From: a virus
Direction: 5' to 3' (one strand)
DNA length: 35,099 nt
IMG/VR virus record: IMGVR_UViG_3300043313_001605
Location: 1-35,099 of that record
In this document: positions 1-35,099 of the stretch, piece by piece
How positions within the stretch are numbered: the first letter of the stretch is position 1
Layout of the letters: each line of letters opens with the position of its first letter
Translations under genes and position numbers: made by a program
Notes under the pieces: model-generated
What the model saw: only the letters and a program-made list of their open reading frames with translations
Told to the model about the DNA's origin: nothing
Database searches by the model: none

Positions 1-17
1 GGTAGTGGGCTCCTTTG
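1..17 (+). repeat. left terminal inverted repeat
   Basis: GGTAGTGGGCTCCTTTG. It is the exact reverse complement of 3207-3223, and similarity stops after base 17. It lies about 50 bp upstream of the first passenger gene. Confidence 0.75.
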
Positions 18-50
18 CATACGCGCCGCGAATTATACAGTCGATAGCCG

Positions 51-59
51 TGCGATACT
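51..59 (+). promoter_or_regulatory. extended -10 promoter, near-leaderless
   Basis: TGCGATACT contains a TG-N element and a -10 hexamer (GATACT, 54-59). The hexamer ends six bases before the ATG at 66, so transcription would begin at about the start codon. No convincing -35 box or Shine-Dalgarno site is seen. Confidence 0.45.
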
Positions 60-65
60 GGCTGT

Positions 66-362
66 ATGCCAAAGCCGGTTAAGAAGTCTGTCCCCAAGAA
101 ATCGAAGCGCCCATCACCCGATCCGGTCCTTCGGGCGAAACAACTGATGGACGAGCATATGCGCCTAGCCGATCAAGTTGAGGCTGAAATTGTGACCGGC
201 GACTTTGAAACTCAGTACCGGGCCCGCATGAGTCGACTTGGCAAGAAGGGCGGCAAAGTCGGGGGGGCACGACGGATGGTGACCATGACGCCCGAACGGC
301 GTAGCGAGGTTGCGTTAAAGGCCGCTCGGGCTCGGTGGGCGAAGGCGGCGAAGAAACGCTAG
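66..362 (+). CDS. basic GKKGGK-motif protein, unknown function
   Basis: This is a 98-residue, very basic protein. The first 20 residues are rich in Lys and Pro, a mixed-charge helix follows (about 24-48), and the C-terminal half contains RLGKKGGKVGGARR (about 57-70) followed by ERRSEVALKAARARW. Similar GKKGGK...AARARW tails occur in many small uncharacterised bacterial proteins. Nucleic-acid binding is plausible from charge alone, but no enzyme motif is visible. It starts 48 bp inside the left transposon end with an extended -10 box six bases before the ATG and no Shine-Dalgarno site. Its TAG stop (360-362) shares bases with the stop of the convergent gene at 359, which argues that the two have long been packaged together in the element. 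Confidence 0.7.
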   Translation: MPKPVKKSVPKKSKRPSPDPVLRAKQLMDEHMRLADQVEAEIVTGDFETQYRARMSRLGKKGGKVGGARRMVTMTPERRSEVALKAARARWAKAAKKR

Positions 363-964
363 CCCGCTGCCTTCAAGTCCAAGTCGTTGCCGACGCCAAA
401 TGGCTTGTGACGTTTCACCTTGATCCGTAAGACGCTCGGCACCTCTGCCTTCGCTACCGCCTTCTTACGCCTCGCCTTCAGCTTGCGCGCCTTCTTCGGG
501 ACCGCGTCCTTTTCAAGCCGTCCACGTAAATTATCTGGATAGGACGAGGCCAAGTCCCATCCGTCTGGAAATCGCAGGACCGCGCCGTCCTTCTTCAGTC
601 GATACAGAGCAGTGGCTACTGTCGCCTCGAAGTTCTCTGCGGTGGTTGGAAAGCCCCCGGCCTGGAGCCCGGTGGCGATCTCCTTGTTCGTCTGCTTCCT
701 TCGACCAGCGCCAAGGTAAATCGGAATCGCTTCCTTTAGGCTCTTGTCGCGGAACACGCCGACGGGAAGGGCACCCTGCGAATAGGCTTGGGCGTGTGAC
801 GTGCCAACCGCGACACCGACGGCACGGACGATTCCGCCCGGCTCACTGAGTGGGCCATCGAGAGACACGGCCGTCCGATAGGTGTCAGCGACAGCTTTCC
901 ACGCAGCGATCTTGGCTTCAATGGCGGCCAGAAATCCATCCGGCCGAGGCTCTTCTGCGGCCAT
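359..964 (-). CDS. winged-helix-like protein with basic tail
   Basis: The predicted product is 201 aa, starting at the ATG at 964, which is preceded by GAAGGGG at Shine-Dalgarno spacing. A longer reading would start at GTG 997. Residues about 1-60 form a helical segment. Residues about 65-142 (ALPVGVFRDKS, then KQTNKEIATGLQAGGFPTTAENFEATVATALYRL in two blocks, then VLRFPDGWDL) look like the HARE/HB1-type winged-helix fold found in many uncharacterised bacterial proteins. Residues about 155-201 are Lys/Arg-rich. It therefore probably binds DNA, perhaps as a regulator. It lies in the transposon, convergent with the 98-aa gene and divergent from the candidate small RNA. The target is unknown. 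Confidence 0.72.
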   Translation of the reverse strand: MAAEEPRPDGFLAAIEAKIAAWKAVADTYRTAVSLDGPLSEPGGIVRAVGVAVGTSHAQAYSQGALPVGVFRDKSLKEAIPIYLGAGRRKQTNKEIATGLQAGGFPTTAENFEATVATALYRLKKDGAVLRFPDGWDLASSYPDNLRGRLEKDAVPKKARKLKARRKKAVAKAEVPSVLRIKVKRHKPFGVGNDLDLKAAG

Positions 965-989
965 AAAACACCCCTTCAAAACACACCTG

Positions 990-998
990 TGGTACACT
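990..998 (+). promoter_or_regulatory. extended -10 promoter for candidate RNA
   Basis: TGGTACACT has a TG-N extension and TACACT at 993-998, predicting a start near 1005. The surrounding 19 bases (986-1004) match 17 of 19 positions around the cassette promoter at 22002-22020. No open reading frame follows; a structured stretch with a terminator-like hairpin does. Confidence 0.4.
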
Positions 999-1004
999 CA
1001 TCAA

Positions 1005-1094
1005 CAGCGCGGATTTCTAGGCCGGGACGGGATTGCTCCCGCCCCGGACGTGAGAAACGGCCTAGACGCCCTTACAGGCGTTTAGACTGTTTTC
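1005..1094 (+). ncRNA. candidate small structured RNA
   Basis: A promoter-like box at 990-998 is followed by about 90 bases that do not code but pair well. TCTAGGCCG (1016-1024) is the exact reverse complement of CGGCCTAGA (1058-1066). Inside it, GGGACGGGA pairs with TCCCGCCCC around a short loop, with one mismatch. CTAGACGCC (1062-1070) also pairs with GGCGTTTAG (1077-1085, one G-U), followed by TGTTTTC. The first and last stems share bases 1062-1066 and so exclude each other, like an antiterminator and a terminator. I do not recognise an RNA family. It could be a transposon-encoded regulatory RNA or an attenuator. Confidence 0.4.
1062..1094 (+). terminator. intrinsic terminator-like hairpin
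   Basis: A 9-bp stem, CTAGACGCC / GGCGTTTAG (1062-1070 / 1077-1085) with one G-U pair and a 6-base loop, is followed by ACTGTTTTC. The T-tract is short, so termination may be partial. Confidence 0.45.
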
Positions 1095-1116
1095 ATGTTC
1101 CACCTCCCGCGTTACA

Positions 1117-1169
1117 GGGTCGGTTCCGTTTCGCTCCCGGCTAGGAGATTGCGGAAACGGAACTGACCC
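1117..1169. repeat. long imperfect palindrome (hairpin)
   Basis: The arms 1117-1131 and 1155-1169 pair over 15 bp with one G-U: GGGTCGGTTCCGTTT against AAACGGAACTGACCC. A small inner stem, CTCC/GGAG (1134-1137 / 1144-1147), sits in the loop. There is no T-tract on either side, so a simple terminator is unlikely. It lies between the candidate RNA and the transposase promoter. The rest of 1170-1312 shows no gene; it contains two copies of GGGCCT (1284-1302). Confidence 0.6.
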
Positions 1170-1312
1170 ACCTTACCTGGGCATTCTACCCTAAATCCAA
1201 AAACGAGTGAGAACAGATTAACGGAGTGCGCCATCTCAATAGCCACGGGAGCCTCTAAGATCACACCGCATTTACCTGTATTTGGGCCTAAATATGGGCC
1301 TCGTCGAACTGC

Positions 1313-1341
1313 TTGACATGCTAAACCGGCTTTAGTAATAT
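1313..1341 (+). promoter_or_regulatory. sigma-70 promoter of the transposase with operator-like palindrome
   Basis: TTGACA (1313-1318) and TAATAT (1336-1341) are separated by 17 bp, an almost ideal sigma-70 promoter. The spacer contains the palindrome CTAAA-CCGGC-TTTAG (1321-1335), a possible repressor site. The predicted start near 1348 lies only about three bases before the ATG at 1351, so the message would be almost leaderless. Confidence 0.75.
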
Positions 1342-1350
1342 ATCTGCATC

Positions 1351-2202
1351 ATGAATCGCTTGGACGCCAAGACCCGCACCGCCATCCTGAATTGCTTGAT
1401 TGAGGGCTGCTCGATCCGCTCCACCGTACGGCTAACGGGCGCGTCCAAAAAGGCAGTTTCGAAGTTGCTGGTAGATGCGGGGCAAGTGGCAGCGGACTAT
1501 CAGAACCGCGTATTTCGGAATCTCACGTCACGGCGGATTCAGGTCGATGAGCTGTGGGGATTCAACTACTGCAAGCAAAAGAACGTTACGTTGAAGATCG
1601 CAGACAAGGTGCCTGGAGCGGGCGACATTTGGCTGTGGGTCGCCATCGATGCTGATTCAAAGTTGGTTCCCTGCGTGATGCTCGGCGGTCGCAACGCTGC
1701 CGACGCCGAGGAGTTCATCGCGGATCTGGCCTCGCGCCTGTCGCACCGCGTGCAGTTGACCAGCGACGGGCATCGGCCCTACCTCGACGCCGTTGAAACG
1801 GCGTTCGGTGCGGACATCGACTACGCGATGTTGGTTAAACTCTACGGCCAAGATCCGGAGAATGAGCGGCGCTACAGCCCAGCGAAGTGCATGGGGACGA
1901 TCCCTACGAGGATCACTGGACGGCCCGACCCGGCGCACATTTCGACCAGCTATGTTGAGCGGCAGAATTGGAGCGTCCGCACGTCGATGCGTCGCTACAC
2001 GCGGCTATCCAACGGATTCAGCCGGAAGATCGAGAACCACATGGCTGCGGTCGCAATCAATTACTTCGCGTACAATTTCATCAAGATTCACAGCACGCTA
2101 CGTGTGTCGCCCGCGATGGCCGCAGGCGTCACGGGACATCTCTTTGATGTGTCTGATCTCGTGGCGCTGCTTATTGAAGCGGAATCGAAAAAAGCCGCGT
2201 AA
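1351..2202 (+). CDS. IS1-family DDE transposase
   Basis: This is a 283-aa cut-and-paste or copy-type DDE transposase. A helix-turn-helix (about residues 22-44: TVRLTGASKKAVSKLL) should bind the element ends. The catalytic core shows VDELWGF (D66, E67), VAIDADS (D100), TSDGHRPYLDA (D139) and TSYVERQNW (E203). The conserved C-terminal block SRKIENH...NYFAYNF is also present. Unlike classical IS1, where InsA and InsB are joined by a frameshift, this enzyme is a single open frame, as in other single-ORF members of the family. The best promoter in the window sits just upstream, with almost no leader and no Shine-Dalgarno site. The family is very confident. That it moves the whole 3.2-kb unit is inferred from the flanking inverted repeats. 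Confidence 0.93.
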   Translation: MNRLDAKTRTAILNCLIEGCSIRSTVRLTGASKKAVSKLLVDAGQVAADYQNRVFRNLTSRRIQVDELWGFNYCKQKNVTLKIADKVPGAGDIWLWVAIDADSKLVPCVMLGGRNAADAEEFIADLASRLSHRVQLTSDGHRPYLDAVETAFGADIDYAMLVKLYGQDPENERRYSPAKCMGTIPTRITGRPDPAHISTSYVERQNWSVRTSMRRYTRLSNGFSRKIENHMAAVAINYFAYNFIKIHSTLRVSPAMAAGVTGHLFDVSDLVALLIEAESKKAA

Positions 2203-2215
2203 CGCCTGAAGCGTT
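2188..2215 (-). terminator. possible terminator after the 316-aa gene
   Basis: On the minus strand AACGC-TTCAG-GCGTT (2215-2201) forms a short hairpin, followed after a few bases by six T residues (2193-2188). It lies where the transposase and the 316-aa gene converge, inside the 3' end of the transposase gene. The spacing to the T-run is longer than ideal. Confidence 0.3.
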
Positions 2216-2228
2216 GCTGCTGCGGCCT

Positions 2229-3179
2229 TCAGACGAGAGGGATTTGCTGAGGGGGTTCTATCTGCTCAAGGACGCGCCGTACAATGCGAACGTTCGTGAT
2301 CTGGCCAGTCTCGCTGATAAATGATTCGACAAAGAGTATCACGCGAAGCAGGTCACCCTTGGCAAATTTGCGTTCTCGTCGTTGGACCTCACCGAAAAAC
2401 TCATCATCTTCGATGTCGGCAAAGAAGTTGGAGTTTCCATCGAAGAATGTCCACTTAAGGTTTTCATCAAATGAAGGCTTAACGATCTGAAGAACGGTTT
2501 CGAATTCGCTGCCGGTGATCCTTTTTTCCGCGGGCGCTATAGCGGCAAACGCTGGCAGGTCCTCACGCGTGACGCGTTCAATAGCAGTTCGATTGTCAGG
2601 ATCGCGGACCTCGAATACTTCGATGCCAGGTTTTTCCAGTGGCGCGACGATCTGCTGTGCAGCCGCCCTGACGCCAGGATCGTTGTACAGCTTCGCGACC
2701 TCTTGAGGGACGTCGATGAACTCGACTTCTCTGACCATGTCCTGAAAATCGACCTCGATCCGATGGACAGCCACGATTCTGACGATGATCCGGACCTCCC
2801 CAGTTTCGAGGGTTGTAACAGATTCAGGCTTTCGGCCACGCAACCACTTAATCAGCCGAATCAGATTAACGAAGCCTGTCGAAGCCAGTCCAAGCAGCCC
2901 TGCGAGTTGAAGGGCCGCCGTTACGTTGTCCGATAAAAGCAGCGCCTTTGCTTGCTCAAGTACCGCCTGTGCGACCGTCAGATCAACCGTGAACGATCCT
3001 GGTTTAAAGCCAGTCTGTACGCGGACCTCAATTGCTGCCTTACTGCCATTCAGAACTCGGTTGGCGCGGCTACACAAATCACCGACCGCAATCAGGGCGG
3101 GGGCAAGATCCCTGACATCCATCGACCCCTGCTCTAACGCAGGGCCGTCATATGCGATGGCGGTGCGGGCGTCGCTCAC
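2229..3179 (-). CDS. conserved-type protein of unknown function with hydrophobic segment (transposon passenger)
   Basis: The product is 316 aa with a GTG start. The N-terminus (YDGPALEQGSMDVRDLAPAL, about 10-29) resembles uncharacterised bacterial proteins sharing the G-[ST]-MDVRDLAPAL pattern; I cannot name the family. Residues about 50-70 look like an amphipathic beta segment. Residues 87-112 (LQLAGLLGLASTGFVNLIRL) are a likely membrane helix followed by WLRGRK. The remaining 200 residues are soluble, mixed alpha/beta and acidic, and lack recognisable catalytic residues. A CATAAT box on the minus strand ends eight bases before the GTG, predicting a leaderless message that starts only about 40 bp inside the right transposon end. 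A membrane-associated accessory role is possible; nothing more can be claimed. Confidence 0.75.
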   Translation of the reverse strand: MSDARTAIAYDGPALEQGSMDVRDLAPALIAVGDLCSRANRVLNGSKAAIEVRVQTGFKPGSFTVDLTVAQAVLEQAKALLLSDNVTAALQLAGLLGLASTGFVNLIRLIKWLRGRKPESVTTLETGEVRIIVRIVAVHRIEVDFQDMVREVEFIDVPQEVAKLYNDPGVRAAAQQIVAPLEKPGIEVFEVRDPDNRTAIERVTREDLPAFAAIAPAEKRITGSEFETVLQIVKPSFDENLKWTFFDGNSNFFADIEDDEFFGEVQRRERKFAKGDLLRVILFVESFISETGQITNVRIVRRVLEQIEPPQQIPLV

Positions 3180-3187
3180 AGACCAAC

Positions 3188-3193
3188 ATTATG
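3188..3193 (-). promoter_or_regulatory. -10 box of the 316-aa gene, near-leaderless
   Basis: CATAAT on the minus strand, preceded by ATG, lies eight bases before the GTG at 3179. The upstream -35 position falls inside the right terminal repeat (GGCTCC, poor match). Confidence 0.35.
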
Positions 3194-3206
3194 CATTACG
3201 ATTTCT

Positions 3207-3223
3207 CAAAGGAGCCCACTACC
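3207..3223 (-). repeat. right terminal inverted repeat
   Basis: CAAAGGAGCCCACTACC is the exact inverse of bases 1-17. A phage-like reading frame begins directly after it. Confidence 0.75.
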
Positions 3224-3408
3224 ACGTCGAGGCCTTCATCCGACCAGACGGCACGATGAGCCATACGATTGCCGATCGGCTCTTGAAGGCCCGCGCCGAG
3301 GTCAACCGCCTGATCGGGGTGATCGTGAACGACAAGCGCGCCGTGTCCGACCTGCAGGAAGAGGCCCGCCGCGCGGGTGTGCCGCCGGGTTGGTTACGCT
3401 GGCAATAA
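3224..3408 (+). pseudogene. 5'-truncated phage gene at transposon boundary
   Basis: In frame with the TAA at 3406-3408, the sequence after the transposon end reads HVEAFIRPDGTMSH, then a helical, charged segment (ADRLLKARAEVNRLIGVIV) ending GVPPGWLRWQ. It looks like the C-terminal 60 residues of a small phage protein whose start lies beyond the insertion. An internal ATG at 3256 could still yield a 50-aa protein, but no Shine-Dalgarno site precedes it. The AAAGGAG just upstream belongs to the transposon end and has no start codon at the right distance. It is the first of two plus-strand genes facing the late operon. Function unknown. Confidence 0.5.
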
Positions 3409-3420
3409 CCCGCGCTCAGT

Positions 3421-3531
3421 TAGAATAGACAACACAGCGGCCAGCAGCGGGCGTCCCCACGCTCGTCCATTTCGGACACGGCCCCGTAGGATTCCCTCCG
3501 GGCGGAGGCTGTGACTGTACGGGGCCGCTGT
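3421..3531 (+). promoter_or_regulatory. structured leader with alternative stems
   Basis: TAGAAT (3421-3426) is a weak -10 candidate. ACAGCGGCC (3434-3442) is the exact reverse complement of GGCCGCTGT (3523-3531). CGGCCCCGTA (3479-3488) is the exact reverse complement of TACGGGGCCG (3518-3527). CCTCCG-GG-CGGAGG (3495-3508) forms an inner hairpin. The two long stems share bases 3523-3527 and so exclude each other. The next gene starts 24 bases downstream behind a strong Shine-Dalgarno site, so this could be a regulatory leader or an independent RNA. Confidence 0.45.
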
Positions 3532-3554
3532 CTGACGGCGCCAAGGAGCTTCCC

Positions 3555-3773
3555 ATGGACCGCTACGACTGCGTAGCAGAGAATGACGCGATGGAACAGA
3601 TCGCCGACGGCGAGTACGTCAAGTTCGCCGACGTCAAGCCGAGCCTGGAAACGATCGAGGCCATCGCGACCGAAATGGAACGATGGCTCACGACAGACGG
3701 CGTCGGTTCGGAGAATGTTGCGGACGCGCAGATCCGTGACTGGAAAACCCGATTGACCACTGCCCAGCGCTGA
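3555..3773 (+). CDS. small acidic protein, unknown function
   Basis: The product is 72 aa, preceded by AAGGAG at ideal distance from the ATG. It is acidic and helical (ADVKPSLETIEAIATEMERW, about 25-44). No known domain is recognised. It follows a highly structured leader and converges on the late operon, with a hairpin region between the two. Its orientation, opposite to the late genes, suggests an early or regulatory phage gene, but only position supports that. Confidence 0.65.
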   Translation: MDRYDCVAENDAMEQIADGEYVKFADVKPSLETIEAIATEMERWLTTDGVGSENVADAQIRDWKTRLTTAQR

Positions 3774-3775
3774 CG

Positions 3776-3835
3776 GAGACAGGCCCAGCCTCGCCGGCCT
3801 GGGTCAGCCTGCGTTCCCAGCGGCTGGCCCGTCTC
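3776..3835. terminator. hairpin region between converging genes
   Basis: GAGACAGGCC (3776-3785) pairs with GGCCCGTCTC (3826-3835) at 9 of 10 positions. Inside, GGCCCAG and CTGGGTC (3783-3789 / 3799-3805) offer a competing stem. It exactly fills the gap between a plus-strand gene ending at 3773 and the end of the minus-strand operon at 3839. It has no T-tract, so action as a bidirectional terminator is inferred from position. Confidence 0.45.
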
Positions 3836-3838
3836 GCG

Positions 3839-3952
3839 TCATTTCCGAATCGACTTCCCGCACGCGTTGCAGTACCCCACGTCGTCGACGGATTGCGTCG
3901 ACTTGCAGAGCGGGCAATCCGTCCGCGTGCTACTCGCTGGTGCCGGTGCCAT
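3839..3952 (-). CDS. tiny zinc-ribbon protein
   Basis: The product is 37 aa. Two knuckles, CPLC (about 13-16) and CNAC (about 28-31), are separated by 11 residues, a zinc-ribbon spacing, and it ends GKSIRK. The ATG overlaps the end of the preceding 79-aa gene by 23 bases, and no Shine-Dalgarno site is evident. It is the last gene of the late operon. The cysteine pattern makes chance unlikely for so short a frame. Role unknown. Confidence 0.6.
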   Translation of the reverse strand: MAPAPASSTRTDCPLCKSTQSVDDVGYCNACGKSIRK

Positions 3953-4169
3953 TCGGTTTGTCAGCGCTCACGGGGTGTGCCGCCTTCCACGCTTCGTCCT
4001 TCGCGACGGAGCTCGTGACGGCATCCTGCAGGCCCTTGATCACGTCCGCGTCGGTCAGTGGCGGGCCGTCTGGATTCGCTTGCGCATGGTTCGCCCGGAT
4101 GAGCGCGAGGATGCCGGGCAGAGCGTTGATCGCCGTGACGGCGATGCTCGTGTAGTCGGTCGGGCTCAT
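3930..4169 (-). CDS. small late protein, unknown function
   Basis: The product is 79 aa. It starts in an ATGA overlap with the preceding gene and has GAGGTG upstream. The first 30 residues form a hydrophobic helix (TSIAVTAINALPGILALI) that may associate with membrane. The rest is polar (PPLTDADVIKGLQDAV) with an extended GTGTSE end. It lies in the lysis-end gene group, so a membrane-linked lysis role is possible but not shown. Confidence 0.6.
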   Translation of the reverse strand: MSPTDYTSIAVTAINALPGILALIRANHAQANPDGPPLTDADVIKGLQDAVTSSVAKDEAWKAAHPVSADKPNGTGTSE

Positions 4170-4558
4170 TGCGTCACCTCGATCAGTGATTTCACCAGCG
4201 CGATATACGGCTGGAGTCGTGACCATTCCTCAGGCAGGATGTCGTGCTGCAACTGCTCGAGCCCGGCGACGACGGTCGGTTTCCAGCCGCCTGGTGCTGC
4301 GCCGATCGTCTTCACGGCCGCCTCGTGGAAGTTCACCACCTTGCGCGTGTTCGGCGTCGAGATGAGCGGCGGCGTCTGCGCATTCGCGTCGATCGCCGCG
4401 TCGCGCAGCACATCGAGCGCTTTGACGACGCGTGTCGCCTGATATGCCGCCGTGCCCGCGGGCGACAGCGTGGGCGGCGCGTTCGTGCAGCTCGGCGCGC
4501 CGGACAGCAGCGCGCAGACGATGAGCAGCGGAATCCAGTGTCGACTTCTCAGTGTCAT
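4166..4558 (-). CDS. secreted or lipoprotein-like late protein
   Basis: The product is 130 aa behind a strong Shine-Dalgarno site (GGGAGG). The N-terminus is a classical signal: RSRH, then a hydrophobic stretch WIPLLIVCALLSG (about 8-20), then APSC with Cys at about 24. The Cys position suggests a lipoprotein, although APSC is not a canonical lipobox. The mature part is helical. It follows a one-helix membrane protein in the lysis-end group, an arrangement reminiscent of inner/outer spanin pairs, but neither sequence clearly belongs to a spanin family. Confidence 0.6.
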   Translation of the reverse strand: MTLRSRHWIPLLIVCALLSGAPSCTNAPPTLSPAGTAAYQATRVVKALDVLRDAAIDANAQTPPLISTPNTRKVVNFHEAAVKTIGAAPGGWKPTVVAGLEQLQHDILPEEWSRLQPYIALVKSLIEVTQ

Positions 4559-4701
4559 GTTTTCCTCCCAGGGAAGCGCTCGCGCGCCTCGTGGTGATTC
4601 GAGACCGGATCGGGGAAACGGACGGGTCGATGCCACCAGCGCCACACGCCGTAGGCGCCGACGGTGACGAACGCGGCGAGGCCGGACCAGAGGAGCATCA
4701 T
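4555..4701 (-). CDS. small single-pass membrane protein
   Basis: The product is 48 aa, overlapping the preceding gene by ATGA (4701-4698) and the next by ATGA (4558-4555). Residues about 2-19 (MLLWSGLAAFVTVGAYGV) form one membrane helix followed by WRWWHR and a charged tail. It is a candidate lysis accessory protein (spanin-like or holin partner) next to the lipoprotein-like gene; evidence is topology and context only. Confidence 0.55.
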   Translation of the reverse strand: MMLLWSGLAAFVTVGAYGVWRWWHRPVRFPDPVSNHHEARERFPGRKT

Positions 4702-4931
4702 CGTGGTTTCCCGCGTGCGGGTTCCGGCGGATCGGGCATCTCGAGAATCTCCACGATCCGCAGGGCCACTTGAATCTTCGTGACCGCGATACCTTCCGAA
4801 AACAGACCGTCCGCCGGTTGGGCCTGCGCCTCTGTGCGCAGCTCGGAGACGAGCTTGCGGAGCTGCGATGTCTGCGTATCGAGCCGTCGATCGCGTGGAT
4901 AGCCGCGCAGCCGGTAGTCGTCAGGCATCAC
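4698..4931 (-). CDS. small late protein, unknown function
   Basis: The product is 77 aa from GTG 4931 in a GTGA overlap; an ATG one codon later (4928), with GGGAG upstream, is equally possible. It has an Arg-rich start, a helix TSQLRKLVSELRTEAQAQ (about 20-37) that could form a coiled coil, a second helix and a proline-rich end. It lies between the glycoside hydrolase and the small membrane protein. No family recognised. Confidence 0.6.
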   Translation of the reverse strand: MMPDDYRLRGYPRDRRLDTQTSQLRKLVSELRTEAQAQPADGLFSEGIAVTKIQVALRIVEILEMPDPPEPARGKPR

Positions 4932-5884
4932 CGCTCCCAGAGCACTCCGCTCGGCTCGAGCGCGCGCCAGCCCGGTTCCGGGTGTATGTTCGTCTTCGGC
5001 CGCACCCGCACAGAAAACGGTTCTACGACGTAGGTGCGCAGACTGTTCGGGCCTTCGTCGATCCGACGGTATGGGCCTTTCGGGGCCTGCGCGGGAAAGG
5101 CATTCAGCCCTTGGAGCGCGATCGCCGCGAACCGTTGCTCGTCGTCGTTCGGTCGCCGTCCGAACTTGCCGCTTTCGCAGTGGAACGTGGCCCCAGCGCC
5201 GAGGAGGGCACAGGTACCGTAATACGCCAGGAAATCCCGCTCGCGATCGCCACTGGCTTGATCTGGACGGATGGGTTCATCGGCCACGATAGGGACGCGA
5301 TGCGCGGGATCACTCGGCGCATTGGGACCTCCACCGTTGAAGTATTCAAGCAGATCGTGCGCGCGTCGCGGCCACTCGCTGTCGCGGCCGGTGTGTGCGG
5401 TCAGGTAGTTGCCGAAAAACCAATCGGAGTGTTCGGAGTCACCGCTTGAGAAGAGCAGGCCAGAACTTTCCAGTGAATCGCGCAACGCGTGCGTGACGAT
5501 AGCCTTGTGCGTTGACGGCTCATTCCCGGCCTCGAGTAGAAGCGTCGCGACGCCGGCCAGGTCTTTGATAAGTCGATTCGCCGGGGCGACACGAGCCGTG
5601 TCATCGTCCGTGAGCAAGACCAACTCCACGAAGAATCCGTAGCGCGCGACGAACGCGAGGAACGATCGAATCGTCTCCGTATCCGGCGTGTCCCACGCGG
5701 ACGCCCCCCACTCCTTGACCGGCGTGTACGAGAACACGCGCAGCACGTTGTAGCCCGCGAACTCGAGCAGGAACGGCTCGATGTCTTCCCGCTTCGCGAA
5801 GCGATCGAGCAGCCCGAACGCTGTCACTCCTTTCCAGCGCCATGGCTCACCGTCCATGCGGAAGATGTTCCCACCCGTCGTCAA
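4928..5884 (-). CDS. GH-A clan glycoside hydrolase-like protein
   Basis: The product is 318 aa. The N-terminus (RMDGEPWRWKGVTAFGLL, about 9-26) is typical of TIM-barrel cellulase/mannanase-type (GH5-like) enzymes. YNVLRVFSY marks an early barrel strand. LLEAGNEPS places the acid/base Glu at about 122 (NEP motif). The nucleophile is either E203 (VADEPI) or E237 (FHCESGKF). It probably cuts a host surface or cell-wall glycan, either as a virion depolymerase or during lysis. The start is TTG at 5884, 22 bases after the upstream stop; ATG 5857 is an alternative but would drop residues that look conserved. No signal peptide is visible. It lies downstream of the lysozyme and the proline-linker protein. 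Confidence 0.7.
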   Translation of the reverse strand: MTTGGNIFRMDGEPWRWKGVTAFGLLDRFAKREDIEPFLLEFAGYNVLRVFSYTPVKEWGASAWDTPDTETIRSFLAFVARYGFFVELVLLTDDDTARVAPANRLIKDLAGVATLLLEAGNEPSTHKAIVTHALRDSLESSGLLFSSGDSEHSDWFFGNYLTAHTGRDSEWPRRAHDLLEYFNGGGPNAPSDPAHRVPIVADEPIRPDQASGDRERDFLAYYGTCALLGAGATFHCESGKFGRRPNDDEQRFAAIALQGLNAFPAQAPKGPYRRIDEGPNSLRTYVVEPFSVRVRPKTNIHPEPGWRALEPSGVLWER

Positions 5885-5906
5885 CGTGCCGATCGCTACG
5901 GGGCTA

Positions 5907-6944
5907 CTAGGGAGGCTCCGCCCCTTGGTGGTTCTCGACCCACTCCGGGAAGGTGCGGATCCGCGCCTTCACTTGTTCGATCGGCGTCGTCACGCTGAGC
6001 GCGACCCAATCCCAGAACGCGGGATCGTCTACGGCGATCGGCGGCGGGATCCCGCGCGCGGCGCGGTTTAGGCCATCGGGATCGTTATAGAACCGCACGA
6101 GTTCGGCGATATCGGCGCGCACTTGATCGTTCGTCTTTGCGGGCACAGGGGGCTCCTTGGGCGGCGCAGGCCGCGGGGGTGGCGTGGGTGTGGGGATCGG
6201 CGCGGGCGGCGCAGGGACGGGCACGGGAGCGGGCGCAGGCCCCGGTTTCTCGACCATCGGCAAGGCACGCAGGTCCGCCACAGTCAGCCAGAGCAGCACC
6301 GCACCAAAGCCCTGCTTCCACGTCGCAATCGCCAAGCGGTCGCCATCACGACTCACCCGGATGAACCGGCACGGCCCGTCTTCGAGCATCCGGTGATGCG
6401 CGCCGTCCCAGAGCAGTGCCGCGGCGGCTGGCGCGCCAGCATCCGGGTTGCCCTGCCCGATGATCAGCCCGTCCCCGAGGTCGGTGAATTCGTTGAGCGC
6501 ATGCAGCGGCCCGTAGGTGTTATCTCCGGTGATGAGCTTGCCGGTTGGTGTCCCGTCATCCTGGACGTAGCGCCAACCCTGCGATCCGATCGAGCAGTCG
6601 GACATATGCAGGACGCCGAGCCGGTCGTAGATGACGGGGGACACGCCGCACGCGGGTCCCCGCGGCGTCCACCAGGTGTCCGGCGTCCAGATCCACGTCG
6701 ACCGCGAGTAGTGGGCCTGCCCGCCGATCTCGAACCGCCCGACGTCGGTGATCCGGTGATAGAGCGGTTCATCCGCGTCGGGCAAATCGAACGCCCCGAG
6801 ATGCGTTTCCATCTTCCCGGAGGCCCGGACGATCAGGTTGTAGTTCGCGTCGAAGACGACGTCGTGCGGGAAGAGGACGGCGTACTCGCCGGTCGGCAGT
6901 GCATCCGCGTACCACGCCCCGGCAAACGTCTCGCGGACGATCAC
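5907..6944 (-). CDS. two-domain protein with proline-rich linker, possibly receptor or glycan binding
   Basis: The product is 345 aa. Residues about 1-230 are beta-rich with repeated Trp/Gly/Asp patterns (IWTPDTWWTP, GDGLIIGQGNPDAG, VSRDGDRLAIATW), suggestive of a beta-propeller or jelly-roll binding domain. Residues about 232-270 form a linker of P, A and V (PAPAPVPVPAPPAPIP and onward). Residues about 275-345 are a helical domain (NDQVRADIAELVRFYNDPD, then TFPEWVEN). It lies between lysozyme and glycoside hydrolase with ATGA overlap. A binding domain on a flexible arm next to a hydrolase suggests host-surface recognition; this is inference. Confidence 0.6.
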   Translation of the reverse strand: MIVRETFAGAWYADALPTGEYAVLFPHDVVFDANYNLIVRASGKMETHLGAFDLPDADEPLYHRITDVGRFEIGGQAHYSRSTWIWTPDTWWTPRGPACGVSPVIYDRLGVLHMSDCSIGSQGWRYVQDDGTPTGKLITGDNTYGPLHALNEFTDLGDGLIIGQGNPDAGAPAAAALLWDGAHHRMLEDGPCRFIRVSRDGDRLAIATWKQGFGAVLLWLTVADLRALPMVEKPGPAPAPVPVPAPPAPIPTPTPPPRPAPPKEPPVPAKTNDQVRADIAELVRFYNDPDGLNRAARGIPPPIAVDDPAFWDWVALSVTTPIEQVKARIRTFPEWVENHQGAEPP

Positions 6945-7516
6945 GGCGTGTTCGCCTTCCGGATGCGGTCGTAGCGCGCCATGACGCGCTGCGCGTAGTC
7001 TTTGTTGCGGATCGGCCCATCGGGCGCGTTGCCTTTGCGTCCTCCGTTATAGGCGGCCAACGCGGACATCTGCACCGCGATCACTTCCCCGCTGGCGAGT
7101 CCGGTATAGAGCCCGCGCGCCCACGCCAACAGGCCGGCGAGATGCTGACACCCGAATTGCAGATTCGTCATGGGGTCACAGAGCGCCGTGAGGTACGGCG
7201 CCGTACAGCCGTCCTCGCGCGCGACGGCGCCCAAGACCTGCATCAGTCCCCAGGACGCTTGCTGGCCCCACCACTCTTGGTCGGCGTCGCCCGCGAGTGT
7301 AGGAAAATCCCGCGGCGGAAATTCGGCGGCGCCTTCGGCGTCCGTGATCGGACGAAAGGGTTTGCGCGTCCGGACGTTGACGAAGTAGCGATAGCGGGGT
7401 TCGGGATTCCACGCCCACGGCACGTAATTCGATTCCTGCTCCATGACGGCTTGCACCAGGTTCGGATCGATCGCCTGCTTGCCCGCCGCCACGACAATCT
7501 CCGCACGGTAGGTCAT
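6941..7516 (-). CDS. lytic transglycosylase/lysozyme (SLT fold), endolysin candidate
   Basis: The product is 191 aa from an ATGA overlap. It has IDPNLVQAVMEQESNYVPWAW (split here: IDPNLVQAVM then EQESNY), where E28 of the ES pair is the expected catalytic acid. ASWGLMQVLG is the GLMQ motif, followed by the DPMTNLQFGCQHLAGLL helix and ALAAYNGG, the standard SLT order. It cleaves peptidoglycan glycan strands. Lack of a signal peptide and a position directly after a two-helix membrane protein (7513-7914) fit a holin-endolysin pair. A virion-associated lysozyme is the alternative. Confidence 0.85.
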   Translation of the reverse strand: MTYRAEIVVAAGKQAIDPNLVQAVMEQESNYVPWAWNPEPRYRYFVNVRTRKPFRPITDAEGAAEFPPRDFPTLAGDADQEWWGQQASWGLMQVLGAVAREDGCTAPYLTALCDPMTNLQFGCQHLAGLLAWARGLYTGLASGEVIAVQMSALAAYNGGRKGNAPDGPIRNKDYAQRVMARYDRIRKANTP

Positions 7517-7914
7517 GGGTACGGGATCGTCCCGTTGGTCGGCGGGGCCGCGGTGTGCTGCGCGACCGTCGCCGCGCCGACGCCTTCGATGATGCCTTCG
7601 AGCTTTTTCTGCTTCGCCATCGCGTCGAGCAGATCGCCCAACCGCCCATCCACGCGGTAGGCTGTTTCCTTCGCGACGTGTTTCGCCTCTTGCGCTTTGA
7701 TCGCCGCCGTAATCGCGGTCATCATGGTCGCCCCGAAGCCGATGATCGTCACGACGATCGCGGTGTTGTCGGTTTGCGGACGCGTGACGACGATCAGCGT
7801 CACGGCCGTCACGCACGCGAAGACGATGCCCAGGCCGGCGAGCACATACATCCAGGCGATGCTCACGGTCGGCCGTTGACGGGAGTCGGACGGGGTGACG
7901 TGCATGGTGGGCAT
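7513..7914 (-). CDS. holin-like two-helix membrane protein
   Basis: The product is 133 aa. Helix 1 is about residues 18-45 (AWMYVLAGLGIVFACVTAV), helix 2 about 52-72 (AIVVTIIGFGATMMTAITAA), followed by a charged helix with VDGRLGDLLDAM and a proline-rich end. This resembles DUF2746-type phage membrane proteins, which often stand beside endolysins. It overlaps the lysozyme gene by ATGA and starts in a TAATG overlap. Holin function is inferred from topology and neighbours. Confidence 0.65.
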   Translation of the reverse strand: MPTMHVTPSDSRQRPTVSIAWMYVLAGLGIVFACVTAVTLIVVTRPQTDNTAIVVTIIGFGATMMTAITAAIKAQEAKHVAKETAYRVDGRLGDLLDAMAKQKKLEGIIEGVGAATVAQHTAAPPTNGTIPYP

Positions 7915-8294
7915 TAAAGCGTCCCTGCTTTGTTTCGGATCGCGGCGATCGCTTGTGCCGGTGTCACGGCCGCGAGCGGTACCGGCAACGCGGCGCGAAT
8001 GACATTCAATTGGTCGATCAACGCCAGCACGAGCGCCTTATATTCGATGGGGAAGCTATCCACCGCCCGTTGCGCGGCGAGTTGCGGCGTCAGCGCCGCG
8101 GCCCCATCGATCGCACTCTGCGCGGCCGTGACGTCCGCGGGTGTCCAGGTCGCCCCCTTCTTCAGCGTGTAGTGTTGGGGGTCGCGCATCGAGAGGCCGA
8201 CGTCTGGTGCGATCGAGGATCGCAGCGTCGTGACCAGCCCCGCGAGATCCGGGGGCGTCGTGCGCGGGCTTGTAAAGTCGTGATAGTCAGCCAT
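7914..8294 (-). CDS. tail-region protein, unknown function
   Basis: The product is 126 aa. The C-terminal half (YKALVLALIDQLNVIRAALP, then TPAQAIAAIRNKAG) forms helices often seen at the ends of small phage tail-fibre or assembly proteins. The N-terminus contains GATWTPADVTAAQSAID. It follows the tail hub and another small structural gene, so a baseplate or fibre-assembly role is likely. No specific family. Confidence 0.6.
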   Translation of the reverse strand: MADYHDFTSPRTTPPDLAGLVTTLRSSIAPDVGLSMRDPQHYTLKKGATWTPADVTAAQSAIDGAAALTPQLAAQRAVDSFPIEYKALVLALIDQLNVIRAALPVPLAAVTPAQAIAAIRNKAGTL

Positions 8295-8299
8295 GATGA

Positions 8300-8815
8300 T
8301 TACGTGGTCGTTTCCAGTTCGACGCGACCGATGACGGTCACGAGGTTTGTCAGCGCGGTCCAGTTGGCGAAGCTGTTCTTCAGAAGCCGGATCTTCGTGC
8401 CGCTGGCGCTGATCTGAATCAAGCCTTGTCCGTGGGTGGCGTTCTCGATGTAGTAGAGCCAGCCGTTATTCACGCCGGAGGCGATGAGGCCGAGCGGCAG
8501 CAGGATCTCGAGATCGGTATTCGGTGTGCCGCCCACCGTGGTCGTGCCGAAATTGAACTGGAAGATCAGACTCTTCTCGAAGCGGCGGAAGGCTTCCTTC
8601 ACGATGTCGCCTGAGTCCACGCCCCACGTCATCGAGCCGTTCGCGGTGTAGTTGCCGCCCGCGTAGGCGCGGGTCTGCCACGTCCCGAACGGCCCCACGT
8701 ACGCATCGATGTCGTCGTAGATGTCCACGACGCGCGCCTTGGCCCACTGCGTGCCGACGGCGCCGGAGCCGTCGTCGTCGACCAGGGCATTCACTTTCGT
8801 GCGAGAGATCGACAT
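8300..8815 (-). CDS. minor tail or baseplate structural protein
   Basis: The product is 171 aa. It starts directly after the TAG of the tail hub. It is beta-rich, with Gly/Asn/Thr patterns (GPFGTWQTRAYAGGNYTANG, NGWLYYIENATHGQG) and few charged clusters, like small virion surface proteins. No catalytic motif. Placement after the hub supports a baseplate or tail-tip role. Confidence 0.6.
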   Translation of the reverse strand: MSISRTKVNALVDDDGSGAVGTQWAKARVVDIYDDIDAYVGPFGTWQTRAYAGGNYTANGSMTWGVDSGDIVKEAFRRFEKSLIFQFNFGTTTVGGTPNTDLEILLPLGLIASGVNNGWLYYIENATHGQGLIQISASGTKIRLLKNSFANWTALTNLVTVIGRVELETTT

Positions 8816-11062
8816 CTATGCAGCCTTTCCGAGGAGTTGCCGGAGCATGCTGTCGAGCGAGAACCGCACGTTGCTGGCCGTCACCGTGAACTTCGGCATC
8901 CCGGTCGGCGCGATCGACAGCTCGCTGATGTCCACGCTCTGAATGGTGAGTGTCTGCGAGATGGGCGGGTTGGCCAGGTTGATCGTGATGGGCTTGCCGC
9001 TCTTCGTCTTTGTGTCCCGGGACGCGTAGGTCACGGTGACGGTGGGTGACTTGTATAGCGCGAGCGTCGCATCACAGAGCGCGGTGATCCCGGCTTCGTT
9101 CCGCCGTTCATCCGACACGAAGTACTCGTAAATGCCGGCGGTGCCATCCATCGCCGCCATCGCGGCTTGGGCGATCGTGTCATCGCGTTGGACCCAGAGA
9201 TTGATCGTGGTCCCGCTGAGGATCGCCACGACGACGCCCGAGACGCCCGTCAGGGCCGGCGCGGGATCGGCGTGTTCGCCGTACTTCACCGTGTTCGCCA
9301 ACGCCCCAACGCCGGACGCCGGAATGCCCGTCAGCGTGTTCCCCGACAGACCGGTGTAGCGCACGAGTTGCGCGCCGACTTGTACCCAGCCCCCACCCGA
9401 GGCGAACGGTCCCGCGCTCGCGAGGAGCAACGACGTCGACCCCGCGTTCACCTGGCCGGAGGGCTGCGTGAGGCCGGAGGTATCCGACGTGGGGGCATTC
9501 GCGCCGAGCGATCCATCCGCGATGATGTCGGCATACGTCGTCGTCGTGTTGTCCGCGATCGTCGCGAGGAGCTTCAACTGCGCGCCGCCGACGGCCGTGC
9601 GGTACACCTTGCGCGACGTCGTCGGCGAGGCGCCGATCGCGATCCCGGTGACGTTGACATCTTGATACGCCGCCGCGGTATTGGACGTCGGCACATTCGC
9701 GCCGAGCACGGCATCGTTCGACGTGTCGTTGTAGGTCGTGGTCGTGTTGTCGGCGATCGTCGTCAGGAGCTTGAGCTGCGCCGTCAGCGCCGCACCGGCG
9801 GAGGCCTGGGCCTGCGTCCGATAGAGCTTGCGTGACGTCACGTCGGCGGGGCCGATGGCAATGGCCGTCAGAAACAGGCCCTGTAACCCGTTCAGAAACG
9901 TCACCATCACGGGGCTCGCGGTCGTCTCGCCCGCACTGTCCACGAACGTCGCGGCCCACCCGTACCACCCGTCCGCTTGCGAGCCCGCGACGTGGCTGCT
10001 CCACGATGGGGCGGCGGGCGCCGGCAGATGCGCCGAGGTCGTGACCGGTCCCGCGGGACTCGGCAGCGATTCCCCCGCCGCCGTGATGAACGTGTAGGCG
10101 TATTGATAGACCCCCGCGCCGAGATGCGCCCCCTTGACGAGCGTCCCCGCGGGCGCCACAGACGGCGCCGCGCCTGGCCCCACCGTCGACCCGGCCCCGC
10201 CGAGGTGCAGGCCGGTGTAGGTCAGGACTTGCGTCACGGCCATCGCCTTCCCGCCGAGCCCGTTGAACCACGCGGTCGCGTTGGCCACCGGCAGGATCGT
10301 TTCCCCGATCGCCACATCGGCCAGCAGCGCTTCCCCGTGCCCCTTCCCGTAGACCCGCGTGCGGACCTGTGAGAGATCCGTATTCATCGTGATCGGCGGG
10401 TCGTCCAGTTGCCGATGCGTCGCGTCGACGGGATCCGGGGTCCCCGTGGCTTCACTCGTGAACAGGTGGAGGTCTAAGTCCTCGACGTAAAAGTACCCGC
10501 CAATCAGTTGCGCGATCTGCTTCAGCGTGCCGCTGAAGCCTTCCGAGCCGTCCAGGTTCAGCGAGATCGCCGGCAAGGCGGCTTGGACATTCACCGACGT
10601 GAAGCCGGGCGCGTACGTCGCGATCAACGCTTGCGCGATCGTGGTCGCAGACACGTTCGTCCACGTCCCGAACGGCCGCCGTTGATTCAGTCGCGCGAGA
10701 TCGTCGGTCGCGGTGACGGTCCATTCGAGCGTCCCCCTGCCGACGTAACTGAGATCGACGGTCTGCACTGTCCCCGTGAACAGCAGGATCGGCGTATCGG
10801 TGCCCACGGTGATCCGCAGGGATTGTCCGACGGTGGGCGCCGCCCCTTTCACCAGCAGCGACGCCGTGTTGGGATTGTCGTTCAACGCGTCATGGACAGA
10901 GACGGAGCCCACGAGCGTCCGCGGGGCGGACGTCAGCAGCGTAATGTCGGCCCCCGCGAGCAGCACGTGGATCCGCGCCAGGCGCATTGCCGCCGTCGTC
11001 GCCGGGACATACCCCAGCCGGAAGTTACCGAGCCGCGAGGCGCCGAGAATCGCGGAGGTCAT
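8816..11062 (-). CDS. tail hub / central baseplate protein with duplicated insert
   Basis: The product is 748 aa. The N-terminal 250 residues (RLARIHVLLAGADI, then LEWTVTATDDLARLNQRRPFGTW, shown as two blocks) look like phage hub proteins of the gp27/Dit-Tal type. The C-terminus (VTVTYASRDTKTKSGK) ends as such hubs do. The middle carries Ig/Fn3-like inserts: a YTFITAAGESLPSPAG module and two consecutive copies of a SRKxYRT...LKLL-TIADNTTTTY unit (about 9475-9866). It starts with an ATGA overlap after the tape measure. It should sit at the tail tip and may bind sugars through the inserts. Confidence 0.75.
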   Translation of the reverse strand: MTSAILGASRLGNFRLGYVPATTAAMRLARIHVLLAGADITLLTSAPRTLVGSVSVHDALNDNPNTASLLVKGAAPTVGQSLRITVGTDTPILLFTGTVQTVDLSYVGRGTLEWTVTATDDLARLNQRRPFGTWTNVSATTIAQALIATYAPGFTSVNVQAALPAISLNLDGSEGFSGTLKQIAQLIGGYFYVEDLDLHLFTSEATGTPDPVDATHRQLDDPPITMNTDLSQVRTRVYGKGHGEALLADVAIGETILPVANATAWFNGLGGKAMAVTQVLTYTGLHLGGAGSTVGPGAAPSVAPAGTLVKGAHLGAGVYQYAYTFITAAGESLPSPAGPVTTSAHLPAPAAPSWSSHVAGSQADGWYGWAATFVDSAGETTASPVMVTFLNGLQGLFLTAIAIGPADVTSRKLYRTQAQASAGAALTAQLKLLTTIADNTTTTYNDTSNDAVLGANVPTSNTAAAYQDVNVTGIAIGASPTTSRKVYRTAVGGAQLKLLATIADNTTTTYADIIADGSLGANAPTSDTSGLTQPSGQVNAGSTSLLLASAGPFASGGGWVQVGAQLVRYTGLSGNTLTGIPASGVGALANTVKYGEHADPAPALTGVSGVVVAILSGTTINLWVQRDDTIAQAAMAAMDGTAGIYEYFVSDERRNEAGITALCDATLALYKSPTVTVTYASRDTKTKSGKPITINLANPPISQTLTIQSVDISELSIAPTGMPKFTVTASNVRFSLDSMLRQLLGKAA

Positions 11063-12873
11063 GCGGCCGTCAACTTCTGTCCCTGCATGATCGACCGGGT
11101 GATGGCCTGGCTGACCCGTCTCGTGATGTTGGCTTCCGTGTCGACGATGTGGAAGGTGTTGTAGACCGTCACGCCGCCGCCGCGACCGAGCGGGAGGACG
11201 TCACTCCCCCGCGGGAGGCTGACGAGTTCCGGCCCACGTTCGCCGACCAGCGCCATGCCGCCGCCGAAGTCCGTCACGCCGCCAGCGAAGCCCGGGACGC
11301 GCGGCCCGGGATGTTGCAGGAGCGGATCGCGCCCGATCGCGGCGAGGCCGCCTTGTCCCGCGTTCTGCATCAAGAGCGCGAGCCGCACGGCCTGCTCGAG
11401 CGAGTATCCGACGTGCAGCCAGGCCGCGACGTCGGGTGGCACCTTCGCACGGCCTTCCTCCGTGGAGAAGTCGTACTGGATCGAGTTCCCCATGTCGCGA
11501 TTGGCTTGGCGCGCCGCGGCAGCCGCCTTCGTTTGCCTGTCGAGTTCGTCGGTGTGACGTCTCGTCGCGGCGGCTGCGGCGTCTTCGGCGTCGACCGCCG
11601 CTTGCCCGCCAGCTCGGGCCGCGTCCGCCAGTTCGAGCACCTTGGCGCGTTGCAGATCGATCTCCGCACGGTAGAAGCCGCCATTGGCGATCATCGCGTT
11701 TAGGGTACGCTCCGCTTGGGCGAGTTCGTCCTGTGCGTCCGCGATCCGGCCGGTGTGCATCGCCCGCTGATCAAGCATGGCTGCGTCGTTGGCTTGCTTC
11801 TCATTGCGCGCGAGCCGATCGCGGATCTCGTCGGTGATGACCCCCGTGCGCGTCAACTGCGCGATCTTGTCTTCGGTGACGCGATGATTGTTCGCGATGA
11901 TCACCTCGGTCGCCGTCCCGTCCTGCGCGACCCGCCCCACTTCGTAGTCGTTGTCCAGGTGCGCGATCTCCTCGATGGCCTTCGCGCGACGTCGGGCGGC
12001 TTCTTCGTCGTTCCGCGCGATGTCCTCGGCCGCTTTCTTGAGCGCCGCGGCATTCTTCACGTGCGCGGCTTCCGTGGCATCCAGATCGCGAGTGAACTGC
12101 TCGATCGCATCGGACGAGACACGGTAGCGCTCGGCCAATTCCTTGACGGAGAAGACGTGCGACTGAATGTCCGTCGCCAGCGCGGCCGTCAGGCCGGCGG
12201 ACTTCAACTTGCCGAGTTCGGCGGTCAGCACGGCGATGGCCTTGGCGGATTCCTCCGGCGCTTTCAACCGGACGATGTCATCGTTCGCGGTCTTCGCGGC
12301 GGCCTGCCAGTCCTTCAGCGCGGCTTGATTGATGATCAGGGCCGTGCCCATGTCGGTGACTTGAAAGCCGACCTCCTTGCTGGCCCGCGCGAGCACGCCG
12401 GCGCCGGCCGCGGCTTCCTGCGCCGCGACGTCGCCCCAGCCGAGCAGCTTCGCCGTCGCGTCGCCGATCGTTTTATCGAGGTCCAAGAACCCACTGACCG
12501 CCCGGCCGATTCCCCAGCCCGCCACCCCGGCGCCGAGCGTCAAGCCCGCCGTCGCGACCAAGCCGAGTTCGGCGAACGTGGAGCCGGCGGCGACTGAGAG
12601 TTCGCTGAGCGCGCGCACCTGCGGCCCGATATGGATCCCGAGGCTCGCGAGCACCTGGTCGGTTTGCGACAACGCCCCGCTCAAGCCGGCCATCGCCTGC
12701 TGGGCGAGTGGGGCCTCTGTGGCGAGTTGGCGCACACCCGCCGGCGGCGTGATGCGATCGAGCGCCGTCGTGACGTCGGTCGCGCCCTTCGCCATCGAGC
12801 CGAGTGCCGCGATCGCCTTCTCGGCTTCGGTCGGGACCGAACTGAAGTCCGCGATCAGCTTGCCTGAGATCAT
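11059..12873 (-). CDS. tail tape measure protein
   Basis: The product is 604 aa. It has long alpha-helical and coiled-coil stretches (residues about 190-450, rich in A, E, K, R), a hydrophobic patch at about 100-125 (LVATAGLTLGAGVAGWGIG), and the typical end VPGFAGGV...ALVGERGPELVSLPRGSDV. It sets tail length and enters the host envelope at infection. At roughly 0.15 nm per residue the tail would be about 90 nm. It directly follows the tail chaperone and its frameshift extension (ATGA overlap) and precedes the hub, the canonical siphovirus order. Confidence 0.92.
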   Translation of the reverse strand: MISGKLIADFSSVPTEAEKAIAALGSMAKGATDVTTALDRITPPAGVRQLATEAPLAQQAMAGLSGALSQTDQVLASLGIHIGPQVRALSELSVAAGSTFAELGLVATAGLTLGAGVAGWGIGRAVSGFLDLDKTIGDATAKLLGWGDVAAQEAAAGAGVLARASKEVGFQVTDMGTALIINQAALKDWQAAAKTANDDIVRLKAPEESAKAIAVLTAELGKLKSAGLTAALATDIQSHVFSVKELAERYRVSSDAIEQFTRDLDATEAAHVKNAAALKKAAEDIARNDEEAARRRAKAIEEIAHLDNDYEVGRVAQDGTATEVIIANNHRVTEDKIAQLTRTGVITDEIRDRLARNEKQANDAAMLDQRAMHTGRIADAQDELAQAERTLNAMIANGGFYRAEIDLQRAKVLELADAARAGGQAAVDAEDAAAAATRRHTDELDRQTKAAAAARQANRDMGNSIQYDFSTEEGRAKVPPDVAAWLHVGYSLEQAVRLALLMQNAGQGGLAAIGRDPLLQHPGPRVPGFAGGVTDFGGGMALVGERGPELVSLPRGSDVLPLGRGGGVTVYNTFHIVDTEANITRRVSQAITRSIMQGQKLTAA

Positions 12874-13393
12874 TCGGGCATCTCCGTCGGCTCCTTGGTC
12901 AACTCGTCGAGCAACACGTCAAACACGTCGGGATCCAGATCGGTCACGTCGTTGTAGCTCATGCCGGTTCGGATGGCGACACGGAGGAAGAGGACGGTAT
13001 CGTCTCGCCACCCTGGCCGTTTTTTAGTGCGGCCCGTTCCGCCCGCATGCGATCGTCGTGCGCTTCAATCGTCCGGAGGATTTCAACGTAGCACTCTGGG
13101 TCGATCGCATCGAGCGCCGAGCGCACCACATCGACGCCTTGTCGATAGATCACGATCGGCTGGTCGTGGTCATCAGCGATCGTCCAATCGAGCAGATACG
13201 CGAGGACATGCGCCATTCCGATGTCGATGGGATTGGCGCTCATGTGCTCGCCGGTGAGCGGGTTCGGCACGTACTGCATGCGCGCCATCGCGCGCGATTC
13301 GCCGGACGTAAGATGTTTCTTGACGGTGATCGTGTCGCCATTGGAAATCGGAATTACGACCGTCTCCGGCCGTCGTACCCGTGAGGTGCCCAT
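12870..13393 (-). CDS. tail assembly chaperone, frameshifted long form (G-T type)
   Basis: A -1 shift at A AAA AAC (13025-13019) joins codon 125 of the short chaperone to a 49-residue extension ending at 12870. The long product is 174 aa. The extension reads RPGWRDDTVLFLRVAIRTG and then MSYNDVTDLDPDVFDVLLDE, a compact acidic domain like the T part of lambda-type chaperones. The short form binds the tape measure and the T part recruits tube subunits during tail assembly. The ATG at 12962 could also give a separate 30-aa peptide, but the slippery site makes fusion more likely. Confidence 0.75.
12959..13393 (-). CDS. tail assembly chaperone, short form (G type)
   Basis: The product is 144 aa, starting at ATG 13393 behind AGGAGA. 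It has a beta-rich start (ETVVIPISNGDTITVKKHLT), a helical middle (PIDIGMAHVLAYLLDWTIAD) and a polar Ser-rich tail (IPSSSSVSPSEP). Its position between tube protein and tape measure and its length are typical of G proteins. A slippery heptamer lies 20 codons before the stop. The stop overlaps the downstream ATG as ATGA. Confidence 0.85.
   Translation of the reverse strand: MGTSRVRRPETVVIPISNGDTITVKKHLTSGESRAMARMQYVPNPLTGEHMSANPIDIGMAHVLAYLLDWTIADDHDQPIVIYRQGVDVVRSALDAIDPECYVEILRTIEAHDDRMRAERAALKNGQGGETIPSSSSVSPSEPA
13019..13025 (-). other. programmed -1 ribosomal frameshift site A AAA AAC
   Basis: On the minus strand codons 123-125 read CTA AAA AAC, giving the canonical X XXY YYZ heptamer in the zero frame (codon boundary at 13024). 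A -1 shift opens the frame to 12870, whose translation looks like a genuine chaperone T domain. Confidence 0.8.
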
Positions 13394-13409
13394 AGAGTTC
13401 GTCTCCTGA

Positions 13410-13691
13410 TTACTGCAACGGTTGGCCCAGTGTCGCCCGGAGTTGGTTCGGTCCCACGTCGAGGGTCTCGATCGCCCAGCACCAGCGGCCCTGCGGCCGT
13501 GGCGCTTCAAACAACAGTTCCTTGTAGGTCGCCGCCTGCTGACACTGAAAGCGATCCACCTGCGCGAGTGTGGCGGTCAGGATCCACTGCCCCTCGCGTT
13601 GGGTGATCGCCCACGATCGCAACTCCGCCGCGGTGCGATAGCCCCACACGAGCGTGGCCTGGCCGCCGCGGATCGTGAGCGACTGAAACAT
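13410..13691 (-). CDS. small tail protein, unknown function
   Basis: The product is 93 aa. It is beta-rich and Gln/Trp-containing (GGQATLVWGYRTAAELRSW, then RWCWAIETLDVGPNQLRATL). It lies between the tail tube gene and the tail chaperone. It might be a small tail accessory or tube-capping protein. No recognised family, and the Shine-Dalgarno site is weak (TGAGG at long distance). Confidence 0.65.
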   Translation of the reverse strand: MFQSLTIRGGQATLVWGYRTAAELRSWAITQREGQWILTATLAQVDRFQCQQAATYKELLFEAPRPQGRWCWAIETLDVGPNQLRATLGQPLQ

Positions 13692-13707
13692 TAGTTGTCA
13701 CTTAGCC

Positions 13708-14109
13708 TCAAGGGGTAACCCATAGTCCCGCGGCCTTGAAGCTGCTCGACAACTTCGGCGCGCCCTTGACCGAGCAATCGAGATCGGCGTCCAGGTAGGC
13801 GAGTCCGCCAAACTTGAACGTGGCTTCATTCGAGTTCGGCGCGAGTTCGAGATAGCCTGGCACGACCGATGCGGTCGCCGCCACGATCACGGTGCTGGCG
13901 GAGTTCCAGAACCCTGCGAGCGAACCGGCGATGTCGCGCATCCCTTGGAGCCAGACCTTGTTCGTATCGCCGTAGCAGGTGACGTCCTCATAGTCCGTCT
14001 TCAGCGACAGCTTCCAGCCGTTGACGCTGAGCACCGTCAGCGGCGCCGCCGGTGACGGCAGGCCCGTCGCGTCCCATTTCACCGTTCCGTATCGTCCGGT
14101 CAAGATCAT
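13708..14109 (-). CDS. major tail tube protein
   Basis: The product is 133 aa behind a strong AAAGGGAG site, fitting a highly expressed gene. It has a beta-sandwich pattern: GRYGTVKWDATG at the start, then VNGWKLSLKTDYEDVTCYGD and AGSLAGFWNSAS, typical of lambda V / HK97-like tube subunits. It lies between tail completion genes and the tail chaperone, as expected. The 65-base gap upstream (14110-14175) holds the ribosome-binding site and no other clear feature. Confidence 0.82.
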   Translation of the reverse strand: MILTGRYGTVKWDATGLPSPAAPLTVLSVNGWKLSLKTDYEDVTCYGDTNKVWLQGMRDIAGSLAGFWNSASTVIVAATASVVPGYLELAPNSNEATFKFGGLAYLDADLDCSVKGAPKLSSSFKAAGLWVTP

Positions 14110-14175
14110 TGTGCTGCTCCCTTTCTTTTCGTTTCCACAATCCCCCTGACGCTGCTTAGGTCAGCGCCGATGATT

Positions 14176-14613
14176 TCACGCCGGCGCCATCTGGACCCGG
14201 TACATTCCGCCGCGGCGAAACCAGCGGATCGATGGATCGACCGCGTCGACCTCGACGGCCTCGACCGGTTCTTCGCACGTGAGATCCAACAGCGTCCACC
14301 CCGCCACGGTCAGCGTCGCCGGTGCCGCCGGCGGTTGCGGGTTCAGCAACGCATCGATCCGGATCGCCGCCGCGTGCACATCGCCGCCACTCGTGGACAG
14401 CGCGCGCGCCTCCACGAGATAGAGCGCGTCGGTGAACGACAACCGCCCGTCGAGTTCGTATTCATTGACGGCACTCACCTGCGAGACGATCACGAAGCGT
14501 TGTGATCCCTTCGGACTCTCCGCCCGATACACGCCGTTGGGCATGAGAGCCAGCAGGGTCGCGTCGGCCCCCAGCTTCGCGATCACCGCGTTACTGATCG
14601 CCGAGAAGTCCAT
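14176..14613 (-). CDS. tail completion / terminator-like protein
   Basis: The product is 145 aa. It begins with a helix (MDFSAISNAVIAKLGADATL) followed by LLALMPNGVYR and a beta-rich core (FVIVSQVSAVNEYELDGR), the layout of tail terminator proteins (DUF3168/lambda U type). It lies between the gp10-like protein and the tube protein, the usual place. Exact family membership was not tested. Confidence 0.7.
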   Translation of the reverse strand: MDFSAISNAVIAKLGADATLLALMPNGVYRAESPKGSQRFVIVSQVSAVNEYELDGRLSFTDALYLVEARALSTSGGDVHAAAIRIDALLNPQPPAAPATLTVAGWTLLDLTCEEPVEAVEVDAVDPSIRWFRRGGMYRVQMAPA

Positions 14614-14616
14614 GCC

Positions 14617-15057
14617 TTACGCCTCATCGATCCGCACCAGGAACCCGTGCCGTTCGAGCACCGCCGCGAGCCGGAGTTGCAGCACGCGCCGTGCCCGAAT
14701 GACACGCGGGACGAAGACATGCAGCGGCGGGATCCGGCCCGTCAGATGGATGACCCCGCGCTTCGCCGTGATGTAGTGCCGCGCCTCCGTGCCGTTCTCG
14801 AAAATGGACGCGAGCGGCGAGGTGTTCTTGATCACGGAGATGACCCGGAACAGTCCACTCCCCGACCCGCGCGAGAGGGTGACCCGGTCCCGGAGACTCG
14901 TCCCCGTCACAGCGGGATAGGCGGCCCGGATCACGGCCACCGCTTCCGTCGCGGTCCGCTCGACGATCTCCGTCGCCTCATTCCTGAGCGCCGCCGGGAA
15001 CTGCCGCAGCTCCGCCTCCGCCTCGATCAAGCCGTTCCAGACAAAGCGACTCGCCAT
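14617..15057 (-). CDS. HK97 gp10-like head-tail/tail completion protein
   Basis: The product is 146 aa. A first helix with ELRQFPAALRNEATEIVERT is followed by NTSPLASIFENGTEARHYIT (residues about 78-97), the signature region of the gp10-like family (E-x-GT-x-x-R), then an Arg-rich end. It connects head-side connectors with the tail. It starts in a TGATG overlap with the 46-aa gene. Confidence 0.78.
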   Translation of the reverse strand: MASRFVWNGLIEAEAELRQFPAALRNEATEIVERTATEAVAVIRAAYPAVTGTSLRDRVTLSRGSGSGLFRVISVIKNTSPLASIFENGTEARHYITAKRGVIHLTGRIPPLHVFVPRVIRARRVLQLRLAAVLERHGFLVRIDEA

Positions 15058-15197
15058 CAGGCTGGCCCTTCCGGCGGCGGCGGTTCTGGCGGAGGCGGAG
15101 GCGCAGCGGCTTTCAGCGCGTCGTTCTCGGCGCTGAGCCGTGCGACGGTGATCACGAGATCACCAATCAAGATGCGAAGGTGTTGATCAATCGTCAT
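15057..15197 (-). CDS. 46-aa protein: helix plus polyproline tail
   Basis: It starts in an ATGA overlap (15197-15194) and ends in a TGATG overlap (15059-15055), so it is tightly coupled on both sides. Residues about 1-32 form a heptad-like helix (IDQHLRILIGDLVITVARLS). Residues 33-46 are almost only Pro and Glu. The coupling supports a real gene despite its size. Function unknown; oligomerising or linker peptides of this kind occur beside phage fibre genes. Confidence 0.6.
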   Translation of the reverse strand: MTIDQHLRILIGDLVITVARLSAENDALKAAAPPPPPEPPPPEGPA

Positions 15198-16306
15198 GAC
15201 ATGATTCCATTCGCCACGAGCGCCGCTCGGATAGCGACTACCTGATTGAAGAGCGCCTGCATGTGCGCGGTAGAGTCGAGGCCAAACGCGCCGGTCACAT
15301 ACGCCGCCAGCGCGCCGCCGGAGGCTACCGAGGTCTGCGCCGCCGCGCCGTTACAGCCGAACCCTGCCGCCGCCGTCACTGCGCCGGTCGGACTGACCTT
15401 GAAAACCACCGTCGGCGTAGAGGTTTGCGCTTGGATCAAATCCCCGGTTTGCCCCGATCTCCCTCTCGCGACGAGGCCAATACCGTTCGTGTGTGACGCA
15501 CCAACCACGAACGTCCCGGCCGCCCCATTGTCCTGGGCGCCGATCGCAAGCGCCTGGAGCCCTGAGTACCCAAACAAATAAAATGGAGTGATCGGCCCAA
15601 CGTCAATGCGTAACTCATTCGCCGAGGCGATGTGGATTTTGCCGACGCCAGCCACCGCGTTGAATCCGAGATTGACGTACGCGCTCTGACCAGCCACCGC
15701 GCGGAGATCCAGCGTCGCGCCGCTGCCCGCATTCGGCCCGGTCAGAACGAAGAGGTTGCCGGTTTGTTGCGCCGTCTGGACACCGGCGTTGTCGAGGAAG
15801 GCAATAGAGCTGGCCTGAATCTGGAGACTCGTCGCGTTTGTGGTGCGGTTCCATTGCACCGCGAAGGGGCGGTTCGTGGCGACGCCATCGAGGCCGTTAT
15901 ATTGGAGATAGGCCTCAGCCTTGTTCTGTCCGCTCCCGTCGTTATAGTCGGCCTCGATCGCCCACGAAATACCGGGTTCCGTTCCCACGACGCGCGTCCC
16001 ATTGAAGTTTTGGTTGTAGCCGAGATACAACGTCGGATCCGGCGTACCCGCGAAGGTGTTGAGGCCGTAACTTGCGAGAAACGGCCCCTTGAGCGCGACG
16101 GTTGCCGGGATCGTGAAACCCGCAACGCTCGGTGTGGCTGTCCACGCCGCGCCAGTGGCAGATCCGGTATCGCGCGTGAGGATGTCGCCCACGGTACCGC
16201 CAGTGAACAGCAGATCGGCATTCCAGTTCGACGCGCGGATCTTCGTCGTATCCGGCCCGTCGGCCTTCGGACTATGAAACGCGTGCTTGACGGAGACGTC
16301 GCTCAT
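15194..16306 (-). CDS. fibre-like structural protein
   Basis: The product is 370 aa. The N-terminus (MSDVSVKHAFHSPKADGPDT, then IRASNWNADLLFTGGTVGDI) is a common virion-anchoring start of phage fibres. The middle is Gly/Ala/Thr-rich and beta-structured (LDLRAVAGQSAYVNLGFNAV). The end (LFNQVVAIRAALVANGIMS) is a recurrent C-terminal helix of such proteins. It lies unusually between the head closure protein and tail completion genes. It could be a neck fibre or tail fibre, and is a candidate substrate for the nearby glycosyltransferases. Confidence 0.7.
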   Translation of the reverse strand: MSDVSVKHAFHSPKADGPDTTKIRASNWNADLLFTGGTVGDILTRDTGSATGAAWTATPSVAGFTIPATVALKGPFLASYGLNTFAGTPDPTLYLGYNQNFNGTRVVGTEPGISWAIEADYNDGSGQNKAEAYLQYNGLDGVATNRPFAVQWNRTTNATSLQIQASSIAFLDNAGVQTAQQTGNLFVLTGPNAGSGATLDLRAVAGQSAYVNLGFNAVAGVGKIHIASANELRIDVGPITPFYLFGYSGLQALAIGAQDNGAAGTFVVGASHTNGIGLVARGRSGQTGDLIQAQTSTPTVVFKVSPTGAVTAAAGFGCNGAAAQTSVASGGALAAYVTGAFGLDSTAHMQALFNQVVAIRAALVANGIMS

Positions 16307-16719
16307 CCAAACGTCCCCGTATCAAAGGCCGCGGTATCGTCCGCGATCGGCGTCTCGGCATCCACCACTTCGGAGACGAGCGCCACGGTCTCGACGCCCG
16401 CGCCTTCGGTGTCATTGACGTCGAGCACGTTGGCGGTATGCGTCTCGCCCGCCCGATCCACCCAGACAATGCGCGTGTCGGTCGTGATGCCGGGATGGAA
16501 CCGGCCCGAGAGGATGTAGGACGCCTGCGCGATGACGGTCCCGGAAAACTGCCGCTCACTGGCTCGGACACTCGCCGCCTCGATCGCGAAGCGCCACTCG
16601 GGCGGATCGAGCGGTGTGTACATCTGCGTAAAGCCCCCGTCAGTGTTCGGGATCGCAATGCCCGGATTGAACACGGACCCGACCTGCCGCAGCGTCCCGA
16701 TGTCGATCGTCACGGCCAT
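16303..16719 (-). CDS. head closure / head-tail joining protein
   Basis: The product is 138 aa, small and beta-rich, with a long segment (WRFAIEAASVRASERQFSGT) and the barrel motif ASYILSGRFHPGITTDTRIV (residues about 64-83), typical of SPP1 gp16-like joiners that plug the portal-connector channel. It overlaps the gp6-like connector by 10 bases and the fibre-like gene by ATGA. Confidence 0.75.
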   Translation of the reverse strand: MAVTIDIGTLRQVGSVFNPGIAIPNTDGGFTQMYTPLDPPEWRFAIEAASVRASERQFSGTVIAQASYILSGRFHPGITTDTRIVWVDRAGETHTANVLDVNDTEGAGVETVALVSEVVDAETPIADDTAAFDTGTFG

Positions 16720-17426
16720 GGCGGCACCAGGACCTGCGACGACCGAAGCACCTGGGACGGCAGCGCCGAATACCGGAAGCCGTCGATCATGGCTTGCACG
16801 CCGAACGGCAATTCCAGCACCTGGCCGCGCGCCTCCTGAACCGCCGACGGGAACGTGTCGAAGTGCGCCACGAGGAAGCAGAGCACGCCGCGGGCTAAGG
16901 CCGGGATGTCGTCTGGCGTGTTGCCATAGCCGCAGGTATAGCGAATGCGGACCGACCCCGTGGAACTCCCGGCGATCGGCCACACCCCCCCACCGATCGG
17001 TTCGACCCAGCCGCGCGCGGCATACGGCCCGGCGGGCGCCGAGATCCGGTACAGATTCGCGACGGGCGATCCGCCGGTGTAGGACTGCAGCACGCCCGCA
17101 TCGGTCAGGTACGAGACGCTGACGACGGACTGCAGCGGCGGGTGCGGCAGTTCGATCCGTGCACACGCCCCGCTCGCGCCGAGAAACGGAAAGGCATCGA
17201 GCCACGCTTCGCGCGTCGCCGTCAAGAGTTGCCGACCGGTCACCCGCTCGAAATACATCGCCGCCGCATCGATCCGGACGGCGGTCAGCGTGTCATCGGC
17301 CGTGCCGAGCGCGCGGATATGCTGCTTCGCGTACGCCAGCGTGAGCGCCGAGACCGGCGGCGACGCGTCGGCCATCGAACTGATCAGGGTATCGGTGAAC
17401 GACAGGGACGACGGGAACGGCATCAT
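16710..17426 (-). CDS. gp6-like head-tail connector
   Basis: The product is 238 aa. Helix-rich N-terminal part: LTLAYAKQHIRALGTADDTL, then AAAMYFERVTGRQLL, the hallmark of HK97 gp6 / phiE125 gp8 connectors. A beta domain follows (PLQSVVSVSYLTDAG, VRIRYTCGYG) with DDIPALARGVLCFLVAHFD helices. It docks under the portal. It starts by ATGA overlap at the end of the sugar-enzyme block, so the head-tail genes resume here. Confidence 0.85.
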   Translation of the reverse strand: MMPFPSSLSFTDTLISSMADASPPVSALTLAYAKQHIRALGTADDTLTAVRIDAAAMYFERVTGRQLLTATREAWLDAFPFLGASGACARIELPHPPLQSVVSVSYLTDAGVLQSYTGGSPVANLYRISAPAGPYAARGWVEPIGGGVWPIAGSSTGSVRIRYTCGYGNTPDDIPALARGVLCFLVAHFDTFPSAVQEARGQVLELPFGVQAMIDGFRYSALPSQVLRSSQVLVPPWP

Positions 17427-17956
17427 CGGTGGACCTGCGACACGTGCGCGATGACGTCCTGGCGCCACGCGAGTTCATCCGCGCCCCAGCGCATCGTCTG
17501 CAAGAAATGGAGATCGCCGCAGTCCTGTCGTTCCCCCCACTGGCCGAGCTTGGCCGGCACGTTCGGCATCAGCATCATGGGCGTGCCGACATTCCCCCAG
17601 CGCACGATCGGGTCCTGCCAGACGAGGCCCCCACTCGGATACTGCATCCGGAAGATCGTCAAGGCGGCCGGATGACGCGTGATGGCATCCGCCATGAGCG
17701 CCCGGTGCCCTGGCACATAGACGTCGTCGTCGTCGATGTGCGCAAGGTAGCGGCCACGGGCGAGCGGGGTGGCAATGTTGCGCTCGGTCGAGCCCCAGTC
17801 GCCGCCAGGCGGATTCGCGAGGTAGCGCACCGGGCCCTCGGTCCGGGTCTCGACGTTACCGATCACGAGCACCTCGTCGCCCGGCCACAGGTCGATCGAG
17901 GCCAACGTGTCCGCGAGCGAGGGACGGCCGAGCGTCGCGATGATGAACGCGATCAC
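17423..17956 (-). CDS. family 2-like glycosyltransferase
   Basis: The product is 177 aa with a GTG start in a GTGA overlap. MIAFIIATLGRPSLADTLAS begins a GT-A fold. GSTERNIATPLARGRYLAHI leads to DDDD (about 75-78), the metal- and nucleotide-sugar-binding acidic site. A Trp-rich acceptor region follows. It should transfer a sugar from a nucleotide donor. It is the last of the nine-enzyme block. Short for GT2 but complete in the catalytic half. Confidence 0.8.
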   Translation of the reverse strand: MIAFIIATLGRPSLADTLASIDLWPGDEVLVIGNVETRTEGPVRYLANPPGGDWGSTERNIATPLARGRYLAHIDDDDVYVPGHRALMADAITRHPAALTIFRMQYPSGGLVWQDPIVRWGNVGTPMMLMPNVPAKLGQWGERQDCGDLHFLQTMRWGADELAWRQDVIAHVSQVHR

Positions 17957-18522
17957 GCCACCGCTCCGAGCGCGGCTTCGTGCCGCTGATAGTCGGGGAT
18001 GTAATCGACCGGCTGCTGAAGAATGCCGGAGAACGAGGGCCGTTGCACGGCGACAAACGGCCACGCCACGACACAGCGCAGCCCGCAATCCCGTCCGAGC
18101 GACACGTCATAGGGCTGCACCGCGTCGAGCGCCTTCGCGTAGCCCGAGGCAAAGTAGACGACACAGTGCGCGGAGTGGAACGCCGACACCGCGATCAGGC
18201 CGGCGCGCACCAGGCGCGCGTCGTAGGTGAGGGTGCACCCGCCCGCGAGCACGTCGTAGCCGTGCGCCTGCGCCCAGTCCGCGTCCGCCGTCCAGCGGAC
18301 GAGATCGAAGGCCGGTGTAAACGCGCAGTCATCCTCGAGCACCCACAGCCGATCCACCCCGAGCACCATCGCGTCTCGGATCGCCGTCTTGTGACTCTCG
18401 AGACAGCCGTCCTCGCCGCGGGGCGTCTGCGCGCCGATCTGAACGTGGAGATCCGGCACCGCGGCGTGCAGGGCCGTGAGATCCCGCCCCAGGTGCGGGG
18501 CAAACAACACTACGCTGCGCAT
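17953..18522 (-). CDS. family 25-like glycosyltransferase
   Basis: The product is 189 aa. GCLESHKTAIRDAMVLGVDR (about 39-58) and LWVLEDDCAFTP (about 59-70) are the two signature blocks of GT25 (LPS-type) enzymes, including the ExD-like metal site. AHCVVYFASGYAKALDA supplies the later acceptor-side helix. It overlaps its upstream neighbour by 13 bases and the downstream one by GTGA. It probably adds galactose or a related sugar; the donor cannot be predicted. Confidence 0.8.
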   Translation of the reverse strand: MRSVVLFAPHLGRDLTALHAAVPDLHVQIGAQTPRGEDGCLESHKTAIRDAMVLGVDRLWVLEDDCAFTPAFDLVRWTADADWAQAHGYDVLAGGCTLTYDARLVRAGLIAVSAFHSAHCVVYFASGYAKALDAVQPYDVSLGRDCGLRCVVAWPFVAVQRPSFSGILQQPVDYIPDYQRHEAALGAVA

Positions 18523-19289
18523 CGTCGCGGCTCCACATTGAAGTACGCACTGCCCACAGGATCGGCCGTGACCTTCGGCGCGCCGTCGTCCACTTGCTCG
18601 AAGAGTTGGCCGTACAACTCCCAGTCCCGCGGCGTGCCGTTGCCCGATTGGCAGGCTTCGCGGTAGAGCCGCAGACCGTACGTATGCGCGAGGTTCGTGA
18701 GGATCGCCTGCTCAGCGCGATGCTCGATGAACCGGACGTCTTCGGTGCCGAGCACGGACGGATCGAAGGTGTTCGCGAACGGGTTGACAGCGTAGGTCAC
18801 CCACTCCATGAGAAATTGCGTCGTGCGCCACGGGCCGTTCTGAACGACCAGGAACCGCGCGACGCCGGCCGGCGCGCCGGACGACATCGGGGATCCCATT
18901 ACCGCGTAACAGTCGCGTTTACACCACTCGATCTGCTGGTGCCCTTCCGACGCGAACAGCATGATGCCGCCGTCCGTGACGCACTGATCGAACAGCATGC
19001 CGAACGGCGCGATCGGCACTGTGTCCGCATCCGTGTAGAGCACCAGGTCGCCATCCCCGAGCGTGGACAGCGCGTGCCAGATCACGAACGGCTTCCACGC
19101 GTACCACCCGAACCCGCGCTTGTGCGGATGATCCCAGAGCCACCGGTTCTGCTGATAGAACGGTTGCGTGAGCAGCCAGCGATCGTCGTACACACGCACG
19201 GCGTCCGCCCCGAGCTCCACGCCACGCGCCACGATCTGCTGCGTCGTCGCGTCATAGGGCGCGCCACTGAAGGTGATGTACAGCTTCAT
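18510..19289 (-). CDS. glycosyltransferase, GT-A type with DAD motif
   Basis: The product is 259 aa. KRGFGWYAWKPFVIWHAL (about 57-74) and DLVLYTDADTVPI (about 81-93) are typical of sugar transferases that take a nucleotide sugar through a DxD site. C-terminal segments with TEDVRFIEHRAEQAILTNLA fit the fold. It overlaps its neighbours by ATGA and 13 bases. Resembles uncharacterised viral and bacterial glycosyltransferases; acceptor unknown. Confidence 0.78.
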   Translation of the reverse strand: MKLYITFSGAPYDATTQQIVARGVELGADAVRVYDDRWLLTQPFYQQNRWLWDHPHKRGFGWYAWKPFVIWHALSTLGDGDLVLYTDADTVPIAPFGMLFDQCVTDGGIMLFASEGHQQIEWCKRDCYAVMGSPMSSGAPAGVARFLVVQNGPWRTTQFLMEWVTYAVNPFANTFDPSVLGTEDVRFIEHRAEQAILTNLAHTYGLRLYREACQSGNGTPRDWELYGQLFEQVDDGAPKVTADPVGSAYFNVEPRRCAA

Positions 19290-20065
19290 GGCCGCGCTTC
19301 CACCGTCAAGGGAAACTCCTGATGACAACTCGCCGGACGCACGCCGACGAGCGGCGCGAGATCGATCTGCTGGCCCTGTTCCCAGACCGTCAGCAACTGT
19401 TCCGGCGTCGCGGCCGGATCGCCAGCGCAGCGATTGGCCCAGTCCTGCTGGACGCGATTCCATGGGACGTTGACGATCCGCGCCTCGTAGTAGCAGGTGC
19501 CCATCCGTGTCAGGAACGCTGGCGCGAACCGTTGCAATGCCGCTTCTAAGGTGTTCGGGGAGGTAAACGGAATCGCGGCGATCAGGGGCCGCAGCTCCGC
19601 GAGATCGAACACATGGCCGTCGAGCGAGAGGGGGTAGCCCCAATCCCCCTCGCCGTCGGCCCAGCGCCACGTCACCAGCCCCGCGTCGATCGTCACCCGG
19701 GGCATGCCCTGCCGCCGCGCCGTCGGGTAGCAATCGGTGAGATGCAACCCGAGGCGCAAACTCAGGCCCGGCATCTCCGTCACCGCCCACGGCCGAATGA
19801 AGACGAGATCGTCCACGAAGAACACAACCGAGCCGTCAGACGGGAGACACGCCAGCACGGCCGCCTTGAACGACCCGCCCATTTCCTCGTGCGCCACTGC
19901 CCACGGATGCCGCAGGAAGACCTCGTCGTACGCCTGGCGATGCCGGATCGAGGTCGCCAGCCAGATCACGTCGACGCGTGGCCGCGGGGTGACGAAGCGC
20001 GCGACGGAGCGCAGGAAGGCGTCAAGTTGCAGCGCCCGGTCCTTCGAGAAGACGAGCGCCGTCAT
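19286..20065 (-). CDS. glycosyltransferase-like protein (GT-A, VDD motif)
   Basis: The product is 259 aa. MTALVFSKDRALQLDAFLRS is a start often seen in phage and bacterial GT-A proteins. VVFFVDDLVFIRPW (about 80-93) carries the acidic nucleotide-sugar site. The remainder has WGYPLSLDGHVFDLAELRPL and IVNVPWNRVQQDW. It starts by ATGA overlap after a methyltransferase. No membrane helix, so it would act in the cytoplasm on virion proteins or nucleotide-linked sugars. Confidence 0.72.
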   Translation of the reverse strand: MTALVFSKDRALQLDAFLRSVARFVTPRPRVDVIWLATSIRHRQAYDEVFLRHPWAVAHEEMGGSFKAAVLACLPSDGSVVFFVDDLVFIRPWAVTEMPGLSLRLGLHLTDCYPTARRQGMPRVTIDAGLVTWRWADGEGDWGYPLSLDGHVFDLAELRPLIAAIPFTSPNTLEAALQRFAPAFLTRMGTCYYEARIVNVPWNRVQQDWANRCAGDPAATPEQLLTVWEQGQQIDLAPLVGVRPASCHQEFPLTVEARP

Positions 20066-20814
20066 CGCCGCCTCCACAACGCATGGGGATGCCCGCCAAT
20101 TCCGAGGCTCTCTTCGACTTGCAACGTGTAGCGGTCCGCCAGCAGGGATCGAAAGTCTGGTTCCCCGGGCTCGCAGGTCCGATAGGCCGATCCGTCGACC
20201 GTGCGCCCGTGCGAGACCGTGAACAGGAACGGCACGGTCAGGTTGTCCAGCACGTCGAGCCAGTGCGTAATCTGCGCCCGCGAACATTCGTTCCAACTGT
20301 GGATGTTGATCGCCAGCGTCGGCCGGAGCGTCGGCAGCGCCGCACGGAGGCCCGCGACATCGAGGACGCGCACGGTCGGCGCGTGCCGCTGCGTATAGGT
20401 GCGGCAAACCTCGACCGAAATAGGGACGGCGTCCACGCAGGTGTACGAGCGGACGAGCGGCGCCAGCATCACCGCTAAGCGCCCGTAGCCGGCCCCGATG
20501 TCGAGCACATCCAACGTCCCGAGCGAACCGAGCGCGCGCCGCAGAAACCCGATCTCGACGTTGCCGTCCACCCACATGCGCGTGACGGGACCGATCGCCG
20601 TGCCGAACGGGCGGCCACCATACGGCACATCGCGCACCGTCCCCGCGACATCCTCGGGCGCGCCGAGCGACGTCACGACGGCCGCGACCTCGTCGGGATC
20701 GACACTGTCCTGCTCCACAAAGACGCCCTGTCTCGCAAAGTTCGGCAACGCGGCGGCGACCTGCGCCTGCCACGTCTCCCAGTAGGCGAGTTCGGTCAGC
20801 GGATCACCGATCAT
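20062..20814 (-). CDS. SAM-dependent methyltransferase, sugar O-methyltransferase type
   Basis: The product is 250 aa. Residues about 101-115 (LDVLDIGAGYGRLAV) form SAM motif I and YTCVDAVPISVEVCRTY motif II. INIHSWNECSRAQITHWLD is a later block that I associate with putative sugar O-methyltransferases. The first 80 residues (ELAYWETWQAQVAAALPNFA) form a helical lid. It sits between two sugar enzymes with ATGA overlaps on both sides, suggesting that it caps a glycan by O-methylation. Confidence 0.8.
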   Translation of the reverse strand: MIGDPLTELAYWETWQAQVAAALPNFARQGVFVEQDSVDPDEVAAVVTSLGAPEDVAGTVRDVPYGGRPFGTAIGPVTRMWVDGNVEIGFLRRALGSLGTLDVLDIGAGYGRLAVMLAPLVRSYTCVDAVPISVEVCRTYTQRHAPTVRVLDVAGLRAALPTLRPTLAINIHSWNECSRAQITHWLDVLDNLTVPFLFTVSHGRTVDGSAYRTCEPGEPDFRSLLADRYTLQVEESLGIGGHPHALWRRR

Positions 20815-21374
20815 TGCTTCACGCCCCAGATCAGGCGTCCCCGATCACTCCCTGGCGTAGACGTCCGCTCGAACGCCTGGTGATAGTGCGCCTCGAACGC
20901 ATCCCACGCGGCGGTCACGCCAAGACGGGGATCGCCGCTGACGTCGTCGTAGTCATCGCCGGCAATCAGCCCGCCGACCTCGAGGAACGGCCACCACTGC
21001 TCGAGGTCCAACGCGCAGCCCTCGCGCGTGTGATCGGCATCGACATAGAGATAGTCGATCGCGCCCACCCACTGCGCCGCCGCATCGGCCGTCGTGGCCT
21101 GGATCATTCCGATCACGTCACTGACGCCGGCCGCGACGACATTGTCGGCAAACGTCTGCGCATCGACCTCGGTCGGTCCGACCTGCCAGCGATCCACGCA
21201 GGTGAGGTGCCCGCCCCACGATCGAATCAGTCGGGCCACCGCAATCGCGGAACAGCCTCGGTTCGAGCCGAGCTCGACGCAACGCATTGGTCGATACCGC
21301 TCCAGCAGCGCGAGGATTTGTTCCCCGTGGTGGAACCAGTTCGGCTCGGGCAACCCGTTGAGTTCGGGTCTCAT
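20811..21374 (-). CDS. SAM-dependent methyltransferase (Methyltransf_24-like)
   Basis: The product is 187 aa. CVELGSNRGCSAIAVARLI (about 32-50) is motif I, LTCVDRW motif II. IDYLYVDADHTREGCALDLE followed by GGLIAGDDYDDV is the class I pattern of cephalosporin-hydroxylase/Methyltransf_24-type enzymes that often modify sugars. The start at 21374 is fixed by the ATGA overlap. It is the second methyltransferase of the block. Confidence 0.82.
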   Translation of the reverse strand: MRPELNGLPEPNWFHHGEQILALLERYRPMRCVELGSNRGCSAIAVARLIRSWGGHLTCVDRWQVGPTEVDAQTFADNVVAAGVSDVIGMIQATTADAAAQWVGAIDYLYVDADHTREGCALDLEQWWPFLEVGGLIAGDDYDDVSGDPRLGVTAAWDAFEAHYHQAFERTSTPGSDRGRLIWGVKQ

Positions 21375-21994
21375 GCGAGGGCCTCGACGAGGGCCGGATA
21401 GGCCTCGAGCCGAAATACGAAGGTCGCCGCATCGACGTGCTGCCAGCGCACCCCGCGGGCCATCAACGCGGCGATCAGTTCCCAGTCCCACGAGAACACG
21501 CCGCGCGCTGGCAGCTCGTCGCCGAAGTGGTCGCGCAACATCGACCGTCGAAAGAGTGGCTGCCCGAGGTCGATCCCGGCGCCCACCGGCGGGCAGTAGC
21601 GCAACTCTTTCCGCCCGGCATAGAGGCAGCTCGAATACACGAAACCGAGGCCAGGATCCGCGTCGAGCGCCGCGACCATCGGACCGAAGTGGTCCGGCAA
21701 AAAGGCGTTATCGTCCGACAAAAAGCAGACATACTCGCCAGCCGATGCGCGCAAACCCTCAACGGCCGGCGAATGTCCCCAGTCGTTTGTGCGCGATGCT
21801 AGGTTGATGTACTTGGAAACGCTGGGCGCCGCACTTACGAGGTGCTCGATCTCGGCGACGATGTGCGGCGCGGGCGCATCGGACACCACGATCTGCTCAA
21901 GGTCTCGGTGCTTTAGGTGGTCGACAGAGCGCAGACACCGCTTGAGGCAGTCGACGCGATCGTAAACCGTCGTTACAATGCTCACGCGTGGCAT
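21371..21994 (-). CDS. family 2 glycosyltransferase
   Basis: The product is 207 aa. MPRVSIVTTVYDRVDCLKRC opens the GT-A nucleotide-binding fold. VEGLRASAGEYVCFLSDDN (about 78-96) carries the SDD metal site. Later FSWDWELIAALMARGVRWQH is the acceptor-side helix with the W-D-W-E cluster. It is the first minus-strand gene downstream of the HNH cassette insertion, which separates it from the CgeB-like enzyme. Its start region overlaps the divergent cassette promoter, and only a weak Shine-Dalgarno site remains. Confidence 0.88.
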   Translation of the reverse strand: MPRVSIVTTVYDRVDCLKRCLRSVDHLKHRDLEQIVVSDAPAPHIVAEIEHLVSAAPSVSKYINLASRTNDWGHSPAVEGLRASAGEYVCFLSDDNAFLPDHFGPMVAALDADPGLGFVYSSCLYAGRKELRYCPPVGAGIDLGQPLFRRSMLRDHFGDELPARGVFSWDWELIAALMARGVRWQHVDAATFVFRLEAYPALVEALA

Positions 21995-22005
21995 GGGATA
22001 CCCTG

Positions 22006-22014
22006 TGGTATACT
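22006..22014 (+). promoter_or_regulatory. extended -10 promoter of HNH cassette, leaderless
   Basis: TGGTATACT gives a TG-N extension plus TATACT (22009-22014). The ATG at 22021 follows after six bases, so the transcript should begin at or next to the start codon. The 19 bases 22002-22020 match 17 of 19 bases at 986-1004. No -35 box is clear. Confidence 0.6.
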
Positions 22015-22020
22015 CGTCAA

Positions 22021-22464
22021 ATGCGTAAGCGCCCTAAGCAACTCGTGAGACTCTGGCGAGATGTGCCAGGTAGCGAACGCGTTGACCGGGACTTCATTGA
22101 GGGGTGCGGCGGGGCAAACCCCGAGCGCTGGACCACAGCGAAGGACCCGGAGAAAGCAGCATCGGAGTGGGTTGAGCGGAAACTGAGTGCGCTTGACCGC
22201 CCTGACGCGTGCGCGGCGGCCATACGCTGGGGCGGAACGTCCCAGAAATGGAAACAATGTAGCCAGCGGGTCGCACCAGGCTATCAGTTGTGTTTCCACC
22301 ACGGAGGCGCGCATCCACCAAAGCCCGTGTACATCAAAAAGTCGGCTGACCCACAATGGGTTACAGGCCGTCTTAAACAGAGACGTGCAAGCCTGCTTCG
22401 GAAACGACAGGAGATCGACAAGATGATCGCTAAAGTTGAAGATCTTCTGGCGTCTTATGACTAA
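22021..22464 (+). CDS. Cys/His (HGG-type) zinc-binding protein of HNH cassette
   Basis: The product is 147 aa from ATG 22021 (an earlier in-frame ATG at 21988 precedes the promoter and is unlikely). The centre has DACAAAIRWGG followed by KQCSQRVAPGYQLCFHHGG (about 78-96), matching the C-x-x-x-V-x-G-x-x-x-C-x-x-HGG knuckle common in small phage proteins, presumably zinc-binding. The C-terminus is a basic coiled coil (RRASLLRKRQEIDKMIAKVE). First gene of a three-gene plus-strand operon ending in an HNH nuclease; may bind DNA. Confidence 0.7.
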   Translation: MRKRPKQLVRLWRDVPGSERVDRDFIEGCGGANPERWTTAKDPEKAASEWVERKLSALDRPDACAAAIRWGGTSQKWKQCSQRVAPGYQLCFHHGGAHPPKPVYIKKSADPQWVTGRLKQRRASLLRKRQEIDKMIAKVEDLLASYD

Positions 22465-22588
22465 GCAGATGATCTCCTTCACCGACCCGCAACGGAAGTT
22501 CTTGATCCGTGAAGCCAAGCGGCTCGGCATCTCCATCGCGGAACTCGTCAGGCGCATCATTGACGCGCACATCGAGGCCACGAAATGA
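22457..22588 (+). CDS. ribbon-helix-helix mini-regulator
   Basis: The product is 43 aa. A short strand (MISFTDPQRKF) is followed by two helices (LIREAKRLGIS and IAELVRRIIDAH), the ribbon-helix-helix layout of CopG/Arc-type DNA-binding proteins. It overlaps the first cassette gene by eight bases and the HNH gene by ATGA, which supports translation and a common operon. It could repress the cassette promoter; this is inference. Confidence 0.72.
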   Translation: MTKQMISFTDPQRKFLIREAKRLGISIAELVRRIIDAHIEATK

Positions 22589-23031
22589 AGGACGTAGCAA
22601 CTCGCTTCTGGGAGAAGGTCGACAAGGACGGCCCTGTGTCGACGCACCGCCCAGATCTTGGGCCGTGCTGGCTGTGGACCGCGTCCCTCATTGGCCGTGG
22701 CTACGGGCAATTCGGCGTAGGACGGCGCACAGAAGGCAACGTTGTGGCTCACAGGTGGGCCTATGAGTCGGTCCACGGTCCACTCCTGCCAGGATTCGAA
22801 CTCGACCATCTCTGCCGCGTGCGCCGGTGCGTCCGGCCGAGCCATCTCGAGCCTGTCACACACCGAGTCAACGTGCTTCGCGGCGAGAGCCTTAGCGCGC
22901 GTCGCTCCAAGCAGACTCACTGCAAGTACGGCCACGCCTTCACGCCTGAAAACACGTACTGGCGCGGCAGGAGACGCGTTTGCCGGACGTGCGCCGCCGA
23001 TTGGCAGCGGAGTCAGCGGGCTTGCCACTGA
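22585..23031 (+). CDS. HNH endonuclease
   Basis: The product is 148 aa. It starts FWEKVDKDG, then GPCWLWTASLIGRGYGQFGV, AHRWAYESVHGPL, LDHLCRVRRCVRPSHLEPVT (the HNH core with LDHLC and the HLEPVT end), and a C-terminal zinc knuckle (HCKYGH...CRTC). This is the common free-standing phage HNH type that cuts DNA and promotes spread of its own gene. It is the third gene of the plus-strand cassette and is inserted against the direction of the late operon. It ends 14 bases before the CgeB-like gene. Confidence 0.9.
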   Translation: MKDVATRFWEKVDKDGPVSTHRPDLGPCWLWTASLIGRGYGQFGVGRRTEGNVVAHRWAYESVHGPLLPGFELDHLCRVRRCVRPSHLEPVTHRVNVLRGESLSARRSKQTHCKYGHAFTPENTYWRGRRRVCRTCAADWQRSQRACH

Positions 23032-23045
23032 ATGCTTGCTGACGA

Positions 23046-23966
23046 TCATGCGGCGACCCCTTCCCCGATCCCGCACGTCGTCAGCACGGTCTGCAGCCGC
23101 GCCCCGTAGGTGTGACCAGCCAGCCGCGCCGCGCACTGCTTTCGAATCGCCTCGCCCTGGTCGGACGCATCGAGCAGGCTGGCGACGAGCGCGACGCACT
23201 CCGCCTCCGTGCGAAACGTTGGGAGTTCCGGCACGAGCGTGTCCACCTCCGGCCGCCATTCACTGACGACGTTCGCGCCGCAGGCGAGCGCTTCATACAC
23301 ACGCGGGTTGAGCGCCGTCGCCACGGTCTGCCGCGCGTTGAAGTGATGGATCTGGCGGAAGACGTTCAGGATGATCCGGGTCTGCTGATAGAGCCGCGCG
23401 GTCTGGGCCGGCGCGATGTTGCCGGAGAGACAGCGGCGCTGGACCTGCGGATCGGCCCACGCGCCCCCGACGACGTAATCGAGCAGATCCGCGTCCGCGA
23501 GGGCGGAGAGATACCGATCCCGCGTTTGGTTCCCGCCCCCAATAAAGCCCACGCGGTGCATCTTCTCGACGTCACGCGCGTGATGGACGTGCGGGTCGTA
23601 GCAGACCGGCAAATAGGACGCATGAAGATGCCGATCGAGCGTCGCGCGATCGTTCACGAAGACGTAATCGAACTGCGTCGAGAACCGCGCGCAGTCGTCC
23701 ACCTCATAAGGCTCGTCAAGAAGCCAGATCGCCGAGCGGAGGCCGAAGCCACGCACGTTCGCAAAGCGTTGGCAGAACCGCCGACCGTGGACGACGAACA
23801 GGAGATCCGGCGCGAAGGCCGCGATCTGGTCCTGCAGGTTCGGCGCGTCCCACCCTGCATGCGCATAGGCGATCCCGAGATCCGCGGCCGCGTGGACGAG
23901 CCCCTGCGTGAAGACGTCCCCGCACGAGAGGAATTGATAATCCACGCCGAAGACGCGCGCTGTCAT
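23046..23966 (-). CDS. CgeB-like family 1 glycosyltransferase
   Basis: The product is 306 aa, a GT-B fold. The N-terminal domain contains FAPDLLFVVHGRRF and SAIWLLDEPYEVDD. The C-terminal domain has VGFIGGGNQTRDRYLSALAD and the key donor-binding block LNVFRQIHHFNARQTVATA followed by LNPRVYEALACGANVVSEW. This is the CgeB (spore-coat glycan) type. It probably glycosylates virion proteins. Start fixed by an ATGA overlap; its stop (TCATG at 23046) would allow an ATGA coupling to the next gene, now interrupted by the HNH cassette. Confidence 0.87.
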   Translation of the reverse strand: MTARVFGVDYQFLSCGDVFTQGLVHAAADLGIAYAHAGWDAPNLQDQIAAFAPDLLFVVHGRRFCQRFANVRGFGLRSAIWLLDEPYEVDDCARFSTQFDYVFVNDRATLDRHLHASYLPVCYDPHVHHARDVEKMHRVGFIGGGNQTRDRYLSALADADLLDYVVGGAWADPQVQRRCLSGNIAPAQTARLYQQTRIILNVFRQIHHFNARQTVATALNPRVYEALACGANVVSEWRPEVDTLVPELPTFRTEAECVALVASLLDASDQGEAIRKQCAARLAGHTYGARLQTVLTTCGIGEGVAA

Positions 23967-24244
23967 CGGTCGCACCGTTTCAGGACGAGCAGCTTCGCGC
24001 CGTCGGCTTCGATGTGCACTTCGATTAACTCGACCAGTTCAGACGTATGCTCCGGCCGTTCGTAGATCTGTCTAAGTAACCCCACTGAGAAGCGCATCCG
24101 ATCGCCGACTTCGACACGCGGCTTCACTGGGACACTCGTTAAGTCGCCTTCTCGGACTTCACGGTTAGGCGGAAAGACCGGCGGCTTCACGACTTCTGTT
24201 GTCGCCTTGCCACCCGTCGTACCGACGACGTCCAGATCCTTCAT
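23963..24244 (-). CDS. small protein in sugar-enzyme block, unknown function
   Basis: The product is 93 aa starting by ATGA overlap. The N-terminal half is Val/Pro/Lys-rich (VVKPPVFPPNREVREGDL). The C-terminal half is helix then strand (RMRFSVGLLRQIYER, ELVELIEVHIEADGAKLLVL). No recognised motif. Its strict coupling between the MptE-like and CgeB-like enzymes suggests it assists them, but this is context only. Confidence 0.6.
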   Translation of the reverse strand: MKDLDVVGTTGGKATTEVVKPPVFPPNREVREGDLTSVPVKPRVEVGDRMRFSVGLLRQIYERPEHTSELVELIEVHIEADGAKLLVLKRCDR

Positions 24245-24858
24245 GCGGCCCGCTCCAGTCGCGCGATCTCGTCTTCGAGCGGCGCGCGTGGAAAGACGCC
24301 TAGCGCGGTCCGGCGCGAGCAATTCACAACTTCGATGTTCAGCGCCGCGAGCGGCTCGACGAGACTCGGGAACGCCTCGATCATCGCGCCGTACGGCGAG
24401 GGTTGCCGATCGGGATGATCGCCGTGCCAATGGGTCCGCCCATCGGGCGCCGGACTCAAGTCGTAGCCAAGGAGCAGGATCCGCGCCGCGCCGAGATGGA
24501 CGGCCAGGCCGATGGCTTGGTACCCACTGTTGAAGCCAGTGCGGAGTCCGGTCGGCTCGAGCTCGAGGCCGAGCGGCCCGGTGTTCTGCAACACCTGGAC
24601 GTCGGGCCACGTCACTGGGTCAGACGCGGCGATCGAATACTTCGGACCGTGGAACGCCGGCGCGCCGTGTTCCCAGTCCCACCATTTCGCGTCGGCGGCA
24701 TAGAGCACGTCCGCCCACGGCGCGAGCTTGTAACTGCTGTTGATGGCGATGACGCGCGCGCGGCCGCGCACGAGGTCAACATCCTCTGGCGTGAGACTGG
24801 GACCGCTCCCGATCAGGACGAACGTCTCGCCTGGCCAGAGACGCGGGACCGTCGTCAC
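24241..24858 (-). CDS. DUF115/MptE-like Rossmann protein, putative sugar transferase
   Basis: The product is 205 aa with a GTG start in a GTGA overlap. GETFVLIGSGPSLTPEDVDL (about 10-29) is the glycine-rich start of the 6-hydroxymethylpterin kinase-like/DUF115 fold, which also occurs in flagellin (Maf-type) glycosyltransferases. ADVLYAADAKWWDWEHGAPA, TGFNSGYQAIGLAVHLGA and ILLLGYDLSP complete the pattern. Because it stands directly after collagen-like genes and before glycosyltransferases, sugar transfer to a virion protein is the best guess. First enzyme of the block. Confidence 0.65.
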   Translation of the reverse strand: MTTVPRLWPGETFVLIGSGPSLTPEDVDLVRGRARVIAINSSYKLAPWADVLYAADAKWWDWEHGAPAFHGPKYSIAASDPVTWPDVQVLQNTGPLGLELEPTGLRTGFNSGYQAIGLAVHLGAARILLLGYDLSPAPDGRTHWHGDHPDRQPSPYGAMIEAFPSLVEPLAALNIEVVNCSRRTALGVFPRAPLEDEIARLERAA

Positions 24859-25442
24859 GAGAAGTTCCTCCCCGGATCGCCCTTGTCGCCCTTCGGTCCT
24901 GACGGCCCGGCCGGTCCGAGTCGCCCGTTGGTCCCATCACGCCCGTGTTTCACCGACAGTCGCCACGCATCGTTGAGGCCGCCATCTTCCGGTTTCTCGT
25001 TGACGGTGTCCCGCTGCGCGATCCAGAAGGACCCACCAAACGTCACCCCGTCGCCTTTTTGATAGGCCGTGCCGAACACGAACACGCCCCGATCGAGAAT
25101 CTGGTAGAGCTTGATTTCGCGGCCGAGCGGCTTCCCGGTCGTCGCGTTGCGAAACACGAGCGTGCGCTCGTCCAGTTGCAGCACTTCGATGTCATCGATC
25201 GTGAGCGTTCCGTCGCGGCCGTTCGAGCCGTCCTTCCCGTTCACGCCGTCCGTGCCCTTCTCACCCCGCGCCCCGTCGCGCCCAGGCACTCCTGGCTGGC
25301 CGTCTCGCCCTGGCTTGCCTTCCGGCCCGGCGGGTCCAACGGCGCCGTCAAGCCCGCGCTCCTTCGCCTGGACGAACGCCACGTGATCGCGGAGGACCGG
25401 CGCCAGGCCGCGCACGATCGCCGTCAAGTCCTGGAGTCTCAT
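24855..25442 (-). CDS. collagen-like virion protein with C-terminal binding module
   Basis: The product is 195 aa. A helical start (RLQDLTAIVRGLAPVLRDHV) precedes about 14 G-x-y triplets (GPAGPEGKPGRDGQPG and onward, residues about 34-78). Next a beta module (VLQLDERTLVFRN) and GVFVFGTAYQKGDGVTFGGS with FWIAQRDTV resemble carbohydrate-binding modules of family 5/12. A second short G-x-y run ends the protein. It probably forms trimeric fibres. It begins by ATGA overlap and is followed directly by sugar enzymes, so it is a prime candidate for glycosylation. Confidence 0.75.
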   Translation of the reverse strand: MRLQDLTAIVRGLAPVLRDHVAFVQAKERGLDGAVGPAGPEGKPGRDGQPGVPGRDGARGEKGTDGVNGKDGSNGRDGTLTIDDIEVLQLDERTLVFRNATTGKPLGREIKLYQILDRGVFVFGTAYQKGDGVTFGGSFWIAQRDTVNEKPEDGGLNDAWRLSVKHGRDGTNGRLGPAGPSGPKGDKGDPGRNFS

Positions 25443-26398
25443 GCGTCCAATGCCTCCAGGAGGAGCCACAGATCCTCATCGTCCGCCTGCTGCTGCTGTA
25501 GATCCGTCCACGCTGTATCGAGAGCGTCCGGCGGCGTGACGGGCCGCCACTCGGGTTCATCGGTGCCCTCGGCGGTCATCCGACCGACGGCGGCACGGGT
25601 CGTAACGCCACGCGGCGCGACGGAGGCGCCGGCCGATCCCGCGGACACGCCGACCGCGGCGTGCGCTGCGACGCCAGCCGGAGAGGCCGAGCCGTCTGCG
25701 GCGACGTCGACCGTGCCGACCGTCGCGCCCGTCGCGACGCCGTCCGGCGTGGCTGAGGCTGATCCCGACGCGGTCGCGCGCCCGACAGACGCATGCGCCG
25801 ACACACCCGCCGGGGCGGCGACGGCGTGGACCCGTGTCACCCGACGCTGGCGGGGCGGCAGCAGCGGCGCCACAGCGCCGGGGTCGTCCAACACGGTCGG
25901 CACCGAGACGATCGCGGTGCCGACCGACGCGACCATCGCGACGCCCTCCGGCGTGGCCGTCCCATTCAGCGGATCGCCCGTCGCCGTCGCGTCGCCGACC
26001 GCGCTGAGCATCGAGACACCAAGGGGATCGGCCACGCCACCGCCGCTGGCGATCGCGGTCCCGACGGCGCCGATGACGACGACCCCCGTGGGCACCGCCA
26101 GGCCATCACCCATGCCTGTCGGCGTGCCCACCGCACTGGCGCTCGAGACGCCCGCCGGTGCCGCGACGCTCGCCCCGCTGGCGACGGCGGTGCCCACCGA
26201 AGCCGCCATGGCCACACCGGCCGGCGCCGTGATCGCGTCGCCGGTGGCGATCGCGGTCCCGACAGCCGCGGTGACGGCGACGCCGGCCGGAGTTGCTGTC
26301 GCATCGGCCGCGCCTGGTGCCGCCGTCACGCCCTGTGGAATGACATGGAACAGTTTCCGCGTGAGCGTTTCGCCGCCGGGACTTAGACGGATCGGCAT
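25439..26398 (-). CDS. GV-repeat structural protein (ten degenerate repeats)
   Basis: The product is 319 aa. Ten copies of a 20-23-residue unit, consensus P-x-G-V-x-x-x-A-x-V-G-x-A-x-A-x-G, run from about residue 33 to 287 with one break (DDPGAVAPLLPPRQRRV). Examples are APAGVAMAASVGTAVASG and ATPDGVATGATVGTVDVA. Each unit looks like two beta strands around Gly-Val turns, as in fibrous virion proteins with a repeated GAVGTVTV theme. The C-terminus is acidic and helical (LQQQQADDEDLWLLLEAL). It lies between small structural proteins and the collagen-like protein. Function inferred as fibre or capsid decoration. Confidence 0.7.
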   Translation of the reverse strand: MPIRLSPGGETLTRKLFHVIPQGVTAAPGAADATATPAGVAVTAAVGTAIATGDAITAPAGVAMAASVGTAVASGASVAAPAGVSSASAVGTPTGMGDGLAVPTGVVVIGAVGTAIASGGGVADPLGVSMLSAVGDATATGDPLNGTATPEGVAMVASVGTAIVSVPTVLDDPGAVAPLLPPRQRRVTRVHAVAAPAGVSAHASVGRATASGSASATPDGVATGATVGTVDVAADGSASPAGVAAHAAVGVSAGSAGASVAPRGVTTRAAVGRMTAEGTDEPEWRPVTPPDALDTAWTDLQQQQADDEDLWLLLEALDA

Positions 26399-26399
26399 C

Positions 26400-26939
26400 T
26401 CAGTTCAGGCTCTGCCAGATTGCGAAGTGTGGAATCACCGAGGGCGCGACCGAGAACGTCACGCCGATCCAGAGGGCGCTCGCCACGGTGGTGTCCACAG
26501 AGACGCTGGCCGTGCTGCTGCAGACAACCGTCGTGGCGCTCGACGCCGTCGCCACCGCCCCGTTCGAAGTCCAGACCCCGTGCCCGGTCGCGGTGGAATT
26601 CGCGCCCGCCGCGATCCCGATCGTGCGGAACTGGAGCCAATATTCGAAGACAAACGGCGCGAGCGTGATGCTCGGCACGTAGTTCTGCGTGGGCGACGTG
26701 CCCAGCGCGACCCCGCCAATCACGAGCCCGAACCGCGGGGTGATGATCAGCGTGCCCGCAGTACCCGTCGTGCACGTGCCGCCGACGGTGAGCTTGTAGA
26801 CCTTCCCGGCCTTCGGTTCATTCGCCGGGATCGGCGTGAAGAGCGTCGGCACGAGCACGGTTTCGCTCGTGGCCGTGATCGTCGGCAATGCCGCCGACGG
26901 GGGATCCATCGTCAGATCGGCGACGTACTGGCGACTCAC
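26400..26939 (-). CDS. virion structural protein, unknown type
   Basis: The product is 179 aa. It is beta-rich and nearly without charged clusters: GKVYKLTVGGTCTTGTAGTL, NYVPSITLAPFVFEYWLQFR, then IGIAAGANSTATGHGVW. Such composition is usual for small virion surface proteins. It sits immediately before the GV-repeat gene with no spacer. No family is recognised. Confidence 0.68.
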   Translation of the reverse strand: MSRQYVADLTMDPPSAALPTITATSETVLVPTLFTPIPANEPKAGKVYKLTVGGTCTTGTAGTLIITPRFGLVIGGVALGTSPTQNYVPSITLAPFVFEYWLQFRTIGIAAGANSTATGHGVWTSNGAVATASSATTVVCSSTASVSVDTTVASALWIGVTFSVAPSVIPHFAIWQSLN

Positions 26940-26940
26940 A

Positions 26941-27126
26941 TCAGCTGCCCTTCTTGATCGGGCCGAAGTGGGTCGCCGGCTGTACGCGGTTTTGGTTCAC
27001 CGCCTGATGCGCGGCAATCACTTCTTTGGCGGCCTCAAGGAGTCCGTAACAGAGCAACCGATTTTCGAGCGGCCCCGTGACAGAAACCTGTCCGAGCTCG
27101 TTCAGCACGATGTGGAGTTCCACCAT
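26941..27126 (-). CDS. small late protein, unknown function
   Basis: The product is 61 aa starting by a TAATG overlap. It reads VELHIVLNELGQVSVTGPLE, then NRLLCYGLLEAAKEVIAAHQ. This is a compact strand-strand-helix frame seen in small phage proteins encoded among structural genes. The coupling supports a real gene. Role unknown. Confidence 0.68.
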   Translation of the reverse strand: MVELHIVLNELGQVSVTGPLENRLLCYGLLEAAKEVIAAHQAVNQNRVQPATHFGPIKKGS

Positions 27127-27554
27127 TACGTAATCCTTACCGTCGCGGCCGCAGCCGTGGCCGCCGGCAGCGTGACCAGAAAATTGCCGTTCGTCGCCGT
27201 GATGTCTCCACCAAAGTCCAAGACGGCAACGGCTTTGTTGCTCTTGGAACTGTTGTAGATGAGCGCCCCACGTGCCGAGCCCGTGAAGCCGGTCCAGAGC
27301 GGATCGGTCGTCCAGTCGAGAATCGCCGTGTCCGTGTCGAGCGCGGCGGTGAACCCGACGAGCGCCTGTCCGCCCGCGGCGTACGTCCCAGAGTTCGCGA
27401 CTTCGTTCGTGGCGCTGTAGGCCGTCGTGGACTTCGACAGCGTCGCCGACGACGTGTACAGCGCGATTTTGTAGACGTCCGCGGCGAGATGCGTCCCGCT
27501 CCCGTCGAGTACTTCTTTCTTGAAGCTGTTGCATACGGACGCCGTAATCGCCAT
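27126..27554 (-). CDS. small virion structural protein
   Basis: The product is 142 aa behind AAGGAGG placed three bases from the ATG, a strong start. It contains DVYKIALYTSSATLSKSTTA, TYAAGGQALVGFTAAL and ARGALIYNSSKSNKAVAVLD, a beta-rich pattern found in uncharacterised phage structural proteins. Likely abundant in the virion (decoration or fibre subunit). Confidence 0.7.
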   Translation of the reverse strand: MAITASVCNSFKKEVLDGSGTHLAADVYKIALYTSSATLSKSTTAYSATNEVANSGTYAAGGQALVGFTAALDTDTAILDWTTDPLWTGFTGSARGALIYNSSKSNKAVAVLDFGGDITATNGNFLVTLPAATAAAATVRIT

Positions 27555-27606
27555 GCGCCTCCTTGTTCGCCGTCAGACAACCACCGACTAGCCGCCAGGA
27601 GGCGTG

Positions 27607-27627
27607 CGCCCGACACTCTGTCGGGCG
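27607..27627. repeat. perfect intergenic hairpin
   Basis: CGCCCGACA-CTC-TGTCGGGCG is a perfect 9-bp stem with a 3-base loop. It stands in the 160-bp gap (27555-27714) between the collagen-like gene and the structural gene that has a strong ribosome-binding site. There is no T-tract, so it could be an RNA-processing or stability element. Otherwise the gap holds only that binding site; a second imperfect pair CGCCTCC/GGAGGCG flanks it. Confidence 0.5.
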
Positions 27628-27714
27628 ACGTTCAACCGCTGGCGCGCTAACCCGCGCAATGTTGGGCGACAAATCCCGGTCGAGTTGTCATCTCGGCCGG
27701 CGTCGCCCTCACTG

Positions 27715-28077
27715 TTACGTCACGTCTTCGATCTCGAACTTCACGGCGCCCTGCGCGTCCCGCACGACGCGTCGTTTCGTGGGCGGGACGAGATCGCCGA
27801 GCTCCTTCCGCAAGAGGTCCGTCAACGCCGCCGCGATCGCGTCGGGATCCATATCGTCGGCCGGCGCGGGCGCATCCTGTCCCGGCGGGCCGGGATCGCC
27901 CTTCGGTCCGGGATCGCCCGCAGGTCCCGGCGGACCGGGAGGGCCAGGGACTGCGGCAACGGCGCGGAGCGTGGCGACCGTCGTCTCGATCGCGTCGCAA
28001 CGCTTGACGATCGGCGCGGTGGCCCGTTTCACGAAGGTCACCACTTCGGCGGCGAGCGCGTCGACATCAACAGACAT
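27715..28077 (-). CDS. collagen-like virion protein
   Basis: The product is 120 aa from ATG 28077. A helical N-terminal part (DALAAEVVTFVKRATAPIVK) with coiled-coil character leads to nine G-x-y triplets (GPPGPPGPAGDPGPKGDPGP, about 55-80), then an acidic helix (DPDAIAAALTDLLRKELG) and a basic end. It probably trimerises as a short fibre. It is the first late gene after the HNH insertion behind the portal. Candidate substrate of the sugar enzymes downstream. Confidence 0.75.
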   Translation of the reverse strand: MSVDVDALAAEVVTFVKRATAPIVKRCDAIETTVATLRAVAAVPGPPGPPGPAGDPGPKGDPGPPGQDAPAPADDMDPDAIAAALTDLLRKELGDLVPPTKRRVVRDAQGAVKFEIEDVT

Positions 28078-28085
28078 GGGATAAT
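28077..28085 (+). promoter_or_regulatory. extended -10 promoter of second HNH gene
   Basis: TGGGATAAT has a TG-N extension and GATAAT (28080-28085), 11 bases before the ATG at 28097. This leaves a leader of only a few bases and no Shine-Dalgarno site. It overlaps a short palindrome, GACAT...ATGTC, at 28073-28088. Confidence 0.45.
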
Positions 28086-28096
28086 GTCCAGTGATA

Positions 28097-28714
28097 ATGA
28101 GTCGGTTCTGTAACACCTGCCGGACCGAGAAACCGACTGCTGACTTCTACCAGAGTTACAAAACACAATGCAGGGCGTGCCTGAAAGCAAAGGCTCTGAA
28201 GACTCGCGACGAGAAACGTCGCTATTTGGCCGAATGGAGACGTCGCAATCCTGGCGCCCACGCGGCTTGGTATCAAAAGAACAAGACTCGGAAGCGGGAC
28301 TACTGGAAGAAATGGCGCGAGGCCAACAAGGAACATTGCCGCGCCGAATATCGGCGATGGGCGAAGGCGAACCCCGACAGGATCAACGCGCTGATCGCGA
28401 AGCGGACCGCCGCGAGAATAAAGGCCACACCATCGTGGGCGAACCACGACGCCATCAGAGCGATCTACCGTGAGGCCCTTCGATTGACGCGCGAAACCGG
28501 CGTCAGGCACGAGGTCGATCACGTCGTGCCACTGAGAAGCTCCGTCGTGTGCGGACTCCACGTTGAAGCCAACCTGCAAATCCTCACGAGCGCCGCCAAC
28601 AAGGCGAAGTCGAATCAGCTCCATGCAGCGCAGAGCTCCATTCCGGCCTGTTCCGCTCCGCGCTCGAGTGATTTCGCGAATTGCGTGACGACTTCCTTTG
28701 AAGTCGGCCCCTGA
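28097..28714 (+). CDS. HNH endonuclease with N-terminal zinc finger
   Basis: The product is 205 aa (GTG at 28091 is an alternative start). Two CxxC pairs (C5/C8 and C25/C28: FCNTC, CRACLKAK) form a zinc finger. A basic Trp/Lys-rich helical middle follows (RDYWKKWREANKEHCRAEY). The HNH core HEVDHVVPLRSSVVCG then HVEANLQILTSAANKAKSN completes the type found as free-standing phage homing nucleases. It lies opposite to the late operon between portal and collagen-like genes. Its last 33 codons are antisense to the portal 3' end, so the natural end was probably extended by insertion. Confidence 0.88.
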   Translation: MSRFCNTCRTEKPTADFYQSYKTQCRACLKAKALKTRDEKRRYLAEWRRRNPGAHAAWYQKNKTRKRDYWKKWREANKEHCRAEYRRWAKANPDRINALIAKRTAARIKATPSWANHDAIRAIYREALRLTRETGVRHEVDHVVPLRSSVVCGLHVEANLQILTSAANKAKSNQLHAAQSSIPACSAPRSSDFANCVTTSFEVGP

Positions 28715-30021
28715 TCTTCCGGCGGCGAGACCGGTGGGAGTGCAATGGGTATCGGCCCGACACCCGGAGGCGGGCCGGCCTTATCGCGCTCGTTCAGCGC
28801 GGCGAGACTCCAATTTTGCTGCTGAAGATACGGCGTGTCCCCGCCCTTCACCGGCTTGAGGTTGAACTTGGCGCGCGCTTCGTTCGGTGAGTAGACGCCG
28901 CCGACCACGCCCTTCGTCGCCTCGTCCATCTTCTGCACCGAGTCCATTCGCTTGAGGGCCTCGAGATCGAACTCGACCTCGAGGCGGGTCTTGAGCTCGA
29001 GCCCTTCGGTGAGACACAGTTCGAGCGACTCGAAGTGGATCTGGAGACAGTCCCCGTAATACTCCTGGCCGAGCGCCTCGACGTTGTTATAGGACGGCAG
29101 CGCCCCGACGTTGACCTTGTAGCCGGGCACGTGGAGCACCGCACAGATCTTCTCGTCGTCCCATTTCAACTGATCGATCAACTGCGCGTCCACGAACGAC
29201 ATCGCGGTGGGCTTCTCGAATTTCAGGCCGCCGCCGAGCACCGCGACCTTGCCGATGTTCTCGGGCCCGGTGTAATTCGCCGTCCACCAGTCTTCGAGTT
29301 TCTTCTGATCGTCTGGACCGATCACGCCTGGCGCTGTGAGGATGCCGCCGGTCTGCGAGCCCGAGCGAAACAACTTGGTCGCGTTGTTCTGGATCGTGAG
29401 CGCCTGCATCGCTGCGTGGCCGCAGGCGTAGACCGGCGACACGCCACAGAGCGGGTGATACGGCGCATACGCGATGTCATGGATGATCTCGCGCGCCGGC
29501 ACGACGATGGACGCCTCGCCGATCCCAGCCAGCACATCTTGCTGGAGCGCATAGTAGACATCGCCGTTCGGACCGACCAGCGGCTTGACGCGCGTCGGAT
29601 CGAGCAGATAGAGGGCCGTGACGACGCCGCGCGCATCGCGCTCTTTCAGCGCGTAGGTGTTCCCGCGCGTCAGCTTCGAGAGCATCCAGTAGGTGTAGAA
29701 CTGGATCCGGTTCTGGTAGTGATTCGGACGGCGGAGCACGGGCGAGTACGCGGGGTTCTCGATCTCGGTCTCGATCCCGTTCGCGTCTTCCTCGACGAGC
29801 ATGGGGCGACATTTTGCGACGTCACCACTAATCAGCGTGACGCACGACCAAAACGTCGGATGCGCGAGCGCGTCTTCGACGGGCGTCTGGATGTGGCGTT
29901 GCCAGGCGCCGGCAAACGACTCGCGGATGACCGGCCACCAGCCGTAGGACGAGGGGACGTGCGTAATGAAATCGCCGCCGGCCGCCTTCGTCCGCGTGAT
30001 CTCAAACCCGAAGATCTTCAT
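28615..30021 (-). CDS. HK97-type portal protein
   Basis: The product is 468 aa. Hallmarks in order are VIRESFAGAWQ (about 30-40), HPTFWSCVTLISGDVAKCRP, RNTYAL-type segment (LTRGNTYALKERD), PAREIIHDIAYAPYHPLCGV, PGVIGPDDQKKLEDWW, YNNVEALGQEYYGDCLQIHF and a Pro-rich end. It forms the dodecameric DNA gate at one capsid vertex. It starts in a TGATG overlap with the 66-aa gene. The order is unusual: the portal comes after the capsid gene rather than between terminase and protease. Confidence 0.95.
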   Translation of the reverse strand: MKIFGFEITRTKAAGGDFITHVPSSYGWWPVIRESFAGAWQRHIQTPVEDALAHPTFWSCVTLISGDVAKCRPMLVEEDANGIETEIENPAYSPVLRRPNHYQNRIQFYTYWMLSKLTRGNTYALKERDARGVVTALYLLDPTRVKPLVGPNGDVYYALQQDVLAGIGEASIVVPAREIIHDIAYAPYHPLCGVSPVYACGHAAMQALTIQNNATKLFRSGSQTGGILTAPGVIGPDDQKKLEDWWTANYTGPENIGKVAVLGGGLKFEKPTAMSFVDAQLIDQLKWDDEKICAVLHVPGYKVNVGALPSYNNVEALGQEYYGDCLQIHFESLELCLTEGLELKTRLEVEFDLEALKRMDSVQKMDEATKGVVGGVYSPNEARAKFNLKPVKGGDTPYLQQQNWSLAALNERDKAGPPPGVGPIPIALPPVSPPEDQGPTSKEVVTQFAKSLERGAEQAGMELCAAWS

Positions 30022-30221
30022 CAGTCTTCGGCCTTCATGTCGCGGCGCTGGTAGGGCGTGCGCTTGCGCGGTTCGTCGTCGAGCACGCGCTCGGCCGCGC
30101 CCACGGACACCAGCACGTCGCCCGCATCCTGCGTCGCCTCGAAGATCTCCCCGGGTTGCTGTCCCTGCGGACATTCCTTCAGCGCGCGGTACTTGTGGAG
30201 GGTGAAATTGTCGAACGCCAT
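30021..30221 (-). CDS. small protein before portal, unknown function
   Basis: The product is 66 aa with AGGGGAG ahead of the ATG and a TGATG coupling to the portal gene. It reads FTLHKYRALKECPQGQQPGE, then VLVSVGAAERVLDDEPRKR, an SH3-like small beta fold by pattern. Such small proteins between capsid and portal may be head decoration or connector parts; no family recognised. Confidence 0.65.
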   Translation of the reverse strand: MAFDNFTLHKYRALKECPQGQQPGEIFEATQDAGDVLVSVGAAERVLDDEPRKRTPYQRRDMKAED

Positions 30222-30254
30222 GCAGGACTCCCCTTGACGCAGGGACGAGAGCGA

Positions 30255-30286
30255 GGACGGTCCAGCCGCACGCGGCCAGACCGTCC
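30255..30286. repeat. strong hairpin between small head genes
   Basis: GGACGGTC (30255-30262) pairs perfectly with GACCGTCC (30279-30286). Inside, GCCGC and GCGGC (30265-30269 / 30272-30276) extend it after a small C-A bulge, giving 13 pairs. There is no T-tract in transcription direction. It separates highly expressed capsid-side genes from the portal, so it may tune mRNA levels. Confidence 0.55.
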
Positions 30287-30293
30287 GTGTGGC

Positions 30294-30470
30294 TTACGGG
30301 TTGCCGGTCGTCTGCCCGGGCGTGCCGGTCGGCTCTTGCCCGCCGGGCGTCGGCGCGGGATCCTCGACCGGCTTCGGCCCCGGCGGCGGCTCGCCGGGCT
30401 TTGCGACCGGCGGCGCGGTCGGATCGTCCTGCGTCGACATCGCGCCCACCTGTCCCTTGGTCTCCGTCAT
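30294..30470 (-). CDS. 58-aa proline-rich protein after capsid gene
   Basis: AAGGAGG, which overlaps the capsid stop, precedes the ATG at 30470 by eight bases. The product is disordered: after TETKGQVGAMSTQDD it consists mainly of P, G, T and A (PPGPKPVEDPAPTPGGQEPT). The ideal ribosome-binding site argues that it is expressed strongly with the capsid. Possibly a head decoration or linker peptide; no family. Confidence 0.65.
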   Translation of the reverse strand: MTETKGQVGAMSTQDDPTAPPVAKPGEPPPGPKPVEDPAPTPGGQEPTGTPGQTTGNP

Positions 30471-30482
30471 GACCGATCCTCC

Positions 30483-32462
30483 TTACGCCTTGTACAGCGA
30501 GTTGTAGATGTAGCGGGCCGCGCCGGTCCGCCGCAGCTTCCAGTTGATCTCGCGCGTCGCCTTCAGACCAAGCAGTCCCGCCTGCCAGAACGACACGAGC
30601 GATGCGCCCGTGCCGGTGATGCCCGTCTGCGACGACGCATCCACCATTTCGACCGACGCCTGATCGCTGGCATCCACCGTCACGACGCCGTCATCCGCGA
30701 GATAGATCTCGCTCGCCTTGACCGCGACGATGATGTTGGATACGGGCGAGCCGATCCCCGTCATCGCGGTCGTTGTGATCACTGGGAAGCCGAGGAGGTT
30801 GCCGCCGGCCATCGTCAACCCGGGGAACACGGGATTGCCGAGCGTGGTGATCATCAGCGAGATGTTCAGCGCGTCCACCGTGTTCATGATCAGCACGATG
30901 TCGGAAGGATCGAAGTTCGCCGTGCCGAACGTCGCGATGAGCGTGGCCAGGTCCGTGCGGAGCGCGGCGGCCGTCGCGCCCGTCGTGAGCACCGGCGTCG
31001 TGTTCCAGGTGATCGAGGCCGGCGAGACGTTCGCCACCGCGGCCTTCGCCGGATTGATGAAGTCCAGATCCTGCTTCGCGATCATCGCCCGCGCGAGCTC
31101 GTCGCGGACCTTGGCTTCCGCGCTCGGATTGCTGAACCGGATCTCTTCCTTGGTCAACACCGCGAGCGCGCCCAGCTTGGACCAGGCCAGCGAGGTCGTG
31201 AAGCTGGTCGCTTTGCTGAGTAGGATCGGCAAGCCTTCTCCGATCCAGTTCGCCGTCAGCCCGGCGGAGAAGCCGGAGACGCGCGTATTGAACGGCACGC
31301 GCCGCAAGTTGGGGTAGCTGACGCCGTTCACTGTCGTCCCGAACTTCCCGAGGATCGTCCCGGGCCGCAGGAACTCGATGAAGTCGTCCATGATCGTATA
31401 GGGGATGAGTTCTGAGGCCCATCCGGCCGTCTGGGTGTTCGCCGCGCCGACCGCCGCCTTCTGCTGCAGGTCGATCAGCTTGATCAGGCCGTGCGCGTCG
31501 TCGCCGTAGTTGTCCTGGGCGATCTGCTTGGCGCGGTATTCGTCCCCGCGCGCCATGCCCATGCACATCGCGTAGCGGGCGAACGCAATCCCCGGTGGCA
31601 GCTTCTTCTCGACCATGACCATCCCCGTACGGCCCTGTGCGCCCTCGTGCGGCGTCCGGCCACCAACGGGGGCAGCGGTGGCCTTCTCGCGCGCTTCGAG
31701 CTTGCGCAGGTCGACGAGTTCCTCGTCGATATTCGCGATCTCGCTGTCGAGTGTCGAGAACTCTTCCTTCTCGGCATCGTCTTTCCCGCGGCCCTCTTCG
31801 CTCGCTTTCTGCTGAATGCCTTCCTGCCGCGCGGCCTTCGCGGCACGGGTCTTTTCCCAGTCGGCGATCTGATCGGCAAAACTTTTCTTCATGGAGGTGT
31901 CCGAGCGCAGCTTCACAGTGCGCGAGGGGTCCGAGGCGCCGGACGGATGAAGACGCACAGCCTGGGTGCCTGGCGCGGCGAGGCCGACGTCGAGCGATTT
32001 GAGCGTGGCGATCGTAGCGTCTTGATGCGCGGGAATCACCACCATGCTGAGTTCGTACACTTCAATGCTGGGATAGTGATAGCCACCAGTTTCTTTGTTG
32101 AACGTCGGCTGCTCGAGCGGCAGGAAGCCGATCGACACCCCGCGAATCAACGGCGGCTTCGCGCTCAGCGAATCGACCGCTTCCTGCAACCGATCCGCAA
32201 CGACACCAGGGCGATCGATGGAGGAAATCACGGCATCGAACGGTGTCCCATCCTTGCCGGGTCTGCCGAACTTGGCTTCCCCGACGGGTTTCTTGTTGTC
32301 GTGATAGAGCAGCAGCGGCAGGGGATTCTTGAAGGCGATGCCGTCGGAGGCGATGGTATCGCCCAGGCGATCGGGAACAGGCGAGGTCGCAGTGCCCCCG
32401 AACGTACGCCGTTCAGGATCAAAGCCCTTGACGGTGACGAGGCTGTAGGCGCGTTGGAGCAC
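30483..32462 (-). CDS. fused HK97-type prohead protease and major capsid protein
   Basis: One open frame of 659 codons from GTG 32462 (start uncertain, weak ribosome-binding site). Residues about 1-160 are the S78 prohead protease: FGGTATSPVPDRLGDTI, LLLYHDNKKPVGEA with catalytic His54, IRGVSIGF with Ser110, VYELSMVVIPAHQDA. Residues about 191-659 are the capsid protein: KKSFADQIADWEKTRAAKAA coiled-coil delta domain to about 260, then the HK97 fold (IPYTIMDDFIEFLRPGTILG, TNWIG-type loop, VLTKEEIRFSNPSAEAKVRD, LLGFPVITT). Methionine 191 (31892) matches a usual capsid start but has no good Shine-Dalgarno site. The protease is expected to cut itself and the delta domains free during maturation. 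Confidence 0.92.
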   Translation of the reverse strand: MLQRAYSLVTVKGFDPERRTFGGTATSPVPDRLGDTIASDGIAFKNPLPLLLYHDNKKPVGEAKFGRPGKDGTPFDAVISSIDRPGVVADRLQEAVDSLSAKPPLIRGVSIGFLPLEQPTFNKETGGYHYPSIEVYELSMVVIPAHQDATIATLKSLDVGLAAPGTQAVRLHPSGASDPSRTVKLRSDTSMKKSFADQIADWEKTRAAKAARQEGIQQKASEEGRGKDDAEKEEFSTLDSEIANIDEELVDLRKLEAREKATAAPVGGRTPHEGAQGRTGMVMVEKKLPPGIAFARYAMCMGMARGDEYRAKQIAQDNYGDDAHGLIKLIDLQQKAAVGAANTQTAGWASELIPYTIMDDFIEFLRPGTILGKFGTTVNGVSYPNLRRVPFNTRVSGFSAGLTANWIGEGLPILLSKATSFTTSLAWSKLGALAVLTKEEIRFSNPSAEAKVRDELARAMIAKQDLDFINPAKAAVANVSPASITWNTTPVLTTGATAAALRTDLATLIATFGTANFDPSDIVLIMNTVDALNISLMITTLGNPVFPGLTMAGGNLLGFPVITTTAMTGIGSPVSNIIVAVKASEIYLADDGVVTVDASDQASVEMVDASSQTGITGTGASLVSFWQAGLLGLKATREINWKLRRTGAARYIYNSLYKA

Positions 32463-32503
32463 TCTGCCCGAAAGTCTGCAAGACAGTCGGGGAAGCGCCC
32501 TAC

Positions 32504-32692
32504 TTAAGATTTCTTTTCGTCGAGGCTCGTGCGGAGCGTGTGCCGAATCCACTCCGGCATCGTCATGCGCTCTCGCTGGGCGGCCTGACACACGTCCGCC
32601 AGTTGCTTCGACGGCAGCTTGACGCTGATCTGGGCCGACGGATCGTCGGCATCGAGCGGGGGGTGTCCGGACGGACGCTTCGACTCAGCCAT
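32504..32692 (-). CDS. ribbon-helix-helix-like protein between terminase and capsid
   Basis: The product is 62 aa from ATG 32692 behind GGAAGGAGAG; a longer frame from 32737 lacks such a site. Residues about 22-60 read SAQISVKLPSKQLADVCQAA then RERMTMPEWIRHTLRTSLDE, a strand plus two helices as in CopG/Arc-type DNA-binding proteins. It overlaps the terminase end by eight bases. It may regulate late genes or assist packaging; unusual at this position. Confidence 0.72.
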   Translation of the reverse strand: MAESKRPSGHPPLDADDPSAQISVKLPSKQLADVCQAAQRERMTMPEWIRHTLRTSLDEKKS

Positions 32693-34370
32693 GTCGGGGC
32701 TCTCCTTCCGTATGGGGCGGCGTACTTGTTCCGCCAAGCACCAGGAGCTGGTAGGTGGGGGTCTTCGTGGCGCCGGCTGCGATCGCGTCCGTCCGCGCTT
32801 CCCAACTGAGCACCGCGGCCATCGCGAGGTCGATCTTGTGCGGCGAATCGGGCCGATCTTTTTGAATCAGCCAGAGCGGCTTCCCGGCTTCATCGGTTTG
32901 CCCAGGGATGTTCGCCCGTCGGCTGTTGCCGAGATGACGCGTCAGGCGGGAATCGCCATCGTGCGCGATCACGCCGCTTGTGAGATCCGTGTTGAAGTTT
33001 TCGAGCGCAGCGGTCATCTGTCGGCGGCGATTTGTCCACCACTCGATCACTTTCTCAGGTCCCATTTTCGGATCCCCGGCCCACGCCGCGATCCAGGACT
33101 GCCAGTACGGCGGATCGGCGTACAGTCGCCACACCTCATACGTCTCGAACAGTGCGCGCATGCGCGCGTCGACTTCGTCGGCGGGCACTTGCCACAGCTG
33201 CTCTTTCGGCAGTGCCGCCGGCCGCTCCCACAAGCCCGGTACCCACTGATAGCCCGTCTCGAGATGCGTCGCGACGATCCCGGTGGAGTCACGAAACTGC
33301 GCCCCGTCGAACCCGAGCGTGATGAGATCGCCGGGCTGGACGGGGTTGTCGGTTCGCGCGAGCGTTTTCCACTGCTCGACGTCGAAAGCCTGCGTCGCCC
33401 CCTTCACCAGCCGGTTGCACCACACGCGCTCCCAGTACGCGCGATCGACGCCGGGGTCATGCAAGAGCGCGACGATCGCCTCGATGTTCCGCCAGCTCGC
33501 CGCCGGCCCGGAGGCTTCAATCACTGCCGCGCGCGCCGCCTCGACGTTGATGCCCCCATCGGGCGTGGTGAGATCGTGCGTGTCACTCGCCTGGCGGTGG
33601 AAAAAGAAGAACGATGTTTCGCTCACCGTCCCCTGGTCCACCCCTTCGGCATACGCCATCGTCGCCTCGGCCACCGATCCGGCACCCGGCTCTGGCGCGG
33701 TCGTGATCTCGAGCATCCAGGGATCCGCGAGGTACCGCTTCGCGTTGTTCGCCAGCATCGTCTGATGCGTGTCTCGGTAGCGGCGCAGCGTCATGCGGTG
33801 CGTTTCGTCGAGCAGACTCCAGGTCGTGCGGGCGCCGTCCCGCGCGTTGGGGGAGGTCGCGAGCGACTCCGCTTTCCCGTCGCCCTTGCGCCGCATGATG
33901 CGCTCGAGCCCGATGTCGAACTCGTCTTTCAGGGGGCCCTCCTCGAGGATCACGCGGAGCGCCCCGAACGCGAGATCGGCCGACTGCGCTTCGTTATACG
34001 CCACCATCGGCAAATAGGGATCGGTGACCGGTCCGCCGATCGGTTCGCCGCCAGGCGTCCAGCCGACACACCGCACCGGCGCGTCGGGATGGAGCTCACA
34101 CGCACCGACGAAGGCCGCCAGTTCCGTCTTCCCCTTGCCCTTCGCGAGCGAGAGGCCACAGCGAGAGAAGCGACGTCGCCCCGCGTGCGCATGACTCCGC
34201 GGATAGACTTCATACATCCGGTAGATCAGTCCGATCCGCTCCTCATCGAGCACGACAGGTTGGCCACGGAGATCGCCCGGACCGAAGACAAGATTCTGCT
34301 CGATGAAGTCGCAGATCTGAGGCCCGAGCGTTGGATACAGCACGGCGTCCCGGGGCACGGTCAGAATCAT
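32685..34370 (-). CDS. large terminase subunit (packaging ATPase-nuclease)
   Basis: The product is 561 aa from ATG 34370 in an ATGA overlap with the small subunit. ATPase: Walker A-like SLAKGKGKTE (about 74-83), Walker B WSLLDET with D188/E189, and coupling motif ITTAPEP (about 222-228). Nuclease: GFDGAQFRDS (D355), YADPPYW (D419) and HKIDLAMAAV (D514), the three acidic metal ligands of the RNase H fold. It pumps DNA into the prohead and cuts it. Upstream in-frame codons to 34838 overlap the small subunit and are not needed. Confidence 0.95.
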   Translation of the reverse strand: MILTVPRDAVLYPTLGPQICDFIEQNLVFGPGDLRGQPVVLDEERIGLIYRMYEVYPRSHAHAGRRRFSRCGLSLAKGKGKTELAAFVGACELHPDAPVRCVGWTPGGEPIGGPVTDPYLPMVAYNEAQSADLAFGALRVILEEGPLKDEFDIGLERIMRRKGDGKAESLATSPNARDGARTTWSLLDETHRMTLRRYRDTHQTMLANNAKRYLADPWMLEITTAPEPGAGSVAEATMAYAEGVDQGTVSETSFFFFHRQASDTHDLTTPDGGINVEAARAAVIEASGPAASWRNIEAIVALLHDPGVDRAYWERVWCNRLVKGATQAFDVEQWKTLARTDNPVQPGDLITLGFDGAQFRDSTGIVATHLETGYQWVPGLWERPAALPKEQLWQVPADEVDARMRALFETYEVWRLYADPPYWQSWIAAWAGDPKMGPEKVIEWWTNRRRQMTAALENFNTDLTSGVIAHDGDSRLTRHLGNSRRANIPGQTDEAGKPLWLIQKDRPDSPHKIDLAMAAVLSWEARTDAIAAGATKTPTYQLLVLGGTSTPPHTEGEPRHG

Positions 34371-34855
34371 TTGACGGCCTGCAAGAGGTTCCGTGGATCC
34401 ACGCCCGGCCGACGGACGCTGGCCGCCGGCGCCGTCTTCGGTTCCTCGATCGGCACGGGGGCCGTCGCCTCTGCCGCTCTCGCGACCAAGGCTAGTTGCT
34501 TGACGATGGCGAGGAAGCGCCCCATGGCGTTCAGTTGCACCTGTGGCGACTCTCTCGGATCGTGCACTTTTCGCAGCGCCGCCTCCCCCATCGTGACGAG
34601 TTCTTCGTCCGTCGCATCCAGCGCGTATGCCGCGCGCACGGCTGCCGCCCACTCCGCCGCGGACTTCGGCTGAACGGCCGATGACCGTGTTCGCGCGCCG
34701 TGTCGAGTGTCCGTCAACCTCCCGGCCGCCATCCAACGTTGGACCGTCGACCGCGTCACTTCCAACCGCGTGGCGATCTCCACCGGCGCGAGGCCGATAT
34801 CCGCGAGGCGCGTCGCCTCTTGAGCCACGTAGGACCATTTTCGCGTGCGTCTCAT
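34367..34855 (-). CDS. small terminase subunit-like protein
   Basis: The product is 162 aa. A helix-turn-helix (about 24-45: PVEIATRLEVTRSTVQRWMA) would recognise the packaging site. A helical centre follows (AEWAAAVRAAYALDATDEEL, VQLNAMGRFLAIVKQLALVA) for oligomerisation. The end is Pro-rich. Immediate position before the large subunit and ATGA coupling support the role. No own Shine-Dalgarno site; it starts in an ATGA overlap with a short upstream frame. Confidence 0.78.
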   Translation of the reverse strand: MRRTRKWSYVAQEATRLADIGLAPVEIATRLEVTRSTVQRWMAAGRLTDTRHGARTRSSAVQPKSAAEWAAAVRAAYALDATDEELVTMGEAALRKVHDPRESPQVQLNAMGRFLAIVKQLALVARAAEATAPVPIEEPKTAPAASVRRPGVDPRNLLQAVK

Positions 34856-35019
34856 GCGTCAGTTACGAGGATCCGCGATCCGCTAACTTCGGACGGTCTT
34901 GGTAGGCGAAACCCTCGTGTGCGGTTTCGGCTCCCGAGTGACACTTTTTGGCGCACGAATTTGTGCAAATTACAAAATCGGCTTCCGTGATGGTTTCCTG
35001 AGACCCGCTCGCCGAACAT
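34852..35019 (-). CDS. possible 55-aa leader protein of late operon
   Basis: GGGGGAG precedes ATG 35019 at good distance, and the frame ends in an ATGA overlap with the small terminase, which lacks its own ribosome-binding site. The product is very basic (VRQKVSLGSRNRTRGFRLPR) without a recognisable fold, so chance is possible. It spans a near-palindrome, GCACGAATTTGTGC (34953-34966), that might be a regulatory or packaging site. Bases 35020-35099 show no gene and no convincing late promoter. Confidence 0.35.
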   Translation of the reverse strand: MFGERVSGNHHGSRFCNLHKFVRQKVSLGSRNRTRGFRLPRPSEVSGSRILVTDA

Positions 35020-35099
35020 ATCAGCTCCCCCCACCGCTGGGGTACCTTGCATCCGCGCGTGTACCGTGGATAACAGTTCTCATACCTTCGCTATGTAAG

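Follow-up and report, generated by a model that had tools for sequence, protein, structure and literature searches.

The locus raises the question of why a soil phage should carry a long run of sugar- and methyl-transfer genes among the genes that build its head, and on what their products act. The window, meaning the whole 35,099-nucleotide stretch analysed, contains nine enzyme genes arranged head to tail on the minus strand (24858–17423) inside the head-building operon. The encoded proteins comprise a DUF115/Maf-like protein (henceforth referred to as DUF115), a CgeB-like protein, two GT2-like (GT2a and GT2b), two GT-A-like (GTAv and GTAd) and one GT25-like glycosyltransferase (GT), and two methyltransferases (MT1 and MT2). 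The 5′ to 3′ order on the minus strand is DUF115, a 93-aa open reading frame, CgeB-like, GT2a, MT1, MT2, GTAv, GTAd, GT25-like, GT2b and the connector (Table 1). A preliminary description of the locus was correct in its coordinates, strand and overlap coupling upon re-examination of the window. Its content of nine enzymes was likewise confirmed, with the strength of family assignment differing by gene, while the 93-aa frame within the chain had been omitted.

Table 1 Features of the enzyme block and its surroundings, with proposed assignments. Labels of the form L011 denote related virus records.
Feature	Position	Strand	Basis or remark
Head-tail adaptor (gp6-like connector), right slot border	16710..17426	-	phrog_442 1.5e-20
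GT2b, GT2-like glycosyltransferase, GTG start	17423..17956	-	PF00535 23.2 bits vs cut-off 23.3; 74% in L011
GT25-like glycosyltransferase	17953..18522	-	PF01755 0.013 (weak); phrog_2835 glucosyltransferase 0.005; 67% in L214
GTAd, probable GT-A glycosyltransferase (YTDADT motif)	18510..19289	-	no family match; 66–68% in L024, L209, L211
GTAv, probable GT-A glycosyltransferase (FFVDD motif)	19286..20065	-	no family match; 57% in L024, 54% in L214
MT2, SAM methyltransferase, putative sugar O-methyltransferase	20062..20814	-	PF13649 8e-6; 55% in L024
MT1, SAM methyltransferase, sugar O-methyltransferase-like	20811..21374	-	PF13578 7e-22
GT2a, GT2 glycosyltransferase	21371..21994	-	PF00535 1.9e-14; 77% in L015/L098
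HNH cassette, ~1.05 kb, outside glycan function	22021..23031	+	between CgeB and GT2a
Cassette ORF	22021..22464	+	
Cassette RHH-like ORF	22457..22588	+	
Cassette HNH endonuclease	22585..23031	+	PF13392 (HNH_3) 1.8e-13
CgeB-like GT-B glycosyltransferase	23046..23966	-	PF13524 2.7e-18; 72% identical in L011
93-aa ORF in chain, without family	23963..24244	-	unmatched in Pfam, PHROG and NCBIfam
DUF115/MptE-like (Maf_flag10-like) protein, proposed priming protein O-glycosyltransferase	24241..24858	-	phrog_4603 1.4e-46; PF01973 4.6e-6, below cut-off
Collagen-like protein, left slot border	24855..25442	-	PF01391 2.8e-14
GV-repeat protein, candidate acceptor	25439..26398	-	no family; S+T 17%; rare in relatives
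Ser/Thr-rich (25%) 179-aa protein, candidate acceptor	26400..26939	-	no relatives detected
Portal protein	28615..30024	-	PF04860 2.6e-76
Prohead protease + major capsid fusion	30483..32591	-	PF05065, PF04586; phrog_617 2e-111

Junctions within the block are four-base overlaps, with the exception of GTAd/GT25-like, where the overlap is 13 bases if translation starts at the ATG at 18522 or 1 base if it starts at the GTG at 18510, and of the plus-strand cassette. The latter, which the preliminary description had recognized as an HNH cassette splitting the block, does so exactly at the ATGA junction between the CgeB-like gene and GT2a, a junction left uninterrupted in L011, L013, L092, L018 and L024. 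Relatives in other phages are known for 9/9 enzymes, each of which has a 55–77% identical relative and a pN/pS of 0.22–0.45, indicating purifying selection. Because orthologous blocks also occur in other virus records, the arrangement is not attributed to chance.

Curated cut-offs were passed by CgeB, GT2a and MT1, while MT2, GT2b and DUF115 fell just or somewhat below Pfam cut-offs. MT1 additionally matched a rhamnosyl O-methyltransferase model (NF045824, 1.7e-4, below cut-off), with 6g7d as nearest PDB entry (1.8e-4), and MT2 matched the putative sugar O-methyltransferase model TIGR04371 (5.6e-7, below cut-off). GTAv and GTAd are probably GT-A enzymes on the strength of their FFVDD and YTDAD motifs and their context, and motifs and context likewise underlie the function proposed for the GT25-like protein. 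A single-sequence viral scan with GTAv returned zero matches, two-row alignments of GTAv and GTAd returned 3–4 loci each, and the AF2 model of GTAv from a three-row alignment (pLDDT 44) was too poor for the fold to be read. The 93-aa frame has a counterpart of 59% identity over half its length in L120, and its GC3 is lower. In the window, as in most relatives that have a copy, GT2b directly precedes the connector. A megablast search of 50,697 phage records found no match to the block, and cultured phages offer little context beyond DUF115, since tblastn searches of these records with CgeB, GTAv, GTAd and MT1 retrieved only 2–5 distant records apiece.

DUF115 is a single-domain protein of 205 aa whose match to phrog_4603 spans residues 16–200, that is, most of the protein, although its PF01973 score of 26.9 bits is under the gathering score of 34.6. 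Its conserved motifs include GPSL, NSG and HWHG. PDB sequence searches with the single protein and with a profile gave no credible match, so a fold search was required. The AF2 model (pLDDT 96.5) partially matched the sialyltransferase CstII (1ro7; probability 0.99, TMq 0.49, E 0.01). PF01973 covers pterin kinases as well as glycosyltransferases of the Maf type. The Maf domain of this family glycosylates Ser/Thr of flagellin and resembles CstII (PMC11339370). Given the modelled fold, DUF115 is proposed to be the priming enzyme for glycosylation of the virion. DUF115 was present in 17/17 GT2-bearing records, and GT2 in 0/12 DUF115-negative records (Fisher p 0.001, relatedness uncorrected). In some records DUF115 is the sole occupant of the slot, and L136 has a single 944-aa frame that combines it with a GT2 domain; a DUF115-negative slot (L064) contains LicD and a methyltransferase.

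The placement of these genes was compared across 43 related virus records. GT2 matches were found in the operon between the collagen-like/DUF115 genes and the connector or neck in 38 of 40 cases; one of the remaining two lies between terL and capsid, still among virion genes, and one outside. CgeB-like matches fell in the same operon in 16 of 18 cases, four of them in or beside a second slot between the tail terminator and the major tail protein. The slot makes up ~13% of a record. Its flanking enzymes are constant and gene order is kept at both ends, the middle set is exchanged between relatives, and some slots are empty. The MT1, GTAv, GTAd, MT2, GT25 and GT2b set of the window recurs in L024 between terminase and capsid at 48–67% identity, with DUF115-CgeB-GT2a remaining in the usual slot. 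Much of the middle set is also found between the major head protein and the tail chaperone of L214, which has a different, non-homologous head, and ahead of the Neck1 gene in L209. Among 105 non-redundant proteins from 75 bounded slots, Pfam-matched members were overwhelmingly sugar- or methyl-transfer enzymes, the commonest matches being GT2, GT9, GT92, GT-D, FkbM and other methyltransferases, radical SAM-B12 and GDP-mannose dehydratase/epimerase. No published description of this slot was found in the literature searched.

The block is best read, with a probability of about two in three, as a virion-glycosylation island, in which soluble glycosyltransferases and sugar methyltransferases form a variable cassette that occupies the head-neck slot of the late operon. 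This reading is preferred because GT2 is nearly confined to the head-neck operon, the middle is exchanged, the set recurs beside other head genes, and the glycosylation genes of Corndogvirus phages are analogously placed. Both the virion glycan and its acceptor are inferred from the genes. Since the block lies in the late operon, its enzymes are expected to be made together with the particle proteins. As a small enzyme of GT42/Maf-like type, DUF115 would add the first sugar to Ser/Thr of at least one structural protein in the cytoplasm, CgeB-like and GT2a, followed by the exchangeable middle enzymes and GT2b, would lengthen the glycan, and MT1 and MT2, judging from weak family matches, may cap or decorate it by O-methylation. 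Because constant ends with a variable middle resemble serotype switching, a changeable particle surface, of antigenic or adsorption-related value, would be the likely benefit. More tentatively, and at somewhat less than even odds, many proteobacterial phages may share a serotype-like glycan locus of this form, with one fixed head-operon slot, a Maf-like priming enzyme, constant flanking GTs and an exchangeable, recombining middle module (GT-A/methyltransferase, radical SAM-B12 or other types), giving related phages particles with different sugar coats.

The preliminary description had favored the virion over DNA modification and over the host surface. The former preference is supported by the near restriction of GT genes to the head-neck-tail operon, including in the phage with a non-homologous head, and by the Corndogvirus precedent; remodelling of the host envelope is still a rival. 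Under that explanation the enzymes would alter LPS, capsule or exopolysaccharide late in infection and thereby block superinfection or re-adsorption of progeny to debris. It is considered unlikely but is by no means negligible: pelagimyophages carry a hypervariable island rich in GTs among their structural genes, which the authors who described it read in this way (PMC7029224), and LPS and capsule loci typically contain enzymes of the classes found in the slot (GT2, GT9, GT25, LicD, PIG-L, sugar dehydratase). The constant part, however, is a Maf-like enzyme, and the GTs track head and neck genes even where the head is unrelated. A hydropathy scan found no transmembrane segments in the nine enzymes, and the block contains no flippase, polymerase or ligase; the membrane-spanning GT or flippase by which gtr-type seroconversion or O-antigen modification cassettes are recognized is thus absent from it. 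Envelope-directed glycosyltransferases can be soluble too, so the missing transmembrane segments are compatible with envelope modification. Modification of DNA by the block is unlikely, and glycosylation of modified bases is given hardly any weight. Hypermodification of DNA by viral GTs is known (Pyle et al. 2024, as cited in PMC12619734) and methyltransferases are present, but these match sugar O-methyltransferase models, below cut-off, and a search for thymidylate-synthase-type base-modifying genes (PF00303) found none in the window or among its close GT-bearing relatives, the records being fragments; matches were confined to two distant records. It is also very improbable that the slot is no more than a site tolerant of insertion, gathering cargo of no shared function. 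Its variable, sometimes empty contents and the HNH insertion would suit such a site, whereas the predominance of sugar and methyl transfer, the purifying selection on all nine enzymes, the order kept at both slot ends and the DUF115-GT2 fusion argue against it.

The preliminary description had further taken the collagen-like or GV-repeat protein as the likeliest carrier of the glycan. Both genes adjoin the block and are coupled to it, the GV protein is Thr/Ser-rich, and collagen tails of at least 8 triplets after the C-terminal domain are common in DUF115-bearing phages. A glycan built specifically on either protein is nevertheless improbable, as no collagen-like gene was detected at 40 of the DUF115-bearing loci in which a portal is visible, and the 118-locus DUF115 set contains GV in a single further genome. 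With or without GTs, nearly all members of this portal lineage have the collagen-like gene beside the portal; the gene also occurs where the slot is empty, and its tail length follows DUF115 only as a weak, not clean trend confounded by relatedness. Its C-terminal domain also occurs fused to portals (phrog_1289/2271), and its relatives adjoin the portal. By precedent, the acceptor of the virion glycan would instead be the capsid and/or tail tube; the S+T content of the capsid C-terminus is slightly higher in GT-bearing phages, a small difference confounded by relatedness.

An actinobacteriophage setting is doubtful, since DUF115-bearing prophages, like the IS1-type element of the window, belong mostly to Alphaproteobacteria; the host is probably a member of that class and not an actinobacterium. 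Prophages with DUF115 in the head operon occur, for example, in the cultured alphaproteobacteria Phenylobacterium sp. J426, Ensifer sp. MPMI2T and Roseicyclus marinus. Among tailed phages, the literature searched records experimental virion glycosylation only for a few mycobacteriophages. The interchangeable versions found at the same place in dozens of related phages suggest that these viruses coat their own particles with varied glycans. If so, self-glycosylation would be a common and rapidly diversifying trait of Proteobacteria phages, with a candidate priming enzyme that could be deleted in laboratory phages, D3 among them. A database habit would be corrected as well, namely that DUF115 genes in Pseudomonas, Caulobacter and Klebsiella phages carry the annotation alpha-2,3-sialyltransferase or remain hypothetical.

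Among known systems, the pelagimyophage host recognition cluster (PMC7029224) is likewise hypervariable, rich in GTs and located in the structural region, but it is a large tail-fibre island of T4-like myophages, read as modifying the host O-chain, with no DUF115-anchored slot described. The Maf (motility accessory factor) flagellin O-glycosyltransferases share the PF01973-type domain, the CstII-like fold and the proposed direct cytoplasmic glycosylation of Ser/Thr, while the window protein is a 205-aa single domain below the Pfam cut-off and without flagellin. Virion glycosylation in Che8 (cluster F) also depends on several coupled GTs that modify virion proteins, and an HNH gene lies close by; its genes, however, lie at the far right genome end outside the head operon, and no sequence relation to the window was seen. 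In Pseudomonas phages D3 and PAJU2 and Klebsiella phage Eowyn, a phrog_4603 DUF115 gene (36–37% identity), annotated alpha-2,3-sialyltransferase, is accompanied by a GT-like and a methyltransferase gene, which are unannotated in Eowyn; in D3 and PAJU2 these genes lie inside the head-neck operon. They differ from the window in having three genes only, of other GT families, the middle gene appearing GT9-like by eye from sequence, and no functional test of them was found in the literature searched. The closest precedent in position is that of the Corndogvirus (cluster O) mycobacteriophages, in which virion glycosylation is experimentally established and the enzymes modify capsid and tail tube (Freeman et al. 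2023, as cited in PMC11600133 and PMC12363180). The order in Corndogvirus Dylan is portal, O-methyltransferase, three GTs (genes 32–35), protease and capsid, ATGA-coupled. The window enzymes gave no significant match to Dylan 32–35, and the precedent is therefore positional, although a slot GT of the relative L015 matched Dylan 34 at 4e-4. Dylan has four enzymes against nine in the window, where a DUF115/CgeB anchor is present, the phages are Proteobacterial and the glycan is read from genes; in both, coupled GT and O-methyltransferase genes lie inside the head operon, in Dylan directly after the portal.

The late genes of the window, a 35,099-base record classed in IMG/VR as a linear fragment, lie on the minus strand in the order terminase, protease-capsid fusion, portal, GV-repeat and collagen-like proteins, enzyme block, head-tail adaptor, Neck1, tail terminator, major tail protein and tape measure. 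The positions of the nine enzyme genes in the preliminary description were confirmed, as one chain coupled by 4-base overlaps and interrupted by a single plus-strand insertion; a 93-residue ORF within the chain was absent from its list. Six of the proposed identities found database support, strong for CgeB, GT2a, the methyltransferase MT1 and DUF115 (the last by phrog_4603) and marginal for the methyltransferase MT2 and GT2b. The GT25 assignment is weak, and GTAv and GTAd were assigned from motifs. The nine are maintained genes, since relatives 55-77% identical exist for each of them and pN/pS is 0.22-0.45. GC3 of the nine equals that of the head genes, so the block is no compositionally foreign insert.

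Features of the window, with positions and strand
Feature	Position	Strand	Content
Collagen-like gene, seemingly split	27715-28116 and 24855-25442	-	Collagen piece adjoining portal; second copy with C-terminal domain adjoining DUF115
Gene between the collagen-like pieces	26400-26939		Stands there with the GV gene
ORF within enzyme chain	24244-23963		93 aa
Three-ORF cassette	22021-23031	+	Cys/His-motif protein, 43-aa RHH-like protein, HNH_3 endonuclease
Fibre-like protein	15194-16306	-	370 aa, between head closure and Neck1 genes
IS1-family transposase	1351-2202	+	Near contig end

Comparison loci were collected by portal similarity (80), by DUF115 similarity (about 80) and from bacterial genomes and MAGs (40); genes were called on the fetched loci and the window's families mapped onto them. 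The usual order was terminase, capsid, portal, collagen-like, DUF115, enzymes and connector, and a portal, capsid or neck gene was present in 109 of 118 DUF115 loci. The slot between the collagen-like gene and the connector spans ~13% of record length. Of GT2 matches, 38 of 40 (43 records) fell in the collagen-like/DUF115-to-connector/neck stretch, a 39th lying between terminase and capsid. CgeB-like matches were in the operon in 16 of 18 cases, and four of the 16 occupy or adjoin another slot, ahead of the major tail protein. In L118, L120, L125 and L036, CgeB-like genes lie between the tail terminator or neck and the major tail protein, which makes a second site for glycosyltransferases next to the tail tube gene. 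The 75 bounded slots yielded 105 non-redundant proteins. Of the 25 Pfam families most frequent among them, 23 comprise glycosyltransferases, methyltransferases, sugar-nucleotide (SDR-type) enzymes or radical SAM/B12 domains; the remaining two, each with a single member, are a DNA methylase and a fibre protein. The enzyme island is real, maintained, widespread and variable.

In the window's lineage the ends are constant (DUF115-CgeB-GT2a and, opposite, GT2b) while the middle, here MT1-MT2-GTAv-GTAd-GT25, differs. L011 (portal 85% identical) carries a GT2, a methyltransferase, a radical SAM-B12 enzyme and another GT2-like protein; L024 (67%) has the window's set between terminase and capsid, and L214 has most of it adjoining an unrelated major head protein. 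The middle module is exchanged horizontally while staying with virion genes. B12-binding radical SAM enzymes of about 530 residues, encoded within the sugar block of the head operon (L011 18455-20047, L015 15588-17186, L126 10955-12559), perhaps C-methylate a sugar or protein.

The inserted cassette occupies the CgeB/GT2a ATGA junction, leaving both genes intact; this junction is uninterrupted in L011, L013, L092, L018 and L024. L119 has an HNH gene, 47% identical to the window's, inside its slot. Homing/HNH endonuclease genes recurrently adjoin phage glycosyltransferase blocks (L214 2427-3395, Che8 gene 112).

Virion glycosylation was judged the best explanation of the block, with a probability of about two in three. 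Glycosylation of modified bases in phage DNA is disfavoured because thymidylate-synthase homologues were lacking in the window and close GT-bearing relatives, these records being fragments. Modification of the host envelope, likewise proposed for pelagimyophages (PMC7029224), is possible, but the nine enzymes carry no transmembrane segments and the block holds no export or ligation partners.

The DUF115 protein is proposed to put the first sugar on protein. DUF115 was present in 17/17 records with GT2, and GT2 in 0/12 without it (Fisher p 0.001, relatedness ignored); it is sometimes the sole slot gene, and in L136 (5817-8648) GT2 and DUF115 domains are fused in one 944-residue open frame. The only confident solved-structure match of its AlphaFold model (pLDDT 96.5) was sialyltransferase CstII (probability 0.99, TM 0.49, E 0.01), other listed matches having probabilities ≤0.6. 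The flagellin-glycosylating Maf domain is a CstII-like PF01973 member (PMC11339370).

The collagen-like or GV protein had been proposed as glycan target. This was not borne out: a collagen-like gene went undetected in 40 DUF115 loci with a visible portal, and one other genome of the 118-locus set has GV repeats, so neither protein is an obligatory acceptor. The collagen-like gene generally lies beside portal, also where the slot is empty. Its seemingly split arrangement recurs in L011/L012, L019 and L020/L095. The C-terminal half of the copy adjoining DUF115 carries a domain of about 60 residues (GD.VT.GGS.W.A motif), chitin-binding-module-like by eye; in phrog_1289 and phrog_2271 this domain is joined to portals, which suggests a position at the head vertex. 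The fibre-like protein matched no family, and none of the fetched loci holds a relative of it.

DUF115-bearing prophages were mostly from Alphaproteobacteria, the nearest copies of the transposase are in Mesorhizobium and Hoeflea, and a Rhizobium phage portal is among those nearest the window's. The host is probably alphaproteobacterial, and the analogy with actinobacteriophages is purely functional. Corndogvirus Dylan has the order portal, O-methyltransferase, three GTs, protease and capsid, with overlapping starts, and PMC11600133 reports that these enzymes modify capsid and tail tube. No homology of the window's enzymes to Dylan's was found; the systems are therefore alike in working, not by descent. 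D3 and PAJU2 carry smaller candidate sets (DUF115, a GT9-like protein and a methyltransferase) in their head-neck regions.
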